A stretch of 64,000 bases of DNA from Fibrobacterota bacterium. GTDB lineage: Bacteria; Fibrobacterota; Fibrobacteria; UBA11236. Under the pieces are notes generated by a model. That model did no database searches, was not told the origin of the DNA, and saw nothing but the letters and a program-made list of their open reading frames with translations. Both the position numbers and the translations under genes were made by a program. The stretch spans positions 1-64,000 of the forward strand of contig JAHFCH010000007.1 in assembly GCA_023249635.1 (NCBI GenBank), in the 5' to 3' direction. Within the stretch, counting starts at the first letter, position 1. Every line of letters begins with the position of its first letter. This document shows positions 1 to 64,000 of the stretch, piece by piece.

Positions 1-1
1 C

Positions 2-2017
2 GGGCATTTCCTTAACGGCCTCGCCACCGACCATAAGAACCAGATCGCGGTAGACGCCAACACCGCCGAAGAACATTACTCCGACGCGACGCGCATGCCC
101 TACGTACAGGACAAGAACCGCGAAGGCGGCCGCGTGTTCGAGGATTTGATGGCCGGCGCCGAGATCCACACCGATCCCGTGGACGCCAACCTGCGCGCGG
201 GCGGAACCTTGTGGATGCAGGGAAGCCCCTTGACCATTTGGAAGCGCGATCCGCGTCCGCATCCCGCCTGGTACTACGAGTCCTACGAACCGGAGCAAAG
301 CTCCTCGCAGTACTACGTCCAGAAATTCTTCTACCGCCGCAACGACCTGGGCCGCGCCAGCTGGCCCAAAAAGGCCTTCGGCGGCATGGAAGTGGATGCC
401 TACCGCCTGCCGGAGAATTTCGGATTGCAGGTGGACCTCGCGCAGCCTTCCAATATGCTGCCCAGCAAAACCGACGGCAACACCAACTCGCACCTGGGCG
501 ACGCCGAGGCGCTGGAGTCCATCAACAGCATCGGGCAGCTGTTCTACGGCCGGCTCAACCGCCAGCGCACCTTCAAGGACGTGAACGTAGGCGCCAATCT
601 GCTGTGGGTGGAGATCCCGCGGGACATCATCGACCAGAAGATCTTCAACCCCAACGCCCTGCAGGGCTATAAGTACCAGTTCGAACGCAGCGGCATGGAC
701 CCGTTCTACGTCAACCCCCGCGTCTTCAGCGTGGACACCCGCGGTAACCTGGCTCCGGGCCTGTTCATCCAATCCGACGTGGCCATCGGCATCCAGGATA
801 CCAGCCGCTTCGCCAAGATCATGGTCGACGGCAAACCCGTATGGAACGGCGGCAGCCCGGTTTCCCATGCCAAGAGCGATCCCGCCGGCGCTGCCTACCT
901 CAAGCTGAACAGCAGCGGCCCCATGCCCATGGAAGGCGAAGTCTTTTTCGCCGCCAAGGATTTCTGGTCGCCCTACGCCATCACCGAATACGCCGTGCCC
1001 GTGCACCGCGATGAGATGAAACTGGGTACGGGATCGTTCAGCTACCAGGCCAACCTCACCGGACTCAGTTGGAAGGTTTCCCCCAAGGTCACCACCGGAT
1101 TCCTGTCCATCACCCTGGGCCAGCATATGCAGGTGGAGAAGGGCAAGGACATCCTGCGCTTCCAGCACACCTTGAACGGGCGCGAAGCCTGGTACTCGAG
1201 CTCGTCGTGGTCCCGCACCGAGCCGGGCCGCTATATGGACGAGGGTGGGCCCTATGGCAATCCCCGCTACGAATCCCGCGTGGGCGACATAAAGCCCAGC
1301 AGCGATGTTTTGCATCTGCAAAACCAAATCGGCGGCTTGCACGGCGACGACCTGGAGATATGGGAAGAGTTCGCGGCCTTCGACAACGCCGCCCAGGCCA
1401 ATTCGGGGCAGATCCCGGAGCATCAGAAATATTCCTTCACCTCGGCGCTTGATTGGGGTTACAACCTCGGCTCCTTGCTGGGCATGGAGCGCCCCTTCAT
1501 GATTGCGCTGTACAGTCAGGTGAACACCATCTCCACCAAACTGGTGGGCCCGCTCAAGAACAACAACACCTTGCTCTGGTCGGGCTTGGGCCGTTTTGAG
1601 CCGGCCCTGTCGCTTTCCAACAGCTTCCAGCTCATAGGGCTGGTGGGATTGGAGACCTGGAAATCGGACAAGGCCTTCCGCAACAAGCTGGCGAACAAGC
1701 AAAGCGTCGCCGTCGCATCGTTCGGTTACCAGGCCGTCAAGGACGCCGGCGGCAAGGACATTTCCTACGACAACATCCATTACTACGAGCCCATCTCCAG
1801 CTACGCGGGCGCCTCGGTCCCGGAGCCCCTGGTGGACGCCGAAGCGTCGCCCATCGACTATCTGCAAATGGCCTACGGCGGCGGCTTCGACTGGGATTTC
1901 AGCCAGCGGGCGGGCATCCATGTGCGGGCGAAGTACGCTTCGCATAAGGACGCCAATCTTCCCTCCAACAACTGGGACGGCATGTTCCTCTTCGGGGAAA
2001 CCAAGATATGGTTCTGA
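2..2017 (+). CDS. Large outer-membrane protein, 5' truncated by window edge
   Basis: The reading frame is open from base 2 with no stop upstream of the first internal ATG (95), so the true start lies outside the window and at least 671 residues are present. The product is rich in alternating polar/aromatic segments with many Tyr, Trp and Asn, and it ends in a C-terminal Phe (KIWF), a common last residue of outer-membrane beta-barrels. A segment reading GSPLTIWKRDP echoes the YSPLTLWTPEL and YSPLTLYSPGL segments of the next two genes, so it may be a distant relative. Its stop lies inside the next gene (10-base overlap), pointing to one transcript. No enzyme motif is visible. Outer-membrane location is inferred from composition and C-terminus; substrate unknown. 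Confidence 0.6.
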   Translation, partial: GHFLNGLATDHKNQIAVDANTAEEHYSDATRMPYVQDKNREGGRVFEDLMAGAEIHTDPVDANLRAGGTLWMQGSPLTIWKRDPRPHPAWYYESYEPEQSSSQYYVQKFFYRRNDLGRASWPKKAFGGMEVDAYRLPENFGLQVDLAQPSNMLPSKTDGNTNSHLGDAEALESINSIGQLFYGRLNRQRTFKDVNVGANLLWVEIPRDIIDQKIFNPNALQGYKYQFERSGMDPFYVNPRVFSVDTRGNLAPGLFIQSDVAIGIQDTSRFAKIMVDGKPVWNGGSPVSHAKSDPAGAAYLKLNSSGPMPMEGEVFFAAKDFWSPYAITEYAVPVHRDEMKLGTGSFSYQANLTGLSWKVSPKVTTGFLSITLGQHMQVEKGKDILRFQHTLNGREAWYSSSSWSRTEPGRYMDEGGPYGNPRYESRVGDIKPSSDVLHLQNQIGGLHGDDLEIWEEFAAFDNAAQANSGQIPEHQKYSFTSALDWGYNLGSLLGMERPFMIALYSQVNTISTKLVGPLKNNNTLLWSGLGRFEPALSLSNSFQLIGLVGLETWKSDKAFRNKLANKQSVAVASFGYQAVKDAGGKDISYDNIHYYEPISSYAGASVPEPLVDAEASPIDYLQMAYGGGFDWDFSQRAGIHVRAKYASHKDANLPSNNWDGMFLFGETKIWF

Positions 2018-4104
2018 GCAAAGCGGCTTCCGTATTCGCCATCACGGCCCTGGCCGTGGGGGCCCAGACCCTGACCGACCGGCTGGAGGAACCTTCGGAG
2101 CGTATCCTCGCCAAGCACGGCGTGGACATCGAAGGGAAATTGCAGGCGGAGTATTTCCGCTCGGGATTGGACGGCACCGCCATGGCCGATACCAATTACT
2201 CCTTCGAGACCTCGCAGTTCACCTACTTCGACCTGGGAATGCAATACCGCGCCTTCGATTGGGTTACCGCCAAGGCCGACCTGCGTTTCTACCAGGATTG
2301 GCAAACCTTCTTCGCCACCCGCAGCCGCATCCTGGCCGCGCGCTGGTTGAGCGTGGACGGCAACATCGCCAACGCGCTGGCCTTCAGCGCCGGCGATTTC
2401 CACCAGAAGTATTCGCCGCTCACATTGTGGACGCCGGAACTGGAAATGACCTACGAGCCCGCCATTTTCGCGCGCATGCGCAAGGATTTGATGGACGAGC
2501 AGTACCTGGGCGACAATGACCGCGCCTTGCAGGGCCTCAACCTCAATTTCGCCCGCCGCTTCGAATCAGCCGTGAACGAGGTGCGTCTCGACGCCGTGGC
2601 CTCCCGCGTCCGCCGCGGCGAGTACCTGGATTCCAACGGCTATCAGGGCCACAAGTTCGCCAAGTCGGATATGGACCGCTTTCTGGTCGGCGCCAATGCC
2701 GAGGCCTTCGTGAAGAACAACCTGTACGTGGGCGGATCGTTCCTCACCCTGCTAGACGATCGCGCCAGCTTCCGGCAATCCCTCAACTCCCAGGATGTGC
2801 TCGATTTCTTCCACGGCCGCAAAGATGCAACCGGCAAACCTTTACCCGCCGCTCCCGGCTGGTCCATGAACGACCGTGATTCCGTGGTGGCCCGTAACCT
2901 GCAGATTACCTCGGGCCGCGCGGGAGCCGATATCGCCGGCTTCCTGGGCAACGAAAACCTGGTGCTCGAATTCACCGGCGAGTACGCGCTGTCCCACGAA
3001 GACAACCGCTTTGCCTGGCATTTCACCCCGGACACCACCGGTGGCTTCCACTACGTATCCACCGAAGGCGCGGCTCCCGGCAAGGACGGCAAGGCCCTGA
3101 TGGCCGAGATGGAAGCCGGCTACCGCCGTCCGGACAGCCTATACGCGGTCAATCTCTCCGCCGTCTACCTCAACAACGAAGCCGCCTTCCTGAATCCCCT
3201 CGCGCAAAGCCCCAGCTTCTCGGGCGCGCGCATCATGAACACGGAGAACGATTTCGGCAACGGCCGGCTCTACTCCGCTTTCGACGCGCTTTACGATGGC
3301 GTCTACAAGTTCAGCCCTTCCAGCCGCCAGGCCAACGCGACCACCGCCTATCAGCAGGCGCCCATTTCCAAGACCTCGTACAATAACGGCGTGCTTTCGC
3401 CGGAGGATCTCAAGTCCTTCACCCCCGAGCCCACGTTGCAATTGACCCTGCCGTTCGGGTACGCCACCCCCAATCGTACCGGTCCCGTGATCGGGCTTAC
3501 CGCCTCGTGGCGCAACACCCTGCATGCCTCGGTCGACGCGGCCATGCTCAAGGAAATCACGGGCGGGACCCTGGAAGGTACCCTCTTGCCGCTGGCGAGC
3601 CTGTCCCGCATGGGCGGCGGCCTCCTGCTCGAAGCCGGTAAGCTCCTCGGCACCCGCGCCTTGGACGTTTCCGCCAGCTTTACCCGCAACGAACTGAAGC
3701 GCGATCACAGCGCCAAGGATTTGGCGGACCCGAATACCACCGCCGACCTGGCCATGGCGGGGCTGCGCTGGAAGTTCCTCAAGAAGTGGGGATTCCTGGC
3801 AGGCTTCCAACAGGCCAAGATTTCCAAGCAGACCTTGGTAAGCGAAGCGGATCCCGCCGCCCCGGCCACCACCCATGTATACCAGTATCGCCAGGATGAT
3901 ACCCAGAACCACGTGCGCGCCGGGCTGGAATACTCCCTGACGCGCAATGCCTACGTGCTGGTTTCGGGTGGCCTCATCAGCGTGGATCGCGGGCTCAAGA
4001 ACCAGGGCACCACCGCCAACGCGGCCGGTCCCGTGGCCGCGCGCGATTCGCAAAAGGATTTCACCCAGACGCTCTCCCAGGCCGTCATCAAAGTCGGATT
4101 CTAG
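2008..4104 (+). CDS. Outer-membrane beta-barrel protein, paralogue A
   Basis: The 698-residue product begins with a hydrophobic signal peptide (MVLSKAASVFAITALAVGAQ) and ends in VGF, a typical barrel C-terminus. It aligns along its length with the next gene: YQDW versus HQDW, GDFHQKYSPLTLW versus GDFHGNYSPLTLY, EPAIFARMRKDLMDEQ versus EPEIFAARRQMAMDEW, RIMNTEN...FDALYDGVY versus RILNSAN...FDALYNHVY, and GYATPNRTGP versus GPATPNRQGI. These pairs mark an old tandem duplication. The ATG overlaps the end of the preceding gene by 10 bases. No TonB box or plug domain was recognised, so it is not an obvious SusC-type receptor. Role inferred: surface binding or passage of glycans or chitin fragments, given the hexosaminidase and chitinases downstream. 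Confidence 0.65.
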   Translation: MVLSKAASVFAITALAVGAQTLTDRLEEPSERILAKHGVDIEGKLQAEYFRSGLDGTAMADTNYSFETSQFTYFDLGMQYRAFDWVTAKADLRFYQDWQTFFATRSRILAARWLSVDGNIANALAFSAGDFHQKYSPLTLWTPELEMTYEPAIFARMRKDLMDEQYLGDNDRALQGLNLNFARRFESAVNEVRLDAVASRVRRGEYLDSNGYQGHKFAKSDMDRFLVGANAEAFVKNNLYVGGSFLTLLDDRASFRQSLNSQDVLDFFHGRKDATGKPLPAAPGWSMNDRDSVVARNLQITSGRAGADIAGFLGNENLVLEFTGEYALSHEDNRFAWHFTPDTTGGFHYVSTEGAAPGKDGKALMAEMEAGYRRPDSLYAVNLSAVYLNNEAAFLNPLAQSPSFSGARIMNTENDFGNGRLYSAFDALYDGVYKFSPSSRQANATTAYQQAPISKTSYNNGVLSPEDLKSFTPEPTLQLTLPFGYATPNRTGPVIGLTASWRNTLHASVDAAMLKEITGGTLEGTLLPLASLSRMGGGLLLEAGKLLGTRALDVSASFTRNELKRDHSAKDLADPNTTADLAMAGLRWKFLKKWGFLAGFQQAKISKQTLVSEADPAAPATTHVYQYRQDDTQNHVRAGLEYSLTRNAYVLVSGGLISVDRGLKNQGTTANAAGPVAARDSQKDFTQTLSQAVIKVGF

Positions 4105-4109
4105 GAAGG

Positions 4110-6437
4110 ATGGAAACGGTGTCTTTTACTCCCAAGTTCCCGGCCGCGGCCGCGCTTTCGTTGGCCCTCGCTCTCGCCCTCCCGAATCCGGCCGCCGCCA
4201 AATCGCCGCGCCCCGCCGCCAAGGCCGCGGTGCTGGCCAAAGCCGCCATCGCGGCGGATTCGGCCACGGCTGCCGCCGCTGCGGGCGCCACCTCCCCGGC
4301 TGCGCAACTCGCGCTGGGCGAAGCTGCCGAAGACACGATCACCAGCGAAGCCGCTCCCGCCGCTATCGCCCCGGCCGCTCCCGCGGAACCGGCCGACATC
4401 GCTCCCGCTCCCACCCCCGCCCCGGAAGCCGCTGCCGCCAAGGTACCGGAAGCCAGCCTTCCCGAACGCATCGCGGGCTGGGAACGCAATCAGTTGGGCG
4501 TTACCATCCAGGGCACGACCTCTTCGCGCTTCATCCAATCGTCCATAGGCGGCAAGAGCGCAACCATCAATCAGCCGACCCATGAGAATCTGGCGTATTC
4601 CCGCGCCGATGTGCAATTCACCGCGCGCCCCAGCACTTCCACCTACGGCAAGCTGGATTTCCGCCTGCACCAGGATTGGGAGAATTATTACGACGAAGGC
4701 CCCAATCCCTTGCTGGCCCGCTGGTTCGAATTCGGCGGCACCATTTGGGATGAGAAGATCAAGTTCGGCTTCGGCGATTTCCACGGCAACTACTCGCCGC
4801 TTACCTTGTACTCCCCGGGCCTGGCCCTGCCCAATGAACCCGAGATTTTCGCGGCCCGCCGCCAAATGGCCATGGACGAGTGGCATCTCGATGGCAGCGG
4901 CCTTCCCCTGCAGGGCTTCCACGCCGACTATAGCGATCGCATTACCCCGGGTTTCTCCCTCTCCGCCGGCGCCATCGCCTCGCGCCTGCGCACCGGGGCC
5001 AGCTCGACTTCGACCTGGCTGTACTGGACCGACGACGTGGAGAAGCTGATGGGCGCGGGCTACCTCAAGGCCGAATTCTTCGGCGGCCTGGAAGCCGGCG
5101 TCAGCCGCATCCAGATCGTGGATCCCGTCAAGACCAGCCGCGCGCTGAACAATGAATACGTGCAACACTCTCCCACGGCCATGTTCGAGGACGTGACCGT
5201 AAACGCGGCCAGCCTGTCGTACGACGCGAAAAACCTGGTGCAGGCCAAGCCTATCGCCTTGAAGCTGGGCGTGGAGTTCGCGCAGTCGACTTATATGCCT
5301 GCCCACGACCGCGTCGACACCACCGGCTTCTATACTACCCAGGAAATCGTGGATCAAGCCGGCACAGTCGCTCCGGTGCGGCATCCCATCCTCGGCCTGC
5401 TCCATGTGCAGGACACCGAGCTCAAGGACGACGCCTTGCGCGCCACCTTGCACGCGGGATGGCGCGAAACCGAGACCGGTCCTTTGGGTCTGTCCCTGGA
5501 CGCGGCCTTCCTGCGCAACGGAAAAGATTACGTGAACGACGTGGCCCAGTCCCCGGAATTCCTGGGCCGGCGCATCCTCAACTCGGCCAACCAGGTCAAG
5601 GGCTTCGGCGGGTATAATACCTTCGACGCCCTCTACAACCATGTCTACACAGTGGATCCCGTCACCAGCGCCAACACCTCGGAATGGTGGGCCACGGATA
5701 CCAAGACCTACAACGGCACCAACAATTGGTTCCGCGCGCCCCAGTTCAAGAACTCGTATACCAACGTGGCCATGACCCGCTCCGAACGCGTAGCCTCGGC
5801 CGGCGCCCTGGATCCGCAATTGCAGATGCTCTATCCCTACGGCCCCGCCACCCCCAACCGCCAGGGCATCGACGCCGCGCTCTCGGCGAAAATCCTGGAC
5901 GGCAAAATCGAAGCCGGTATCCAGTTCGCCAGCCTCAAGGAACAGGACGGCCATGTTCTCGATTCGGCCACCGCCGCTCCGGGCCTGGCGTTCGGACGCA
6001 TCGGCGCCGGCGTAAAAGTGCAGGCCGGCCAATGGCTGGGATGGGATAAGCGCATCACCGTGAGCGCCGGCTACCTGGCGGACAACGCCAAGCAGGCCGC
6101 GTACTCCTATAAAGACACCGCCTACGCCGAAGCCAACGTCAAGTCGGCGCTCCTCAATGCCGGGTTGTATGCCAACGTATGGAAGGGATTATCTTTCCTC
6201 GCGGGTTACCAGCAGATCAAATCCAACCCGTACCGGGGATACACCGTGGCAGGCAAAACCAAGACGGCCGATCAGGCGGATTTGACCCAGGGCAATTGGG
6301 CCGTGGGCCTGGAATACCGCATCGCCGCCGGCGTTTACGCCACCGCCGAATACGGCGCCATCTCCCTGGACGAAGCCAAGTCCGCAACCGCCTTTTCGCA
6401 GAAGCTGGTCAGTGGCGGCCTTGTAGTAGGCTTCTGA
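4110..6437 (+). CDS. Outer-membrane beta-barrel protein, paralogue B, with Ala/Pro-rich N-terminal spacer
   Basis: The 775-residue product starts with a signal peptide (about residues 1-30) followed by roughly 90 residues very rich in Ala and Pro, with scattered Glu and Lys. The part homologous to paralogue A begins near residue 120. It ends in VVGF, as expected for a barrel. The gene starts 5 bases after the stop of paralogue A, and an AGGA lies just before the ATG. Its stop codon overlaps the ATG of the GH20 gene (ATGA), so the barrel and the hexosaminidase are probably translated together. The low-complexity spacer is absent from paralogue A and may cross the periplasm or contact peptidoglycan; this is inference. 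Substrate unknown. Confidence 0.65.
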   Translation: METVSFTPKFPAAAALSLALALALPNPAAAKSPRPAAKAAVLAKAAIAADSATAAAAAGATSPAAQLALGEAAEDTITSEAAPAAIAPAAPAEPADIAPAPTPAPEAAAAKVPEASLPERIAGWERNQLGVTIQGTTSSRFIQSSIGGKSATINQPTHENLAYSRADVQFTARPSTSTYGKLDFRLHQDWENYYDEGPNPLLARWFEFGGTIWDEKIKFGFGDFHGNYSPLTLYSPGLALPNEPEIFAARRQMAMDEWHLDGSGLPLQGFHADYSDRITPGFSLSAGAIASRLRTGASSTSTWLYWTDDVEKLMGAGYLKAEFFGGLEAGVSRIQIVDPVKTSRALNNEYVQHSPTAMFEDVTVNAASLSYDAKNLVQAKPIALKLGVEFAQSTYMPAHDRVDTTGFYTTQEIVDQAGTVAPVRHPILGLLHVQDTELKDDALRATLHAGWRETETGPLGLSLDAAFLRNGKDYVNDVAQSPEFLGRRILNSANQVKGFGGYNTFDALYNHVYTVDPVTSANTSEWWATDTKTYNGTNNWFRAPQFKNSYTNVAMTRSERVASAGALDPQLQMLYPYGPATPNRQGIDAALSAKILDGKIEAGIQFASLKEQDGHVLDSATAAPGLAFGRIGAGVKVQAGQWLGWDKRITVSAGYLADNAKQAAYSYKDTAYAEANVKSALLNAGLYANVWKGLSFLAGYQQIKSNPYRGYTVAGKTKTADQADLTQGNWAVGLEYRIAAGVYATAEYGAISLDEAKSATAFSQKLVSGGLVVGF

Positions 6438-8308
6438 TGCCCCGACTCCTTCGCCTTCCAACCGCCCCCTGGGCCAAGGAACTGGCGCGCCTTTACCCGG
6501 GCGCGTTCTCCCTGACCCGGGGCCTCCGGGTCCATCTCCATCCCGGCCTGGAAAGCGGCTATGCCGCGGCCGAAGAGGACGACGGCTTCCATATCGCCTA
6601 TCGCGGGCTCGACGATCTGATGTTGGCGCTGGGCGATCAGCTTTCCGGAACGCTCCCGGCGGACGGCGCCAAGACCCCCGCCCTGGCATTCCGCGGCATC
6701 ATGTTGGATGCCAGCCGCAATGCCGTCCCGCGCGCCGATTTCCTCAAGGACCGCATCGCCCGCATGGCCTTGTTGGGCCTCAACAAATTCTGCCTGTACA
6801 CGGAAGATACCTACCCGGTTGCCGGTGAGCCCTTGTTCGGCTACGCCCGCGGCCGGTATACGGAAAAGGATCTGCGCGCGGTGGCGCGCCATGCCGCCGC
6901 TTTCGGCGTGGAGATGTTCCCCTGCATCCAGACCCTGGGACACATGGAGCATATCCTCAAGTACCCGCATTACTCGCCCCTCAAGGACAACGAGTACGTG
7001 TACAACGTATTCGCTCCCGACCTGTACGCCTTCATCGAAAAGACCATCGACGCCGCCATGGCGCCCTACGCCACCAAGCTGATCCATATCGGCATGGACG
7101 AAACCTTCGGATTGGGCCGTGGCCTGGCCTTCAAGGAAGGCGAACCCGTCTTTCCGCGCAAGCTGTACGTGGCCCACGTGGCCAAGGTGGTGGAAATCTG
7201 CCGCGCCAAAGGCCTGACCCCGGTCATTTGGGGCGATATCGTGCTGGGCCATGGCGGTGAGCAGTCCATGGGCGCCGAAGAGATGTCCGCGCTCCCCAAA
7301 GACGTGGTCATGGACTACTGGAATTACGCCTGGGACGATCCCGCCAAGTACGATCGCGAGATCGGGGATTTCGCCAGGCTGGGCTACGACCCGATCGTCT
7401 CCCCCGGCATCTGGTGCTGGTCGCGCTTCTTCCCGGCCTATTACAAGGCCGAGTCCAACGTGCGCACCTTGGTGGAAGCCGCCAAGCGGGCCAAGGCCCG
7501 CGGGGCCCTCAACACCCATTGGGGCGACGACGGCCACGAATGCTTCTTCGATTGGAACCTGCCGGCCCACACCTATTTCCTGGCGCAATGCACCGAGACG
7601 GCCGGCTCCCGTAACGTGCAGGCTACTGCCAAGCTGCGCTTCGCCGCCGCCTTCGGGGCCGATTTCGACGCCGTCCGCTCGGTGGAGGCCATCGATCTGG
7701 CGGGCACCAAGGCCGAGGCCCTCATCCCCGCCAATATCGGCAAATGCTTTTTCTACGACGACCCGGCCCAGGGCCTGTTCAGCGGGCTGCCCTTCGTGAA
7801 GCCGGCGGGCAAGTTCTACGCGGCCCAGGCCGCCAAGTTGGCCAAGCTCGCCAAGCCCAAGGGAATGTTCCAGACCCTGTTCCGCTTCGCCGAAGCCTTT
7901 TGCGCCTTCCTGGCGGTGAAAGCCGATCTTCGCCAGCGCGCCGCCAAGGCGTACAAGAAGAAAGACAAGGCCGGCATGCGGGCCGTACTCAAGGACATCG
8001 CGAGCGCGGAACGTCGCTTGGTGACCGCGCGGAACCTGTACCGCGCTTATTGGCTATCGGAACGCAGCCCATTCGGCCTGGAGATCGTGGACGGACGCAT
8101 GGGCATGCTGGCTTCCCGGCTGGACCATCTGCGCGGCCTGCTCAAGGACCATCTGGCCGGGCGCCTGCCCGTGCTGGAAGAGCTGGATTTCGACCATTAC
8201 TCGATGTACCACGATTCCCGCAGCCCCGACTACCAGCCTTCCATCTGGCCCGAATTCATGATCCATTACTCGGGCTTGGCCAGCCGTAATCCCATCAAAT
8301 GGTGGTAA
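6437..8308 (+). CDS. GH20-type beta-N-acetylhexosaminidase, no signal peptide
   Basis: Predicted to release terminal N-acetylhexosamine from chitooligosaccharides by GH20 substrate-assisted catalysis. The 623-residue protein has the family's (beta/alpha)8 signature: FRGIMLDASRN at the barrel entry and the Asp-Glu pair in IHIGMDE at D221-E222, the positions of the stabilising Asp and acid/base Glu in GH20. The C-terminal 150 residues are Lys/Arg-rich and helical. An in-frame codon exists upstream at 6179, but it lies inside the barrel gene. The ATG at 6437 overlaps that gene's stop and is preferred. No signal peptide is visible, so it should act in the cytoplasm on imported chitobiose-like sugars. 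A terminator follows immediately. Substrate preference (GlcNAc or GalNAc) cannot be read from the sequence. Confidence 0.8.
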   Translation: MPRLLRLPTAPWAKELARLYPGAFSLTRGLRVHLHPGLESGYAAAEEDDGFHIAYRGLDDLMLALGDQLSGTLPADGAKTPALAFRGIMLDASRNAVPRADFLKDRIARMALLGLNKFCLYTEDTYPVAGEPLFGYARGRYTEKDLRAVARHAAAFGVEMFPCIQTLGHMEHILKYPHYSPLKDNEYVYNVFAPDLYAFIEKTIDAAMAPYATKLIHIGMDETFGLGRGLAFKEGEPVFPRKLYVAHVAKVVEICRAKGLTPVIWGDIVLGHGGEQSMGAEEMSALPKDVVMDYWNYAWDDPAKYDREIGDFARLGYDPIVSPGIWCWSRFFPAYYKAESNVRTLVEAAKRAKARGALNTHWGDDGHECFFDWNLPAHTYFLAQCTETAGSRNVQATAKLRFAAAFGADFDAVRSVEAIDLAGTKAEALIPANIGKCFFYDDPAQGLFSGLPFVKPAGKFYAAQAAKLAKLAKPKGMFQTLFRFAEAFCAFLAVKADLRQRAAKAYKKKDKAGMRAVLKDIASAERRLVTARNLYRAYWLSERSPFGLEIVDGRMGMLASRLDHLRGLLKDHLAGRLPVLEELDFDHYSMYHDSRSPDYQPSIWPEFMIHYSGLASRNPIKWW

Positions 8309-8327
8309 GCCTCTAAGGCTTTTTTTT
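8307..8327 (+). terminator. Rho-independent terminator after the GH20 gene
   Basis: The stem AAGCC/GGCTT with loop TCTAA is followed by a run of T. It overlaps the GH20 stop codon. It should end the barrel-GH20 transcript and separate it from the chitinase genes. The stem is short, but the T-run is good. Confidence 0.65.
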
Positions 8328-8464
8328 CGGCTATTTTACCGCAAAATCGGCCCAAAAACGCCCATTCGTGGTGAACTGGATTTCATCACTTCTTGTTCCC
8401 GCCTTCTGGACAAAGCCCCCCTGCGGGCATAGGTTGTAACACGGAAGATCGGGAGAGTCTGTAG

Positions 8465-9589
8465 ATGCCTATCATCAAAAAATCCTTGCTTGCCCTCGGC
8501 CTTTTATGTTTTTGGGCAGCATCCCCGGCCACGGCCGCGCCCAAGAAACCGGTGCTGGCCTTCTACGCCCAATGGGACGCGCCCGGCTCGGTAGACTTCT
8601 CCAAGATTACCCATCTGCTCTTCGCCTTTTCCCTGCCCAACAGCGGCGGCAGCATCAACGGTTACGTCCCGGGCGGCGTAGTCTCCCAGGCCCATTCGGC
8701 GGGCGTCAAGTGCATGATCTCCATCGGCGGGGTGAACAACTCCTACGCCTTCCCCGGCATCGCCTCCGGGGCGCGCCAGGCCTTCGCGAGCAACATCAAG
8801 TCCATTCTCGACCAGAACAACGTCGACGGCGTGGACATCGATTGGGAGTTCCCCGCCAACGCGCAGGACAGCGCCAACTTCACCCTGCTGCTCAAGGCCA
8901 TCCGCTCCGCCATCGGCAGCAAGCTCATCTCCGTGGACGTGGCTCCGGACGGCGAGAAGGCGCAATGGATCAGCCGCTCGGCCACCGCCATCCCGGATTT
9001 CTGGAACGTGATGGCCTACGACTACACCGGCGACTTCGCGGGGTCCCTTATCGGCCAACATGCGCCGTACAACAAGGCCACCGTAGCCATGAATTACTGG
9101 CGCGCCAAGGGAGCGCCCAAGAATACCATCATCATGGGCGTGCCTTTTTACGGCAAGGATTTCAACGCCGGCGGTGGCGCGGTTTCCTACAGCCAGATCA
9201 TCGGCGGCAATCCCGGCCTCTCCAATGACGCCGATTCGGTGGGACGCACATGGTTCAACGGCGTCACCACCATCACCAAGAAGGCCACCTATGTGGCACA
9301 GCAATCCTACGGCGGCATCATGGTCTGGGAAGTGGCCCAGGACGCCGCGGGTTCCCGCTCGCTGCTGGACGCCATCGGCAAAGGCTTGCAGGCCGAGCCG
9401 GTATCCATCTCGGAATACCGCAAAGGCGCGGACGAAGCCGCCGGCCGCATGGGCGTTCCCGGCAAGACGTGGATCGCCTTGACCGGCGCGCAATCCGCCT
9501 CCCGACTCTCGATATCCGTCCCGACGCATGATGCGCTGGGGCATGCCCGCGTTTCCCCGCAAGCGTCCGGCGCATATTTTTCCCATTGA
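8465..9589 (+). CDS. Secreted GH18 chitinase (first of tandem pair)
   Basis: The 374-residue GH18 glycosidase is predicted to cleave chitin or related beta-1,4-GlcNAc polymers. It has a signal peptide (about residues 1-24, ending ATAA), the SIGG strand motif near residue 88, and the catalytic DGVDIDWEF motif with acid Glu at E128. MAYDYTG corresponds to the conserved Met-Tyr-Asp strand. A GGGAGAG ribosome-binding site lies 8 bases before the ATG. The last 30 residues contain a HDALGHARV segment resembling a degenerate type IX sorting tail. The 10-base gap plus a second GH18 gene downstream indicates a tandem pair with different tails. The fold is closest to compact single-domain bacterial chitinases, and no chitin-binding module is present. 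Confidence 0.85.
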   Translation: MPIIKKSLLALGLLCFWAASPATAAPKKPVLAFYAQWDAPGSVDFSKITHLLFAFSLPNSGGSINGYVPGGVVSQAHSAGVKCMISIGGVNNSYAFPGIASGARQAFASNIKSILDQNNVDGVDIDWEFPANAQDSANFTLLLKAIRSAIGSKLISVDVAPDGEKAQWISRSATAIPDFWNVMAYDYTGDFAGSLIGQHAPYNKATVAMNYWRAKGAPKNTIIMGVPFYGKDFNAGGGAVSYSQIIGGNPGLSNDADSVGRTWFNGVTTITKKATYVAQQSYGGIMVWEVAQDAAGSRSLLDAIGKGLQAEPVSISEYRKGADEAAGRMGVPGKTWIALTGAQSASRLSISVPTHDALGHARVSPQASGAYFSH

Positions 9590-9614
9590 GCCCATTCCAA
9601 TGAAAGGCCGCAGC

Positions 9615-10874
9615 ATGGCACTCCGCTCCGCATCCCGCACCTTCACCAAGCTCGCTCCCGCGCTGGCCCTGGCTGCGGCCCTGACGACGCCGGCGCAGGC
9701 GCAGAAGAAGATGAAAGTGGTGGGATTCTATCCCGACTACTCGTCGGGCGGGATTTCCAATACCCAGGCCTCCGAGCTTTCCTATACCATCTATTTCTCC
9801 ATCAAGCCCCCGACCGACGGTAACGTCAGCGATGAGTACATCATCAACAGCATCGACGCGGGCCGCATGATCGACATGGTCGAGCAAGGGAAAAAGAAAG
9901 GCATGGGCGTGCTCCTGTGCGTCGGCGGCGCCGCCGAATCGGCCAACTTCCCGGCCCTGGCCGGCAACGCATCCGCCAGCGCCAAGTTCGCCAGCACCCT
10001 GGCGGCCTTCTGCACCGCCAACGGCCTGGCCGGCGTGGACATCGACTGGGAATTCCCCGGCGGAGGCGGATCGTACGCTTTCACCACCCTCTCCAAGGCC
10101 CTGCACACCGTCTTCGCCCCCAAGGGCCTGTTGCTGTCGACCAACGTCAACGGACCGGACAATTCGCAATACACCGCCGAAGCCCTGCAGCAATACGATG
10201 CCGTCCAGATCATGTCCTATGACAACGATTGGCCGCCGGGCTCCAGCCCCCATTCCACCCTGAGCGCGGCGCAACAGCACCTGGGCAATTACGCCGCCAA
10301 GATCGGTTCGGCCTATAAGAGCAAACTGCTGCTGGGCGTGCCGTTCTTCGGCAAAGGTTCGGGCGTGGAGCCCAAGTCGTACCGCGACATTCTCACCGCC
10401 ACTCCCGGCCTCGATCCGACGCTGGATAATTCGGGCAGCTACAACTTCAACGGCACCAATACCCTGGCGCAGAAGACCAACTACGTCATCGAACAGGGAT
10501 ACGGCGGCATCATGATCTGGAACCTGGTGCAGGATGCGGTGGACGCCCGCCTGCTCACTTCCATCAACACCGCCATCAAAGCCAAGGGTTATGTGGTGGA
10601 CCAGGCTCCCGTACCGATCAACAACCGCTTGCAGCGCGTGGCCCGCGACCTCTACGGCATCCGCCCCTGGGACGGCGAAGGCCGCGTACGCCTGCATAAC
10701 GTCGACAATGCTACCCTGTCCCTCTACTCGCCGGATGGCCGTTCCCTGGGCGCCGCGCATATGACCTATGGCGCCAACGCTCCCCTGCCGCTGGCGGCGG
10801 GACGGGCCCTCTATCGTATCGAAGGCGAAGCCGGGGCCCGGGCAACCGGTTCGGCGGCGACCCTGGGCCGCTAG
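9615..10874 (+). CDS. Secreted GH18 chitinase (second of tandem pair)
   Basis: The GH18 enzyme is about 419 residues from the ATG at 9615. That start has AAAGG 7 bases upstream; an in-frame ATG at 9600 is an alternative. The signal peptide ends near TPAQA. The catalytic motif AGVDIDWEF has its acid Glu at E146, and the product strand QIMSYDND is conserved. It differs enough from the preceding chitinase that the two are not recent copies. The C-terminus is a clear sorting-type beta domain: a linker, then LSLYSPDGRSLG, then LPLAAGRALYRIEG, a pattern like type IX secretion tails (short strand, D-x-x-G-R, strand, final hydrophobic strand). Probably exported to the surface or medium to attack chitin together with its neighbour. 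Confidence 0.85.
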   Translation: MALRSASRTFTKLAPALALAAALTTPAQAQKKMKVVGFYPDYSSGGISNTQASELSYTIYFSIKPPTDGNVSDEYIINSIDAGRMIDMVEQGKKKGMGVLLCVGGAAESANFPALAGNASASAKFASTLAAFCTANGLAGVDIDWEFPGGGGSYAFTTLSKALHTVFAPKGLLLSTNVNGPDNSQYTAEALQQYDAVQIMSYDNDWPPGSSPHSTLSAAQQHLGNYAAKIGSAYKSKLLLGVPFFGKGSGVEPKSYRDILTATPGLDPTLDNSGSYNFNGTNTLAQKTNYVIEQGYGGIMIWNLVQDAVDARLLTSINTAIKAKGYVVDQAPVPINNRLQRVARDLYGIRPWDGEGRVRLHNVDNATLSLYSPDGRSLGAAHMTYGANAPLPLAAGRALYRIEGEAGARATGSAATLGR

Positions 10875-11006
10875 GCCGGATCGTTACCTTGGCCGCCAGG
10901 CCGAAGCGTCTTAAAGGAATCCCCTAACCGGGGGGAAGGGGTTGGGTTGTTGAGCGTGTCCCCTCCAGGCTCTACTCCTGCCCTTCCCCCTTTTTGAATC
11001 ACCGGC

Positions 11007-13304
11007 TCAGCTGCCCCGTTCCGGATCCGAAGCCGGCCACCAGTTCCACTTCCCCGCCATCCGCATCAACGACGGGACCAACAGAACGCGGATGATGGTG
11101 GCGTCCACGAGCACGGCGACCGCCAATCCCAATCCCAGCATCTGCACCAGCACCACCCGTGCGAATGCGAAAGCGCCGAAAACGGCCACCATGATCATGG
11201 CGGCGTTGGTGATCATGCGACCCGTGGCGGCCACGCCTTCCGCGACCGCGCGGGTATTGTTACCCGTGCTCAGCCAACCTTCGCGTATCCGGCTCAGCAG
11301 GAACACTTCGTAATCCATGCTCAGGCCGAAGAGAATGCAGAAGATCATCAGCGGGATGGTCAGTGGCACCACGTCGGTGGGTCCGGGCGCCCCGAAGAGC
11401 GAAGCTCCGTAGCCCAGTTGGAACACGAAGACCACCATGCCGTACCCGGCCAGCACCGATAGCGCGTTCATGGCCAGCGCCTTGCAGGCGACCAGGGGGG
11501 AACGGAAGAAAGCCAGCAGGGCGGCGAAAGTCACCGCCAGTACGAACCCGATACTGGGCGCATAGGCCTTGCGCATGGAGCGATCGAAATCGTTGTAGTA
11601 GACGGCCTGCCCGCCCACTTCGACGCTGACGCCGGATGGGGCCAGCGAAGGCAGTTTACGCGCCAAGGTCTTCTGCTCCTCGAGCAGCACTTCGGGCTTG
11701 CAGAGCACCTCCATTAACAGGCTGCGGCCGTCCCGGCTCAGGTAGGCGTCGCGCACGAAGGGAACGGTTTCCCAGGCCGCGGCGGTGTCGGCATACAGGG
11801 ACAGGTATTTGGCCACGGGCCATTTGTCGGAAAGATCCACCGGCCCCAGGATGCGCGCTACGGCGGGATCCTTGCGGATGGCCGCGGAGAATCCGTACAG
11901 GGCGGGAATGCGCGAGGAATCCAGGATGCCCCCTTGGGGAGCGGTCAGAATGACATTGATGGGTCGTACCACCGACTCCAATCCCATCTTCTCCAGCATG
12001 GCGTAACCCCGAGTGAAGCCCAACTCCTGGGGGATGAAGGCGCGCTCCGGGAAGCCGAAGCGGGAGTAGCGCGCGGGCCAGGCCAACACCGCGATACAGG
12101 CCAATCCGATGCAGGCGCACAGGGGAGCGCGGCGCATCACCCATTCCGACCAGGCCCGCCAACGGGCTCCCGACCCCGCGCCCGCGAAACGACGGGAAAA
12201 TACCCGCGGCCATTCCAGCGCCCCTCCCAGCACTACCAGTAATGGCGGCAGCAAGGTAAGCGCCGCGGCCACCGACACGCACACCACTATGCAACCGCCC
12301 CAGCCGATGGATCGCGTTTCCATGATGGGCGTGAAAAAGGTCCCGCCCAGCCCGATCATCACGGTAAGGCCGCTCAGGAATACCGCCTGACCCGCCGTGG
12401 CCAGGCACTCCGCCATGGCCTCGCCCTGCAAGCGCCGATCGGGTTTCGCCCCCCGCGCGTCGCCCGCGCGCGCGGCCAAAGCCTCGCGGTAGCGATGCAC
12501 GATGAGCAGGCTATAGTCGATGCCCACGGAAAGCCCGATCATGCTTACCGTGCTTTGCACGATGTTGCTGACCACCCAATGGCCCGCGCACCATCCCACC
12601 GCGGCCATGGCCACCGTGGTCGCAACGATTCCGAGGGAGACGGGAATGCCGGAGGCCGCCACGGAACCGAAGGCGAGCAGCAGGATGATCAAGGTCAGGG
12701 GCAGCACCTTGCCTTCGGCCGCGGCGGTGTCCTTGGTACTGAACAGGTTCAGATCGTAGGTCAGCGCGGCCCGGCCGGTCACGGCCCAATCCAGACCAGG
12801 TCTGCCTTGGCGCACGGGCAGGAGTACCGAATCCACCGCTGCGCGCACGGCCGGGATGGCGAGCTCCGTCTCACGCACTGAAGCGGCTTTGATGCCGATC
12901 AGGATCACTTCGCCGGTGCCGGGCGCGGGCAACAAGCGTTTGTCCAGCATGGTTTCCGTCGTCATCACCGCGCCCGTCCAAGTCAAGCCGGAGAGCGCCT
13001 TATCGAGGCGCCGGACCAGATCGGAAAGCGAATCGGCGGCTGCGGTATCGCGCAGGGTAACCACGAGCAATTGCGAATAAGGGTTGGCGAAATCCGCGTT
13101 GAGCAGACTATCGGCCCGCAGCGAGGCGCTGCCGGCGATGTCTCCGGAGCCGCCGAAAAGCCGCGCCGGGGCCCGCTGGGAAAGCGGAGCGGCCAAGAGC
13201 AAAAGCAGCAGCCAGGCGCCCAGCAGCCACCATGGCCTGCGCGCGGCGAAAGCACCCAGCTTCGCGAACCCACCCGAGGGCGGCTTGCCTGAGAAGGATC
13301 GCAT
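11007..13304 (-). CDS. MMPL/RND-family lipid exporter
   Basis: The 765-residue inner-membrane protein has the two-fold MMPL layout: TM1 at about residues 27-45, a periplasmic domain, a bundle of about five TMs, a second periplasmic domain near 430-570, and a final five-TM bundle. Conserved MMPL segments GLSVGIDYSLLIVHRYRE and LFGLSMDYEVFLLSRIRE are present in the two halves; their Asp-Tyr pairs are the usual proton-relay residues. MMPL and HpnN-type proteins move lipids or hydrophobic products to the periplasm or outer membrane using the proton gradient. It is the last gene of the lipid operon, 4 bases after the SRPBCC gene, so it probably exports the operon's product. The cargo cannot be read from the sequence. 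Confidence 0.85.
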   Translation of the reverse strand: MRSFSGKPPSGGFAKLGAFAARRPWWLLGAWLLLLLLAAPLSQRAPARLFGGSGDIAGSASLRADSLLNADFANPYSQLLVVTLRDTAAADSLSDLVRRLDKALSGLTWTGAVMTTETMLDKRLLPAPGTGEVILIGIKAASVRETELAIPAVRAAVDSVLLPVRQGRPGLDWAVTGRAALTYDLNLFSTKDTAAAEGKVLPLTLIILLLAFGSVAASGIPVSLGIVATTVAMAAVGWCAGHWVVSNIVQSTVSMIGLSVGIDYSLLIVHRYREALAARAGDARGAKPDRRLQGEAMAECLATAGQAVFLSGLTVMIGLGGTFFTPIMETRSIGWGGCIVVCVSVAAALTLLPPLLVVLGGALEWPRVFSRRFAGAGSGARWRAWSEWVMRRAPLCACIGLACIAVLAWPARYSRFGFPERAFIPQELGFTRGYAMLEKMGLESVVRPINVILTAPQGGILDSSRIPALYGFSAAIRKDPAVARILGPVDLSDKWPVAKYLSLYADTAAAWETVPFVRDAYLSRDGRSLLMEVLCKPEVLLEEQKTLARKLPSLAPSGVSVEVGGQAVYYNDFDRSMRKAYAPSIGFVLAVTFAALLAFFRSPLVACKALAMNALSVLAGYGMVVFVFQLGYGASLFGAPGPTDVVPLTIPLMIFCILFGLSMDYEVFLLSRIREGWLSTGNNTRAVAEGVAATGRMITNAAMIMVAVFGAFAFARVVLVQMLGLGLAVAVLVDATIIRVLLVPSLMRMAGKWNWWPASDPERGS

Positions 13305-13308
13305 AGGC

Positions 13309-13887
13309 TTAGGTCCCCGTCTCCACGAGCCGCTTCACGTTGTTCATGTTGCGGACGAAGATATCGTTCACGCGGTACGCCGACAGGTACATGCAGAAGG
13401 ACTCGATCAGTGAAGGTTTCCGATCCTTGAAGAAGAAGGTGAAGGTCAGGCGCATCTTGCCGTTCCCCAAATCCTGGTACAGCTGTTCCGTGGCTAGGCC
13501 CTGGGCGCTTACGGGGAAATCCACGAAGGCGTAACAGATCAGTTGGCGTTTCTTCCCCGGAACCATTTCGGTGATGGTTTCGTCCCAACGCCGCCCGCTC
13601 TCATCGCCCTTGCAGAAGCAGCGCCGACGCGCGCCGGGCTGGCCGTCCTTGATGCTGTCGGCATTGAGCGGTTTGATATGGTTTACGAACACGGACCAGC
13701 GCCGAGCGTTGTCCGAGTTGCCCAGGAAGCGGAACACGGAATCCGGGGTGGCATTGATTTCCACGCTGGTCTTCATCAGGGGATACGCGAACCCCTCCTT
13801 TTTGCCGTATGGGCTTAAGGCGATCGCGGCCGCCAGGCCGAGTACCGATACCGCCACGATTGCGAGCAGGATTTTCTTCCCCGTCAT
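13309..13887 (-). CDS. Membrane-anchored SRPBCC (START/polyketide cyclase-like) protein
   Basis: The 192-residue protein has one N-terminal transmembrane helix (about residues 5-26), followed by a SRPBCC-type domain. The domain opens with KTSVEINATPDSVFRFL and continues through NARRWSVFVNHIKPL, the usual start of this helix-grip fold, which binds hydrophobic ligands in a deep cavity. No catalytic residues can be assigned. Its ATG overlaps the stop of the diiron oxygenase gene (ATGA), and the MMPL exporter follows 4 bases later. A role as a lipid carrier or handling protein between the tailoring enzyme and the exporter is inferred. It could equally be a cyclase or dehydratase. The anchored domain is probably periplasmic. 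Confidence 0.7.
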   Translation of the reverse strand: MTGKKILLAIVAVSVLGLAAAIALSPYGKKEGFAYPLMKTSVEINATPDSVFRFLGNSDNARRWSVFVNHIKPLNADSIKDGQPGARRRCFCKGDESGRRWDETITEMVPGKKRQLICYAFVDFPVSAQGLATEQLYQDLGNGKMRLTFTFFFKDRKPSLIESFCMYLSAYRVNDIFVRNMNNVKRLVETGT

Positions 13888-14861
13888 GCTTGGAACTCCT
13901 CTTTGGTCACCGCCAGGAACATGGGCCAGAGCCCGTCCAGTTCCGGGTACTCGGCGAACAGGGCCATGGCCTTGGGCACGCTGCCGCGGCTGAAGGCCAG
14001 GTCATGGAAATCCCGACTGGTTCCCAACCCGATCAATTCCGAACGCATGGCGGGGATGATTTCCGTCCGCAGGCGCGGGAATTCCTCCCCCAGCATGGCC
14101 ATCACGCCGCCGGGTATGTTCTTGGGATAGACGTATCCGCGCATCAACGCGGTAAACATCTTTCCCGCCAGGCGGCGTTTCCAGGCCGGCTGGGGATCGT
14201 AAAGCCAGGTAAGCAGATGCTGGTCGAGCTGGAAATGCCGGATCTCATCCTTGAAATGGAACTCCTGCACCTCCGTGAAGCTCTCGTCGATGCCGGCGGG
14301 ATCTTCCTTGCGGGCCTTCAGGTAGTTCCGGCAATAGTCCACCGTGCGTTCCTCGAAAAAGATGGCCACCCAAATCCAGGCGATGAACAGCTTGGGCAGG
14401 GAGAGCACCGCGTTCACCAGCATGCGGGTCGCGCGCGGCACCAGGTAGACGCGGAATTCCCTGCGCTTATACCAGGTAGGCTCGGCCTTTTCCAGGGTGC
14501 GCCAGAACATCTCGGTATGCTTGATTTCCTCATCGATGAAGGTATCCAGGGCCGTGCGCAAGGGAGCGGGCACGTCGGCGCGCTTGAGTACGCGCCTAAG
14601 CGTCTTCACCAGGAAGTTCTCTTCCAGCCAGATGATCTGCTCGCAGATGCCCATGGCGTAGAGCTGGTTGCAGCGGCGCTTCTCCTCCGGGGAGAGCTTG
14701 GCATAGGAGGGCAGGTAGTACATGGAGATAAGCTGCTCGGGCGCCCAGAAGCGGCCCCGTTCCACCGGGCGGGCCCAGTCCAGGGCCTCCACGCCGAAAG
14801 CGTTTTCAACCGCCTTACGGTTGAGCACGTCCAAGGTGCCCACGTCCTTGCGCGGTTTCAT
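13884..14861 (-). CDS. AurF-like diiron oxygenase
   Basis: The 325-residue all-helical protein carries a full set of likely diiron ligands: E112-x-x-H115 (in DEEIKHTEMF), E170/E171 (in FFEERT), then H202, E206 and H209 (in EFHFKDEIRHFQ), plus a Glu in the first helix (E80/E81). The H-x3-E-x2-H arrangement in the last helix is the one that distinguishes the AurF/CmlI N-oxygenase family from ordinary ferritin-like enzymes, which have E-x2-H only. The start at 14861 overlaps the upstream stop (ATGA); a longer frame to 15056 lies inside that gene. It probably oxidises a C or N centre on the operon's product. AurF enzymes convert amines to nitro groups, but other members hydroxylate carbon, so the reaction is open. 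Confidence 0.65.
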   Translation of the reverse strand: MKPRKDVGTLDVLNRKAVENAFGVEALDWARPVERGRFWAPEQLISMYYLPSYAKLSPEEKRRCNQLYAMGICEQIIWLEENFLVKTLRRVLKRADVPAPLRTALDTFIDEEIKHTEMFWRTLEKAEPTWYKRREFRVYLVPRATRMLVNAVLSLPKLFIAWIWVAIFFEERTVDYCRNYLKARKEDPAGIDESFTEVQEFHFKDEIRHFQLDQHLLTWLYDPQPAWKRRLAGKMFTALMRGYVYPKNIPGGVMAMLGEEFPRLRTEIIPAMRSELIGLGTSRDFHDLAFSRGSVPKAMALFAEYPELDGLWPMFLAVTKEEFQA

Positions 14862-17515
14862 TCCGCCTCCAACAGGGTTACCGTGCCCGCGCCCGCATCG
14901 ACTTCCACCAGGTCGCCGTCCTTGATGCGGTTGATGAGATTCTCGATGCCCACCACGGTAGGGATGCCCATCTCCCGCGCCACGATGGCGGAATGCGAGA
15001 GCACGGATCCCTTTTCGATCAAGAGGGCGCTGATGGAAGGATATAAGGGGATCCAACCGGGATCGGTGCGGGGCGCCGCCAGGATTTCCCCGGATAAGCG
15101 CAAGTCGTCTTCAGGGGATTTGATGACGCGCACCTTACCCCGGACCTTGCCCGCGCAGCAGGATTGGCCGCGCAGCACGTTGCCCTCGGCATTCCCGATC
15201 GCGGTTTCGGTCGCGTAGGTCTGGCGATGGTACGGCAGGCCCACGGTATGGAAACGCTCCGCAGGCTCGCCTTCGGCCTCGAAGCCGGCGTATTCCTTTT
15301 TGCGCATCTCGGCCACGGCGCGCAAATCCTGGGTCAGGGAGCGGCCTTCGGCATAAGCCTGCAGTTCGGGGATGGACAGGAAGAAAACATCCTCGCGGCG
15401 ATCGAGGACACCGGCATCGGTCAAAGCCTTTCCGTACGACAGCACCAGGCGCCGCACCAGCCCGTACAGGCGGCTGCGGGCGAAGCGCATGGCTTCGCGA
15501 TTGCGGATGTTGCGGGCGGCTCCCTTGCGCACATAGTTGAAAACCAGCGCCCGCAGGGGATTTCCGCGCAATGCCTTGGCGGCCTTGGCTTCCGCGCCCT
15601 CGCGCAGGCCAGCGGAAGAATGTTTCAAGGTGGCCAACGCCATTTCCGGCGCGGAGAAATAATTCTTCAAGGTGGTGAAGATGAAGGCGGGGTCCTCTTC
15701 CAGCGTAGGCACTTCCAGCTTCAGTTCGTTCATCGATCGGCTGCCGTACAGGCGAAGGTACCCGTCCAGCCAGGCCAGGAAATTCCGCGCGCCCGGTTTT
15801 GACGAGGCGCGCACCGCTTCCAGCAGCTTTGCCGCCGGCGTCGCCTGGAACAAAGCCGCCAAGTCCGCATCCCCGCGGATTTCCGCGAAGCATTCCAGGA
15901 TCTTGCGCGTAGGCTCGGTGCTTTCCACGTCGCCCTGGTTGGACAAAAGATCGTTGGGGAAATTGGGATCGTCCGGGGCCACCCATTTGGTGGAGAGGCC
16001 TGCCAGGGTCTTGTAGAAGATCATGGCCAGGCAATCGGCCAGAATGGGGGCCTGCCACCGCTTGGTAAACACCTGTACCATGCGTTCGTGATGCTCCATC
16101 AGGCGCTGGGGGGAAAGGCTGTCCCAGGGCAGCGCCAGGTAGGCCGCATGATTGCGGGCGAACTCGGCCTGGAATCGCCGTATACGCGCCTGGGCCCGGA
16201 AGGCGGACCATGCCACCAGTGCGAGCAGGCGCCCGGCCTCGTAGAGCTGCCCCGGCCCCATGCCGCGCTTGCGCTCCAGGGTCTTGATCTCCATGCCATG
16301 GCGTACGCCCATCATGGTTTCCATGGCCTTGCCGGTGAAGCGGAAGAAAGGCAGGAAGCTCATGGACTTGTACCAGGTCATCAGGTTGTAGTACACGCGC
16401 CCGCGGATAAGCCCCAGGTAGTTGCGCAGCAGCAGTTGGTTGGCTTCCTGCACTTCGCGGCGGATGCCCAGCATGCGGCCGAATTGCTCGTACACTTCCT
16501 GGTAGCCGTGGGTGATCACGGAGAAGGTGAGCGGCGAGGTGAGCCCGTTGTAGCTCTCCACGATGTTGGAATTGTCCCACAGGATCTTGCGGCCCCAGCG
16601 GGCCCGCTCGCCCTTGTCGCCCAGGGTGATGGGCCGCGCCTGCAACAGGTAGAGGCGCCCGGCCAGGAAGGTGAATTCCAGATCCAGGGGTTGCCCGTAA
16701 TGGGCCTCGATGGCGAGGGCGGCATGCTTAAGCGATTCCAATTGCCCGCGATCCAGGCAGGGCTTCCCTTGCATGGCTTCGGCCACGGCCGCCTCGACGG
16801 TGCCGGAGGCGCCCGCGGCGGCCAGCCGCAGGGGTTTGGCGACCACGCGTTCCGCGTAGAGGCCCGCATCCCGGGACAAGGTGAATTGATCCCCTTCGTA
16901 CCGGCCCGAGACGATGCCCTCGCCCAAGCCCCAGGTAGCGGAAACCACAAGTTCGCCGACGTCGCGCGTCACCGGGTTTGCCGTGAAGCAGACTCCCGAA
17001 ACCTCGCCGGAAACCATGGCTTGCAGGACCACGGCCATGGGCGGCGTGGGCAAGGCGAAGCGTTGCCGATAGGTTACGGCGCGATCGGAGAATACCGAAG
17101 CCCAGCAGCGCAATACCGCGTCCAGCACGGCACCCGCATCCGCGGCGGGAACGTTCAGGACGGTTTCGAATTGGCCCGCGAATGAGGCCTCCGCCGCGTC
17201 TTCGCCCAGGGCGGAAGAGCGGACGGAGAGGAAGGCATGGCCTTCGGCGAGCAGAGCGCGGCGATGGGATTCGATTTCGCCGCGGAGTCCGGCATCGGTC
17301 TGCAAACCCTGGATGGCGGCGCGCAGGGCGGAGGCATCCGCGGTGGCGGCCTTGGCGTCCACGACCGGTCCCGCGCTGCGGCGGAACCAGCCGGCGTCCA
17401 ATACCCGGAAGGGCGGAACGGTTACGTGAGGCAGGCGCGCAAGGATGCGCAGGTTGGCGGCTTTACCGCCTTCTTCCGCATTCGCGGCCGGGGTGGGCAT
17501 CGCGGTCTCCTTCAT
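14858..17515 (-). CDS. PEP-synthase-like phosphotransferase (rifampicin-phosphotransferase architecture)
   Basis: The 885-residue protein has an N-terminal PPDK/PEP-synthase ATP-binding domain (residues 1 to about 300; LSVRSSALGEDAAEASFAGQ near 96-115, then LYLLQARPIT at its end). A long helical middle (about 310-770) has no recognised domain, and a C-terminal swivelling phosphohistidine domain follows, with the phospho-carrier His at H841 in VLSHSAIVARE. The PEP/pyruvate TIM barrel of true PEP synthases is absent. This is the layout of rifampicin phosphotransferase: ATP to His, then His to a non-pyruvate acceptor. In this operon it probably phosphorylates a lipid or alcohol intermediate (inferred). 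Its ATG overlaps the UbiA stop (ATGA). No signal peptide; cytoplasmic. Confidence 0.75.
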   Translation of the reverse strand: MKETAMPTPAANAEEGGKAANLRILARLPHVTVPPFRVLDAGWFRRSAGPVVDAKAATADASALRAAIQGLQTDAGLRGEIESHRRALLAEGHAFLSVRSSALGEDAAEASFAGQFETVLNVPAADAGAVLDAVLRCWASVFSDRAVTYRQRFALPTPPMAVVLQAMVSGEVSGVCFTANPVTRDVGELVVSATWGLGEGIVSGRYEGDQFTLSRDAGLYAERVVAKPLRLAAAGASGTVEAAVAEAMQGKPCLDRGQLESLKHAALAIEAHYGQPLDLEFTFLAGRLYLLQARPITLGDKGERARWGRKILWDNSNIVESYNGLTSPLTFSVITHGYQEVYEQFGRMLGIRREVQEANQLLLRNYLGLIRGRVYYNLMTWYKSMSFLPFFRFTGKAMETMMGVRHGMEIKTLERKRGMGPGQLYEAGRLLALVAWSAFRAQARIRRFQAEFARNHAAYLALPWDSLSPQRLMEHHERMVQVFTKRWQAPILADCLAMIFYKTLAGLSTKWVAPDDPNFPNDLLSNQGDVESTEPTRKILECFAEIRGDADLAALFQATPAAKLLEAVRASSKPGARNFLAWLDGYLRLYGSRSMNELKLEVPTLEEDPAFIFTTLKNYFSAPEMALATLKHSSAGLREGAEAKAAKALRGNPLRALVFNYVRKGAARNIRNREAMRFARSRLYGLVRRLVLSYGKALTDAGVLDRREDVFFLSIPELQAYAEGRSLTQDLRAVAEMRKKEYAGFEAEGEPAERFHTVGLPYHRQTYATETAIGNAEGNVLRGQSCCAGKVRGKVRVIKSPEDDLRLSGEILAAPRTDPGWIPLYPSISALLIEKGSVLSHSAIVAREMGIPTVVGIENLINRIKDGDLVEVDAGAGTVTLLEAE

Positions 17516-18444
17516 GAGGCATATCCCTTCGCGATAAGCACGGCGAGCAGGCCGAGATAGAATTGCAGATAGAATAGGGCCGCCACCTTGTCGAGCTTAC
17601 GGCTGATGCGATCATCCATGCGCGTACGCAGAAATGCGAAAAGCCCGGCGACTATCAGCCAGGTTACGGCCGTGCTGATCAGGAACCAGATGGGCAAGCC
17701 CAAGGCCTTCCGCAGCAGGAAGGTGAAGGCCAGCACGGCGGCCTGGAAACCCGAAGACAACGCCAGCGATCCGGTGATTCCCAGTTCCTTGGAATAACTG
17801 TCCGCTCCGGGCTTTTCCTCCTCGGGCACGCGAATCTTGCGGGCCACTTCCAGGGAGAAGGTCATGCAGAAACCCAGGAAGGCGAAGAGGATGAAATCCG
17901 GGATGCGGATCAAGGCCCCATGGCCCGTAGGCATTTGCAGGATGGTGAAATCCATGCAAGCCATGATGAGCATATGCGAGATGCCGTACCAGAACAAATG
18001 CCGCTTGAGCCACTCGCGGATGAAGAATTCCTTGAACATGAGCAGGGAGTAGGCCAAGGTGGCGAAATGCAGGATTAGGATCTTCGAGCCCAGATACCCC
18101 GCACAGGCGGTTTCCACCGCGATGGCCAGGAATCCGGTAACGGCCAATTGACGGTAGCTCACCAACCCGCGGCTAAGGACGCGTTCGGGGTAGGTGGCCA
18201 CGTCGGCCTCGCGGTCCTTGATATCGTCGAGTACGCGCAGATGGTAAAAGAGGCAGACCATCCACAAGTACCCGGCCAGGTACGGTAACGGACCGGGTAC
18301 GGGAGTCCCGAACATGCGGGCCGAGGCCATCAGGGTGCAGGAATAGAGCAGGAAGGCCAGGAAGCCGTTCAATGCCAACGGGAACCGTTCCGCCAGGTAA
18401 AGCCGGTATGCCGGGAATGATGGAAGTGACGGGAATATACTCAC
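17512..18444 (-). CDS. UbiA-family membrane prenyltransferase
   Basis: The 310-residue polytopic membrane protein (about nine hydrophobic helices) has the first Asp-rich motif D73-D74-x-x-D77 in RVLDDIKDREAD, which binds the Mg-diphosphate of a prenyl donor in UbiA enzymes. The second motif region is weaker (SYSKELG after GAD, near residue 200). The GTG start overlaps the ligase stop (GTGA), and an uninterrupted frame upstream belongs to the ligase gene. Family members attach prenyl chains to quinone rings, haem, chlorophyllide or, in archaea, geranylgeranylglyceryl phosphate. HMG-CoA reductase and phospholipid enzymes in the same operon make a lipid acceptor attractive, but the acceptor cannot be assigned from sequence. 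Confidence 0.8.
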   Translation of the reverse strand: MSIFPSLPSFPAYRLYLAERFPLALNGFLAFLLYSCTLMASARMFGTPVPGPLPYLAGYLWMVCLFYHLRVLDDIKDREADVATYPERVLSRGLVSYRQLAVTGFLAIAVETACAGYLGSKILILHFATLAYSLLMFKEFFIREWLKRHLFWYGISHMLIMACMDFTILQMPTGHGALIRIPDFILFAFLGFCMTFSLEVARKIRVPEEEKPGADSYSKELGITGSLALSSGFQAAVLAFTFLLRKALGLPIWFLISTAVTWLIVAGLFAFLRTRMDDRISRKLDKVAALFYLQFYLGLLAVLIAKGYAS

Positions 18445-20147
18445 GCTTGCCTCTCCGCGGAGCGTGCGCGGGACTTGGCCGCGACGCCGGGTTGCTTCGC
18501 CAGCCAAGTGCGCAGGCGATCGTATTCGACCTTGGAATTGTGCCGGGGATCCATAGGTAACGCCGGAGATACCCGGATGCCGTCCAGGGGAAAGGCTTCC
18601 AGGGCCCGGGCCAGCGCGGTCTCCAGACCCGCATCCCGGGGACCCGGCAGCAATTCCACCACCAGCCAATGGGAATCGTTGATCGCCAGGTAGGCCGATT
18701 TCCTCACCCCGGGGAATTCGTCCGCGATGCATTCGGCCTGATAGGGAAACAGGAAGGGCCAGGCGGAGGGCTGCGGGGATTGGGAAGCCTGCGCTTGCCG
18801 ACCCTCGCCGGCTGCCGCCCCAGCGGCGCGCGGATTGGCCATGGCGGCATGCACGCGACCCACCACCCATAGGCGCCCTTGGGCATCGAAGTATCCCGCA
18901 TCGCCCATGCGGTGCCAAATCCCCTCCGAGGTCTTGATCTTGTTGGCGGCTTCGCCCGCGGCATTGTTCCAATATCCGGTATTCACGTGAGGACCGCGGG
19001 CCACGATTTCCCCTACGCTTCCCTGGGGCAAGGCGCGCGCGGCCAAATCCCGGGCCTGGGAATCCTGGTTGCCCAACGGCAAGATGATCACCTGCAGGGA
19101 TGGCACGGGCCGTCCCACGCAAAAGCCGTATCCCCGCGCCGACAGCGCGCGGCATTCCCCCAGGGCTTCCTGGGCCGCGATATGCGAGACCGGTTCCACC
19201 TCGGTGGAGCCGTAGACGATGGTGATGGCGGCATTGGGCCAGGCCCGGGTCAGCTTGTCCATGGCCCGGATGGTGATGGGCGCGCCGCCCGTGAACAGAT
19301 GCCGCACCGAGTCGTACGGGATCGCCGCGGCTGCGGCCTCGTCGGCCAAGGCTTCGAGGTAGGCGGGTGACCCGGACATCAATTCCGGGCGCCAGGCCTG
19401 CAATTGCCGGCGCACCGCGCCGCGTCCCGCCTCGCGTACCTTTCCCGACTTGAAGGCGGGCACATAAGTGGTGCGGCCCCAACCCAGGTTCTCCAACGGC
19501 AGCACGGGGAAGCCGGGAAAATCGGTCGTGAAGGCGGCGCGTTCGGGATTGTACAGGGCCATGCGCTGGGCGCGGATGAATCCATGCGTGCGATTGCTGC
19601 CCTTGGGGGAACCCGAACTGCCGGTGGTAAAGGAGATCAGCGCGGGCGCCGTCGATTCCACCAGGGTCAGTTCGGTTTTCGCGCCAAGATGCCGGGCCAC
19701 GAGTTTGTCGAATGACAGCGCCAGGAATCCCGGCAGGCCTCCGGTGGCGATGCGGATGCGGGCCTTGCGCAGGTTGGGGCACAGCGCCAGGAACAGGAAT
19801 CCCTTGGGCACGCCGATGAATGCCTTGGGTTGCACCGCCGCGCAACACGCGTCGAAGCGTTTGGCGCCCATATAAGGATCGACGAATACGCAAACCGCGC
19901 CCAGGCGCATCACGGCCAGGATGGACAGGTACAGGGGCGCGCCCATTGGAAGCAGCAGGAGCACACGATCGCCCTTGCCCACGCCCTGCCCGGCGAGACC
20001 CGCCGCCAATGCCGACATGCGCCGCCCGAATTCGGAGTAGTCCATGCGGGTTTCCCGGCCGCGCGCGTCCCATTCCACCAGAGCCGCTCGCGAGCCGTGC
20101 TCGCGGACCATGGCGTCGACGTCGTCTACCACGTTCTCCAGGCTCAC
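18441..20147 (-). CDS. AMP-dependent ligase, OleC-like (ANL superfamily)
   Basis: The 568-residue adenylating enzyme has the P-loop FTTGSSGSPKGS (173-184), the adenine-binding YGSTE (313-317), the ribose-binding Asp in HRMGDAG (416), and a C-terminal catalytic Lys at K539 in PMDPRHNSKVEYDRL. The D-x-R-H-N-x-K ending and overall length resemble the OleC branch (olefin beta-lactone synthetases and related fatty-acid ligases) more than ordinary acyl-CoA synthetases. It would activate a carboxylic acid as an acyl-adenylate. No acyl-carrier protein, OleA or OleD is present nearby, so an olefin pathway is not supported. GTG start, overlapping the upstream GNAT gene's stop (GTGA); residues 435-462 are a low-complexity Ala/Ser/Gln insert. 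Substrate unknown. Confidence 0.75.
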   Translation of the reverse strand: MSLENVVDDVDAMVREHGSRAALVEWDARGRETRMDYSEFGRRMSALAAGLAGQGVGKGDRVLLLLPMGAPLYLSILAVMRLGAVCVFVDPYMGAKRFDACCAAVQPKAFIGVPKGFLFLALCPNLRKARIRIATGGLPGFLALSFDKLVARHLGAKTELTLVESTAPALISFTTGSSGSPKGSNRTHGFIRAQRMALYNPERAAFTTDFPGFPVLPLENLGWGRTTYVPAFKSGKVREAGRGAVRRQLQAWRPELMSGSPAYLEALADEAAAAAIPYDSVRHLFTGGAPITIRAMDKLTRAWPNAAITIVYGSTEVEPVSHIAAQEALGECRALSARGYGFCVGRPVPSLQVIILPLGNQDSQARDLAARALPQGSVGEIVARGPHVNTGYWNNAAGEAANKIKTSEGIWHRMGDAGYFDAQGRLWVVGRVHAAMANPRAAGAAAGEGRQAQASQSPQPSAWPFLFPYQAECIADEFPGVRKSAYLAINDSHWLVVELLPGPRDAGLETALARALEAFPLDGIRVSPALPMDPRHNSKVEYDRLRTWLAKQPGVAAKSRARSAERQA

Positions 20148-21172
20148 GTCGCGCCTTTCATCAAGGCATAGGTGCGGATGGATCTGGCCACCACCTTGGC
20201 CGACATGTCGCGGGAGGTATTGTCGGTTTTCATGTAGGCATGCAGGATGGCCTCATGTCCCCGCTCCAGCCAATAGCGGTGGAACCGATAGGCGAGCCCG
20301 AAGCCCAGTCCCAGGCGGCGGAAGTCCGGATGCACCCCGACGGTTTTCAGGGAAGCGGTCTTACGGGCGGGGCCATCCGGGCGGCCGCGATAAGACCCGA
20401 TGTCGTACCCGTAGGCGAACCCGGCATACCTGCCGCCGGCCCGCGCCATCACGAGTACGGCATCGGCGCCTTTGCCGTCCCCGGCCAGGGCCAGGAATTC
20501 GTCGAGAGCGATGGGCGTATAGGCGAAGTTGCCAGGGAAGATTTCCAGGGACATGCGGTGGATTTCCGGAAGCAAGGCGGGTAAATCGCGCCCGGCCAGC
20601 ACGGTCAGATCCAGGCCCCGCATGCGCGCCTCGATGGCCTTGGCCACGCCGGTATCCATGGTGGAGGCCGCGTCCTCGACCCAAGTGGATTCGTATTCCC
20701 CGATGTCGGCGAAACCCGCGGCCAGGAAATCGGCATGGTAGTTTTCCGGCAGCTTCTGCTCCCCGGGAAAGTAATCGGTGTCCCCCATGCGGCTGATGAA
20801 GCGATAGGGATGCCAAGTGGAGAATTGCATGGGCCCGGTGATTTCGGCGATGCCGCGCCCGCGGCACCAAGCCTTGACCGCGGCCAGGAAGGCCGCCACC
20901 ACGGCCGCATCCAGGCCGGCGTCGCGGGCATACAGGCAGAACAGGGATTCGCCGCCGCCACTCGGCAGCCAGATCGCCATGCGGGCCTCCGGGCCTTCGC
21001 CGCCCGTCCATACGAGCAGGCGCAGATCCCCGCGCGCGCGTTGCGGCGATTCCGGGCCCAGCCAACGCGCCTCGTAACCCGCCTGGGACGTATCCCATAG
21101 GTTACCTAAGAGGCGCTCTCCGGCGGCCGTGAACGCGGGTTGATCGGTTTCCTCCAGGCGGGCAACCGTCAC
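20144..21172 (-). CDS. GNAT-fold acyl/acetyltransferase-like protein
   Basis: The 342-residue protein has a C-terminal GNAT domain with the acyl-CoA pyrophosphate-binding motif in VGVHPDFRRLGLGFGLA (R-x-x-G-x-G type, near residue 280). The N-terminal half is a second GNAT-like region with GPMQFSTWHPYRF (113-125). The start is the GTG that overlaps the HMG-CoA reductase stop (GTGA); a longer open frame up to 21394 lies within the reductase gene and is rejected. It sits between HMG-CoA reductase and the AMP-ligase, so it may transfer an acyl group made by the pathway, probably to an amine. No substrate can be assigned. Soluble and cytoplasmic. Confidence 0.65.
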   Translation of the reverse strand: MTVARLEETDQPAFTAAGERLLGNLWDTSQAGYEARWLGPESPQRARGDLRLLVWTGGEGPEARMAIWLPSGGGESLFCLYARDAGLDAAVVAAFLAAVKAWCRGRGIAEITGPMQFSTWHPYRFISRMGDTDYFPGEQKLPENYHADFLAAGFADIGEYESTWVEDAASTMDTGVAKAIEARMRGLDLTVLAGRDLPALLPEIHRMSLEIFPGNFAYTPIALDEFLALAGDGKGADAVLVMARAGGRYAGFAYGYDIGSYRGRPDGPARKTASLKTVGVHPDFRRLGLGFGLAYRFHRYWLERGHEAILHAYMKTDNTSRDMSAKVVARSIRTYALMKGAT

Positions 21173-22455
21173 TTGCCGGGACCCCGGGCCATGGCCTTGT
21201 GCGCCTGGGCGAAATGCCCCGCCGCGATGGCCGCGGTAATCGAGATTTCCCCCGCCATGATCATGCCCGCGCAGATTTCCGCCAGCTTGGAGGCTTTGCC
21301 CGGTCCATAGCAATCCATCAATTCCAGGCATTCGCGCTGGGTGGGCAGGCTGGTGCCGCCGCCTACGGTGCCTAAGACCAGGTTGGGCAGACACACGCTC
21401 ACCAGCAACGAGCCATCGTCTTCCACGGCGTACTCGGTAAGCCCGACCGCGGCTTCGGCGGTGCAGGCCGCGTCCTGTCCGGTGGCGATGAACAACGCCG
21501 TCAGGCCGTTGGCGTAATGGCTTTGGCTGCCGATGGCGCCGCTCTGCACCGATGCCACCATGGAAACCTTCCAGGCATCATACAGATCCTTGGGCTTGGC
21601 CTTGAGTACGCCCACGCAAATGTCCTCGGGGATGCGCGCCTCGGCCGTCACGCGCTTGCCGCGGGTATGGATGAAGGAAAGTGCCGTGGCTTTCTTGTCG
21701 CCGGACATGTTGGACTCGATGTACCAGCGCTTCATGGGGACCGGCGTGTTGGCCGCCAGCCAATGGCCCACCGCATCCGAGGCGATGGTCACCATGTTCT
21801 GGCCCGAAGCGTCGCCGGTGGAGTATTCCAGGAAAAGCACCACGTCCTGGCCATTGAGGGTGATGTTGACGTCGACCAGCTTGGCGTAACGGCTGGTGCT
21901 CTCCGCGACCTCTTTGATCTTGGGTTCCTGGGAAACCACCCAGGCGCCGAACACCAAGGCGTCGCACATATCCTTGAAGATGAAGATGGGCGCGCGCCCG
22001 ATCTTTTCGATGATGCAGGCCGCCGCCACGCCGCCGCTTAAGGTAATGGCCTTGCAGCCGCGGTGGAAGGAGGCGACCAAGGCCGCCTCGGTGGTGGCCA
22101 GGGGGATGAGGAAATCCCCTTTGGCATTGAGGCCGTTGACGCGCAGGGGCCCGGCAAGCCCGACGGGGATGGTGCACAACCCAACGAAATTCTCGATGTT
22201 GCGCGCGTAGACGGCGTCGTCCATCACCGGGGGCTGATCGCCCGTGACCTTGGGTAAAGACTTGCCCTGCTTGGCCAGCGATTGGCGCAACACGCTCGAT
22301 CCCCCCGCGGCCATTTCCTTCATGGCCGGCAAGGTCGCTTCCAGGGGATGATCCTGGAGGGAGCGCGGACGCAGTCGCGAAGCCAGCTCCTGGATGCTGG
22401 TGGTTTCCAGGTACTTCTCGCGGACTTGCTTAAGGTATTCGATTCGGGTGGTCAT
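21169..22455 (-). CDS. Class I-type HMG-CoA reductase
   Basis: Predicted to reduce HMG-CoA to mevalonate with NAD(P)H, the committed step of mevalonate isoprenoid synthesis. The 428-residue protein has ENFVGLCTIPVGLAGPL (89-105), the catalytic Glu in ATTEAAL (E123), the Lys in SGDKK (K254), the Asp in ATGQDA (D328), GTVGGGTSLPTQ (362-373) and the C-terminal catalytic His in AHKAM (H419). These motifs and the length fit soluble class I enzymes (archaeal and some bacterial), not the class II bacterial type. The ATG at 22455 has AAGGA at good spacing; an in-frame upstream start would overlap the cytidylyltransferase gene. No other mevalonate gene is in the window. Its place in a lipid operon suggests dedicated supply or an unusual HMG-like substrate. 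Confidence 0.9.
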   Translation of the reverse strand: MTTRIEYLKQVREKYLETTSIQELASRLRPRSLQDHPLEATLPAMKEMAAGGSSVLRQSLAKQGKSLPKVTGDQPPVMDDAVYARNIENFVGLCTIPVGLAGPLRVNGLNAKGDFLIPLATTEAALVASFHRGCKAITLSGGVAAACIIEKIGRAPIFIFKDMCDALVFGAWVVSQEPKIKEVAESTSRYAKLVDVNITLNGQDVVLFLEYSTGDASGQNMVTIASDAVGHWLAANTPVPMKRWYIESNMSGDKKATALSFIHTRGKRVTAEARIPEDICVGVLKAKPKDLYDAWKVSMVASVQSGAIGSQSHYANGLTALFIATGQDAACTAEAAVGLTEYAVEDDGSLLVSVCLPNLVLGTVGGGTSLPTQRECLELMDCYGPGKASKLAEICAGMIMAGEISITAAIAAGHFAQAHKAMARGPGK

Positions 22456-22469
22456 GGGAAATCCTTGGT

Positions 22470-23366
22470 TCAGTACTGGAAGGGATGGCAATAGCGCACG
22501 GCGATGAAATACGCGGGCCCGAGCCAGAGCAGGCTATCGGCGCGATCGAGCATGCCGCCTTGGGCGCCGAGCAAGGCGGAGAAATCCTTGATGCCAAGCC
22601 TGCGCTTGACCCACGAGGCGCTGATATCGCCCAGGAAGGCCAACGCGCCTACGCCCAGGCCGATTTCGATAGTCGATTGCAGCAGGCGCCCGATTCCGTC
22701 GGGAGGCGTGGCGGGAGGAAAAGGAGTAGGGAATACCAGCAGCGAACCGGCGCAGGCGGCCGCGGCGCAGCAGGCCAGGCCGCAGAGGAATCCGCTCCAG
22801 GTCTTGCCGGGGCTTGTCCGCGGCGTGATTTTCGGGCCCCGCAGGATTTCGCCCCAGATTTGCGAATAGCCGTCGAAGATGGCGACGAGCAGGAAGAGGA
22901 ACGCCAGCACGGGGTTTCCGCGCATCGGGTCGGATGAAGCGGCGAAAAGGTAGCCGACGATGGCGAGGGCGAACAGGACGAGGATCCCGTACGCGGGAAG
23001 GGGCCGGAATCCGTATCCCGCAGGGTACCCCGTAGAAACCCGCAGCGCGCGGATTTCCATCAGGGAATACGCGAACAGGATAACCAGGAAGGTCGCGAAG
23101 CCGATCCAGGTCCAATAGGCGAGGGTAAGCAGCAGGATTTGGAAGCCGGCGAAGGCCTTCAGCTTCTGGGCGATGCCGGCCTTGAGGGGACGCAGGGTAG
23201 CTTGCGATGCGGTCGTTTCCGCAGCCTGCGCGCTTCCGGCGCCCGCAGCGTGTCCGGTGGTCAAACCGCGCGCGACGCGTTTGAGCAGAAACCCCGCCGC
23301 CACCGTCACTACGAAAAAAGCCATCATGCGCAGATAGCCGCCCAGGCCTGGATCCAAATCAATCAT
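22470..23366 (-). CDS. CdsA-like CTP:phosphatidate cytidylyltransferase
   Basis: The 298-residue polytopic membrane protein has both hallmarks of the cytidylyltransferase family: TSPGKTWSGFLCG (184-196) and the C-terminal signature starting SWVKRRLGIKDFSALL (251 onward) and ending GGMLDRAD (270-277). It would activate a phosphatidic-acid-like lipid with CTP to give a CDP-lipid for the phosphatidyltransferase encoded two genes upstream. The usual His of the HGG motif is replaced (GAQGG, Q269), which may reflect a different lipid. The ATG overlaps the lipid kinase stop (ATGA). Archaeal CarS enzymes belong to the same broad family, but this protein's motif is closer to the bacterial form. Confidence 0.85.
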   Translation of the reverse strand: MIDLDPGLGGYLRMMAFFVVTVAAGFLLKRVARGLTTGHAAGAGSAQAAETTASQATLRPLKAGIAQKLKAFAGFQILLLTLAYWTWIGFATFLVILFAYSLMEIRALRVSTGYPAGYGFRPLPAYGILVLFALAIVGYLFAASSDPMRGNPVLAFLFLLVAIFDGYSQIWGEILRGPKITPRTSPGKTWSGFLCGLACCAAAACAGSLLVFPTPFPPATPPDGIGRLLQSTIEIGLGVGALAFLGDISASWVKRRLGIKDFSALLGAQGGMLDRADSLLWLGPAYFIAVRYCHPFQY

Positions 23367-24286
23367 GGTTGGACGGCCGCGTCGCCTGTGAAGGCAACGG
23401 GCACCCGCATGCGCACCGAGCCGCGATGGCAGATCAAATCCCAACGCGCCGCGGCCGGGAAAATCTCACCGTCGCCGTAGCAGGGCACCGGCCGATCGAA
23501 TTCAAGCTCGGCCCTTTCCGTCTCCACCCGTTCCAGCAAGGGTTCGGGCTTAGGGGCTTTGCCCTTGAGCCGCGTCAGCGTGGCCAGGATTCCGCGGGTA
23601 TCCTTATGCATGAATTCGATCAGGTGGAATCTGCCGTCCAAGGCCGAGGTACCCGGGGCCAGCAGCACGCGGCGCCCCATCAGCGGCTGGTTGCAGAACA
23701 GGATGCTTTGCGTGACCGCCTTGCGGGAACGGCCGTCCACGCGGCACAGGTAACCCGTACGTTGCGGGGGCGAGAACAGACCGTGCCAGGCCAGGGTCAC
23801 CAGGTAGATCTTGGCGCGTAGCCCTACCCGGAAAAGCCGGCCCAAAGGCCCGGAACGCAATTTGTTCGCGCTATCCGCCGCCTGGAATCCCAATCCGAAG
23901 CCGCCCCCCGTGATCACGTGGCGGCCATTGGCGGCGATGGTATCGTAGGCCAAGGTCCGTCCGTTCTCCAGGGCGGTCAAGGCCTCGGGCAAGTCCACCG
24001 GAAGGCTAAGGGCATGGCAGAGATCGTTCGCGGTGCCTGCGGCCACGGCGTGCAATTCGATGTCGCGGAAAGCCGCATGCTGGATAACATGGTGCAAGCT
24101 ACCGTCGCCGCCAATCACCACCACCTTGGCGAATCCGTCCAGCAGGCCGGGCCATACCTCCGGAGGACAGTCGGGAAGCGCGCGGAAGGAGACCTCTCCC
24201 CAGTACGGGCGGCCCCGGAAAGCGGCCTCGAGCACTTCGCGTTTACAGCGACCGGCCTTGGGGTTGAACAGGCAAAGGGTTTTCAC
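23363..24286 (-). CDS. YegS/DAG-kinase family lipid kinase
   Basis: The 307-residue soluble kinase has the LCB5/YegS motifs: LFNPKAGR at the N-terminus, the nucleotide-binding VIGGDGSLHHV (D61; a GGDGS variant of GGDGT), and AGTANDLCHAL. The family phosphorylates diacylglycerol or related lipid alcohols using ATP. The GTG start overlaps the upstream gene's stop (GTGA); the frame continuing to 24430 is inside that gene. Its product, a phosphatidic-acid-like lipid, would be the natural substrate of the CdsA-like enzyme encoded next, so kinase, cytidylyltransferase and phosphatidyltransferase form a consistent three-step route to a phospholipid. The exact lipid acceptor is not evident. Confidence 0.8.
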   Translation of the reverse strand: MKTLCLFNPKAGRCKREVLEAAFRGRPYWGEVSFRALPDCPPEVWPGLLDGFAKVVVIGGDGSLHHVIQHAAFRDIELHAVAAGTANDLCHALSLPVDLPEALTALENGRTLAYDTIAANGRHVITGGGFGLGFQAADSANKLRSGPLGRLFRVGLRAKIYLVTLAWHGLFSPPQRTGYLCRVDGRSRKAVTQSILFCNQPLMGRRVLLAPGTSALDGRFHLIEFMHKDTRGILATLTRLKGKAPKPEPLLERVETERAELEFDRPVPCYGDGEIFPAAARWDLICHRGSVRMRVPVAFTGDAAVQP

Positions 24287-25011
24287 GGATGCAGGCTTTT
24301 TAAAAAGAAAGCGGCCGCGATAGCCGAGAGTCCGAGTAGGATTACCGCCATCACGATGGGATTCTTCGGTTTGAAAAAGGGCCGATTGATGATGAAGGCC
24401 ACGGACATGACTCCCCAAACCAGCGCGCACGCGGAAAAGAACCAGGCGGAAGCATACGCGAAGACCAGGTACAGGGGAACGAAGAGCAACTGGGACCAGA
24501 ACACGGGGAGCCCCAGATATTTCTTCTCACCCTTGTCGGTGATGTTCCCGATCATGTTGAACTTGGAAAGCCTCAGAATGCCGCAGGCGATCATCAGCAT
24601 GATGAGGGCGCCGGCCGAGGTGCCATGGAAACCCAGGCGCCACAAGGCGAGGTTGGGAATCACCAGGTAATTGAAAACGTCGACGAATCCGTCCAGGTAG
24701 CGCCCGAACTCGCTCTCCCAACGGAACCGGCGCGCGATGAAACCATCGAAGGCGTCGGCCAGCATGCCGAGGTACATCAGGGAGATGCCCAGGAAGAAAC
24801 GATTCTCGCCGGCCAAGGCGGGCGCAAAGGAGTGGCCCGTAGCCAAAGCGGGTACGTCCAGCAGGAGCAGGAATGCCGCGACATCAACGGCCAAGCCGGC
24901 CAGGGTCAGGGCCCCGGCAGGATTGATGCTGACGATGAAGTATCGATTCGCGGAGTCCGGCACTTTCGCTTCCTTCGCTGGAAAAATGCGTTTACCCATC
25001 GGGTTCGTCAT
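24283..25011 (-). CDS. CDP-alcohol phosphatidyltransferase (PssA/PgsA superfamily)
   Basis: The 242-residue membrane protein carries the complete CDP-alcohol phosphotransferase signature: D86, D89, G90, A93, R94, G103, D107 and D111 with the canonical spacing. About six hydrophobic helices follow. It would transfer a lipid-phosphate from CDP-lipid to an alcohol such as serine, glycerol phosphate or inositol phosphate. The long helix distribution resembles phosphatidylserine-synthase-like members, but the acceptor is uncertain. It is the first gene of the eleven-gene operon. No strong ribosome-binding site precedes the ATG at 25011, and an ATG four codons later is possible. A stretch of about 90 bases separates it from the small upstream gene and probably holds the operon promoter, although no clear -35/-10 pair was found. 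Confidence 0.85.
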   Translation of the reverse strand: MTNPMGKRIFPAKEAKVPDSANRYFIVSINPAGALTLAGLAVDVAAFLLLLDVPALATGHSFAPALAGENRFFLGISLMYLGMLADAFDGFIARRFRWESEFGRYLDGFVDVFNYLVIPNLALWRLGFHGTSAGALIMLMIACGILRLSKFNMIGNITDKGEKKYLGLPVFWSQLLFVPLYLVFAYASAWFFSACALVWGVMSVAFIINRPFFKPKNPIVMAVILLGLSAIAAAFFLKSLHP

Positions 25012-25100
25012 GGATACGACGCACCTGAAGGCGCATATTGATAGGAAGAAAGGGCGGTGTTTACCGGAACAAGGTCAAATGCCCCAAATTGAGGACGGAA

Positions 25101-25331
25101 TCAGGGAATAAACGCGGAGGGCGCGGGCTTCGGGGGAGCGCCGGGTTCGACGTTTTTGGCCCAGCGGATGACGGGTCCAACACCCTCCTCCTCCGCCACG
25201 GTAGGCAGGAAACGTCCCGACCCCACCGAACCTACGCGGATCTCACGACGATCGGCGGGCGCCGGCCAGGCAGCGGCTTTTTTGACGGTCTTTACGGCCT
25301 TTGTGACCGCTCTTTTGACTGCGCTTTCCAT
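25101..25331 (-). CDS. Small Lys/Ala/Pro-rich protein of unknown function
   Basis: The 76-residue product has a basic, Ala/Lys/Val-rich N-terminal half (MESAVKRAVTKAVKTVKKAA), likely an amphipathic helix, followed by a charged stretch and a Pro-rich tail. A GAGG ribosome-binding site lies 7 bases before the ATG, which supports translation. It sits 14 bases after the GH81 gene and about 90 bases before the lipid operon, all on the same strand, so it could belong to either transcript. No signal peptide and no known domain. It may be a nucleic-acid- or membrane-binding peptide, but that is a guess from composition only. Confidence 0.5.
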   Translation of the reverse strand: MESAVKRAVTKAVKTVKKAAAWPAPADRREIRVGSVGSGRFLPTVAEEEGVGPVIRWAKNVEPGAPPKPAPSAFIP

Positions 25332-25345
25332 AGGTACCTCGTGTG

Positions 25346-27874
25346 TTACCGTGGCGCGGCGGACGGTTTCAGGAAGAACAACCCCTCGCCCAGACTACTC
25401 TCCGGCGGGAGCGCGCCCGCGCGGGTATTCCAGATCTCCCGGCCGTCGGCGGCCAGCACCGAGAAGGCGGGGATGCCCGCAGCGCTCCGACGCAGCTCCG
25501 GGTATCCCGCGATCAGCCTGCCCCCAACGGAAGGGCGCAGGGCGCGGCCATCGCGCAGGCGCACGGCCTTGACCGGACCCGTGGTCGTCGCCAAGCTGCG
25601 GGAGGCCACGGTAAGCGTAGTCCCATCATCGAAATGTACGGTACGGGCCACGGCATCGGGATTGTAGGCCGCGTAGGTACGCACTGAGGCCTTGTCGAAC
25701 ACCGCGTAGCACGGGAAGTCGGCCAGCACGCCCGGCTGCACCGTGCCCATGGCGTCGAGGTTCTTCACCAGGTGATAGATATGCGCCTTGCTTTCGCCGT
25801 CGAAGGCTCCATAGCCATTGAAGCCCCCGAACCGTTGCAAGGCTGCGGCGGGATCGGCGAAGGCCAGGGCTCCCCAGATCACGTCGTCCCACGAGCCGGT
25901 CTTTCCCTGGTAGCGGTAGGGATGGTTGTACATCCAATCCACATTGGCCTTGATGTTGGCGGGATGCCAGCCCAGGTATACCGACCCTGAATTCAAAGGC
26001 AGGAAATTGATGCCATGGATGTAGTTGGCCGAGGCCCCGAAGAAGGTATTGTAGGCGCCGCCCGCCCCGAGCACCTGGCCCACGTTGGGATTGGGGAAGA
26101 GCGGCGGGAACACGGCCTTGTCGGCGTCGAACCAGTATTGCTGCACGGCGTTGGCTTCCGTCGCGTACATCCAGATGGCCTGATCCCGCAAGGCCCGGTT
26201 GCCGGTATGCAGCGCCCACAAGTACAGGCCGGTATGGAAGTTCATGGCCTCGGAAGAGCTTTCCTGGTTGTTGCCGCGCCCGTAATACTCGCTGCCATGG
26301 GCCCAACTATGCCCGGCGTAGGGATCGAAATTGCGCAGGCGCGGGAAGCGCGCGTCCGCATCTTCCACGTTGGCCACATCGCGGATGAGCAGGTCGACCA
26401 TGCCGCCCCAAGCGGTCGGCGCGGCCCAAGCGGGATCGAATTGGGCGACGGCCGAAGCCGCCAGGATGAAATACCCGTAATGGAAATGGTGATCGTTCTC
26501 CTCATCGTCGGAATGGAAAGAGGCGGGATACCCGAACAGGCTGTTCCATTTTGCGCTGTAATGGAATACCTGGTTGGTCTTGCCCGGCTGGGCCGTGAAC
26601 CAGTTCTCGAGTTTGGCCTTGAGCTTGGCGACGCAGGCGTCCCGGGCCGCCGTGTTCCCTATTTGGTCCGCGATAGGCGCGAGCAAAGCCACACGACCGA
26701 GGCTCTTGCCCGATCCGTAGGTATCCCCGTCCGCGATGGCGTATCCGGACTCCCCATTCACGTATCCCTGCAACGCGGCCTTGTCGTAGCCCTTGTCCGG
26801 GAATACCGGAAGGATGCCGTGGAAAGGCATGACGGTGGTGATGAGGTTGCCCGCCATGAGTTTCATGGCCCCGCGCGGGGAGGCGTACAGGTATCCGGTT
26901 TGCGGATCCGCGCTGTAAATCCATTGATGCCGATAGAGGGCCTGCAGCGTGCGCGACTCGGTCCCCTCCTTGGCTTGGGTCTCCGTGGTCAGGGTCGTGG
27001 TCACCAGGGATGCCTTCTCGTCGTACGCCCAGGCCGCGCGGGTGCGGGTGACGAAGGCGTAAGCATGGGCCCGGAACAGGGCCAGGGCTTGCCGACGCGC
27101 GGCGTCGTCCGCCAGGCCGCTGGGGAGGATGGCCACCGAGAGGTAATCCTTACCCGCGAGCGAGGAAACCCGCGCGTTACCCGTGCCGGTCCAAGCCGAT
27201 CCGGTGGGCGCGAAGATGCCGTAGTGGTGGCCGTTTACCGTAACCCCCAGGACGGCGCCCTCTTCCAGCCATATCGCCGGGTCCGCGGCGAAGCTAAGCT
27301 TGGCGCTTCCCCCTTTGATCGCGAAGAAGGCATAGGGGTTGCCGTGGGCCAGTGTCGCGCGCAGGTTCATCGCTCCCTGGGTCCAATCCGCCGTCACCGC
27401 CCAATCGGAGTAACCGGCCGTTTTGGAGAGGGGAACGTTAAGGCCTTCGATGCCCACGGTGAGATCGGCCGCATGCGGGTACTCATAAGTCCCGCCGGTC
27501 CATTCCCATTCCCAATCCATCCCCTTGGTGGCCACGTCGGGATAGCCCATTTCCAATCCGGTGGGCGCGCCCCGGATCGACAAGGGATGGGGATAGCTTT
27601 TCCCCGAATTGCCGTGCTGGTTGGGCACGCGTTTATACAGGAATGAGGACCACCATTCGTTGGTGGCGACGGGTTGCTTGAAATCCGGGGTAACTTGCGG
27701 GTCAACGGGGACCCCCAGGGAATCGGCCGGAAGTTTGCGGCCCGCGGGCAGGGAGGCGGTATAGCTCCCTTTACCCACAGTTACGATTTGCGCGTGGGTG
27801 GCCGGGGTGGCTGCGAACGACACCCCCATGGCGATGGCAAGATACTGGCGGCGGCCGCGCAAAAATTGCGGCAT
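25346..27874 (-). CDS. Secreted GH81 endo-beta-1,3-glucanase with sorting-type tail
   Basis: The 842-residue enzyme is predicted to hydrolyse beta-1,3-glucan (laminarin, curdlan, fungal wall glucan). The GH81 landmarks are NEWWSSFLYKR near the N-terminus, ENDHHFHYGYF in the catalytic region, and WAHG followed by GNNQESSSEA, where E538 and E542 are the likely catalytic Glu residues. The start at 27874 is chosen because GGAGGG lies 8 bases upstream; an in-frame codon at 27901 lacks this. A signal peptide precedes AQIV. The last 40 residues (FSVLAADGREIW ... LGEGLFFLKP) form the clearest type IX-like sorting tail in the window. The enzyme would act outside the cell. The 157 bases between this gene and the divergent kinase gene should hold both promoters. 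Confidence 0.9.
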   Translation of the reverse strand: MPQFLRGRRQYLAIAMGVSFAATPATHAQIVTVGKGSYTASLPAGRKLPADSLGVPVDPQVTPDFKQPVATNEWWSSFLYKRVPNQHGNSGKSYPHPLSIRGAPTGLEMGYPDVATKGMDWEWEWTGGTYEYPHAADLTVGIEGLNVPLSKTAGYSDWAVTADWTQGAMNLRATLAHGNPYAFFAIKGGSAKLSFAADPAIWLEEGAVLGVTVNGHHYGIFAPTGSAWTGTGNARVSSLAGKDYLSVAILPSGLADDAARRQALALFRAHAYAFVTRTRAAWAYDEKASLVTTTLTTETQAKEGTESRTLQALYRHQWIYSADPQTGYLYASPRGAMKLMAGNLITTVMPFHGILPVFPDKGYDKAALQGYVNGESGYAIADGDTYGSGKSLGRVALLAPIADQIGNTAARDACVAKLKAKLENWFTAQPGKTNQVFHYSAKWNSLFGYPASFHSDDEENDHHFHYGYFILAASAVAQFDPAWAAPTAWGGMVDLLIRDVANVEDADARFPRLRNFDPYAGHSWAHGSEYYGRGNNQESSSEAMNFHTGLYLWALHTGNRALRDQAIWMYATEANAVQQYWFDADKAVFPPLFPNPNVGQVLGAGGAYNTFFGASANYIHGINFLPLNSGSVYLGWHPANIKANVDWMYNHPYRYQGKTGSWDDVIWGALAFADPAAALQRFGGFNGYGAFDGESKAHIYHLVKNLDAMGTVQPGVLADFPCYAVFDKASVRTYAAYNPDAVARTVHFDDGTTLTVASRSLATTTGPVKAVRLRDGRALRPSVGGRLIAGYPELRRSAAGIPAFSVLAADGREIWNTRAGALPPESSLGEGLFFLKPSAAPR

Positions 27875-28031
27875 ATCCGTTCCCTCCAATCTCTTCCCCA
27901 CGCTTAAGTTACGGCGCCGTCACCTTTCTTTCCGGGCGTTAGGGTTTTCGCGCGGGGTCATAACCGACCCGGCACTTTCCCTCCCGGGTCAGGGAATCGT
28001 ATAATCCGAGCATAGGGGCCAAGGGGAACTT

Positions 28032-29579
<1,548 letters not shown>

Positions 29580-29706
29580 GCAACCGCGAAGCGCGGCTTG
29601 CCGCCCGGCGGGCCGAACGGCGTTTGCGTCTAAATCGTCCCATACTCCCCGGAAAACGCCACGTATCTCCGCTCCCGGCCTGGGTAGCTCGATGTAGATT
29701 AGCGGT

Positions 29707-30789
29707 ATGCGAATCGTCGCTCTCCGAACCGTCCCTATCCTGCTCGCCAGCCTGTCCTTGGCGCAGGCCGCGCCGGGCCGCATCTATTGGCTGGATTTGA
29801 AAGCGGGCGGATCGGTATGGGGCGCCGATCAGGATGGCGCCGGCGCCAAGGCGCTGGTGACCGGACAAGGCCTGGACGGACCCGACGGCTTGGCCGTGGA
29901 TGCGCCGCATGGCAAGATCTACTGGACCAACATGAACGAAGGCACCGATCAGGGCAGCCTGCAACGCGCGGACCTGGACGGATCGCACGTCGAATACGTC
30001 ATCAAGCCCGGTGGGGCGCATACTCCCAAGCAATTGCAGATCGACGCCGTGCACAGCCGCTTGTACTGGTGCAATCGCGACGGCTTCACCATCGCCCGCG
30101 CCCATCTCGACGGTACGCAACCGGAACTCTTGATCACCGGCGGCCTCCAGAACCCGGTGGGCATGGCTTTGGATCTGGAAAACAGCCTGTTCTATTTCTC
30201 CGATAAGAATGCGCAGACCATTCAACGCGCGCAAATGAACGCCGCCCCCGGGACCCTGACCGGCCGTAAGGACATCGAAACCCTTTTCTCCGGATTGGCG
30301 CGGCCCATCGACCTGGCCTTGGATTTGGAGCAGGACAAGATTTACTGGACCGATCGGGACGAGGGCACGGTGCATCGCGCGCCCATCGAGATACCCGCCG
30401 GAAAGACCGCCGCCAATCGGGGCGATATTGAAACCCTTGTGAAGGGATTGAATACACCTATCGGCATGGCGCTGGACCTCAAGGCGGGAAAACTGTATTG
30501 GACCGAAGGCGGCAACGGAGCGGTGGGCCGGGCCAATCTCGATGGTACCGGCAAAGAAACCTTGGTGCCTGGCAAGGCGGGTTCTTTCGGCACCGGCATC
30601 ACCTACGTCGCCTCCGACGCGGGCGTAGCCATCAACAACCCCGGCTCCGCGCCCAAGGGGAAATCCGTCCCGTTGTCCCCCGACGCGGACGCAAGCAAAA
30701 TCGCCACTTTCCCTGGTTGGGATGCCCTGGGACTGCCCGGTGCGCCCAAAGCCCCGCGCCTGCGCTTTCCCGCCTTAAAAGCGCGTTAA
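29707..30789 (+). CDS. Secreted YWTD-type beta-propeller protein
   Basis: The 360-residue product has a signal peptide (residues 1 to about 22) and about six repeats of the LDL-receptor class B / YWTD kind: GRIYWLD, GKIYWTN, SRLYWCN, SLFYFSD, DKIYWTD and GKLYWTE, each followed by an I/L-x-R-A-x-L-D-G strand. This predicts a six-bladed propeller. Such proteins bind other proteins or glycans and are rarely catalytic. The last 60 residues are Pro/Ala/Lys-rich with no propeller blade. It lies between the kinase and TreY genes with 127- and 51-base gaps and is probably a separate unit. Function unknown; extracytoplasmic location is supported. Confidence 0.75.
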   Translation: MRIVALRTVPILLASLSLAQAAPGRIYWLDLKAGGSVWGADQDGAGAKALVTGQGLDGPDGLAVDAPHGKIYWTNMNEGTDQGSLQRADLDGSHVEYVIKPGGAHTPKQLQIDAVHSRLYWCNRDGFTIARAHLDGTQPELLITGGLQNPVGMALDLENSLFYFSDKNAQTIQRAQMNAAPGTLTGRKDIETLFSGLARPIDLALDLEQDKIYWTDRDEGTVHRAPIEIPAGKTAANRGDIETLVKGLNTPIGMALDLKAGKLYWTEGGNGAVGRANLDGTGKETLVPGKAGSFGTGITYVASDAGVAINNPGSAPKGKSVPLSPDADASKIATFPGWDALGLPGAPKAPRLRFPALKAR

Positions 30790-30840
30790 AATACTCCTTT
30801 CGGGGTTGCGCTCCCCCGCCCCGCGATTTTCTTTAAGCCC

Positions 30841-33645
30841 ATGATCCGGCTGCCGCTTTCCACGTATCGCGTACAATTCCACAAGGGTTTCGGCTTCAAC
30901 GCCGCGCGCGAGATTGCCCCTTACCTGGCCGAGCTGGGCATTTCCGATTTATACGCTTCCCCCATCTTCAAGGCGCGCGAAGGCAGCGAACACGGATACG
31001 ATGTGGTCGATCACGGCGCCGCCAATCCCGAGTTGGGATCGCAGGAAGAGATGGAGGCCTTGTCGCGGGCCTTACGCGAACGTAGCATGGGCTGGCTGCA
31101 GGACATCGTGCCCAACCACATGGCCTACCATCCCGAAAACCGCATGCTCATGGACGTGCTCGAGAACGGGCCGCAATCGCGCTTCCTAAACTTCTTCGAC
31201 ATCGAATGGAACCATCATGACGAAAGCCTGAAGGGCAAATTGCTCGCGCCCATCCTGGGGGGCTTTTTCGGGGAATGCCTCGAGAACGGCGACTTCACCC
31301 TCGAGTTCGGATCCCAAGGCCTCTCCATCCGCTATTTTTCCCATGTATTCCCCTTGCGCATCGAATCGTACGCCGATGTGCTCGGCGGCGATCCGCCCGG
31401 TCTGCGCAAGCGCATGGAACGCGGGCATCCCGATCATGTCAAGTTGATGGGCGTGTTCTACGTCCTCAAGAATCTGCCCGATCGCAACGACAGCGGCGAG
31501 CGCTACGATCAGATCAATTTCATCAAAGCCATGTTGTGGGAATTGTACGAGGCCAATCCCGTCATCCGCTTGTTCCTGGACGAAAGCGTTCGCGGCTACA
31601 ACGGCTCCAAGGGCAACCCCGCCAGCTTCAAGCGGCTCTCGACCTTGTTGTCCCAGCAGAATTACCGCCTGGCCTATTGGCGCGTAGGCGTGGAAGAGGT
31701 CAACTACCGGCGTTTCTTCGCCGTCAACGATCTCATCTCCCTGCGCGTGGAGGATCAGGAGGTCTTCGATCGCGTGCATCATCTGCCGCTGCGCTTGCTG
31801 TCCGCGGGCATCTTCACCGGGCTGCGCATCGATCATATCGACGGCCTGTACCATCCCCAGCAATACCTGCAGCGCCTTCGCGAAGCGGCCCCCGAGGCTT
31901 TCGTGGTGGTGGAGAAGATCCTGGCCGGCGGCGAACCCCTAAAGCCCAACTGGCCCATCCAGGGGACCACGGGCTACGATTTCCTCAACGCCGTCACTGG
32001 CCTGTTCTGCATGGGCGCCCATGCCGATCGCATGGACGCCGTTTACCGCGAATTTACCGGCGTCAACGTCTCGTGCGGGGCACTCGCCAACGAGGAGAAG
32101 CGCCTGCTCATCGATAAGGATCTATACGGGGGGTTGGAGAACCTGGTATACCAGCTCAAGGCCATCGCCAGCCGCTTCACCCACGCCTCCGACTTCACCC
32201 TCTCGGGTTTCCGCAAGGCCTTGGAAGAGGCCTTCGTGCATTTTCCCGTCTACCGCACCTATATCAACGAGGATGGCGCGGACGATCGCGATCGTCAGGT
32301 GATCGCCTGGACCATGGAAAAGGCCCGGGCCGGCCTCCCCAGCCACGTGCACGAAATCGATTTCATCGAACGCATGCTGCTCGCCCAGGGCCAAAACGAT
32401 TACGGCAGTCAGGAGAAGCGGGACGCCCTGGAATTCGCCATGCGCCTGCAGCAATTCACCTCGCCCCTGATGGCCAAGGGCATCGAGGATACCTTCCTCT
32501 ACGTATACAACCGGCTCATCAGTCTCAACGAGGTGGGCGGCAATCCCGACGTGTTCGGATCGACCCCGGAAGAGTTCCACGCCTTCAATCGGCAACGGCT
32601 GGCCGCCTGGCCGCATACCCTGAACGCCACGGCCACCCACGATACCAAGCGCGGGGAGGACGCCCGCGCCCGCATCAACGTGATTTCGGAACTGCCCGCC
32701 GAATGGGAGGCCAAGGTCACGGAATGGCACCGGGCCACCCAGCCGCTGAAACAACGCCGCGCCTCCGCCATTCCCGATCGCAACGACGAGTATTCCCTGT
32801 ACCAGGCCCTGCTGGGCTCCTGGCCCTTCGCCGAAAGCGAGCTCTCCGCCTTTCCCGGGCGCATGCGCGACTACCTGGTGAAGGCCGTGCGCGAAGCCAA
32901 GGTGCATACCGTATGGGTCAAGCCCGACCGCGAATACGAAGAAGGCTTCTTGGCCTTCTTGGATAAAATCCTGGATCCTGCGACGGGCAAAACCTTCCGG
33001 GATTCTTTCCTGCCCTTCCAGCGCAAAGTCGCCTGGTACGGTATGTGGAACGGGCTGTCCCAGACGTTGCTCAAGATCGCTTCGCCCGGTCTCCCGGATT
33101 TCTACCAGGGCAACGAGATGTGGGATCTGGACCTGGTGGACCCGGACAACCGCCGCCCCGTGGATTACGGGACGCGCATGCGCGCCCTGCAATTCATCCG
33201 CGCCCGCGAAGCCGTCGACGTCCCCGGCCTACTGCGCGAATTGCTGGAACGCCCCCAGGACGGCCGCTGCAAGCTCTACCTGGTCTACCGCGCCCTCAAG
33301 ACCCGCGCCGCCAACCCCTCGGTATTCCAATACGGCGAATACCTGCCGCTTACCGTCGAAGGCGCCCGCAAGGAATCCGTCATCGCCTTCGCCCGCAGCT
33401 TCGGCCGTAACTGGTATGTTACCGTAGCCCCCCGCTTCCTCTCCGCCTTCGTCCCCGAAGGCCGCCTCCCCTTAGGCCGCGACCTCTGGTCCGACACCCG
33501 CCTCCGCCTCCCCGGCAACGGCCCCCAACGCTGGACCGATACCCTCTCTGGTTCCGAACTGGAAGTCGAAAGCGGAGCCCTCCTACTAGGCGACATCCTC
33601 GTCCGCTTCCCCACCGCCCTGCTGGCCGGCCAAACCGGATCTTAA
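30841..33645 (+). CDS. treY: Malto-oligosyltrehalose synthase (GH13_26)
   Basis: Converts the reducing-end glucose of malto-oligosaccharides or glycogen chains to a trehalosyl unit. The 934-residue protein starts with the typical TreY N-terminus (STYRVQFHKGFGF) and carries DIVPNHMAY, the nucleophile Asp in GLRIDHIDGL (D331), the acid/base Glu in VVVEKIL (E358), and THDTKRGED in the fourth conserved region. Length is slightly above the usual range because of a long insert near 490-560. TreZ, which releases trehalose from the product, is not in the window. A TreS-maltokinase fusion is present 25 kb away, so trehalose metabolism is probably dispersed. Cytoplasmic; no signal peptide. Confidence 0.93.
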   Translation: MIRLPLSTYRVQFHKGFGFNAAREIAPYLAELGISDLYASPIFKAREGSEHGYDVVDHGAANPELGSQEEMEALSRALRERSMGWLQDIVPNHMAYHPENRMLMDVLENGPQSRFLNFFDIEWNHHDESLKGKLLAPILGGFFGECLENGDFTLEFGSQGLSIRYFSHVFPLRIESYADVLGGDPPGLRKRMERGHPDHVKLMGVFYVLKNLPDRNDSGERYDQINFIKAMLWELYEANPVIRLFLDESVRGYNGSKGNPASFKRLSTLLSQQNYRLAYWRVGVEEVNYRRFFAVNDLISLRVEDQEVFDRVHHLPLRLLSAGIFTGLRIDHIDGLYHPQQYLQRLREAAPEAFVVVEKILAGGEPLKPNWPIQGTTGYDFLNAVTGLFCMGAHADRMDAVYREFTGVNVSCGALANEEKRLLIDKDLYGGLENLVYQLKAIASRFTHASDFTLSGFRKALEEAFVHFPVYRTYINEDGADDRDRQVIAWTMEKARAGLPSHVHEIDFIERMLLAQGQNDYGSQEKRDALEFAMRLQQFTSPLMAKGIEDTFLYVYNRLISLNEVGGNPDVFGSTPEEFHAFNRQRLAAWPHTLNATATHDTKRGEDARARINVISELPAEWEAKVTEWHRATQPLKQRRASAIPDRNDEYSLYQALLGSWPFAESELSAFPGRMRDYLVKAVREAKVHTVWVKPDREYEEGFLAFLDKILDPATGKTFRDSFLPFQRKVAWYGMWNGLSQTLLKIASPGLPDFYQGNEMWDLDLVDPDNRRPVDYGTRMRALQFIRAREAVDVPGLLRELLERPQDGRCKLYLVYRALKTRAANPSVFQYGEYLPLTVEGARKESVIAFARSFGRNWYVTVAPRFLSAFVPEGRLPLGRDLWSDTRLRLPGNGPQRWTDTLSGSELEVESGALLLGDILVRFPTALLAGQTGS

Positions 33646-33660
33646 GACGAAATCCGAAGG

Positions 33661-35598
33661 TCAGAGGGCGGGAGGGAGGGAGTGGTCCCGATCCGGAAGG
33701 AGCTTTCCCAGGGCATCGCGTAACCCGGCGGTTTCCCCAGGCCCGGCGGGGCTAAATCCGATCCGGCCCCTCGATGCGGCAGGGCCTCGGGTAAGGGCGC
33801 GCCCACGGGAACCGGGGGGCCGCGGAAGGATGCCGGTGGGACCGAAGTCGGCCAAGGGACGCTTCCAGATGCCGCCGAGGTAGATCCCTGCGTATAGATA
33901 TCCATCCTGGATACGCATGCTCTGCACCTGATGCGAAACCGGTAGGCCGGCATTGGCGGGCGTCCAGGTCGCGCCATTATCCCTGGACACGTGGAAGCCG
34001 GAATCCGAGGCGACGAAGGCCACGTCGGCATGTTCCAGGAATCCGGAAATGCGGTGAATCCCGGTGCTGTCGAGGGGATGCGTCCAGGTACGGCCCCCAT
34101 CGAGGGACCGGAACACCCCTTCCCCATAGGTACCCGCCAACAAGGCGGGACCGGACGCGCCCACCGCAAGCAGCTCGCTGGCGGCCAAAGGGGCCGGCAC
34201 GAGTTTCCACCCCGAAACGGTATCATAGCGCGCGACGCCGTATGAGGTAGGCGCGTAAATGCCATCGGGCCCAAGTGCCACCATACCGATTCGTTCCGGA
34301 TCGGAACCTCCCATAGTGAGACCGAAAGTGCGGCCCGAATCCAGGGAGACGAAAATCTGACCGGCGTTGGTCTCCAAGAAGAGACGCCTCCCGATCGCGG
34401 TGAGGCTATGCGCTTCGGTGCCCGGAAAGTCGGCCCGTTTTTCCCAGTGCTTCCCCAGATCTGCTGTACAGAAAACGCCGCCATAGTTTACGAAGGCCAA
34501 GACCGACACTCCCATGACGGCCAGCGCACGCGCCGGGCCCGCGGTCGGTGAAGGATCCTTCTCGAGAGTCCAATGCGCGCCCGAGTCGGTCGTGGCGTAG
34601 ATCCCGTAAGGGCTCGCCGCCAGCATACGTCCGGCGCCAAGCCCGGCGAAAGCGTTAATCGGGCCAATGCCGATGCCGGTATTGGCCCCGGCCCAGGTCG
34701 CGCCTTGATCCTGAGACCGGTAAACGCCGTGGAAGCAGCCCGCGAAGAGGTACCCATCCAGGCCGATGATTTCCGTAACCGTGGAGGTGTTCCGCAGGTT
34801 GAAGAAAGAGGAATCCCGCGTCCAGGTCGTGCCGTCGTCTGCGGATATCCGCAACCCATCGATGGCTTGCGCGAAAAGGCGCGTCCCCACGGCGTCGAAG
34901 GACCAGTACCCCGCCGAAACGGACTCGCCGAAAGGCTCCAGCCGCGTCCAATGCGCCCCGCTGTCAGCGGAGCGGAACAAGCGGGATTCGGTGCGCATGA
35001 AAAAGTACCGATCGTTGCGGCTGAGCCCCCGTCCCAGGGAATCGCCGGGCCCGGGATCGGACCGGGTCCAGTTGGCCCCATTATCGAGAGATCGGTAGAA
35101 TCCCCGGTAGGTGGAAGCCAGGATGGTTTTTCCGGATACGACAATCCCGAACACCATGCCCGCCATGCCTGCCGGAGTGACCCTTTCCCAATAGGCGCCC
35201 CAGTCCGCCGTCCGATAGACGCCGCCATGGTCGGTCCCCGCATAAAGGGTATCGCCCACGAACTCCAAGGTACGGACCGCACTGTCGGCAAGCCCGGTAT
35301 TGGATCGGATGAAAGGGACACCCTCGCTTAGGCGCGCATATATCCCCTGTTGGCAGCCCACGAAAACCGCGCCCTTGCGCGCGGCAAGGCTCATTCGCAA
35401 CCCGCCCCCATCCAAGCCCCAACCGTATTCCTCCCAAGTGGCGCCCCGATCCCGGGACCGGTTCGCCCCATGGTTATGCACCACATAAAGGTCCGTCCCA
35501 TCCCCGGCAATCCCTTGAATGCCCTGGCCCGTAGGCCCATTCGTAGGCGACCAAGCCCCCATGGCCAGCACAGGCAACAAAAGCAGAAGCCGGATCAT
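33661..35598 (-). CDS. Secreted multi-bladed BNR/sialidase-like propeller protein
   Basis: The 645-residue protein starts at 35598, where the signal peptide MIRLLLLLPVLAMGA begins; an in-frame codon 48 bases upstream would put a polar stretch before it. It has about a dozen Asp-box-like repeats (S-x-D-x-G-x-x-W: SRDRGATW, SLDNGANW, SADSGAHW, SQDQGATW, SLDGGRTW, SRDNGATW), which suggests two stacked propellers as in some xyloglucanase-like and photosystem-assembly-like folds. Catalytic residues were not identified. The C-terminus contains GLRDALGKLLP, similar to the other degenerate sorting tails here. It converges on treY with a 15-base gap. Confidence 0.7.
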   Translation of the reverse strand: MIRLLLLLPVLAMGAWSPTNGPTGQGIQGIAGDGTDLYVVHNHGANRSRDRGATWEEYGWGLDGGGLRMSLAARKGAVFVGCQQGIYARLSEGVPFIRSNTGLADSAVRTLEFVGDTLYAGTDHGGVYRTADWGAYWERVTPAGMAGMVFGIVVSGKTILASTYRGFYRSLDNGANWTRSDPGPGDSLGRGLSRNDRYFFMRTESRLFRSADSGAHWTRLEPFGESVSAGYWSFDAVGTRLFAQAIDGLRISADDGTTWTRDSSFFNLRNTSTVTEIIGLDGYLFAGCFHGVYRSQDQGATWAGANTGIGIGPINAFAGLGAGRMLAASPYGIYATTDSGAHWTLEKDPSPTAGPARALAVMGVSVLAFVNYGGVFCTADLGKHWEKRADFPGTEAHSLTAIGRRLFLETNAGQIFVSLDSGRTFGLTMGGSDPERIGMVALGPDGIYAPTSYGVARYDTVSGWKLVPAPLAASELLAVGASGPALLAGTYGEGVFRSLDGGRTWTHPLDSTGIHRISGFLEHADVAFVASDSGFHVSRDNGATWTPANAGLPVSHQVQSMRIQDGYLYAGIYLGGIWKRPLADFGPTGILPRPPGSRGRALTRGPAASRGRIGFSPAGPGETAGLRDALGKLLPDRDHSLPPAL

Positions 35599-35802
35599 AA
35601 GCGAAATATAGTCACCCCCCGGAAGCCAACCCTCACCAAGGTTCATGGTGATCCTAAACCCTCACAACATCGCCGACCACCCCCAAGCCTCCCTCCGCGC
35701 CAACAGACCCACCTCTTGCGGAAGCCCCCAGGTAGCGCCGGCAGAACCTTGAGAGTGCGCCCAAGGCGCCCATCACCTTATTCATTTTCGGGATTAAATA
35801 GC

Positions 35803-35831
35803 GAGAGGGCGGTCGCTATGGCCGCCCTCTC
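35803..35831 (-). terminator. Strong hairpin after the first lipoprotein gene
   Basis: A perfect 10-bp inverted repeat, GAGAGGGCGG / CCGCCCTCTC, with a 9-base loop lies 56 bases downstream of the minus-strand lipoprotein stop. The sequence after the stem on the minus strand is AT-rich but lacks a true T-run, so it may be a weak or factor-assisted terminator. Confidence 0.5.
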
Positions 35832-35886
35832 ATGCGAGTTCGACGCCCAGCTATAGGGCGCCGTCGCGAGTGTCCGCTCAAAGACT

Positions 35887-36756
35887 TTAGTTGAGGACCG
35901 TGCCCGGCACCGTACCGTTCACGATGACTTTGCCCACCTTGCCCAGGGTTACGGTCAGCTTGCCGGTGCCCGTGGTCGGGCCGACCCAGTTCAAGGTCAC
36001 GGCGCGGGTGTCGTCGTTGCCGGCGGTCACCGAGAAGGTGGAGGCGCCGCTGTAGAGGATGCCGGAGTAGGTGTGCAGGCTGCCGTAGGCTTCCAGGGTC
36101 ACGGTATGCGAGCCGGGGGTGATGTAATCGAAGTACAGGCTGACGTTGGCGCCGCCTGCGAAAAAGGTCGAGGCCAACACCGAGTCGCCGCGGATGATGC
36201 CGTCCACCTTGAGCACTACCCGGTTCAGGTTCAGCTTGTCCTTGCCGGTGCCCGAAGTGGAGGAGGCGATGCTATCGGGCAGGGTGTTGAAATTGGCCTG
36301 GTACATGGCGAAGCGCGAGGTGAGGTTGAGGCTGACGGCGGTGGTATCGGCAGGCTTCACGAAAAAGGAAGCGGTGCTGCCGGTGTGGATGACGGAATCC
36401 TTGGCGTCGAGGCTCTTGGCCGTCACCACCCAGTTGCGCAGGGGCTTGAGGGTCAACGTGCGGAGCACGGTAACCACGTCGTTACCCGAGACCGCGGCGG
36501 TATCGCGCACGGTGTCGGCGGGGGTCGCGGAAGAGACGGCGGTGAGGATGAGCTTGGAGAGGTTGATGGTCGAGGACTTCGACAGCGCGCCGACCTTGCC
36601 CAGCAGAACCGTGGACTTGACCGTGCCGTCCGCTTCCTGCGTCGGCAGGACGCCGTTGTCCGCGGAAGCCGAGTTGGGGTTGGCGCCGCAGTGCATCAGC
36701 ACCGGGGTTGCGAGGGCGATGAAGGTCTTTACGAGGGTCTGCTTATCCAGGCGCAT
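35887..36756 (-). CDS. Lipoprotein, tandem paralogue 1
   Basis: The 289-residue product has a lipoprotein-type N-terminus with candidate lipidated Cys at C23 (LMHC, an imperfect lipobox). It is strikingly similar along its whole length to the next gene upstream: shared segments include LILTAVSSATPADTVRD, SVIHTGST, MYQANFNTLPDSIASSTSG, GTGKDKL and WVGPTTGTGKLTVTLG. The sequence is rich in Ser, Thr and Val with alternating strands, suggesting tandem immunoglobulin-like beta-sandwich domains. No catalytic motif or known family was recognised. GGAGAG lies upstream of the ATG at somewhat long spacing. It shares an upstream element with its paralogue. Likely a periplasmic or surface structural or binding protein; function unknown. 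Confidence 0.75.
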   Translation of the reverse strand: MRLDKQTLVKTFIALATPVLMHCGANPNSASADNGVLPTQEADGTVKSTVLLGKVGALSKSSTINLSKLILTAVSSATPADTVRDTAAVSGNDVVTVLRTLTLKPLRNWVVTAKSLDAKDSVIHTGSTASFFVKPADTTAVSLNLTSRFAMYQANFNTLPDSIASSTSGTGKDKLNLNRVVLKVDGIIRGDSVLASTFFAGGANVSLYFDYITPGSHTVTLEAYGSLHTYSGILYSGASTFSVTAGNDDTRAVTLNWVGPTTGTGKLTVTLGKVGKVIVNGTVPGTVLN

Positions 36757-36785
36757 TTTTATTTTCTCTCCGTTGTTCCTTTCCT

Positions 36786-36836
36786 ATTATCGACCCTGGC
36801 GCCCCCGGCTTAACATCAAAGTTGAAGTAAACCTTT
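36786..36836 (-). promoter_or_regulatory. Conserved upstream element and -10-like box of lipoprotein 1
   Basis: On the minus strand, ACTTCAACTTT within 36816-36836 is followed 24 bases later by GATAAT (36786-36791), 30 bases before the ATG. The same arrangement precedes the paralogous gene, with identical spacing. It probably marks a shared promoter or activator site. No convincing conserved -35 hexamer sits between the two parts. Confidence 0.4.
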
Positions 36837-36889
36837 AACTCGTGCGGCCTATCACTCAGGCATTCCCCTACCCCGGTTTGAGGCCTTCT

Positions 36890-36920
36890 AAAAAAAGCGG
36901 GGTGGCCTCCCGACCACCCC
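36890..36920 (-). terminator. Rho-independent terminator after lipoprotein 2
   Basis: On the minus strand GGGGTGG, an 8-base loop and CCACCCC are followed by GC and a run of seven T. It lies 43 bases after the stop of the upstream lipoprotein gene, so the two paralogues are probably transcribed separately. Confidence 0.75.
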
Positions 36921-36962
36921 TCCTCTGGTCCTGCGGGACCTTGCGAACTTTGATTTTGATTC

Positions 36963-37826
36963 TTAGAGGACGGTGCCGGGAAGGGCTCCGTTCACGATGA
37001 CCTTGCCAATCTTCCCAAGCGTCACGGTCAGCTTGCCGGTGCCGGTGGTGGGGCCGACCCAGGCCAAGGTCACCGACTGGGTGACGTCGTTGCCGGCGCT
37101 GGCGCTGATGACGGCCGAGCCGATGTAGAGCAGGCCGGAGAAGGTGTGCATGTCGCCGTAGGCTTCCAGGGTGATGGTATGCGAACCGACGGTCACGTAG
37201 TCGAAGTACAGGGGGATGGTGGCGCCGCCGGCGAAGTAGGCCGAGGCGATGGAGTCGTCCATGGCCACGCCGTCGACCTTGAGCACGACCTTCTTAAGGT
37301 CCAGCTTGTCTTTGCCGGTGCCCGAGGTGGAGGAGGCGATGCTGTCGGGCAGGGTGTTGAAGTTGGCCTGGTACATGGAGAATTTGGAGGTGAGGTTGAG
37401 GCTGACGGCGGCAGTGTCGGCGGGCTTCACGTAGAAGGCCGAGGTCGAACCGGTGTGGATGACCGAGTCCATGGCGTCCATGCTCTTGGCGGTGATGGTC
37501 CAGTTGCGCAGGGGCTTGAGGGTGAGGCTGCGGACTACGGTGACGGCGGCGTTACCGGTAACCGTCGAGGTGTCGCGAACGGTGTCGGCGGGTGTGGCGC
37601 TCGAGACGGCGGTGAGGATGAGCTTTTGGAGGTTGATGCTGGAAGTCTTGGAGAGCACGCCCACCTTGCCCAAAAGCACGGTCGATTTCACGATGCCGTT
37701 GGCTTCCTGCTGCACGGGTTCCTTGTCGGCGGAAGCCTGCATGGGGTTCTGTCCGCAAGCCACGAAGGCGGGGACGGTGAAGGCGATGAATGTCTTGATG
37801 AGGTTGAGCTTGTTGTTGGTGCGCAT
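36963..37826 (-). CDS. Lipoprotein, tandem paralogue 2
   Basis: The 287-residue product starts at 37826, where MRTNNKLNLIKTF begins a signal peptide ending at a Cys (C24, FVAC). A GGGAG site lies upstream; an in-frame codon 60 bases earlier adds only a polar leader. It shares most of its sequence with paralogue 1, including the C-terminal WVGPTTGTGKLTVTLGKIG segment, while the region around residues 25-45 differs. Ser/Thr/Val-rich beta-sandwich composition with no enzyme motif. A good terminator follows, and the conserved upstream element precedes it. The pair is a clear local duplication. Function unknown. Confidence 0.75.
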   Translation of the reverse strand: MRTNNKLNLIKTFIAFTVPAFVACGQNPMQASADKEPVQQEANGIVKSTVLLGKVGVLSKTSSINLQKLILTAVSSATPADTVRDTSTVTGNAAVTVVRSLTLKPLRNWTITAKSMDAMDSVIHTGSTSAFYVKPADTAAVSLNLTSKFSMYQANFNTLPDSIASSTSGTGKDKLDLKKVVLKVDGVAMDDSIASAYFAGGATIPLYFDYVTVGSHTITLEAYGDMHTFSGLLYIGSAVISASAGNDVTQSVTLAWVGPTTGTGKLTVTLGKIGKVIVNGALPGTVL

Positions 37827-37852
37827 TTTTTGTTTCTCCCGGTTCCATTCCC

Positions 37853-37903
37853 TATATCGAGAGGGCCGGGAAAAATCTTGATGCAAAAGTTGAAGTAAAA
37901 CCT
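37853..37903 (-). promoter_or_regulatory. Conserved upstream element and -10-like box of lipoprotein 2
   Basis: On the minus strand, ACTTCAACTTTT within 37883-37903 is followed 24 bases later by GATATA (37853-37858), 26 bases before the ATG. Both the element and its spacing match those upstream of the paralogous gene, although the bases in between differ, which argues for function. Confidence 0.4.
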
Positions 37904-38105
37904 GAAGGTGTGCGCGAAGTCACACGGCGGGGAAATTTGGGGCGCGGGGACGGGAATTTGAGGGTGCCGTTGGAGTACGGAGCCCTGTAGCGCTTTCTCC
38001 CTGCGTGTAGCCGTACTATACGGATATCGGCCTTAAAGGCCACGGCTCCAATCCTCCTCTCAATAGATTTCCGCCAGCGATTACAACATTCCGCGGGGGG
38101 GGATT

Positions 38106-39791
38106 ATGCAGGGTGGGCGATTCGGTTCGTGGGGGATGTGCGTGGGGCTAGGTGCGGTGTGGACGGGACTATTGGCATTGCCGGGGACATCGCAAACATG
38201 CCCCGATCCCAAGCCCGCGGATTTCAAGAGAGAAGCGTTGGTCGTGCCCGGCCAACTCAAGGAGCCCCACGAAATGGCCGTTGCCCGGGACGGGCGCGTG
38301 TTCGTGGCGGAACGTTTCGGCAGCCTGCAGCTGTACGATCCGCAATCCCATAAGACCACACTCGCCGCCAAGCTCGACGTATACATCAATACGGGCAACT
38401 ACGATGTGGGCGGCATCCTGGGCGTGGCCGTACCGGACGCCTTTCCCACCAATGATTGGGTGTATGTCTACTACGCCCCTAAGGCCTCCTTCAACGGGTT
38501 CGCCACCGCCTTGGCGGGCCGGCTCACCTACCGGCTGTCCCGCTTCCGTTTCGTATCCGACCATCTCGACCTGCCTTCGGAGCAGATCTTCCTGGAAGTC
38601 CCCTCGACATGGGAGACGCACAATGCCGGGTCGATGAAATTCGGCCGCGGCGGCGATCTCTACCTGTCCATCGGCGACAACAGCTGCGCCTCATGCAACG
38701 ACCAGTACTCGCCCATGGACGAGCGCGCCGGCCACGAGAACGCGGACGATCAGCGCAGCACCGCGAACACGAACGACCTGCGGGGCAAGATCCTGCGCAT
38801 CCACCCCGAGGCGACGCAACAGGCCGGAGGCAAGTGGTACTCCATTCCCAAGGGCAACCTCAAGGAGAAGTACGCCTCGGTATGGCCCACGGCGGAGCTG
38901 GCCGCCAAGGTACGCCCGGAAATCTTCGCCATGGGCTTCCGTAACCCCTACCGCATCTTTCCCGATCCCGTTACCGGCCGCCTTTACATCGGCGAGTTCG
39001 GGCCTGCCGCGACCGCGGCTTCGGACCGGGGACCGGCCGGCGCGGACCAGATCAAGATCCTCGACTCGGCGGCCTACTTCGGGTATCCGTATTTCCTGAA
39101 GGATAACCAGCCCTATTGCCATTGGGACTATGACCAGAAAAAGTGCGTGGCCATCGTGGGGCAGACGGGGCTGAAGTACGATCCCCTGCATCCCATCAAT
39201 ACCTCCCCCAACAATACCGGCGTGTCCGTGTTGCCTCCCGTGCATGCGGCGGCTTTGTGGGAACATGATGGTGCGACTCCCGACCCCATCGCGGGGCTTA
39301 AGACATGCGGGTTCGAGGCGGGTCCCGTGTACCATTACGATGCGGCCTTGAAGTCCACGATAAAGTTCCCGCCCTTCTTCGACGGCAAGTGGACGTTCTC
39401 GGGATACGGCAATGGGGGATGGACCTCGAAGCTGGCGGCCTTGTCTTCGGATGCCTGGCCCAAGGTGACCGCCGCCGTGAATCCGCCTTGGCTGGGCGCG
39501 CCCGGCGGGGATTTCAGCCGCGGCCTGCAGGATATGGAATACGGGGCCGGGGACGGAGCCTTATACGTTGTGGATTACGGCGGGTCGGACTATAGCGACA
39601 ATGCGAATGCGGGTCTTTTCCGGATTTCCTATACGGGCTGCATGCCCGTTGCCCTGGCGCAAGTGGGACACGCGGGCAGAGCGCAGCCGATAAGGGAGCG
39701 CGGTCGTGGCCCGTGGACCCTGACCCGGCCGGGAGCGCAACCCGTGCAGGCATATGATGCGGCCGGGAAGGTGGTTTGGGAAGCGCGCTGA
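38106..39791 (+). CDS. Secreted glucose/sorbosone dehydrogenase-like propeller protein
   Basis: The 561-residue protein has a signal peptide (about 1-33) and then a GSDH/PQQ-type six-bladed propeller domain: GRVFVAERFGSLQLYD, GGILGVAV, THNAGSMKFGRGGDLYLSIGDN, NDLRGKILRIHPE, FAMGFRNPYRI and DALYVVDYG-like segments ending at LFRISYTG. Soluble aldose dehydrogenases of this fold use PQQ, but several PQQ/Ca ligands cannot be confirmed by eye. The tail after residue 515 ends VQAYDAAGKVVWEAR, a short degenerate sorting-type motif. It would oxidise or bind a sugar outside the cytoplasm. It converges on the DHFR-like gene with one base between the stops. Catalytic activity is plausible, not certain. 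Confidence 0.7.
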   Translation: MQGGRFGSWGMCVGLGAVWTGLLALPGTSQTCPDPKPADFKREALVVPGQLKEPHEMAVARDGRVFVAERFGSLQLYDPQSHKTTLAAKLDVYINTGNYDVGGILGVAVPDAFPTNDWVYVYYAPKASFNGFATALAGRLTYRLSRFRFVSDHLDLPSEQIFLEVPSTWETHNAGSMKFGRGGDLYLSIGDNSCASCNDQYSPMDERAGHENADDQRSTANTNDLRGKILRIHPEATQQAGGKWYSIPKGNLKEKYASVWPTAELAAKVRPEIFAMGFRNPYRIFPDPVTGRLYIGEFGPAATAASDRGPAGADQIKILDSAAYFGYPYFLKDNQPYCHWDYDQKKCVAIVGQTGLKYDPLHPINTSPNNTGVSVLPPVHAAALWEHDGATPDPIAGLKTCGFEAGPVYHYDAALKSTIKFPPFFDGKWTFSGYGNGGWTSKLAALSSDAWPKVTAAVNPPWLGAPGGDFSRGLQDMEYGAGDGALYVVDYGGSDYSDNANAGLFRISYTGCMPVALAQVGHAGRAQPIRERGRGPWTLTRPGAQPVQAYDAAGKVVWEAR

Positions 39792-39792
39792 C

Positions 39793-40458
39793 TCAGCGAG
39801 CCCGCTTCGCCTTCGCCTTTGTTTTCGGCTGGGGCTTGCCCTTGCCCGTCGCCGGCTTTTTTCCCGCAGAGGGAAGGGGACCCACGGGCCGATAGGTGCT
39901 GACCACTACGCCGCCGGATCCGGTCTGCGAGTGTACCAGCTTGAGTCGTTGCGGCGGAGCGCCTGATTCGAACAGGCGTTTGCCGTATCCCAGCACGACC
40001 GGGAACGTCCAGAATTGGTATTCATCGACGAGCCCGGCGGTGATCAGGGACTGCAGAAACGCGCTGCTGCCCCAGACATGCAGGCTCGGACCCTTCGATG
40101 CTTTCAGCTTCTTGATGGCCTTGACCACATCCCCACCTACACGCAGGGATTTGTCCCAGGGCAACGAATCGGTCTTGCGCGTAGCCACGTATTTGACGGC
40201 CTTGTTGAATGCCTTGCCGATGGAGTTGTCCCCGTGATGCGGCCAATAGCCCGCGAAGATATCGTAAGTCCGGCGGCCCAGCAGTATGTCGAACTTGCCC
40301 GACATCAGTTTATCCACGGACGCGAGCACGGCATTGTCCTGGAACAACATGGCCCAACCGCCATGGGTGAAGCCGCTTTGCGTATCCTCGTCCGGTCCAC
40401 CGGGGGCCTGCATTACTCCGTCCAAACTGAGCTGCGTGATCGCGACGATCTTCCTCAT
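39793..40458 (-). CDS. RibD C-terminal/DHFR-like reductase
   Basis: The 221-residue cytoplasmic protein opens with MRKIVAITQLSLDGVMQAPGG, the standard start of the dihydrofolate-reductase/RibD-C fold, and has LLGRRTYDIFAGYW plus the NADPH-binding stretch LHVWGSSAFLQSLI. The family includes many uncharacterised stress- or antibiotic-linked reductases. The start at 40458 is chosen from the family N-terminus; an in-frame codon 33 bases upstream adds residues not seen in relatives. The last 30 residues are Lys/Pro/Gly-rich and unstructured. Substrate unknown. It is divergent from the lipoprotein gene, with the repeats at 40541-40630 in between. Confidence 0.8.
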   Translation of the reverse strand: MRKIVAITQLSLDGVMQAPGGPDEDTQSGFTHGGWAMLFQDNAVLASVDKLMSGKFDILLGRRTYDIFAGYWPHHGDNSIGKAFNKAVKYVATRKTDSLPWDKSLRVGGDVVKAIKKLKASKGPSLHVWGSSAFLQSLITAGLVDEYQFWTFPVVLGYGKRLFESGAPPQRLKLVHSQTGSGGVVVSTYRPVGPLPSAGKKPATGKGKPQPKTKAKAKRAR

Positions 40459-40540
40459 GCTGCATTTCCCTTTCCGGACCTGCGCTCGCAAGTCCGCTTT
40501 ATCGGATCGGTCCGTTCGACCGGAAAATAGCCTTTCTCAT

Positions 40541-40630
40541 CCGTAGTGTACTTTGGGAATTTTTTCTCTCTTTTAGAGAGCATTAAGTAACATTTCTCGC
40601 TTTTTCATTCGTTTTCCGTAGTGTAACTTG
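40541..40630. promoter_or_regulatory. Direct repeat CCGTAGTGTA in a divergent promoter region
   Basis: CCGTAGTGTA occurs at 40541-40550 and 40617-40626, 76 bases apart and each followed by (A)CTT. The stretch between is AT-rich for this genome and contains a small CTCTC/GAGAG hairpin. It lies between the divergent DHFR-like and lipoprotein genes and may bind a regulator. No clear -35/-10 pair was assigned. Confidence 0.4.
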
Positions 40631-40661
40631 ATCCATAGTTGCACCCTAAAGGAGGATTTCG

Positions 40662-41630
40662 ATGAAAAAAGCCCTGTATTTAACCGTTTTGGCCGGTTTT
40701 GCCCTGTTCGGCTGTATGCCGGACAACACCGCCCCTGATCCCGTGGGGCCCAAGGGGTCGGCCCGCATCAAGCTTCCGCAACTGCCCGACACCTTTCTGA
40801 AAACCGGCCCCGCTGCCGAATACGCTTTGTCGGTGACGGTTTCGGGACCAGGCATGGCTCCCATCACCCACGGATGGAAGCTTTCCGAGTTCGGCGGTAA
40901 AACGGTAGCCTTCGAAGGCATACCCGCGGGGAACAACCGCGTCTTTACCGGCATCCTAATGCGCGGCATGGCCAAGACCCATGAAGGCGCATACACCGTA
41001 AACATCGGAGGCGGCGAATCCGTCTTCGTACCCCTGGTGTTACGCGACGTCGGCACCGGCCGCGCCGAAATCTGCGTCGAGGTGGATGGCTGGCCCGGTT
41101 CGCTCAATTGCAATCCTATCGATACATTGCCGGTGGACACCTTCGCCCTCTCGGGGTGCTGGCATATCGAAGCCAATGAAGGCGCCACCCGCCTGAACGG
41201 AACCCTTTCTTTCATAGGGATGGAAGGGAGCGTGTATGGCCAGTTCACGCCCGATGCCGGCGAACCTCTCTGGGCGAATGCCGAGTTCGTGAACGGCGCC
41301 TGGCGCATCACCCTCCACCCGAGGGTCATGATTGACGACATGGGCGACTCCGTGGCTCTTGACCCGCGGTATCTTCTCAATATCGAGAAGCCCTACGGCG
41401 ACGCGGTCGACACGGTCTGGTATCGCACCTACCAGTTCCGCATCGATACGTTTTCGTTCGGTCCCGCGGACCAACCCAACGGAACTTTCTGGGGCGTGAC
41501 AATGGACCCGTCTTTCCAGAAGGTGCTCGGTAAGGTGACCGGGTTCGTGACGCCTTGCATTACGCCCACTCCGATCGGAGTGGATACCACGATTTGCATC
41601 TTTCCGCGCCCGGAGCCGATGATCAAATGA
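40662..41630 (+). CDS. Lipoprotein of unknown function
   Basis: The 322-residue product has a textbook lipoprotein signal: KK near the start, a hydrophobic stretch, and LFGC with lipidated Cys at C18, followed by Met-Pro-Asp. An AAAGGAGG ribosome-binding site precedes the ATG. After a flexible Pro-rich linker (20-35) come a beta-rich domain (about 35-140), a Pro/Thr linker, and a second domain (about 160-300) containing GCWHIEANEG and later aromatic strands. No known family was recognised. Asp after Met at the +3 position would favour neither standard inner-membrane retention nor a clear surface-export signal. Probably cell-envelope located; function not assignable. Confidence 0.7.
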   Translation: MKKALYLTVLAGFALFGCMPDNTAPDPVGPKGSARIKLPQLPDTFLKTGPAAEYALSVTVSGPGMAPITHGWKLSEFGGKTVAFEGIPAGNNRVFTGILMRGMAKTHEGAYTVNIGGGESVFVPLVLRDVGTGRAEICVEVDGWPGSLNCNPIDTLPVDTFALSGCWHIEANEGATRLNGTLSFIGMEGSVYGQFTPDAGEPLWANAEFVNGAWRITLHPRVMIDDMGDSVALDPRYLLNIEKPYGDAVDTVWYRTYQFRIDTFSFGPADQPNGTFWGVTMDPSFQKVLGKVTGFVTPCITPTPIGVDTTICIFPRPEPMIK

Positions 41631-41639
41631 ATATCGGAC

Positions 41640-41960
41640 GGGGGATCGCACCAGGCGGTCCCCCGTTACGATGCCGCGGCTACCGCCTTTGGCGAAGAAC
41701 TTCACGTTTTTGAAAAAGATTTCGTTCATCGCGCCCATGCCCTCGCGGCCATACACACCGAACTTGTTATAGAACACGCTGTTCGCTGCGTTGCTGAAGG
41801 CGGCGGTATAGATGAGCTTCCCATCCAGGTAGAGCATGAGTTTCTTCGTGGAGGGGGAATGGATGGCGTTGAAGCGCTGGTATTGCCACATGGGCACGCT
41901 CCCGATGGTGGAGGCATTGGCGTTCCCCCTTCAAAGTGTACTTCCAGACATTAGTGGATA
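41640..41960 (-). pseudogene. Remnant of a concanavalin/LamG-like domain protein
   Basis: On the minus strand, one frame encodes VPMWQYQRFNAIHSPSTKKL followed by MLYLDGKLIYTAAFSN and FGVYGREGMGAMNEIFFKNV. This is the strand pattern of a LamG/concanavalin-like carbohydrate-binding or lyase domain. Going upstream the reading continues only after a frame change near 41930 (STNVWKYTLKG in another frame), with stops nearby. Downstream it runs without a stop into the antisense of the neighbouring lipoprotein gene. No start, full domain or ribosome-binding site is present. It is best read as the decayed 3' part of a secreted polysaccharide-active protein. The rest of the 41631-42276 gap shows nothing else recognisable. 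Confidence 0.45.
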
Positions 41961-42276
41961 AATACGGCTTGCATGGCTGGATATTTTGTAGTACTTGGCG
42001 TGGTGACTGGCTCTTTTTGTGCTGCGAAAACCCTAATTTTATCGGCATAGTCGGCTTCCCGTTCTAGCGCCCCGTGCCCGGGAAAATTCCGCGCGCTACC
42101 GTAACCTCGGTGTTTCGGGTATTTCTCGCCGCGGCATAGGCTCGCGCCCAGGCAAAAGTGTTTTCCCATGATGCGCATTTTCTACCGGAATATCGCTTGG
42201 ATTAAACATGCAAGGCCCGATCCCGTCCGGTAGATTGCCTACTCTGGACAGGTGGCGATGGAAGGTTGCGGAAAGA

Positions 42277-43218
42277 ATGAAACACCGATTGAATATCGCG
42301 GCGGCGTGCGTCGTGTCCCTGACCGTCTCGGGATTCTCCCAGACGAAGTCGACGCTCAGCCTTAAGGTCGCTGGCAAAACGCGAAGCTGCGCACTCTACG
42401 TACCCAGCGGGATAGCCAAACCCGCCGTGGTCTTCTTCGTGCATGGGGCCAATGGGAGCGGCGGGAACTTCGAGAATGAAACCAAAGGCGATGTGACGGC
42501 GGACAAGAACAAATTCATCGCCCTCTACCCCAGCGCATCCGCCAATGGGGCGGGTGGAATATGGGAGGATATGTCCGGCACCGGCAATTTCCCCTTTTTC
42601 ATGGCGCTCCTCGACAGCCTGGACGCCCGCTATAAGATCGATCGCAATCGCGTCTACATGACGGGATTTTCCCAGGGCGGGTTCATCAGCTTCGCTGCGG
42701 CCTGCTATTACTCCGATGTATTCGCCGCCGTGGCGCCGGTATCCGGACATTCCAATACGGCCTGTACGCTCAAACGACCCGTCCCCATGTTCATGACGTT
42801 CGGCGCCCAGGAAGGCGCGGCCTCGTTCCTTAAGGACCGCGACTCTTGGCTCAAGTGGGACAATTGCCCGTCCCAGGAAACCATCGCGAAGCCGTATCCC
42901 AGTTCCAACCCTAGTTCCAAGGCCGTGCGCGTGGCTTATGGTCCCTGCGGGCAGGGCACCCATGTGCTGGTCGACTCCATCATCGGGCAAGGGCATCAAT
43001 GGCCGGGTGCATCGAACCTTGTCCAGGCCGACGAGGTCTGGGCTTTTTTCCAACAGTATACCCTCAACGAGTCTTCGGCCATACCGACGGCGGGATACGA
43101 TTACCGCCCGCCGCGGAAAGCCTTTCCGGTTTCCTTTGCGGGCGGCACGATGCGTCTCGAATGGAAAGGGAACGGGGCCCTGAATGTGGAAGGCAAAGTG
43201 ATCGGAGTACGGCAATGA
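42277..43218 (+). CDS. Secreted CE1/LpqC-type esterase
   Basis: The 313-residue alpha/beta-hydrolase has a signal peptide (about 1-22, ending GFSQ). Early strands include LYVPSGIAKPAVVFFVHGAN (oxyanion region), the nucleophile elbow GFSQGG with S132, and the catalytic His in GQGHQWPG (H240). This arrangement matches the PHB-depolymerase/LpqC and feruloyl or acetyl-xylan esterase group (CE1). The start at 42277 gives a proper signal peptide; a start at 42208 would add a polar leader. Its stop overlaps the CE6 gene's ATG (ATGA), so two esterases are coupled, consistent with de-esterifying plant polysaccharide. A short tail (GNGALNVEGKVIG) resembles a reduced sorting motif. Confidence 0.8.
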   Translation: MKHRLNIAAACVVSLTVSGFSQTKSTLSLKVAGKTRSCALYVPSGIAKPAVVFFVHGANGSGGNFENETKGDVTADKNKFIALYPSASANGAGGIWEDMSGTGNFPFFMALLDSLDARYKIDRNRVYMTGFSQGGFISFAAACYYSDVFAAVAPVSGHSNTACTLKRPVPMFMTFGAQEGAASFLKDRDSWLKWDNCPSQETIAKPYPSSNPSSKAVRVAYGPCGQGTHVLVDSIIGQGHQWPGASNLVQADEVWAFFQQYTLNESSAIPTAGYDYRPPRKAFPVSFAGGTMRLEWKGNGALNVEGKVIGVRQ

Positions 43219-44129
43219 CCCGGTTGGCGGCGCCCTTACTGCTCGCATCCGGATTATTTGCGGACCCGGATCCCGACTTCCATATCTACCTGGCCTTCGG
43301 CCAATCCAATATGGAGGGGAACGCGACTCCGGAAGCGCAGGATAAACTCGGGGTGAGCAACCGATTCAAAATGATGGCTGCGGTGGATTGGCCCGACAAG
43401 AGCCGCGCCAAAGGGACCTGGTCCACGGCCATTCCCCCTCTTTGCCGGAACGGCACCGGGCTCAACCCCGGCGATTATTTCGGCCGGACCCTGGTCGATA
43501 GCCTTCCCGCGAACATCAGGATCGGGATCATCAACGTTTCCGTGGCGGGATGCGCTATCGAAATGTTTGATCAGGAAAAGTACAAGACCTATGTCGCCGG
43601 GCAAGCCGATTGGATGAAGTCCATCGCCGAAGTATACGGCGGCAATCCCTACGCGCGCCTCGTCGAGGTCGCCAGGCTGGCGCAAAAGGACGGGGTGATC
43701 AAGGGAATCCTTTTTCATCAGGGGGAATCCGGATCCTCCACGAACCAATGGGCCGCCGAGGTAAAACTCGTGTACGGTAATCTGGTAAAGGATCTGGGGC
43801 TGGATGCCAAGACCCCTTTTCTCGCGGGCGACCTGGTCAATCCCAGCAAGATGGTGCAAGACCTTCCCAAGACCATGCCGAACGCCTACGTGGTTTCTTC
43901 CACCGGTTTGGAACAGCGCGGGGATGGTTTGCATTTCAGCGCCAAGGGCTACCGGGAATTCGGCAAGCGGTACGCAAGCACCATGCTCGGGATTCTGGCG
44001 AAGACCACCACGGTGCGGAGCGAGCGGACTTCCGCGCAACATTCCCACATGCGGGAAGCCCGGGATGCGAACGGCAGGCTTTCGACCCCGGTCAATACCC
44101 GTTTCTCTTCCCGGCTACTCCTCCGGTAA
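43215..44129 (+). CDS. Secreted CE6-type (SGNH) carbohydrate acetylesterase
   Basis: The 304-residue protein has a short signal peptide (MTRLAAPLLLASGLFA) and the SGNH blocks of the sialate O-acetylesterase/CE6 family: AFGQSNMEG with nucleophile S31, NVSVAGCAIE, ILFHQGESGSS, and DGLHFSAKGYREFG carrying the catalytic Asp/His. The family removes acetyl groups from xylan or other glycans. ATGA overlap with the preceding CE1 gene implies co-translation. The last 30 residues (REARDANGRLSTPVN ... RLLLR) look like a degenerate sorting tail. Its 3' end overlaps the convergent DUF1080 gene by 15 bases. The longer frame from 42999 lies inside the CE1 gene and is rejected. Confidence 0.85.
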   Translation: MTRLAAPLLLASGLFADPDPDFHIYLAFGQSNMEGNATPEAQDKLGVSNRFKMMAAVDWPDKSRAKGTWSTAIPPLCRNGTGLNPGDYFGRTLVDSLPANIRIGIINVSVAGCAIEMFDQEKYKTYVAGQADWMKSIAEVYGGNPYARLVEVARLAQKDGVIKGILFHQGESGSSTNQWAAEVKLVYGNLVKDLGLDAKTPFLAGDLVNPSKMVQDLPKTMPNAYVVSSTGLEQRGDGLHFSAKGYREFGKRYASTMLGILAKTTTVRSERTSAQHSHMREARDANGRLSTPVNTRFSSRLLLR

Positions 44130-45224
44130 GGGATCCTGTCCCAGCGAAACACCATCCGCCCGGTATATCCCTGGCATTCGCGGGCGGCTTAGCAGAGGTC
44201 CACTCCGCCGCGTGGACGAAGCGCGCGCGCCCGCGTGCCTGGCCGAGAGACCCGCCCCCGGAAAGAACTCGTAATGATCATTCCCTTCCAGCAGCCATAC
44301 GTTCCGGAACGCGCCCAAACTGTCCAGGCTTTGCAGACCGATATAGGTCCGAGGTCCCATGTTCGACAAGGTGCGACCTGGATGGATCAGGATTCCATTC
44401 AGCCATACCGTGATGACGGCGTTTCCGACAAATGGCGTATCCGCTTGCGGCGGCGTCGTAAGTTGTACGTCCAGGGTCTGCCAGGCTAGCGGTGGGAAAG
44501 CCGCCATGACCAGGGGCGCGAATTGGCTTTCGAGACCGCCGCATTCTTCCGAACCGGGAAGGCCCCCGAAAGAATCGAGGATTTGGATTTCGGCGAAGAA
44601 GTGATGGTCATCGAAGAAACGGAGGCCGGAATTGCCGCGGGCGGCGCTGATCATGAAAGGCAGAAAGGGCATTTGGTATTCGACATGCAGGGAGAAATCG
44701 GAGAACAGCTTGCGGGTGACGCCTTCGCGTTCAAGGGGCTTGAGGTTGCCATTAGTGTCGCGGATGGCGTTGGTCCATTGGTCGAGGCTGGTGCCATCGA
44801 AGAGCACGACCGCGCCCGAAGGCCGCGGAAGGCCCAAGCTGGGACTGGTGCGGTGTCGTTTGGCCAGGCGAAATCCGTCGCCGGCGGAATTAGAGCCTAT
44901 CAAGGAGTCGCCGTCGATGCGGCCATGATAGGGGTCACCGGCGATTTCGGTGCGATCACCGGCGGTATGGGCTTCGGTTTCCGTCCGGTCCTTTCCGCTC
45001 CAGCCGGCCCCAGGGAGGCCTCCGGGGTAGAAGACCACTTTGAAGTCGCCCTGGTCCAAGGCTACCACCTGTGCCGCGAGGGACGATTCGCTTCCCGAGG
45101 GCGAAATGGATGTGCCCGTGTATTCGCCTTGGATCTTCAGGTCGCGCGCTTCGTCGCCCGGGGCGGCGGCCGGTAGGAGGTTAATAGCCAGTGCGAACGC
45201 CGAAGCGATGCGGAAAAAAAACAT
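44115..45224 (-). CDS. Secreted DUF1080 (3-keto-disaccharide hydrolase family) protein
   Basis: The 369-residue protein starts at 45224 with a signal peptide (MFFFRIASAFALAINLLPAAA). A GAGGGG site lies upstream. Residues about 25-125 are a separate beta domain. The DUF1080 domain then begins at VVLFDGTSLDQWTN and continues with FSLHVEYQMPF, NSGLRFF and the concanavalin-like strands ending in FRNVWLLEGNDHYEF. Characterised members cleave 3-keto-disaccharides, and others probably only bind glycans; no activity can be assigned here. The C-terminal 40 residues are Arg/Ser/Pro-rich, perhaps a degraded sorting tail. A second DUF1080 gene lies at 52904. Confidence 0.75.
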   Translation of the reverse strand: MFFFRIASAFALAINLLPAAAPGDEARDLKIQGEYTGTSISPSGSESSLAAQVVALDQGDFKVVFYPGGLPGAGWSGKDRTETEAHTAGDRTEIAGDPYHGRIDGDSLIGSNSAGDGFRLAKRHRTSPSLGLPRPSGAVVLFDGTSLDQWTNAIRDTNGNLKPLEREGVTRKLFSDFSLHVEYQMPFLPFMISAARGNSGLRFFDDHHFFAEIQILDSFGGLPGSEECGGLESQFAPLVMAAFPPLAWQTLDVQLTTPPQADTPFVGNAVITVWLNGILIHPGRTLSNMGPRTYIGLQSLDSLGAFRNVWLLEGNDHYEFFPGAGLSARHAGARASSTRRSGPLLSRPRMPGIYRADGVSLGQDPLPEE

Positions 45225-45343
45225 ATCGATATTCCCCTCTTGAACCCGAAGGTAGATGAGGAATGCCGTTCCGGGTTGGTGTCCCCGGGTGGCTTGCAAT
45301 AAAAACCGTATTCTAACGTATTCCGGCGTTGGCGGTTTCCCGC

Positions 45344-46102
45344 TTACCTCCGCATCAGGCTATAGGCGTATCCCACCCGCACCATCGCGCCCTCCGGCTT
45401 GATCGCCCCCCGCATCCCCTCCATCGCGGACTCATCCGCCCGTTGCGTTTCCAACCCTACCACCAACTCCCCGCGCCCTACGCGGTAGCCGTATTCCGTG
45501 GTCAGCATCCAGCCGCCCACCGATTCGCGGATGATCGGGTTCGGGCGGCCGCCATACGGTTCGCCGTCCACCGTCCATACCACCGAACCATAATTGTAGA
45601 GGGCCGTGTAGGGACCGAGTTGCACTTGCACATGCTGGCGCGAGGTGAACCACCCCATTCCCGCCAGCAGCGGCCAGACGGTATAGTGCAGCTCCGTGTT
45701 GGACTTTAGCTGATGCGGGAAGGGATTGCCCGCGAAGGTCACGGTTTCTTCCTGGGTGCGTTCACCGTAGGTTTCCGAGCGCGGGGCCAGGGAGAGGCTG
45801 AAGCCGCTGCGCCAGCGGGCCGAGACTACGACGCCCCAACTCATGGCCTGGAAGGGACCCTCTTCCGCCGCGGTGGGTTCTATCAAGGAGCGGTAGTCCG
45901 AAGTGGCGTGGAAGCGCGAAGCTTGCCAGCCGACTTGCAGACCGGCCTGCAGTTCATTGGGGATAAGACCGGAAGCGAAATGGATCTTGGGCGACGGGGT
46001 GCTGGGAGAACTTTCGTCTTTCGATGAGGAACTGTCGCCGGCATCTTGCGCGAATGCGGAAAGGCAGGAACCGACGATGAGCAGGGCTGCGAGGGTTTTC
46101 AC
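45344..46102 (-). CDS. Outer-membrane beta-barrel protein, small
   Basis: The 252-residue product starts at GTG 46102 with a signal peptide (KTLAALLIVGSCLSAFA), followed by a Ser/Asp/Pro-rich linker and then repeated amphipathic strands with aromatic girdle residues (AGLQVGWQASRF, SWGVVVSARW, LLAGMGWFTS, GGWMLTTEYGYRV). This fits an 8-10-stranded barrel. It lacks the typical C-terminal Phe and ends SLMRR. The GTG overlaps the stop of the 735-residue secreted protein gene (GTGA), so barrel and partner are co-translated, reminiscent of a surface protein with its outer-membrane helper; that relation is inference. Confidence 0.65.
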   Translation of the reverse strand: MKTLAALLIVGSCLSAFAQDAGDSSSSKDESSPSTPSPKIHFASGLIPNELQAGLQVGWQASRFHATSDYRSLIEPTAAEEGPFQAMSWGVVVSARWRSGFSLSLAPRSETYGERTQEETVTFAGNPFPHQLKSNTELHYTVWPLLAGMGWFTSRQHVQVQLGPYTALYNYGSVVWTVDGEPYGGRPNPIIRESVGGWMLTTEYGYRVGRGELVVGLETQRADESAMEGMRGAIKPEGAMVRVGYAYSLMRR

Positions 46103-48306
46103 GAATGGCCTCCGAGAACGAGGGTGAAGGGCTGAACGCGGCCGGCGCCGCGCAGGACGATGACCAGGCGGGAGGTCCCGTAGCGCGCGAAGCGATCCAG
46201 GGGAATCGCGAAACCATCGCCCACCCGGAACGCGTCCAGCTCCAGGGAGCCCATCAGGCGGCCGGCGAGATCGTATAGTTGCAGGCGCGCATGGGCGCCG
46301 ATGCGTTGCGAGGCGTCCAGCCGCAGCATGCCGCCTTCCAGCCGGAAGGTGCGGCCAGCGGCGACGCGTACCGATTTCGGCAACACCGCCACGCCGCCAT
46401 CCGGGAGATGGGCAATGCCTTCGCCCACCCCGGCCGCCAGGTAGGTGCCCTTGGTCAAGATGCCGTAGCGCATGCCGATATCCACTTCACTGGCTTCGGC
46501 GATGCGATCCACATCGGCGGCCCACAGGCGGGCCAGACCCGAATCATTGGGGACCGCTTGCGCCCGCGGCTTCAGGGACAGGATACGCGTCTTGCGGCCA
46601 AGTACATCGATGCCCTGCAGTTGCAGGGTATCCGCGAAAGCGGTCGCGCCCTTGATCATCGCCTCGCGCTCCGCTGAAGCGCTGAAGGCCATGACCACGG
46701 CATGGCTGCGGCTGGCCGTGAAAGCGCGGTATTCGACCGAAGTAGGCTGGTACACGGGAAAGAGCAGGGGCGGCAGGCCGATTGCGAGGGGGGATTTGAT
46801 CTCCAGGGCCCGCAGCTCCCGGTTCGCCTTGTAATCCATGACGGCGTCCAGGTCCACGCCCAGCCAAGAGACGAGGGCATGCGCGAACGTCACGCTGTCG
46901 AGGACGGCTTCCACTGCCTTGGGGTCGCGCAAATCCACCACCGTAGCCGGCGCCGAACCGATACCGACCAATTCGATATGCTTTAGCACGCCTTCGCGAG
47001 TACTGAATCCGCCTTTGATTGTCTTCAGATCCGCCAGGAATTCATTGCGGCTCTTCTCCACTTCACCGGTGTCTTTCTGAATCGTGGCCGCCCAATCCGG
47101 CTTGTCGTTTTTGTAATCCTTGTAGTCGGCGTACAGGCGCGACTCGGTGAATCCGCCCAGGTAGTCGAGCAATTTCCTGTATTCGTCGTTGCCGACCGCA
47201 CCCGCAGGGAATAACGTATCCGGCTTGCCCGCGACGCTGTGCAGCAAGCCGAAGCGATGGCCATGGGGCGCCATCTCCAGGATGATTTCCCTCAATGCCC
47301 GCGCCTCGGCCGCAACCAGCAAGCCCTGGGAAGAAAGCGTCTTGAGGCCATTCTGCAATTCCACGAAGTTGAAGGGCTGATTCCAGCGCCACAGGAATCC
47401 CACTTCCAGCGGCCGCGACAGCCCATCCATCAGGGAATCATTCAATCCCGCCTTGATGAGCAGGTACTCTCCCTTGAGCTTACCCGCTGCGATCGCGGTA
47501 GTCTGCAGGGAGGCGATGGTTTTCTTGTCCTCGTCGCGGCGAAAGCTGTATTCGCCCTGGTACCCGACCGTATGCGTGCTCTTGTCCTCCAGGGAAACGC
47601 GGCCGCTTTCGCTCAGCCATTGCACGGCAGGCAGCCCTTCGGCCTTCTCGAAGAAGGTGATTTGCGCCTGGCGCGGAGGCGTTCCTGATGGATGGAAGAG
47701 GATGGGGACGGTGATGGCCGTACCCGGAGCCCCCGGGAAAGGCAAATCGTATTCGATGCGCACCCGCACCGGCTCGCCCAGGGAAAGCTTGGTGAAGCTG
47801 GCTTCGTAGGAAACGTCGGTCAGTTGTTGCAGGAAGGCGACCCGAGTATCCAATGTGTTCTTGAGCATGAGGGTATCGAAAAACTGATCATCGAGGGAAT
47901 AGACTTGTTTCTTCAAGGTCGCCTGGTACAGGGTATCCCCATGTTCGGCCGAAAGCGAATGCACCGCGGCCAAGCGCGGGATGGGGAGGCTCCCTTGCAA
48001 CATGAAATCCTTGGTGATGTCATGGGGGCGTTCCTCGGTATTGCCGGTCAGGGTGGCCTCTTCCACCACCGACAGGTAACTGCCATGGGAGGTCAAGGTC
48101 AGCGAGGAAGCTTCCAGGGACGACGAACCCAGCCGAGTCAATTCATAGCTGATGCTCGTGCTGTCGGAATACTTGCCGTCCTTCAATACGCGGGTCACGT
48201 TCTTCTGGATGCGGTAGGTATGGAAATCGAGGGCGGCATCCGCCGGGAACGAGGCCAGCAAGACGGCCGCGCATGGGATGAGACTTATTGCGTTAAGGCG
48301 CAGCAT
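46099..48306 (-). CDS. Large secreted protein with type IX-like C-terminal domain
   Basis: The 735-residue product starts at 48306 (GGAG five bases upstream), where a signal peptide begins (MLRLNAISLIPCAAVLLASF). The N-terminal 300 residues are beta-rich, with TFFEKAEGLPAVQW-like strands. The middle is mixed alpha/beta and includes a 250-residue section rich in charged helices (LYADYKDYKNDKPDW). The last 75 residues are a well-formed sorting-type domain: FRLEGGMLRLDASQR, LQLYDLAGRLMGSLEL, FAIPLDRFARYGTSRLVIVL. No enzymatic or vWA motif was found. Coupled to the small barrel gene downstream. A surface protein is likely; function unknown. Confidence 0.7.
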   Translation of the reverse strand: MLRLNAISLIPCAAVLLASFPADAALDFHTYRIQKNVTRVLKDGKYSDSTSISYELTRLGSSSLEASSLTLTSHGSYLSVVEEATLTGNTEERPHDITKDFMLQGSLPIPRLAAVHSLSAEHGDTLYQATLKKQVYSLDDQFFDTLMLKNTLDTRVAFLQQLTDVSYEASFTKLSLGEPVRVRIEYDLPFPGAPGTAITVPILFHPSGTPPRQAQITFFEKAEGLPAVQWLSESGRVSLEDKSTHTVGYQGEYSFRRDEDKKTIASLQTTAIAAGKLKGEYLLIKAGLNDSLMDGLSRPLEVGFLWRWNQPFNFVELQNGLKTLSSQGLLVAAEARALREIILEMAPHGHRFGLLHSVAGKPDTLFPAGAVGNDEYRKLLDYLGGFTESRLYADYKDYKNDKPDWAATIQKDTGEVEKSRNEFLADLKTIKGGFSTREGVLKHIELVGIGSAPATVVDLRDPKAVEAVLDSVTFAHALVSWLGVDLDAVMDYKANRELRALEIKSPLAIGLPPLLFPVYQPTSVEYRAFTASRSHAVVMAFSASAEREAMIKGATAFADTLQLQGIDVLGRKTRILSLKPRAQAVPNDSGLARLWAADVDRIAEASEVDIGMRYGILTKGTYLAAGVGEGIAHLPDGGVAVLPKSVRVAAGRTFRLEGGMLRLDASQRIGAHARLQLYDLAGRLMGSLELDAFRVGDGFAIPLDRFARYGTSRLVIVLRGAGRVQPFTLVLGGHS

Positions 48307-48457
48307 GGGAACTCCATCGCATTGGGTAGGTTCGGAAAGTCGTGGCCTGCTAAAAGCCAGGCTACCCACCGAAAAAGCAAAGGGTATGCCAGAGCGGAAG
48401 CAGCCAATAAATATGGGGATTATACAGCGGAGAATCGGCGCCGAATGGCGCAGACGG

Positions 48458-49606
48458 TCAAAGCCTGAGCAAGACCCAATGGCCCGAGCCGGGATTGACC
48501 ATCGGTACGACGCGCCGACCCAGGACAGAATACCCAACGGTGGAGGCCATGGCGGAAGCCACGGGCTTCGCTTTGGATCGGAGGTGGGTCTTTCCCGCGG
48601 GACGATAGCTGGCCTGTACGGCTACGTCGACCGCAGGCATGGTCAAACGCGCGCTGGCCGATACGGCATCATCCGGGAGTACCGCGCCGGAAGTCACCAC
48701 CCAGCGATCGAATACTTGGCCCTCGGGAGCCATGGTCGCGGTCAGGGAAACCGGCGCACCCTCAAGATAGGACCCGCTTCCCGCGCCCCCGGTTACCGTC
48801 AATACATGCGCCACGCCCGGGGACCAGGTGTGGATCCGGATCCAGTCTACCCGGAAGTCCACGGGGAAGGGGGTACCGGAAGGGTCGCCCCCTTGATTGC
48901 CGCCGATGGCTTGGTTGAGGATGAGGTAACCTTGGTGTCGGAAGGGATTGCTTCCATTGGGGCCTGTTCCGTCGGCCTGGGAGAGCGGGAAATGGTTGAT
49001 GAGAACGCCGTCGAGCGACAGATCGATTTTCAGGCTGTCCCAATCCATGGTCCAGGTATGGAAATGCTGCGACCAACGCTCGCCGCCCAACGAGGCCACG
49101 GTTTTCCGCGGCGAGTACCATTTCCCGTTGCCGTCCATGACGTTGAACAGGCATTGGCCCTGGTAGAATTCCATCATGTCGATCTCGCCGCCCTTGGGCC
49201 AGGCGCCCGAATCGGGCAGCCACCACCAGGCCGGCCAACTTCCCGTGCGCACATCGATGCGCGCGCGCATTTCGAAGCGACCGTATTTGAAGGATTTCTT
49301 GCCGTGGGTGGTACGGCTGGCGGAAGTATAAGCGTGCCCGTTCCAGTTATCGCGCAGCGCGCGGATAAGCAGACTTCCGCTGTCGGGACGGGAATTCTCA
49401 CTGCGGTTGGAATAGAATTGCGCTTCGTTGTTGCGCACGTACCCGTTCTCGAAGCCCCAGGTACCGGCATCGACCGCCTGCGCGTTGAACTCTTCGCTCC
49501 AGGAAAGCTTCCAACCGGCATCGGCTGCGCGCACGGTGTCGGTGGCGCCGATCGCAAGCATGGCCAATGCCATGGGCAATAGAACCCGCATTCCCCGCTT
49601 ATGCAT
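48458..49606 (-). CDS. Secreted GH16 beta-glucanase with InlB-type repeat
   Basis: The 382-residue enzyme is predicted to cleave beta-1,3- or mixed-linkage glucans. It has a signal peptide (about 1-28, ending VRAAD), KLSWSEEFNA, KYGRFEMRARID, and the catalytic motif GEIDMMEFY with E141 (nucleophile), D143 and E146 (acid/base). The motif carries the extra Met of the bulged (laminarinase-type) GH16 group. After residue 270 a bacterial-repeat domain follows (LTVTGGAGSGSYLEGAPVSL ... FDRWVVTSG), then a tail VGYSVLGRRVVPM ... GHWVLLRL resembling the other sorting tails. The start at 49606 has GGGGG upstream; an in-frame codon 18 bases earlier is possible. Confidence 0.88.
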   Translation of the reverse strand: MHKRGMRVLLPMALAMLAIGATDTVRAADAGWKLSWSEEFNAQAVDAGTWGFENGYVRNNEAQFYSNRSENSRPDSGSLLIRALRDNWNGHAYTSASRTTHGKKSFKYGRFEMRARIDVRTGSWPAWWWLPDSGAWPKGGEIDMMEFYQGQCLFNVMDGNGKWYSPRKTVASLGGERWSQHFHTWTMDWDSLKIDLSLDGVLINHFPLSQADGTGPNGSNPFRHQGYLILNQAIGGNQGGDPSGTPFPVDFRVDWIRIHTWSPGVAHVLTVTGGAGSGSYLEGAPVSLTATMAPEGQVFDRWVVTSGAVLPDDAVSASARLTMPAVDVAVQASYRPAGKTHLRSKAKPVASAMASTVGYSVLGRRVVPMVNPGSGHWVLLRL

Positions 49607-49707
49607 GTTGACCCCCACGGCCAATATAAGGAGGGAGGGATGGATGGAAGTTGGATTTTTAAGGGGGAAACATGCGTGTTCCCCCCTAGTTTACCGCTGC
49701 GCCGAAA

Positions 49708-50049
49708 TCAATCCTCAAAAGCCTGGCGGACGGGCGGCGGGGTACCTTCGGAAAATTCCTGTACTTCGACGATATGCCCGTCGGGGTCGGTCAGGCGCAC
49801 GATACGCATTCCCAAGTGGGAATCCATGGGGCCTTCCACCTTGACATCCTTGCCTTTTATGGATTCCAGGAAAGCCTTTAGATCGTCCACTACGAATCCG
49901 ATGCGGGTATTGCCGGGATGGTGCTTGGAGGTATCCAGATCGATCCCGGGCTGGGCGCTTACGTTTCGCTTTTTTCCGGAAAGCGAAAACCGTAACGGAG
50001 GCGGCATTTCCCCAACCGGCGCCAAGCCCGCTCCGGTAGACTCGTGCAA
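49708..50049 (-). pseudogene. Truncated VOC/glyoxalase-domain fragment
   Basis: The last 50 residues of this 113-residue frame match the second half of a vicinal-oxygen-chelate domain: TRIGFVVDDLKAFLESI, then MRIVRLTDPDGHIVEVQEF. The first half, with the opening beta-alpha-beta-beta-beta unit and its metal ligand, is missing and is replaced by an unrelated, Pro/Lys-rich stretch that abuts the divergent GH18 gene. No ribosome-binding site is seen. It looks like a gene cut by rearrangement. An expressed short half-domain protein cannot be excluded, since VOC proteins can assemble from half modules. Confidence 0.45.
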
Positions 50050-50063
50050 ACGGGCGGGGTGGT

Positions 50064-51137
50064 ATGAACGGTTCCAAAGCTATCCGGATCGCATGCGCAT
50101 TGGTTGGGATGGGGAGCGCGGCGCAAGCATTCCCGGATCGGGTCTGCGCCCCGTACGTCGCCTGCTGGACTAATCTCTCCGTGACCGCCTTGGCCAAGGC
50201 CACCGGCAACAAGCATTACACCCTGGCCTTCGTCATCTCGAACGGATCGGCCAATAGCGCGCCCTTTTGGAACGGAACCATTCCGATGAGCGCCGACAAA
50301 TACCTGACCGACATCGCGGATCTGCGGGCCTTGGGCGGAGATGTGATCGTCTCCTTCGGCGGGCAGGGGGGATCCGAATTGGCCCTGGTGCATAAAAGCG
50401 TATCCACCTTGCAAGCCGCCTACCAGCAGGTGATCACCAAGTACGCATTGAAATGGATCGATTTCGATATCGAAGGCGACGCCATCTTCGACACGGCGGC
50501 CAATACCCGGCGCAACCAGGCGATCCGCAACCTGCAAGCGGCGAATCCCGGCCTCATCGTCGCATATACCATTCCCTCGACCTCGCCCGACTCGGGAATA
50601 ACGCAAAGCACGGTGAAGTTATTGGGCAATTCCAAGGCCAATGGAGCCTCAGTCGGCATCGTGAACATCATGGCCATGAATTACAGCCCCGACTTTTGCG
50701 GCGATATGGGCCCGGCGGCGATCACCGTGGCGTCCCGCTGCCGTTCCCAGCTCGGAAACCTCGGGATAACCGCGCGGGTGGGCATCACTCCCATGGTCGG
50801 CGTGAACGATTTCGCCTGCGAGAAATTCACGCTCGCGAATTCCCGAACGGTGGCCGACTACGCCATCGCTAACGCGTACATCGGATTGGTTTCGTTCTGG
50901 GTCATGGATGCCGACCCAGGGTACGCCCACCTGGATATCTTCAAGGCCTTCACCGGTTCCTCACCGGCCGGCATCGGGCATGCGCCAATCCGGCCCGTAT
51001 CGCGAATTCAACTTGGAAGCTACGACCCGGCCGGCCGAACCCTGGACGCCGCCATCGGCTCGTTCAGGCTGCGGGCGGCATGGAGCGCCCTTCGGCCCGC
51101 GCCGATTCCAGCACTTCGCGTGCCGCGTCAAGATTAA
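50064..51137 (+). CDS. Secreted GH18 chitinase-like protein
   Basis: The 357-residue GH18 protein has a signal peptide (about 1-22, ending AQAF), APYVACWTN at the first strand, VIVSFGGQGG, the catalytic motif KWIDFDIEGDAI with the acid Glu at E137, and NIMAMNY for the product strand. The D-x-D-I-E-G form is typical of the ChiC/CenC-like bacterial GH18 group and differs from the two chitinases at 8465 and 9615. A tail, IQLGSYDPAGRTLDAAIG, resembles a sorting motif, but the last 25 residues are encoded antisense to the cation transporter gene, so the natural C-terminus may have been lost. Chitin hydrolysis is the best guess; endo-beta-N-acetylglucosaminidase activity is an alternative. Confidence 0.8.
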   Translation: MNGSKAIRIACALVGMGSAAQAFPDRVCAPYVACWTNLSVTALAKATGNKHYTLAFVISNGSANSAPFWNGTIPMSADKYLTDIADLRALGGDVIVSFGGQGGSELALVHKSVSTLQAAYQQVITKYALKWIDFDIEGDAIFDTAANTRRNQAIRNLQAANPGLIVAYTIPSTSPDSGITQSTVKLLGNSKANGASVGIVNIMAMNYSPDFCGDMGPAAITVASRCRSQLGNLGITARVGITPMVGVNDFACEKFTLANSRTVADYAIANAYIGLVSFWVMDADPGYAHLDIFKAFTGSSPAGIGHAPIRPVSRIQLGSYDPAGRTLDAAIGSFRLRAAWSALRPAPIPALRVPRQD

Positions 51138-51645
51138 GGACCGCCACCCCCAGCCCTACGATCAGATCGGGCCAAGCCGAGGGTAGCTTGTAGGTTACCA
51201 GACCGGCGGCGATGATGGCCAGGTTGGCGAAAACATCGTTGCGCGCCGAGAGGAAAGCGGCCTTGGCGAGGCTGCCGGCGGTATGCCGGTGCCGCGCCAG
51301 CATCCAGGCGCAGGCGGCATTGACGGCCATGGCTCCCAAGCCGGTCAGGGAAAGCAGAGGGGCATCGGGGGCGGAGGGATGATGGAACTTGAGCCATGCG
51401 GTCCACAGAGTCGCGATACCGGGGACCAGGATGAGGGCGGCCAGGAGCATCCCTACGCGACCGCGGGCGCGGGCGCTCCAACCAAGGGCCGCGAGGATCA
51501 GGAAGTTGACGCTGGCATCCTCCAGAAAATCCACGCTGTCGGCGAACAGGGAGACGGAGCCGATTCGGCGGGCCACGCTGAATTCGATCCCGAAATAAGC
51601 GAGGTTGAGGAGGCAGACGAGGGCGACGACGCGTCTTAAAGTCAT
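51064..51645 (-). CDS. Cation diffusion facilitator-type transporter, transmembrane part only
   Basis: The 193-residue membrane protein has about six helices and CDF-like metal-site segments: SLFADSVDFLEDASVNF in TM2 (Asp x3 Asp in place of His/Asp) and SARNDVFANLAII in TM5. The cytoplasmic C-terminal domain of classical CDF exporters is missing, giving a shorter protein like the compact cobalt-zinc-cadmium resistance relatives. It would export a divalent metal in exchange for protons. Its last 74 bases overlap the 3' end of the convergent GH18 gene, which is unusual. The metal cannot be predicted. Confidence 0.75.
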   Translation of the reverse strand: MTLRRVVALVCLLNLAYFGIEFSVARRIGSVSLFADSVDFLEDASVNFLILAALGWSARARGRVGMLLAALILVPGIATLWTAWLKFHHPSAPDAPLLSLTGLGAMAVNAACAWMLARHRHTAGSLAKAAFLSARNDVFANLAIIAAGLVTYKLPSAWPDLIVGLGVAVLNLDAAREVLESARAEGRSMPPAA

Positions 51646-51768
51646 CGGAATCGCCCTTTACGCGTGATTGCCATTCCCCAAAGATACAACCGGCGGACCT
51701 CGCGCCGCGGAAACCCCACTTGGGCCCCTCCCCCCGGGTCTATATTCCTTAGGTCATCGGGGGAGTCG

Positions 51769-52914
51769 ATGCGTTGGTCCATACCTTTGTTCCTGGCCGG
51801 GGCCGCTTTCGGCGCCGCGCCCACGCCATACGGAATGGACGATGGGTTCGATCGCGGTACGGCCTGGGGAGCCAACGGCTACTCCGATACGGAAGTGCGC
51901 GTCGCCATCGCCAAGCTGGGCGTGTCCGGAGCGCAATGGTACCGGGGCATCGCGACGTGGGGCGACGTGGAACCGGCCAAGGGCGCCCCCAGCAAGACCT
52001 ATCTGGCGCGGCAGGATTTCATCTACGAAATCCTGCAAACCCATGGCATCCAGGAGTACATGCAACTGGGCGGACAGCCCAAATGGGCTTCATCGCGACC
52101 CGACTCCGCGGATTTCTGGGCCTATCCTCCCGTCGATCAAGCGCAATGGTCGGCGCATGTCACCTTCATGGCCAACCGCTTCAAGGGCAAGATCAACTAC
52201 TGGGAAATCGGCAATGAAGAGGATTGGATTTTCTGGAAGGGCGACCTCGCGCAATACGTAGCCTACCTCAAGACGGCTTACACCGCGCTGAAAGCGGTCG
52301 ACCCCGCCAACCAGGTTTTACTGGGCGGCCTCGCCAGCGACGGACTCACGCATTGGTCGCCGCAAACCCCCGGCGCCAAATCCAAAGCCATCCAGCAGCT
52401 CTATGCCGCCGGCGCCAAGGGCTATTTCGATATCATGAACCTGCACGCCTACCCGGCCACGTACAAAGAATGGGAAGACCATATCGCAGTCGCTTACGGG
52501 GAGATGGCCAAGTACGGGGATGCGGGCAAACGGCTATGGATTACCGAGACGGGATTCTCGACCCTGGGGGACGCAGCCGATAAGCTCAAGGCCCAGGCGG
52601 CCTTCGTGCGCGCGGTCTACGCTCCGCTGGTGAAGCATCCCAAGGTCGACAAGGTTTTCTGGTACAACCTGCGCTGCAAATCCGGGGAAGGCGCCAACGA
52701 GGATAATTTCGGATTGCTGGCGAACGACTTTTCCGCGCGCCCCGCCTATGATACGCTGGTCGCGGTTATCCGGGATGGTTCCGCGCGCCTGCAATCCCGT
52801 GACGCCAATGGCATCACGGCCTGGCGCTTGTCGCGAAGGGTATGCGATGCCTTGGGGCGCGCAAGCGCGCGGCCGGGCCGCTACCGGGCACCGGCGCTGC
52901 TGATTAGCGACTAA
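51769..52914 (+). CDS. Secreted clan GH-A glycoside hydrolase
   Basis: The 381-residue protein has a short signal peptide (MRWSIPLFLAGAAFGA) and a TIM barrel with the clan-A pair: the acid/base Glu in YWEIGNEED (E150) and the nucleophile Glu in LWITETGFS (E260). The layout resembles GH39- or GH5-like exo-acting enzymes, but the exact family cannot be settled by eye. Residues 340-381 carry a tail with RLSRRVCDALGRASARPGRY, the strand-D-A-L-G-R pattern shared by other secreted proteins here. The ATG follows GGGGGAG closely; a longer frame from 51664 lacks a signal peptide. Its end overlaps the convergent DUF1080 gene by 11 bases. Likely acts on plant or fungal polysaccharide. Confidence 0.75.
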   Translation: MRWSIPLFLAGAAFGAAPTPYGMDDGFDRGTAWGANGYSDTEVRVAIAKLGVSGAQWYRGIATWGDVEPAKGAPSKTYLARQDFIYEILQTHGIQEYMQLGGQPKWASSRPDSADFWAYPPVDQAQWSAHVTFMANRFKGKINYWEIGNEEDWIFWKGDLAQYVAYLKTAYTALKAVDPANQVLLGGLASDGLTHWSPQTPGAKSKAIQQLYAAGAKGYFDIMNLHAYPATYKEWEDHIAVAYGEMAKYGDAGKRLWITETGFSTLGDAADKLKAQAAFVRAVYAPLVKHPKVDKVFWYNLRCKSGEGANEDNFGLLANDFSARPAYDTLVAVIRDGSARLQSRDANGITAWRLSRRVCDALGRASARPGRYRAPALLISD

Positions 52915-53878
52915 GCGGAAAGGCCCGGCCGGCCGCCGTGAAAATCCTTCCCTCGCCCCGCATCACCCGCAAGGCCCCTTGCTGGAAACGCAGGTTGGGC
53001 TTGGCCGCCGCCTTGGGCAGGATGCGGTAGTCGGTGGTTCCCACCGTGCCGTATAAGCTGGCGTAGAGCGGGTCTTCCTTGAACAGCTTGATCTGGATAT
53101 TGCGGTAGCGCACCGGCACGCCTTCGGATTGCCAAGCGATCTGGCCGCTCTTCAATACCTTCTCCACCTGATTGGGATTGGTCGGCGGCGCCACGTGCGG
53201 GTTCGAGTACTTGATCATGGTTTCGCCGCGCACGAAATGCGCAAGGCTGTCGGAGCCATGAACTTCGGCCTCGACCAACACCCATTCATTCAACTTCTGC
53301 TCCGGCTCCTTGATGCCCAGAATCTGGCGGGAGCCATCGTCCTTGGCGCCATAGGTGATGAGAGGTGCGGTGGGATTATATCGCGGCGTACCGCTCGAGG
53401 TGGCGTGCACGGTAACCCACACGTTGCTGATGCACCAAATCTGGCCGATACCCTGCTTGGGGTCTCCCTGGCATTCGATCGATCGGGGAAAGCTGCCCCA
53501 TAGCGCCGGGTCGTTCAGTTGCACGTGCACGAGCATGCCGCAATTACCGATCTTCTCCGGCTGCATCTGCTCATAGCGTACGCGGTAATGGGAAAAGGAC
53601 TGCTTGAAGATGATATGCCCGGTCGGCGTACCCGTGACGATTATGGTGTCGTCCTTGAAGCTGAAGGTCTTGTCAGGAAAAGTATTGTTGGGGCTGCCCG
53701 ATCCGTAATAGGTAAAGAAGTCGGAAGCGTTGTTGCCCCGGAACAACTTGATCCAGCCATCCGCATCGGGCTTGGGAAGGTTAACCACCGCGCCTTGGCC
53801 GCGGGCCGAGACGGCCACGATCGCCGCCAGCGCCAACGCGCTCAATAAGGCTCTTATCGCCCCACCATCCGATTTCAT
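52904..53878 (-). CDS. Secreted DUF1080-family protein (second copy)
   Basis: The 324-residue product starts at 53878, with AAAGGGGGG upstream and a signal peptide after a short charged leader (IRALLSALALAAIVAVSARG). The DUF1080 domain includes GWIKLFRGNN, FKQSFSHYRVRYEQM, NCGMLVHVQL, GIGQIWCISNVWV, and the closing strands VRYRNIQIKLFKEDPLY. Two conserved Cys residues may form a disulfide. It differs from the DUF1080 protein at 44115 in length and insertions. The tail (ALRVMRGEGRIFTAAGRAF) may be a degenerate sorting motif. A 3-keto-disaccharide hydrolase or glycan-binding role is inferred from the family. Confidence 0.75.
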   Translation of the reverse strand: MKSDGGAIRALLSALALAAIVAVSARGQGAVVNLPKPDADGWIKLFRGNNASDFFTYYGSGSPNNTFPDKTFSFKDDTIIVTGTPTGHIIFKQSFSHYRVRYEQMQPEKIGNCGMLVHVQLNDPALWGSFPRSIECQGDPKQGIGQIWCISNVWVTVHATSSGTPRYNPTAPLITYGAKDDGSRQILGIKEPEQKLNEWVLVEAEVHGSDSLAHFVRGETMIKYSNPHVAPPTNPNQVEKVLKSGQIAWQSEGVPVRYRNIQIKLFKEDPLYASLYGTVGTTDYRILPKAAAKPNLRFQQGALRVMRGEGRIFTAAGRAFPLSR

Positions 53879-53925
53879 GCACCCCCCTTTGGCTCCCCCA
53901 TAAGCTAACACCGGGGGGCAAAAAA

Positions 53926-54073
53926 GGTTTAGTAAATAAATGATTTTTTATGCCATATTCTACCCGGACGGCGAGAAGTGGATTTCGACTTTTTCTCTTA
54001 TTTTAAAGGCTTAAAACCCGTTTTTGGCAAGATCGACTCCTGCCCATGGGTTTACTAAATCATTGTTTTTTAG
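53926..54073. repeat. AT-rich direct repeat pair around GGTTTA(G/C)TAAAT
   Basis: GGTTTAGTAAATAAATGA, followed by a T-run, at 53926-53948 recurs as GGTTTACTAAATCATTG, followed by a T-run, at 54049-54071; the copies start 123 bases apart. The segment is far more AT-rich than the rest of the window. It lies between the DUF1080 gene and the end of the next lipoprotein gene and probably includes the DUF1080 promoter. Confidence 0.4.
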
Positions 54074-54615
54074 AGTTTTTCAGCGATCTTGATGCCGGCC
54101 GCGATCTCGGACGCCTTCACGGCGGCGGTGGTATCGATATGGCCCAGTGGCATGTAAACGATGTCCGATTCCACATCCCCCTTGTACATGGATATCTTCC
54201 CTACGGTCGAGATGTAAATCGCATCGGAGCCGACCCCGGTCACGTCCACCCAATGCCCGGCGGTAAGCGTGGTACGTAAACCCGCTACATACGACTGGGC
54301 CGTGACAGTGGGATTCTTGACGTGGACTCCCGCATTGGTGAAGGCCAGGATTTGCAATCGGGAGGCTATCACCGCACCGTGGGCCGAATCGATTTTTCCG
54401 AGGTAGGTACAGGAAGTGATGTATCCGCCGCTGGTATCCCGCGTGGTAGTCAAAGGTGGCTGCCCCATGATGGCTTCCGCTTCGGTTGCGGTCAGCAAAG
54501 TACATGCGTCCAGGAATTGACCGTGCGTCGCTCCCGATCCGCCTGTCCCCGTTCCGCTGTTGCATCCCGCGCACATCAAAGCCGTCGCCGCCATCGCCAA
54601 GGTTCTTATCCGCAT
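54070..54615 (-). CDS. Lipoprotein with DUF3558-like domain
   Basis: The 181-residue product starts at 54615 with a lipoprotein signal ending MCAGC (lipidated Cys near residue 18) and a Gly/Ser/Thr linker. The domain begins DACTLLTATEAEAIMGQPP, the opening typical of small DUF3558-like lipoproteins (C-x-L-L-T, A-E-A, G). A second Cys (ITSCTYL) may pair with the first. It continues with GVGSDAIYISTVGK and a helix, AVKASEIAAGIKIAEKL. Such proteins are envelope-located with no established activity. AT-rich repeats follow its stop. The codons upstream of 54615 encode only a polar leader. Confidence 0.65.
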   Translation of the reverse strand: MRIRTLAMAATALMCAGCNSGTGTGGSGATHGQFLDACTLLTATEAEAIMGQPPLTTTRDTSGGYITSCTYLGKIDSAHGAVIASRLQILAFTNAGVHVKNPTVTAQSYVAGLRTTLTAGHWVDVTGVGSDAIYISTVGKISMYKGDVESDIVYMPLGHIDTTAAVKASEIAAGIKIAEKL

Positions 54616-54822
54616 CAGCTTTCCCTTTCTCCGGGGTTGCGTACTCATGTAATCGGCGCCGTAATCCGGCGCTCCTTAAATATGCATTCAGGGCGCACCC
54701 CGGATGGAAGCACCCGGCAACGCGCTTGAAATTTCCCAAAAGACGTCCAGCCCCGTCCGCATGCTTGGATCCCAAGGGTGATTGGCATAACTTGGCCTCG
54801 CCTTAACCTCCGGAGCCTCCGC

Positions 54823-57321
54823 ATGTCTTTCCGTATTTCCAAATCCGCATCCGTCTCGGCATCCGTATTCGCGATCATGGCGAACGCCGCCTTCGCGGGA
54901 TTCACGGACCATCAGCGTATCGACGCCCGCCAACCCGATGGATCTTCGATCCCACTCGTGGTCACGGGAGACGAGTTCCATCGGCGCTTGGAAAGCCCGG
55001 AAGGGCAAACCCTGGTCCGCGATGGCAAGACCGGCTGGTACGATCTGGCGCGTTACAATAGCGCCTCGCGCAAGCTGGAAAGCCGCGGTATCCATTGGTC
55101 CGGCAAGTTGGCCGCGGCCGCCAAGGCCCCTTCGGCCGGAGTCGACCTGCCCGCGGAGGAAATCGCCTCGGTACGCGCCCAGGGACGCAACCATCGCTCC
55201 TGGTCCATGTCCCATCCCCCCGCGCCCCTCGCCATCCCCCGCGGATTCTCCCTCGCTCCGGTCGCCGGCAATATCAATGACGGGTACACCGGCGCCATCC
55301 TCGGCCTCACCCTGCTCATCGACTTCCAGGACGACGTGGCCAATTGGAGCCCGGCCATCATCGATTCGGTGATGAATGCCGAAGGCTATAGCCGCCAGGG
55401 CGTGGAGACCTCCATCTACGACTTCTACAAGGAAGTGTCCGGCAACAAGCTGCGCTACCATAACATCGTCATGGACCATTATTACCGCGCCCCGCAGCCC
55501 AAAGCCTATTACCAGGATTTCTACCATATGCTCGGGCTCATCCGCGAAGTCTTGCAGCATCTGGACAATGGCGGCTTCGACTTCAGCCGCCTCACCACCG
55601 GGTCGGACGGCCAGGTACGCGCCCTCAACGTATTGTACGCGGGCGGCACCAACAGCACCGAGTTCGGACTCTGGCCGCATACCGGCGTGCTTGAGGACGG
55701 CAGCTTCGCCGCCGACGGCGTGTGGTTCTCGCGCCATGAAGTATGCTGGCTGCAGCATGACATCCCCTTCGACGGCACCATCGCCCACGAGAACGGCCAT
55801 CTGGTCATGGGCTGGCCCGATCTCTACGACAATGACGGCAGCAGCGCAGGCGTCGGTCCCTATAGCCTGATGGGCTTCGACAATTGGGCGGCGCCTCAGC
55901 GTCCCGACGCGTCCCTGCGCCTGCAGGCGGGCTGGGACGAGATCGTCGATCTCAACGGCATGCCGGCCGGATCGCATCTCTCCATCGGCTCCACCCAGAA
56001 CCGGATCTTTCGCTGGAACAATCCCGCCAACCCCAATGAAACCTTCCTCATCGATGCCCGCCCGACCATCTCCCGCCATTGGCCCCATGCCCACGGCGGC
56101 CTCGCCATCTGGCACGTGGACCGCGCCAAGGACGTGAATGTCGAAGAGCAGCGGACGGACGAACTGCATTACCGCGTCTCGCTGGAGCAAAGCGACGGCA
56201 CTTTCGGATTGGAGGGCGGCAACGGCGAGGTTTGGCGGAACATCTTCTTCCATAGCGGGACGCAATCGGAGTTCCATGACGGCACCCTTCCCAACGCGCG
56301 TTGGTGGAGCGGTGACGAATCGGGCCTGCATCTGGTGCACATCAGCGGCGAACCCACTCCGCGCGGGGCCAACAGCGTCATGACCTTCGACCTGGGCGCC
56401 CCCCCGGTATTGGCGCGGTATAACCTCGCCACCACTCCGGGCCAACAGGGCCAGGTCGCGACTCTCCCCGCCAATTGCAACCTTGTCAATGGCGCCCAGG
56501 GTACCCAGCCCGCGGGCAGCGTCAGTTTCGGCAGCGTTCCCCACGTCGGCGATCGCGTGTATCTCAACGCGGACGGCAGCAGCTACGCCACCGCCATCAC
56601 CAGCGCCTCTCCCTGGTGGCTGGGCTTCAACTGGGCGGCCCCTTATGTCGGCCCGGGCAGCCGCAACGGCGCCTGCTCCGTGCTGCGGGGACCGGGCGCG
56701 CGCGCCAACGGCAACATCGTGCCCCAGGGTCCCTTGCAGGTTACCCAAGGCCGCACCCAGACCTTCCGCTTTTACCCGCATGCCGGTTTCATCATCGGGG
56801 ACGTGCGCGTGGACGGCGTTTCCCAAGGACCGGTGACGGAATACACCTTGCATGACATCGCCGCCAATCATTCGGTGAACGTGGACTTCGTTCCCGGACA
56901 GGTCGCCTACCACCTGGTGGTACAGGGCGAGAACGGTCCGGGAAGCTACACGGGATCGGGTGATTGGCCCGCCGAGACCTGGGTCAATATCGGCGCCACC
57001 CCTGGTGCGGGCTTCCGCTTCGATCATTGGCGCGTGACGTACGGTAAGGCGCGTATCGAGGACGAACGCGCGAACCCCACCCGGGTTTTCCTGGACCATG
57101 TTTCCGTGGTGCTGGCGGTATACACCCAGGGAACGCCGCCTTGCGGCGGGACCCCGGAATATCGCGAAGGTTCGACCTATGCGACGGGAGCGGTGGTTTT
57201 CGCGGGAACCACCCGCTATGAATGCCTGGTGGGCGGCTGGTGCTCGGCCGGGGGTCCGTACGCGCCCGGAACCGGTTGGGCCTGGCGCAACGCCTGGAGG
57301 GCGACCACGTCCTGCCCATAA
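54823..57321 (+). CDS. Secreted M6-family metalloprotease with chitin-binding tail
   Basis: The 832-residue secreted protein has a signal peptide (about 1-25, ending NAAFA), an N-terminal propeptide-like region, and an M6 (immune-inhibitor-A-like) peptidase domain with the zinc motif H322-E-N-G-H326 in GTIAHENGHLVMGWPDLYD. The following Asp-rich stretch and the SLMGFDNWA methionine turn match the family. Two beta domains follow, including a bacterial-repeat-type segment (GENGPGSYTGSGDWPAETW). The last 50 residues (YREGSTYATGAVVF ... YECLVGGWC ... AWRATTSC) look like a CBM5/12 chitin-binding module. It would digest protein bound to chitin, such as cuticle. The ATG has GGAG 7 bases upstream. 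Confidence 0.85.
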   Translation: MSFRISKSASVSASVFAIMANAAFAGFTDHQRIDARQPDGSSIPLVVTGDEFHRRLESPEGQTLVRDGKTGWYDLARYNSASRKLESRGIHWSGKLAAAAKAPSAGVDLPAEEIASVRAQGRNHRSWSMSHPPAPLAIPRGFSLAPVAGNINDGYTGAILGLTLLIDFQDDVANWSPAIIDSVMNAEGYSRQGVETSIYDFYKEVSGNKLRYHNIVMDHYYRAPQPKAYYQDFYHMLGLIREVLQHLDNGGFDFSRLTTGSDGQVRALNVLYAGGTNSTEFGLWPHTGVLEDGSFAADGVWFSRHEVCWLQHDIPFDGTIAHENGHLVMGWPDLYDNDGSSAGVGPYSLMGFDNWAAPQRPDASLRLQAGWDEIVDLNGMPAGSHLSIGSTQNRIFRWNNPANPNETFLIDARPTISRHWPHAHGGLAIWHVDRAKDVNVEEQRTDELHYRVSLEQSDGTFGLEGGNGEVWRNIFFHSGTQSEFHDGTLPNARWWSGDESGLHLVHISGEPTPRGANSVMTFDLGAPPVLARYNLATTPGQQGQVATLPANCNLVNGAQGTQPAGSVSFGSVPHVGDRVYLNADGSSYATAITSASPWWLGFNWAAPYVGPGSRNGACSVLRGPGARANGNIVPQGPLQVTQGRTQTFRFYPHAGFIIGDVRVDGVSQGPVTEYTLHDIAANHSVNVDFVPGQVAYHLVVQGENGPGSYTGSGDWPAETWVNIGATPGAGFRFDHWRVTYGKARIEDERANPTRVFLDHVSVVLAVYTQGTPPCGGTPEYREGSTYATGAVVFAGTTRYECLVGGWCSAGGPYAPGTGWAWRNAWRATTSCP

Positions 57322-57353
57322 ACTAGACTTTACGGGGTAATCACCCCGGAAAG

Positions 57354-57372
57354 GCCCGCTCAAGTGGCGGGC
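57354..57372. terminator. Hairpin between M6 protease and propeller genes
   Basis: GCCCGC, a 7-base loop and GCGGGC form a stable stem downstream of the protease stop, preceded by a GGGG/CCCC stem at about 57334-57347. A short ATTTA follows rather than a T-run, so termination is likely but not certain. Confidence 0.35.
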
Positions 57373-57430
57373 ATTTAGGCTTCTTCGGGGGGATAATGGC
57401 TGATGCCATGGCGCCCCCGAGGAGGTCCCG

Positions 57431-58702
57431 ATGCGTACTTTACGATTCCGCAAGCCCGTCCTCCCCTTTTCCTACGCGGTGATTTTCCCCGCCATGATTT
57501 TTACCGCCGCGGTTCCGCCTGCCGCGGCCAATCCCGATCTCGTGCCCGGCGTCTGGAAAAACATCAGCCCGCCGGCCGCGTCCATCAATGAAGCCGAACA
57601 TATCTTCTGCCAAGGCATGGCCATCGACCCGACCACGCCTTCCACTTTATACCTGGGCGTTTGCGGATACGATGTCACCAAGAACGTCGGGCTCTACAAG
57701 AGCACCGACGCCGGCTCCACCTGGAAGCGCATCGGCATCCTCGATGAACCCGTGCACGTGGTGGTGGATCCGAGAAATTCCAACCACCTGTATGCCGTCG
57801 ATGGCGTGCGCGGCAATACCCTCGGGTTCTGGATCTCCAATGATGGCGGCGAGAACTGGAGCAAACCCGAGGGCTTCATGAAGGCCACGGCTGCTCCCGT
57901 CGGCACCCAGGACCTGTATTCCATCGCCACCGAACCCGTCAATTTCAATCATGTGCTGGTGAGCTTCCATTCGCCCTGGAGCACCGGTAACAACGCGGGG
58001 GTACTGGAGAGCACGGACGGAGGCATGACCTGGACCGCGCGCAATCCGCCGCCCGGCTCGGCAGGCGGATACGGGATGGCCATCTTCTTCCTGGATTTCC
58101 CCTACGCCGGCCAGGGGGACAGCAGGACCTGGCTCTTCACAGCCCAGCAAGGCGGCTTCTTCCGCACCACCGACGGCGGCACCACCTGGGCGCAGGTCTA
58201 TACCAATCCCATGACCCATGGCGGCAACCAGATCTACCGTTCCAAAGCCGGCGCTTTATATTCGGGCGGCTACCAGTACCCGTCGCGCAGCACGGACAAC
58301 GGCGCCACCTGGTCCCAGGTCAAGACCGGCCTCGACTACAGCTGGTACATGGGAGTGGCCGGCGACGGCAATTACATCTACCTGGCGGGCGTGGGCGAAA
58401 ACCGTCCCTTCTTCGTCTCCCCGGAATCGGACGGGACCAAGTGGGAACCCTACGAAGGCGGCGCCCAGACCTTCAGCACCCAACCCTTCGAAATGTTCTT
58501 CGACGCCAAGAACGGCATCCTGTACTCGGCAAGTTGGGGAGGATTATACGCGCTCAAGGTGACGGGGAAGCAGAACGCGATTCTGCCGCGGGTCGCCCGC
58601 CGGACCCGGGCCCATACCGGCTTGATCGATATCGGGAATGGGATCGGCGTCGGCCTGCCGCAGGGGAACTACACCCTGCCCGGCCGACTGCTCCCGGAAT
58701 AA
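57431..58702 (+). CDS. Secreted BNR/WD40-like propeller protein
   Basis: The 423-residue product has a signal peptide with a charged N-region (about 1-33, ending AAAN) and six to seven Asp-box blades: STDAGSTWKR, SNDGGENWSK, STDGGMTWTA, TTDGGTTWAQ and STDNGATWSQ. This resembles oligoxyloglucan cellobiohydrolase- or sortilin-like propellers, but no catalytic Asp can be assigned. GAGGAGG lies before the ATG. The C-terminal part (GLIDIGNGIGVGLPQGNYTL) may be a remnant sorting motif. Its stop codon directly abuts the convergent TreS-Mak stop (58702/58703). Likely a surface or extracellular glycan-binding or glycan-active protein. Confidence 0.7.
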   Translation: MRTLRFRKPVLPFSYAVIFPAMIFTAAVPPAAANPDLVPGVWKNISPPAASINEAEHIFCQGMAIDPTTPSTLYLGVCGYDVTKNVGLYKSTDAGSTWKRIGILDEPVHVVVDPRNSNHLYAVDGVRGNTLGFWISNDGGENWSKPEGFMKATAAPVGTQDLYSIATEPVNFNHVLVSFHSPWSTGNNAGVLESTDGGMTWTARNPPPGSAGGYGMAIFFLDFPYAGQGDSRTWLFTAQQGGFFRTTDGGTTWAQVYTNPMTHGGNQIYRSKAGALYSGGYQYPSRSTDNGATWSQVKTGLDYSWYMGVAGDGNYIYLAGVGENRPFFVSPESDGTKWEPYEGGAQTFSTQPFEMFFDAKNGILYSASWGGLYALKVTGKQNAILPRVARRTRAHTGLIDIGNGIGVGLPQGNYTLPGRLLPE

Positions 58703-61700
58703 TCACACCAGCCTGAGTATCCCCGCCATGGGGATATGCGCCCAATCCGGCCGGTTGTTCAGCTCGTAACCCAGCTCGTACACGGCCTTTTCCATCAGGT
58801 AGGCCCGCAACAAAATGCCCCGGTCCTTTTCACCCGGCACGAAAGGCGCGTCCTTGGCCGCTTCCAGATAGGCTTCCAGGAATGCGGCCCCCATCGCCTG
58901 GGGCCAAAGCTCGGCCCGGACTTCCGCCGCCGCCTTCGCCTCTCCCGTTAGCCCATGATCGGGGGGCCATACGGAATGGATGGCATAGTGGAACGACCGT
59001 AACATCCCGGCTACATCCTTCCAGGGGGAGCGCTTGAGCTTGCGTTCGCTCAAGGGCCGCGCGGGCTCGCCTTCGAAATCCAGGATCACGACGTCGTCCC
59101 CGGTAATCAGCACCTGACCCAGATGGTAATCGCCGTGGACGCGGATCTTGACCGTCGGGATCAGGCGCTCCAGCAGGCCCGCATAAGCATTCATCACCTT
59201 GGCGCGGCTCTCCAATACCTTGCGCCCCAGCTCGGCGCGCTCGGCGGGCAACCGGTCGATGGTTTTTCCCAGCCGTTCGAAGATGCGGGCCGATTGGTTG
59301 CGCATGCTCTGGTAAAGGGAGCGCTGGTACAGTCGCGAGAAGGCCTCGGGGGCGAAGGCGGGCAGATCGGCGCGGGAAGACAGGGCCAAATGCATCTCCG
59401 CGGTGCGGCGCCCAAGCAGACCGGCGAAAGCGCGCGCGGCGGCATCCAGGGGATCGTCCGTAGCCGGCTTCTGCGCGGCGGGTTTCAGCAGCCTTTGCAT
59501 ATAGGCGCCGGCCAACTTCAAGGTGTGGCTCCAGGCGTCACCCTGGTTGGGAACCAGGCCTTCGGCGATGGCCAGGGAATAGGTGGCATTGGCCGCGGAC
59601 ACGTATTCGAGGTGGCCCGCATAAGGCGGCACATGGCGGAAGGCGGTGTGCTCGTCGAAGAAGCGCAGGATCTCCAGCTCGGGGTTGTCCCCTTCTTCCA
59701 GGCGGCGCAGGAACTTCACGAAATGCCGCCCCGGGAAGATGATGGCGGAATTGCTCTGCTCGGCGGCCAACACCTTGGAGTCGTCGACGGTATCGGCTAT
59801 GCCCGCGAAGGCTTCGGCGCGGCCGTGACCGCGCAGGATGCCGGATAGGCCGTGGGAAGCGGTGCCGCCCGCCATCATCTTGCGCATGGCGGTACGGAAC
59901 CCGGCATGATACACGGCTTCGAGGATGGCGGCCTTTCCGTTGGCGTCTTCCACTTCCATCAGGATGGCGCCGGGGACTTCCTTGCGGATCGCTTCGGCGT
60001 CCGCGCCGGATGCGCGCGCCAAGGGCAGCAGGTATTGCTCGGGGGCCCCATCCGCGTACTCCACGCGCACGAAGACCAGGGCCCATTCGGGAGCGTCGCC
60101 GCCCTCGGGAGGCAACACGCGATCCAAAATGGCCACGCGCACGATGGTGCGTCCCTTGCCCCCGAACCAACGCCGGCCCGGCAGCCAGGCGGGAAGCGCT
60201 TCGCGTTCCAGCGCTTCCTTGCCCTGACCTTGCAGCAACTCCACCAGGCCAGCTTGCTTCATCCGCACTATCCTTTCGGGCCTCCGCGAGTCGGCGGCTC
60301 CGGCGGGTTTACGCGCCGGTTTCAAGAGCAGCCAATAGTACCCATACGGGCCCAGCATTATCGGGTAGCTCCCGCCCGATACCGGCGGAAAGGTAGACAG
60401 ACTGGAGAGTTCTTCCACGCTGCGCCCCGCGAAAGCGGAAAGATCCAAGGCGGCGGTTTCGGGCGAGGGGGAAAGGTTGGCCGCCACCAGCACCACGTCC
60501 CCATCCAACCCGTGGTGGCGCAGGTAGCACAGCAGTTTCGGATTGTCGGGATTGAGGAACTCCACCTTGCCCGAACCGAACACGGGAAAACGGCGGCGCA
60601 GTTCCAGGCGGCGCCGCATCCACCAAAGCAGCGAGAACGGGTTGCGCTCCTGGTTCTCCACGTTCACCGATTCGTAGTGGTAATCCGGGTCCAGGATAAG
60701 GGGCAGGAAGAGGCGCTGGGGATTGCCCAGGGAGAAGCCCGCATTGCGATCGGCGCTCCATTGCATGGGCGTGCGCACTCCGTTGCGATCGCCCAGGAAG
60801 ATATTGTCCCCCATGCCGATTTCGTCGCCGTAGTAGATGACGGGAGTGCCGGGAAGCGAGAACAGGAGGATATGCAGCAGCTCCACGCGACGGCGATCAT
60901 TGTCCACCAACGGCCCCAAGCGGCGGCGGATGCCCAGGTTGATGCGCGCCTCCTTGTCCCGCGCGTAAGTGCGGTACATGTAATCGCGCTCTTCGTCGGT
61001 CACCATCTCCAGCGTGAGCTCGTCATGGTTGCGCAGGAACAGGGCCCATTGGCAATTGCCGGGGATGTCCGGAGTCTGTTCCAGGATATCCGTGATGGGG
61101 AAGCGCTGCTCCATGCGCAGGGCCATGAACATACGCGGCATCAGCGGGAAATGGAAAGCCATCTGGCATTCATCCCCCTTGCCGAAATAGGCCACCGCAT
61201 CCTCGGGCCATTGGTTGGCCTCGGCCAGCAACATCTTCTCCGATCCATGGCGCGCGCGGATATGCGCGCTCACCCGCTTCAAAATCTCATGGGTGGCCGG
61301 CAGGTTCTCGCAATTGGTCCCTTCCGCTTCGAACAGATAGGGCACCGCGTCCAGCCGCAGGCCGTCCACGCCCATATCCATCCAGAAATCCAACACGTCC
61401 AGCATGGCCTTTTCCACGGCGGGGTTTTCGAAATTGAGATCGGGCTGATGCGAATAGAAGCGATGCCAGTAATACGCCTTGGCCAGCGGATCCCAGGACC
61501 AGTTGGAAGATTCGAAATCCTTGAAGATGATGCGCGCCTCGCTGTAGCGATCAGGGGTGGCGCTCCATACGTAGAAGTCGCGCTCCTGGGATCCTGCCGG
61601 CGCCCGCCGCGCACGCTGGAACCAGGGATGCTGGTCGGAGGTATGGTTCATCACCAGCTCCGTGATCACGCGGATGCCGCGCTTATGCGCCTCATCCAGG

Positions 61701-61984
61701 AAGGCGCGGAAATCATCCAGGTTGCCGTAGGCGGGATTGACCGATCGGTAATCGGAGATGTCGTACCCGTCATCGCGCAAAGGAGAAGGATAGAACGGCA
61801 GGATCCACAGCGCCGTCACCCCCAGATCGGCCAGGTAACCCAACTTGCGCGTCAAGCCGGGGAAATCCCCCACCCCGTCCCCGTTGCTGTCCAGGAAGCT
61901 TTTCACGTGGGCCTGGTAAATCACGGCCTCGCGGTACCATAGGGGCTTTCCCGATCCGTCCGTATCCTGTTGGGCTTCCGCCAT
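58703..61984 (-). CDS. treS: Trehalose synthase-maltokinase fusion
   Basis: The 1093-residue bifunctional enzyme interconverts trehalose and maltose and phosphorylates maltose to maltose 1-phosphate, the GlgE-pathway precursor of alpha-glucan. The N-terminal GH13 TreS part (1 to about 560) has DGYDISDYRSVNPAYGNLDD, the nucleophile Asp in GLRLDAVP (D212), the acid/base Glu in LAEANQWPED (E255), and the transition-state Asp in LRNHDELTLE (D321). The maltokinase part begins near residue 575 and includes WFGGKGR, VHGDYHLGQVLI and VILDFEGEPARP. Length is typical for such fusions. GGAGGGGAG precedes the ATG at 61984; an open frame to 62371 lacks support. No glgE or glgB is in the window. Confidence 0.93.
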   Translation of the reverse strand: MAEAQQDTDGSGKPLWYREAVIYQAHVKSFLDSNGDGVGDFPGLTRKLGYLADLGVTALWILPFYPSPLRDDGYDISDYRSVNPAYGNLDDFRAFLDEAHKRGIRVITELVMNHTSDQHPWFQRARRAPAGSQERDFYVWSATPDRYSEARIIFKDFESSNWSWDPLAKAYYWHRFYSHQPDLNFENPAVEKAMLDVLDFWMDMGVDGLRLDAVPYLFEAEGTNCENLPATHEILKRVSAHIRARHGSEKMLLAEANQWPEDAVAYFGKGDECQMAFHFPLMPRMFMALRMEQRFPITDILEQTPDIPGNCQWALFLRNHDELTLEMVTDEERDYMYRTYARDKEARINLGIRRRLGPLVDNDRRRVELLHILLFSLPGTPVIYYGDEIGMGDNIFLGDRNGVRTPMQWSADRNAGFSLGNPQRLFLPLILDPDYHYESVNVENQERNPFSLLWWMRRRLELRRRFPVFGSGKVEFLNPDNPKLLCYLRHHGLDGDVVLVAANLSPSPETAALDLSAFAGRSVEELSSLSTFPPVSGGSYPIMLGPYGYYWLLLKPARKPAGAADSRRPERIVRMKQAGLVELLQGQGKEALEREALPAWLPGRRWFGGKGRTIVRVAILDRVLPPEGGDAPEWALVFVRVEYADGAPEQYLLPLARASGADAEAIRKEVPGAILMEVEDANGKAAILEAVYHAGFRTAMRKMMAGGTASHGLSGILRGHGRAEAFAGIADTVDDSKVLAAEQSNSAIIFPGRHFVKFLRRLEEGDNPELEILRFFDEHTAFRHVPPYAGHLEYVSAANATYSLAIAEGLVPNQGDAWSHTLKLAGAYMQRLLKPAAQKPATDDPLDAAARAFAGLLGRRTAEMHLALSSRADLPAFAPEAFSRLYQRSLYQSMRNQSARIFERLGKTIDRLPAERAELGRKVLESRAKVMNAYAGLLERLIPTVKIRVHGDYHLGQVLITGDDVVILDFEGEPARPLSERKLKRSPWKDVAGMLRSFHYAIHSVWPPDHGLTGEAKAAAEVRAELWPQAMGAAFLEAYLEAAKDAPFVPGEKDRGILLRAYLMEKAVYELGYELNNRPDWAHIPMAGILRLV

Positions 61985-62099
61985 GGCGTCTCCCCTCCGA
62001 GGCAATGGACCCGGCATGCGGGCCCCTTCCGGAAAATAAAACCTGGCCCGGCCCCGGGGAAAATAACGCGAGGCGGGATGATTAGGTATTTTATACCCC

Positions 62100-62393
62100 A
62101 TGAATCCCACTGAAAAAGGCAACGGCCCCCCCAAAGGGGAATGCGACCATTTCCAGCCCGCCGATCTCGCGCGCCTGGCCGAGGAATATCTGACCGGCAA
62201 ATCCCTACCCCCCGAAAAATGGGAGGGGACGCGCTTCGGATACGGGGCCGGCGGGGGTACCGGGCCCTTCAAGGCCGTCATTACCGAAGTCGAAAGGCGC
62301 CAGGGTAATTGGGTCGTGGTCCGCCTGGATCGGCGGAAAACCGAATTGGAAACCGCCGACGCGGGATTCAAGGTCGTGCGCGACGCCGCGTAA
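62100..62393 (+). CDS. Small hypothetical protein
   Basis: The 97-residue product is charged, without signal peptide or TM segment. Its middle, PADLARLAEEYLTGKSLPPE, is probably helical, followed by a Gly-rich turn and strands such as GNWVVVRLDRRK. No family was recognised. A TATTTTATAC sequence lies just upstream of the ATG, so the 5' leader may be very short. No ribosome-binding site was seen. It is divergent from TreS-Mak and precedes the metallopeptidase gene by 92 bases. Probably cytoplasmic. Confidence 0.55.
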   Translation: MNPTEKGNGPPKGECDHFQPADLARLAEEYLTGKSLPPEKWEGTRFGYGAGGGTGPFKAVITEVERRQGNWVVVRLDRRKTELETADAGFKVVRDAA

Positions 62394-62485
62394 GGCTTAT
62401 TAAGGCCCGCTAAGCATTGTTAAAGCTGCCGCAAGCCGGGGTGAATGCCCTTGCAAGGCAGCCTAACCCTTGATAAAATGGGAAC

Positions 62486-64000
62486 TTGCGCGTCCCACAT
62501 CCCCTTCCCGTATTCTTTACCTTCCTGCTCGCCTTGGCAATCCCCGCCAGCGCCCTACGCCCCGGTATCCCGCGTGTTACCTGGTTCACGGAGCATTTCA
62601 GCCTCACCATCGACGAGAGCAAGCAGGATCTGCTGCCCAAGGCCGCCGCCATCGCGGAAGAGTGCTGGGCCAAGGAAAGCAAATTCTTCGAGTTCGCCCC
62701 GCCGGGCCGCATCCAGATCGTACTGCTCGATGAGCAGGACTACGCCAACGGCTACGCCTACTCGACCCAGGAATGGGTCGTGGTCTACATGCACTCCGCC
62801 GAGCATCTGTTGCGCGGCCGCACACGCTGGCTGCAAGGCGTGCTGGCCCACGAAATCGGCCACGTCTTCACCCTGCGCAAGATGGGCGAAGACTCGTATT
62901 TCCTGGGCGCCGATCTCTTCCATCGCTGGAACGGCAAAGGCCCTTCCTATTTCCATGAGAGCTTCGATTGGCGTTACGGCCAAGTGCCGCCCTGGCTCGC
63001 CGAAGGCTTGGCGCAATACGCGGCGGGGGTATGCGGATACGACACCCTGGATACCCATCGCCAGATGGTCCTGCGCGTCGCCGCCGGATCCGGACAACTG
63101 CTCAGCCTGGCCGAACTCAAGGCCTTCGCCTGGGACGGCCGCCGCAACGAGATGATCTACACGCAGGGATATGCCCTGGTCACCTACTTCTACAAGACAT
63201 ACGGTCCCAAGGCCATGAACCTGTATCTCGACAAGGCCGGCCGCGGTGGCTGGCGCGGGGCTTTCAAGGAGGCCTTCGGTAAGGACCTGGCCGACCTGTA
63301 CGCCGATTGGCGCAAGGCTCTGGAGGCGGGAGTGCATTGGGAGGAAAACGCCGACGGCGGATACGTGCTGCCCGAACCTGCCGGCCCCTGGTCGGTGGAA
63401 ACCTTCCCCACCCCGCTCCGCGAAGGCCGCTTCCTCTATCTCTCCGCGCGGGACAATGATCATGGCGCCACCGATCTCTGGCTCGGCGATGCCCAGGGCC
63501 ATGCGTCCAAGCTATACCAGAACGTCACCTCCATCAACGCCGACGGGGACGGCAAGTCGGCCTATTTCACGGCCACGCGCTACGCCTTTTTGCAAGGTGA
63601 AGAGGTTTCCGATCTCTACTTCTACGACGGCGAGGAAGGCTCCATCGCCAAGCTCACCTCCCACGGCCGCATGCTCCGCGGTTGCGCCTCCGCGGGCATC
63701 GTCTACGGATTGCGCAATGACCTGGGGCGCACGAGCATCGTGAAGATCGCGAAAGGGGAATGGACGACGATCTTCACCGCCCCGGAGACCTTCGAGATCA
63801 CCGACCTCGCCCCCGGCCGCAACCCCGGCAGCCTTACCCTGGGAACCACCTCCGGGTTCGGCAATGACCTGCGCGAACTCGAGCTCGGCAGCCTGGAGCT
63901 CAATCCCCTGGCGGCTTCGCCGCAGGAAGAGGTCGACCCGCATTGGAGCGGCGACACCCTATACTTCTCCGCCGATTACTCGGGCAACTTCGAGGCTTAC
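62486..64000 (+). CDS. Secreted metallopeptidase with propeller domain, 3' truncated by window edge
   Basis: The frame is open from the tandem stops at 62471-62476 to the last base, giving at least 505 residues. The only start codon in phase before the signal peptide is TTG at 62486; the product begins RVPHPLPVFFTFLLALAIPASA, a good signal peptide. HEIGH (H122-E123-x-x-H126) in VLAHEIGHVFTLRK, with a later Glu in WLAEGLAQY, gives the gluzincin/MA-clan zinc site. The section after about residue 310 has propeller-type strands (RFLYLSARDNDHG, SINADGDGKSAYFTATR), as in peptidase-plus-TolB-like-propeller proteins. A periplasmic or surface protease is inferred. The remainder is outside the window. 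Confidence 0.75.
   Translation, partial: MRVPHPLPVFFTFLLALAIPASALRPGIPRVTWFTEHFSLTIDESKQDLLPKAAAIAEECWAKESKFFEFAPPGRIQIVLLDEQDYANGYAYSTQEWVVVYMHSAEHLLRGRTRWLQGVLAHEIGHVFTLRKMGEDSYFLGADLFHRWNGKGPSYFHESFDWRYGQVPPWLAEGLAQYAAGVCGYDTLDTHRQMVLRVAAGSGQLLSLAELKAFAWDGRRNEMIYTQGYALVTYFYKTYGPKAMNLYLDKAGRGGWRGAFKEAFGKDLADLYADWRKALEAGVHWEENADGGYVLPEPAGPWSVETFPTPLREGRFLYLSARDNDHGATDLWLGDAQGHASKLYQNVTSINADGDGKSAYFTATRYAFLQGEEVSDLYFYDGEEGSIAKLTSHGRMLRGCASAGIVYGLRNDLGRTSIVKIAKGEWTTIFTAPETFEITDLAPGRNPGSLTLGTTSGFGNDLRELELGSLELNPLAASPQEEVDPHWSGDTLYFSADYSGNFEAY

Follow-up and report, generated by a model that had tools for sequence, protein, structure and literature searches.

Predicted outer-membrane barrels coupled to a GH20C hexosaminidase suggest a SusCD-independent glycan-uptake locus in Fibrobacterota

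Organization of the locus

The window analysed here (bases 1-64000 of contig C105 of a Fibrobacterota assembly, 64,000 nucleotides in all) opens within a gene cluster in which three predicted outer-membrane barrel proteins, B1, B2 and B3, precede a GH20 hexosaminidase and two GH18 chitinases (Table 1). The coupling of the barrel genes to GH20 claimed in a preliminary description of this DNA is borne out: all four are real co-directional ORFs, with a 10 nt overlap between B1 and B2, a gap of 5 nt between B2 and B3, and the stop codon of B3 overlapping the GH20 start codon as ATGA. B1 is truncated by the contig end; its missing start (the first ~113 codons) lies on contig C291 (L168:7932-8270), where it is preceded by a gene for a secreted CBM30-like protein, U, with further GH18 chitinases upstream. 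The U-B1-B2-B3 set, split over C291 and C105 in this assembly, is contiguous in genomes G158 and G159. The two other locus-bearing genomes of the genus (L063/L158 and L064) show the same arrangement of genes, which is therefore not due to chance. Adjacent B1 and B2 genes accompanied by a CBM30 protein, as found here with U, characterize the Fibrobacterota B1-B2 glycan locus, a class defined in this analysis.

The stem-loop that follows GH20C probably marks the end of a B1-B2-B3-GH20C operon; terminator-like matches were overall as frequent as in shuffled sequence, and the argument is one of position and the T8 run. The single promoter-like site at the window locus lies on the opposite strand and does not rise above chance. 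The reported lack of SusCD and TonB-receptor genes holds for the locus, but the genome has 13 Plug matches. SusD was absent from the locus and from all six genomes of this genus; across the phylum it occurred in 9 of 167.

Table 1. Features at the start of the window
Feature	Coordinates	Strand	Basis
B1, predicted outer-membrane β-barrel protein, 5' end absent	2..2017	+	ORF without start; contig begins here
B2, predicted ~22-strand outer-membrane barrel without N-terminal plug	2008..4104	+	Model, family alignment
B3, B2 paralogue with long Ala/Pro-rich N-terminal stretch ahead of the predicted barrel	4110..6437	+	ORF, 29% identity
GH20C exo-β-N-acetylhexosaminidase without signal peptide	6434..8308	+	PF00728 + PF18088, PDB relatives, HIGMDE pair
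Intrinsic-terminator-like stem-loop with T-run, directly 3' of the GH20C stop	8307..8330	+	Position, T8 run
Secreted GH18 chitinase a, motif DGVDIDWE intact	8465..9589	+	Pfam match, N-terminal signal sequence
Secreted GH18 chitinase b, start 9600 or 9615, motif AGVDIDWE	9600..10874	+	Pfam match, N-terminal signal sequence

Barrel proteins and enzymes

Pfam and NCBIfam searches with B1-B3 gave no family match, and PDB sequence searches nothing past weak generic porin matches; weak matches to the OMP_b-brl, Porin_4 and OmpF models came from a few family members, in the case of Porin_4 and OmpF from single relatives. Structure prediction, proposed earlier as a check, supports large barrels. The AlphaFold2 model of B2 has ~22 strands (pLDDT 83.4, pTM 0.84), and that of the B1 homologue in L158, 73% identical to the window protein, has ~24-26 (pLDDT 70.9). 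Confidence in the B1 model is moderate. The first strand starts at residue 38 in B2 and residue 70 in B1, signal peptide counted, and the Plug domain (PF07715) had no match in B1-B3 or in any aligned relative. In the B2 model and family alignment, a long conserved segment at residues ~391-489 is not part of a strand. All three barrel proteins end in Phe. The set had been described as two paralogues and a related larger protein; a paralogous pair does exist (B2 and B3), but B1 is only remotely related to it (hhalign 97%, E 1e-10), and U also belongs to the set.

Foldseek and VIA matches to solved structures were scattered across many barrel families, including usher, AlgE, OprD, TonB receptors and chitoporin, with FimD (Z 15.6) giving the best VIA rows, AlgE scoring 13-14, and TonB barrels, characteristically 22-stranded, at Z ~12 alongside many other barrels; such matches are generic for large barrels and were not used to assign function, and the absence of a family from them is no evidence against it.

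The GH20 protein matches PF00728 (5.5e-13) and the GH20C C-terminal domain PF18088 (3.1e-32), retains the catalytic Asp-Glu pair, and has 5a69, a GH20C enzyme (4.6e-51), and 2epk (8e-52) as PDB relatives. Catalytic domain, Asp-Glu pair and C-terminal domain together assign it by sequence to GH20 subfamily C, as a putative exo-β-N-acetylglucosaminidase. It is leaderless, as originally noted, and thus presumably cytoplasmic. The two ORFs that follow likewise conform to the initial account of secreted chitinases, with Pfam GH18 matches of 9.6e-46 and 1.2e-32. Both keep the catalytic Glu of DxxDxDxE, the first Asp being replaced by Ala in chitinase b. Family membership is shown by homology, and both would be expected to cut chitin.

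Distribution across the phylum

A search with profile A4 detected B1 in 145 of the 167 Fibrobacterota genomes, mostly in single copy, and its neighbours are nearly always B2 and a CBM30 protein. Across 80 B1 loci, B2 lies nearby in 78, a CBM30 protein (U or a lipoprotein) in 75, a GH18-fold protein in 47, an ABC importer in 26 and GH94 in 6. Two arrangements recur, with U, the lipoprotein, GH94, GH9 and SBP identified by Pfam. Type I comprises an ABC importer, B1, B2 and a CBM30/CBM11 lipoprotein with GH94, the latter replaced by GH9 in the genus of the window; type II comprises U-B1-B2-B3 with GH18, or with GH20C and GH18 in that genus. The window genome also carries a paralogous type I locus (contigs C78/C216) in which B1-B2 are joined by a GH9 cellulase, GH1, an ABC sugar importer and a CBM30/CBM11 lipoprotein; its most likely role is the equivalent one for cellodextrins. 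It had been suggested that unrelated neighbours in other genomes would mark the barrels as adhesin or efflux components; none were encountered, the neighbours being oligosaccharide-type ABC importers, GH94 phosphorylase, GH9 and CBM30/CBM11 proteins. The linkage between barrels and GH20 recurs in three genomes of the window's genus but nowhere else: in other families of the phylum, wherever both were seen, GH20C and barrels lie on different contigs, and the idea that GH20C generally accompanies the barrels was dropped.

Within the family of the window (f1, 10 genomes), type II barrels, GH20C and 16-20 GH18 matches all occur in G000, G158 and G159, and all are absent from the other seven. Type I B1 coincides precisely with strong GH9 matches, both being confined to five genomes (G000 and G155-G158), and is absent from G159, which has one weak GH9, and from four genomes of the sister genus, which have none; these four, devoid of the barrels, are 2.2-2.7 Mb in size and carbohydrate-poor. 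Because the three genomes with the chitin locus may be one clade, the family correlation may reflect a single event, and Fisher's test restricted to the genus gives 0.10. At the level of the phylum, B1 is absent from all eight genomes lacking GH9 and from 14 of 159 possessing it (Fisher 2.5e-8, not corrected for kinship); four of these 14 are Fibrobacter-family MAGs that are 62-81% complete.

Related loci in Fibrobacter

Type II loci are most numerous in Fibrobacter, where the order U-B1-B2-B3-lip-GH18 is seen in about 50 contigs. GH20C is absent there, the catalytic Glu of DxxDxDxE is retained in 0 of 46 copies of the locus GH18 (Gln in 40), and Fibrobacter is not known to use chitin for growth; type II is therefore not chitin-specific by descent. 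A chitin-specific type II throughout the phylum was considered and dropped once the catalytic residue turned out to be missing in the Fibrobacter GH18. The chitin-specific system first envisaged thus gives way to a phylum-wide one, most barrel copies accompanying cellulose genes or occurring in Fibrobacter.

In F. succinogenes, Fisuc_1525-1530 (FSU_2007-2012) encode a CBM30 protein (1525) and a GH18 protein (1530) with four genes between, matching the Fibrobacter order, and by their locus tags would correspond to this locus. Unlike the window locus, it has no GH20C, and the GH18 of the relatives examined lacks the catalytic Glu. FSU_2012/Fisuc_1530, most likely the GH18-fold protein of the locus, appears among listed cellulose-binding proteins (Suen 2011, PMC3079729) and is named CBP-9 elsewhere (Raut 2019, PMC6851124); the literature searched contains no mention of the tags Fisuc_1526-1528 / FSU_2008-2010. 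A 2019 paper calls cellodextrin transport in F. succinogenes unknown. These barrels are encoded within clusters of cellulose genes throughout the phylum, which makes them good candidates for the entry route of cellulose fragments in Fibrobacter.

Proposed function

The window probably holds the chitin version of a Fibrobacterota glycan-uptake system. Soil relatives of Fibrobacter, the cellulose degrader of the rumen, would on this view import chitin fragments through barrels that differ from known sugar importers. Secreted GH18 chitinases would cut chitin, and U would collect chains or oligomers at the cell surface. B1, B2 and B3, translated together from a single operon, would form an outer-membrane complex admitting chito-oligomers to the periplasm. 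An importer encoded elsewhere would carry these across the inner membrane, and GH20C, coupled to B3, would trim GlcNAc from the non-reducing end in the cytoplasm. An ABC importer accompanies B1-B2 in type I loci; the window locus has no inner-membrane importer. As to the energy for transport, given the lack of a plug domain, we propose one of two options: facilitated diffusion, in which binding in the periplasm and breakdown in the cytoplasm draw oligomers inward, or a gate formed by the long conserved internal segment of B2.

The barrels might instead build a surface adhesion or enzyme-scaffold complex that binds polymer with U and holds CBM and GH proteins, while other porins or TonB receptors admit the oligomers. 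The Fibrobacter locus, with its CBM30 protein and non-catalytic GH18-fold protein, would suit such a role, as would the cellulose-binding entry for FSU_2012/Fisuc_1530 (PMC3079729; PMC6851124) and the TonB receptors that nearly every genome has of its own. However, B1-B2 of type I loci are flanked by an ABC sugar importer on one side and a phosphorylase or glucanase on the other, which is an arrangement for uptake, not adhesion, and B3 is translationally coupled to a leaderless enzyme that degrades oligomers; we regard a scaffold as rather unlikely. General or major porins, merely co-regulated with glycan genes and without substrate specificity, would account for the weak OMP_b-brl, Porin_4 and OmpF matches and for the spread of structural matches among barrel families, but are improbable: the barrels are missing from the carbohydrate-poor sister-genus genomes and B1 from every GH9-less genome, separate copies exist for each substrate, and ~22 strands exceeds the size of general porins. 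Export of, for example, a surface polymer or T9SS-type enzymes by an usher-, AlgE- or secretion-like barrel is highly improbable, since the FimD and AlgE rows that would favour it score level, or almost so, with OprD-type porins and TonB receptors, reflecting barrel size only, and the loci examined contained no recognizable gene for a chaperone, synthase or secretion component.

Uptake by a SusCD-less glycan locus remains the best reading, because the barrels occur in glycan loci phylum-wide and their presence tracks chitinases in the family; we infer the passage of sugar itself, for which the surface complex is the rival account. The barrels would then carry β-1,4-glycan oligomers over the outer membrane, chito-oligomers in the case of the window. 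More tentatively, and with confidence somewhat short of even, B1 and B2 may pair as the two subunits of an outer-membrane importer for oligosaccharides of a new class, related neither to SusCD nor to known porins, that serves nearly the whole phylum, supplies the missing step of cellodextrin uptake in Fibrobacter and, in the genus of the window, has become adapted to chitin. A conserved, operon-encoded barrel pair that belongs to no named family and tracks cellulases and chitinases is a concrete candidate for testing in cultured strains.

Comparison with known systems

The PopA superfamily of lipid-trapping porin-like proteins also comprises unusual outer-membrane barrels with Fibrobacter members (FSU_2404 and FSU_0230; PMC12228718). 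These are other genes, and PopA barrels are described as having 16 strands and a tight plug, in contrast to the ~22 strands of B2, with assembly into a ring-shaped oligomer as a further trait of that superfamily; membership was not adopted.

The proteobacterial chitin pathway (ChiP, periplasmic hexosaminidase, PTS/ABC) resembles the window locus in combining secreted chitinase, an outer-membrane pore and intracellular GlcNAc breakdown. Chitoporins, however, are porins of the OmpC/OprD kind with 16-18 strands; B1-B3 have no sequence match to any of them, and the Foldseek rows for chitoporin (7vu2) are no better than those for unrelated barrels. Closer by descent, Chitinispirillum alkaliphilum, of the same phylum, has been proposed to combine GH18 in the periplasm with a GH20 in the cytoplasm that acts on (GlcNAc)2-3 (PMC4814513), an enzyme pairing like that of the window; no outer-membrane carrier is named in the passages of that paper drawn on here. 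A chitin version of the locus also agrees with the report of a soil Fibrobacterota MAG, rich in GH18/GH19, feeding on fungal carbon (PMC9700909).

Compared with the Sus-like PULs of Bacteroidota, the Fibrobacterota locus has neither SusD nor a TonB-dependent SusC and instead encodes two or three barrels of unnamed families, and its exo-enzyme would be cytoplasmic rather than periplasmic. The two systems are alike in clustering a surface glycan-binding protein, a barrel, a depolymerase and an oligomer-trimming enzyme, and in maintaining paralogous loci for each substrate.

Gene order and probable operon structure of the chitin locus

The three predicted outer-membrane barrel genes B1, B2 and B3 open contig C105 of a draft genome (G000) of 6.75 Mb, followed by a GH20 gene and two GH18 genes; the window covers bases 1-64000 of this contig. 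B1 and B2 overlap by 10 nt, B2 and B3 are separated by 5 nt, and B3 and GH20 share an ATGA overlap; these four genes are translationally coupled. A stem-loop with an eight-T run directly 3' of the GH20 stop suggests that they probably form a single operon, with the two chitinase genes in a separate one. Because terminator-like matches across the region do not outnumber those in shuffled sequence, the terminator call rests on position.

A domain search assigned the GH20 protein a GH20 catalytic domain and a GH20C C-terminal domain. Its Asp-Glu catalytic pair is present, its nearest solved proteins are N-acetyl-beta-D-glucosaminidases (one named GH20C; about 1e-51), and no signal peptide was found in it. 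Both window GH18 proteins have a signal sequence and retain the catalytic Glu.

Searching G000 with a congener's gene upstream of B1 located the homologue, U, at the end of contig C291; the first 113 codons of B1 come after it and run to the contig's last base. The product of U is secreted and contains a CBM30/CBM11-like domain; in the chitin loci its mature N-terminus contains a short TonB-box-like stretch. C291 additionally carries two GH18 genes and codes for a PA14-domain protein and for another with a Por secretion tail.

Features of the B1-B2 loci (unprefixed positions, window; prefixed positions, extracted locus regions)
Feature	Position	Strand	Remark
B1	2-2017	+	start codon missing, contig edge
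B2	2008-4104	+	
B3	4110-6437	+	
GH20 (GH20C)	6434-8308	+	
GH18 gene a	8465-9589	+	
GH18 gene b	about 9600-10874	+	
U (C291 end)	L168:6958-7935		TonB-box-like LPTKTVIGK
U (congener)	L158:8721-9686		TonB-box-like LPERSVIG
U (congener)	L064:16515-17420		TonB-box-like LPDRAVTG
Fibrobacter GH18-fold gene	e.g. L161:9866-10930		L109-L161, downstream of B3

In one congener (G158), U, B1, B2, B3, GH20C, GH18a and GH18b occupy one unbroken stretch; in another (G159), U, B1, B2, B3, GH20C and one GH18a-type gene are contiguous, and another GH18 match comes shortly after that gene. Both congeners have a malto-oligosyltrehalose-synthase-like gene no more than a few kb from the chitin locus; its window homologue (30841-33645) is about 20 kb away. 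The intervening genes (11007-30789; MMPL transporter, polyketide-cyclase-like, AurF-like oxygenase, PEP-synthase-like) suggest an insertion or simply a different gene context. Two adjacent, similar secreted proteins (35887-36756 and 36963-37886), a tandem duplication, resemble a single gene near the G158 chitin locus (69-74% identity).

Sequence and predicted structure of the barrels

Pfam and NCBIfam searches of B1, B2 and B3 returned no family match. B2 and B3 are 29% identical, and the kinship of B1 to both was seen by profile comparison alone (97%, E 1e-10). AlphaFold2 models have about 22 strands for B2 (pLDDT 83.4, pTM 0.84) and about 24-26 for a full-length congener B1 (pLDDT 70.9, pTM 0.75); in both, strand 1 is too near the N-terminus to leave room for the plug of a TonB receptor, and none of the barrel relatives has a Plug domain match. 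Model and family alignment place a long, strongly conserved strandless segment at about residues 391-489 of B2. Ushers, AlgE, OprD-type porins, TonB receptors and others matched at similar scores, which for these predicted structures supports an outer-membrane barrel and no narrower class. About 80 Ala/Pro-rich residues separate the B3 signal sequence from the barrel in G000 (4110-4460), perhaps a periplasmic spacer; a similar stretch occurs in G158 and is missing from G159.

Two locus types in Fibrobacterota

The B1 profile matches 145 of 167 phylum genomes and the B3 query 146. Scanning 84,980 species genomes yielded 108 relatives, of which 80 were kept for locus analysis (77 with Fibrobacterota-type names). 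B2 adjoins B1 in 78 of these 80 loci, and a CBM30 protein, either single-domain U or a long lipoprotein, is present in 75; 47 contain a GH18-fold protein, 26 an ABC importer and six GH94. Type I loci run ABC importer, B1, B2, lipoprotein (about 1050 residues, with CBM30, CBM11 and a C-terminal part resembling a TIM barrel), then GH94 phosphorylase, which GH1 and a GH9 cellulase replace in the window's genus; G000 also has a type I locus, split over C78 and C216. The type II core is U, B1, B2 and B3, accompanied by GH20C and GH18 in the window's genus and by a small protein and a GH18-fold protein in Fibrobacteraceae. Since window B2 and B3 each group with their Fibrobacter counterparts in a B2/B3 tree (SH-aLRT 99 and 97), type II is one inherited locus whose B2/B3 duplication predates the split.

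B1-B2 loci also occur on contigs titled Thermodesulfovibrionales (L094), 'bacterium' (L107) and Draconibacterium (L108). The OppD of L094 is 89% identical to Fibrobacterota, and this locus may be mis-binned; the deeply diverged L108 could be a genuine member outside the phylum.

For F. succinogenes S85, PMC3079729 lists Fisuc_1525 among secreted proteins, with CBM30, and Fisuc_1530 under GH18 with the remark 'cellulose binding'. The four genes between them match the order U-B1-B2-B3-lip-GH18 on about 50 Fibrobacter contigs, and B1-B3 therefore most likely correspond to Fisuc_1526-1528. All 46 copies of the Fibrobacter type II GH18-fold protein lack the catalytic Glu (Gln in 40) and it is therefore probably a glycan-binding pseudoenzyme, in agreement with the published cellulose-binding description. 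The corresponding F. succinogenes protein is nevertheless annotated as a chitinase; the published chitinase assay used whole cells, and abundance is its only tie to this GH18, FSU_2012 (PMC6851124).

Locus type and substrate

Within the window's genus, G000 and G158 have both locus types, GH9 and many GH18; G155, G156 and G157 have type I alone, 5-6 GH9 and zero GH18; G159 has type II alone, 16 GH18 matches and one weak GH9. Both locus types, GH18 and GH9 are all absent from the four small sister-genus genomes. In this 10-genome family GH20C is confined to the three type II genomes and occurs in all of them, and nagB scores above the cut-off in G000 and G159 but not in G158. Each locus-enzyme association gives Fisher p = 0.008 over the family, uncorrected for kinship, and is not significant within the genus alone (0.10 and 0.17). 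Across the phylum, B1 is found in 0 of 8 GH9-less versus 145 of 159 GH9-positive genomes (p 2.5e-8, kinship uncorrected).

Proposed function and relation to known systems

Observed gene content, coupling, co-occurrence, barrel models and family assignments underlie the best-supported reading, in which B1 and B2 (joined by B3 in type II) would provide outer-membrane passage for beta-1,4-linked oligomers; passage, complex formation, localisation and substrate are the parts that we infer. Outside, CBM30 proteins would serve the passage; inside, it would be served by an inner-membrane importer together with an enzyme within the cell, which is GH94 in type I and GH20C in the window locus. The main rival takes the same B1, B2 and B3 as an adhesion or scaffold complex.

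Of 167 Fibrobacterota genomes, 9 contain SusD and nearly all contain TonB-receptor plugs; a few lineages may therefore have SusCD-like loci. The window system differs from SusCD systems in both defining features tested, SusD and the plug, and in its way of working would resemble a polysaccharide utilisation locus.

Follow-up and report, generated by a model that had tools for sequence, protein, structure and literature searches.

A conserved eleven-gene operon of Fibrobacteria that joins a diverged HMG-CoA-reductase-like enzyme to lipid-type genes

Described systems and how the operon compares

The archaeal phospholipid pathway runs through a UbiA-family DGGGP synthase, CarS, archaetidylserine synthase, and PSD. 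A counterpart of it has been proposed in bacteria of the FCB group, in Ca. Cloacimonetes (PMC7852524). The phylum that carries the operon described here belongs to this superphylum with its proposed mixed archaeal/bacterial membranes. The operon lies in the window, the whole 64,000-nucleotide stretch of DNA that was analyzed, and resembles the archaeal pathway in its UbiA-family enzyme (a relative of DGGGP synthase), in CDP activation, and in a PssA/archaetidylserine-type transferase. The archaeal-type set of UbiA-family transferase, CDP-lipid synthase, and CDP-alcohol transferase is represented by genes 7, 3, and 1, and a version of the operon in an alphaproteobacterial metagenome-assembled genome (MAG; G353) includes a phosphatidylserine-decarboxylase-like gene (PSD). 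In contrast to the archaeal pathway, the operon block is devoid of GGGP synthase, G1P dehydrogenase, and geranylgeranyl reductase and adds HMG-CoA reductase (HMGR)-like, OleC-like, GNAT, PEP-synthase (PEPS)-like, AurF-like, and MMPL genes.

The elb locus of Myxococcus is likewise a dedicated bacterial operon for an unusual lipid that uses AMP-ligase and acyltransferase functions (PMC9131029). It encodes two epimerases, a HAD phosphatase, an unknown protein, and the multidomain ElbD (reductase/ligase/ACP/acyltransferase) (PMC9131029). An assignment as the elb ether-lipid operon was rejected because the published gene list (elbA–elbE) does not match (PMC9131029). The OleABCD/β-lactone pathways are related through gene 6, which falls into the OleC/PRK09274 group, but OleA, OleB, and OleD are absent from the operon block. 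The prodiginine ligases PigC/RedH and the rifampin phosphotransferase Rph share with gene 8 the PPDK_N plus PEP-utilizer architecture and the catalytic histidine. Unlike in PigC/RedH, the closest model of gene 8 (PRK06241.2-2) has no assigned role and the operon contains no pyrrole genes. The betaine-lipid head-group enzyme BtaA (DUF3419) is related in that alphaproteobacterial versions of the operon have a DUF3419 gene in the head-group role, whereas the window operon has no DUF3419 gene and uses kinase, CTP, and CDP-alcohol enzymes instead. Finally, Vibrio, Alteromonas, and a Streptomyces plasmid have stand-alone HMGRs that share the orphan part of the HMGR tree with the operon enzyme and have likewise lost K735 and S684, but no UbiA/PEPS operon surrounds them at the loci examined. 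No description of this gene set was found in the open-access papers searched.

Organization of the operon

All eleven genes are located on the minus strand and span positions 25011 to 11007 of the window. As the original prediction had proposed, they form a coupled unit: direct reading of the sequence gives 4-base overlaps at 8 of the 10 junctions, with GTGA at 1/2, 4/5, 5/6, and 6/7 and ATGA at 2/3, 7/8, 8/9, and 9/10. The two remaining junctions have gaps of 14 nt (3/4) and 4 nt (10/11). Separate internal promoters, which had been named as evidence against a single pathway, are not in excess (one promoter-like match in the operon scan versus 3.2 expected by shuffling), and the promoter/terminator scan of the operon stays at chance level. 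An 853-aa ORF at 17512–20073 was ruled out as a single gene, as it spans the AMP ligase (in another frame) and the UbiA gene.

The presence of a CDP-alcohol transferase, a lipid kinase, a cytidylyltransferase, a prenyltransferase, and an MMPL exporter points to a lipid-type pathway, and the sequence data support the view of the operon as an undescribed conserved gene set of this kind.

The encoded proteins

Profile matches bear out the predicted families, with refinements for genes 6 and 8. Gene 1 (24283–25011) encodes a PssA/archaetidylserine-synthase-like CDP-alcohol phosphatidyltransferase (PF01066, E=4.5e-13) with an intact DGFIAR-x8-G-x3-D-x3-D motif. It reaches 70 bits against TIGR00473 pssA and 67 bits against archaetidylserine synthase, in each case below the cut-off, and its PDB matches are PssA structures (7pow/7b1k, E about 8e-9). 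Gene 2 (23363–24286) encodes a YegS/DAGK-type lipid kinase (PF00781 and PF19279) that starts with GTG within the overlap with gene 1, contains a GGDGS motif, and has orthologs in the congeners. Gene 3 (22470–23366), which starts in the overlap with gene 2, encodes a CdsA-like CTP-transferase, or cytidylyltransferase (PF01148, E=6e-32; PRK11624 CdsA 57 bits, CarS 31 bits; PDB CdsA 4q2g, E=1e-10).

Gene 5 (20144–21172), which overlaps with gene 4, encodes a two-domain GNAT acyltransferase (PF00583). Gene 9 (13884–14861) encodes an AurF-like ferritin-fold diiron oxygenase (PF11583, E=1e-18; 68 bits versus a gathering score of 29.6), whose metal ligands E112-x2-H115, E171, and H202-x3-E206-x2-H209 are invariant and show AurF-like spacing. 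The AF2 models of the AurF-like and GNAT proteins are poor (pLDDT 53 and 57). Foldseek searches with these low-confidence models support gene 5 as a predicted tandem GNAT, with tandem-GNAT structures among the matches, and weakly support gene 9 as a putative AurF, the top match being AurF 3chh with a nonsignificant E=1.3.

Gene 6 (18441–20147) encodes an AMP-forming acid ligase (PF00501, E=5e-44; NF006754 360 bits, cut-off 478) with a C-terminal DPRHNSK motif. The predicted acid activation holds at the level of the family and is narrowed to an OleC-like group; an OleC equivalog was rejected at 229 and 189 bits versus cut-offs of 900 and 850. Gene 7 (17512–18444) encodes a UbiA-family prenyltransferase (PF01040, E=7e-10) with the metal motif DDIKDREAD and a second motif, E-x2-RK...DTYSK, that is common to the alphaproteobacterial homologs in the alignments. 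Among PDB structures, DGGGP synthase (6m31, E=6e-4) is its one confident relative.

Gene 8 (14858–17515, 885 aa) combines PF01326 and PF00391, and its swiveling-domain His841 in LSHSAIVARE is invariant in the alignments. It had been described as a phosphotransferase and is specified here as a PEP-synthase/PigC-RedH-like ATP-dependent phosphotransferase-ligase (NF004881 765 bits, cut-off 883). Equivalence to PigC (317 bits, cut-off 1300) or RedH (356 bits, cut-off 1350) was rejected. Gene 10 (13309–13887) encodes an SRPBCC/Polyketide_cyc2 protein of lipid-binding or cyclase fold (PF10604, E=3e-8; ortholog E=3e-12) with an N-terminal hydrophobic segment. Gene 11 (11007–13304) encodes an MMPL/RND-type lipid exporter (PF03176, E=5e-63) that matches the MmpL3 model with 170 bits, below the cut-off.

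Conservation within and beyond the phylum

The conserved gene order that was expected in relatives is found in two congeners (G003, JANYDA010000006.1; G005, JAQBPO010000066.1), where all eleven genes are colinear in a different context. The orthologs share 48–66% protein identity, and dN/dS values of about 0.10–0.25 in every operon gene indicate purifying selection at the sequence level. As the flanks of the two congeners agree with each other but differ from those of the window, genes 1 and 11 mark the true ends of the block. The AurF-like marker gene occurs in 3 of 168 genomes of the phylum, that is, only in these three Fibrobacteria species. A contig search with very specific operon peptides returned the two congeners and one weak unrelated match, and four profiles gave no match in viral contigs.

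A five-gene core of HMGR, tandem GNAT, OleC-like AMP ligase, UbiA, and the PEP-synthase/PigC-like enzyme is found again, likewise as a coupled operon, on a plasmid of Roseinatronobacter (NZ_CP121116.1). Compared to the window, the identities are 43% for HMGR (which runs into UbiA via ATGA), 33% for UbiA, and 36% for PEPS. The seven-gene cluster also holds the GNAT (hhalign 99%), the AMP ligase (hhalign 100%), a hypothetical gene, and a BtaA-like DUF3419 gene that replaces the lipid kinase and CDP head-group genes. A 439-aa protein from Roseinatronobacter, taken by eye for a phytol/dolichol kinase, found no support in Pfam, NCBIfam, PDB, or hhalign, and the call was dropped. The G353 MAG contains a partial third version in the order PEPS-DUF3419-UbiA-GNAT-PSD, and HMGR and the AMP ligase are not on its short contig. 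Head-group modules vary around a common core, which fits a lipid pathway. Further PEPS matches in Thioclava, Streptomyces clavuligerus, and several proteobacteria are paralogs in unrelated contexts.

The HMGR-like enzyme

HMG-CoA reductase is the textbook enzyme of the mevalonate pathway and the target of statins. Gene 4 (21169–22455) encodes a diverged class-I relative (PF00368, E=5e-109) that scores 324 bits against TIGR00533, below the cut-off of 441.8. The catalytic residues E88, K254, D328, and H419 (equivalent to human E559, K691, D767, and H866) are kept. E247 takes the position of human S684, and a residue other than lysine takes that of human K735. All four operon HMGRs carry glutamate at 684 and valine or isoleucine at 735, substitutions that do not occur in the human, archaeal, and Streptomyces mevalonate-operon HMGRs of the residue table. 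In human HMGR, K735 forms a salt bridge with the HMG carboxylate (PMC9500038). The Fibrobacteria enzymes have a lysine one residue from this position (a one-column alignment gap), so the contact could be partly compensated in them; this lysine is missing in the Roseinatronobacter HMGR. A 12-row tree splits true mevalonate HMGRs from an orphan group with 98/98 support. The operon HMGR clusters with the stand-alone enzymes of Vibrio, Alteromonas, and a Streptomyces plasmid, and the tree does not join the Roseinatronobacter and Fibrobacteria HMGRs.

The surrounding metabolism was searched in the carrier genomes, MAGs of 95–98% completeness on which the gene absences rest. DXR of the MEP pathway is present. 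HMG-CoA synthase (PF01154) is found in none of eight genomes, including all three carriers (the profile matches 7 of 14 controls). The three carriers give no match to mevalonate-PP decarboxylase (TIGR01240) and none above the cut-off to HMG-CoA lyase or mevalonate kinase (TIGR00549), the latter without any match at all in the genome of the window. The carriers thus show no canonical route by which mevalonate would be made or consumed. Gene 4 most likely forms a lipid alcohol by reducing some acyl-CoA that is not HMG-CoA.

Proposed pathway and alternative readings

We propose, at about even confidence and with an inferred order of steps, that the operon is self-contained and serves the biosynthesis and export of an undescribed prenyl-containing polar lipid. 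OleC-type ligases act on β-hydroxy acids, and the AMP ligase would activate an organic acid. The HMGR-like enzyme would catalyze the four-electron reduction of a non-HMG acyl-CoA to a primary alcohol. UbiA would attach a prenyl chain from the MEP pathway, although its substrate might be an aromatic compound instead of a lipid, and the GNAT protein would attach an acyl group. The PEP-synthase/PigC-like enzyme could perform an ATP-dependent phosphorylation or condensation. Gene 2 would phosphorylate the lipid alcohol, gene 3 would convert the product to a CDP-lipid, and gene 1 would couple it to a serine-like alcohol. In the other carriers, the head-group step would be taken over by the BtaA-like DUF3419 enzyme, with or without the decarboxylase. 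The AurF-like enzyme may oxidize the product, which the SRPBCC protein and the MMPL pump would carry to the cell surface.

More tentatively, the operon may define a novel lipid class of the bacterial membrane or cell surface, with a backbone alcohol made by a repurposed HMGR-like enzyme from a non-HMG acyl-CoA, a dedicated UbiA clade, interchangeable phospho-serine or homoserine/BtaA head-group modules, and a core that is mobile between phyla. A fixed prenyl/acyl core with head-group genes that can be exchanged would amount to an unrecognized bacterial lipid family, directly testable by LC-MS. A diverged HMGR in a conserved operon outside any mevalonate pathway points to an undescribed reaction and product, and the operon hints at what may have preserved stand-alone HMGR genes in some bacteria where they are not part of a mevalonate operon.

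Alternatively, gene 4 could be a true HMG-CoA reductase whose mevalonate ends up in the product: the OleC-like ligase would activate it, the GNAT would transfer the mevalonyl group, and UbiA and the lipid genes would decorate the product. In fungal siderophore biosynthesis, SidI activates and SidF transfers the mevalonyl group, and the three activities of this fungal anhydromevalonyl route are matched by HMGR, AMP ligase, and GNAT, which occur together in both phyla. No downstream pathway in the carriers would use up the mevalonate. However, the carriers have no evident source of HMG-CoA, as the synthase is absent and no lyase exceeds the cut-off, and the loss of the HMG-carboxylate lysine together with the serine-to-glutamate exchange at 684 makes this route unlikely.

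That the product is not a membrane lipid but a secreted meroterpenoid natural product (a prenylated aromatic or an N-oxygenated compound) is similarly improbable; the kinase and CDP genes would then provide a lipid-linked carrier or anchor. The families in the operon would suit such a compound: AurF-family enzymes oxidize aryl amines, enzymes related to PigC/RedH couple pyrrole units, and aromatics are frequent substrates of UbiA enzymes. Yet the block contains no gene for an aromatic or polyketide core, AurF lies outside the cross-phylum core, and the three kinds of carrier keep differing lipid head-group genes beside that core.

The original prediction saw a mevalonate-type supply of isoprenoid precursors for the prenyltransferase of the same operon. 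The coupled genes for HMGR and UbiA lie three positions apart, but the missing mevalonate genes, the presence of DXR, the lost HMG contacts, and the placement of HMGR in a nonmevalonate clade contradict this version, which was rejected as very improbable. That unrelated genes of lipid metabolism came together by chance, for which only the unusual mixture of families speaks, is refuted to near certainty by the colinearity of the same eleven genes in different contexts, alongside the cross-phylum core and the overlaps.

Organization and conservation of the operon

The eleven genes lie on the minus strand from 25011 down to 11007 and encode a CDP-alcohol phosphatidyltransferase, a lipid kinase, a CdsA-like cytidylyltransferase, and an HMG-CoA-reductase-like enzyme (HMGR, genes 1–4), a tandem GNAT protein, an AMP ligase, UbiA, and a PEP-synthase/PigC-like enzyme (PEPS, genes 5–8), and an AurF-like diiron protein, an SRPBCC protein, and an MMPL exporter (genes 9–11). 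The packing given in the original prediction is exact: eight of the ten junctions are 4-base GTGA/ATGA overlaps, and the others are gaps of 14 nt ahead of HMGR and 4 nt ahead of MMPL. Signature motifs are intact in UbiA (Asp motif), PEPS (His841), the lipid kinase (DAGK GGDGS), the CDP-alcohol enzyme (DG-AR-G-D-D), and the AurF-like protein (AurF-type ligands). Glycoside hydrolases (GH20, two GH18, GH81) are found on both sides of the operon (6179–10874 and 25346–27901); their counterparts do not flank it in congeners.

The host genome is a 6.75 Mb draft (95% complete) whose relatives are Fibrobacteria. The congeneric genomes G003 and G005, from the carriers Fibrobacteria bacterium 336R_metabinner_36 (JANYDA010000006.1) and Fibrobacteres bacterium RYN_349 (JAQBPO010000066.1), hold all eleven genes in unchanged order at 48–66% protein identity. 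The flanks of these two operons resemble each other (several genes at 73–83%) and match the window only once, weakly (24%) and far outside the operon; the block borders are therefore kept in two contexts. All operon genes have a dN/dS of about 0.10–0.25 between G003 and G005. HMGR was not found in the three other congeners or in any further genome of the 61-genome set, and the AurF-like gene is missing in 165 of 168 genomes of the phylum. Since three of six congeners are carriers and both markers are all or none, gain or loss of the operon as one block is suggested. That the eleven genes form a unit is confirmed.

A core shared with Alphaproteobacteria

With UbiA as the tblastn query, 72,556 plasmids yielded a single record, the Roseinatronobacter sp. 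S2 plasmid NZ_CP121116.1, which also holds the best PEPS match. The gene order of its operon is UbiA, PEPS, DUF3419, a 439-aa membrane protein, GNAT, and AMP ligase; profile comparison shows the last two to be homologous to those of the window (probabilities of 99% and 100%). The HMGR search hit a fragment at the extreme start of this circular record. When the ends are joined, an HMGR of ~420 aa with 43% identity to that of the window results, and its stop overlaps the UbiA start by four bases. HMGR, GNAT, AMP ligase, UbiA, and PEPS are therefore common to, and coupled in, two phyla. The predicted single pathway is supported and extended to a cross-phylum core. The plasmid HMGR, part of the UbiA-PEPS operon, spans the record origin (1–728 plus the far end; loci L022/L019) and is not listed in the PLSDB gene table.

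A second alphaproteobacterial version, on a 14.9 kb contig of the MAG G353, comprises PEPS, DUF3419, UbiA, GNAT, and a phosphatidylserine-decarboxylase-like gene. The core is rare: 385 sampled alphaproteobacteria gave a single clear case, and the best two matches among 399 sampled Pseudomonadota lack the core neighborhood.

HMGR is an orphan and diverged enzyme

The predicted mevalonate-type precursor supply is rejected: the carriers possess DXR, a marker of the MEP pathway, HMG-CoA synthase and mevalonate-PP decarboxylase are absent from them, and no mevalonate kinase exceeds the cut-off. Nor does any HMG-CoA lyase in the carriers. The window HMGR scores 324 bits against an equivalog cut-off of 441.8 bits and retains the catalytic E, K, D, and H. 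In class-I HMGRs, the contacts to the HMG group include Ser684, and Lys735 forms a salt bridge with the HMG carboxylate (PMC9500038). Both residues are retained in the human and Methanothermococcus enzymes and in a Streptomyces HMGR that sits within a complete mevalonate operon. All four operon HMGRs have E at 684 and V/I at 735, the Fibrobacteria enzymes carrying a lysine one alignment column off 735. The negative residue at the carboxylate position, the loss of the lysine, and the lack of a known HMG-CoA-making enzyme point to an acyl-CoA other than HMG-CoA as the substrate. One of the two main rivals of the proposed mechanism, drawn by analogy, is that mevalonate itself would be the acyl building block of the product; fungal SidI/SidF chemistry uses mevalonate as an acyl unit.

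In a small tree of 12 rows with long branches, mevalonate HMGRs and an orphan group that includes the operon HMGRs split at 98/98 support. The Roseinatronobacter enzyme clusters with that of Vibrio and not with those of Fibrobacteria (92/92), so the core may have gained an HMGR on more than one occasion.

Equivalents of both Ser684 and Lys735 are lost in stand-alone HMGRs on plasmids of Vibrio fluvialis (L063, 6953–8215), Alteromonas macleodii (L070, 2860–4026, near a TonB-dependent siderophore receptor gene), and Streptomyces, and at the further loci L062 and L071. On Sinorhizobium meliloti pMl1 (L064, 2962–12658), an HMGR-like gene missing Lys735 seems to share an operon with genes for acyl-CoA carboxylase subunits, an indolepyruvate ferredoxin oxidoreductase, and MmgE/PrpD; here the HMGR fold may serve a further role outside the mevalonate pathway.

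Proposed chemistry and product

Judged from the gene families, and listed by function without reaction order, the AMP ligase would activate an acid, HMGR would reduce an acyl-CoA to an alcohol, UbiA would transfer a prenyl group, GNAT would acylate, and PEPS would catalyze an ATP-dependent phosphorylation or condensation. Genes 2, 3, and 1 would attach a head group, the AurF-like protein would oxidize, and the SRPBCC and MMPL proteins would bind and export the product.

Kinase, CdsA-type, and PssA-type enzymes form the standard route for serine onto a phospholipid. In the window, the lipid kinase, the CdsA-like enzyme, and a PssA/archaetidylserine-synthase-like transferase take the place of DUF3419, the BtaA-like family, which transfers a 3-amino-3-carboxypropyl group onto a lipid hydroxyl in a SAM-dependent reaction. 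At locus L047 (9539–13658), DUF3419 precedes UbiA, GNAT, and a PS-decarboxylase-like gene, an order that suggests aminocarboxypropyl transfer and then decarboxylation. The strongest argument on the product is this variation of head-group chemistry around a constant core, from which we infer that a polar lipid bearing a free hydroxyl is made; the other main rival is a meroterpenoid natural product.

Comparison with known systems

Closest in logic to the operon is the archaeal phospholipid route, whose DGGGP synthase is the only PDB protein confidently related to the UbiA profile. Unlike that route, the eleven-gene block encodes neither a GGGP synthase nor a geranylgeranyl reductase. Archaeal ether lipid synthesis has been proposed for bacteria of the FCB group (PMC7852524), and the Myxococcus elb operon has a different gene set (PMC9131029). 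No paper on the gene set was found in the open literature. Membership of the operon enzymes in OleC, PigC, or RedH was rejected because scores were insufficient.

A cluster on a Thioclava plasmid (L020, 8807–26454) looks prodiginine- or tambjamine-like; it combines a PEPS-like gene with genes for an acyl carrier protein, aminotransferases, an AMP ligase, and a ketosynthase, and adjoins an acyl-homoserine-lactone synthase. Elsewhere in the window, the domains of the 1222-aa ORF at 58703–62371 (alpha-amylase, maltogenic-amylase C-terminal, maltokinase N-cap) identify it as a trehalose synthase fused to a maltokinase.
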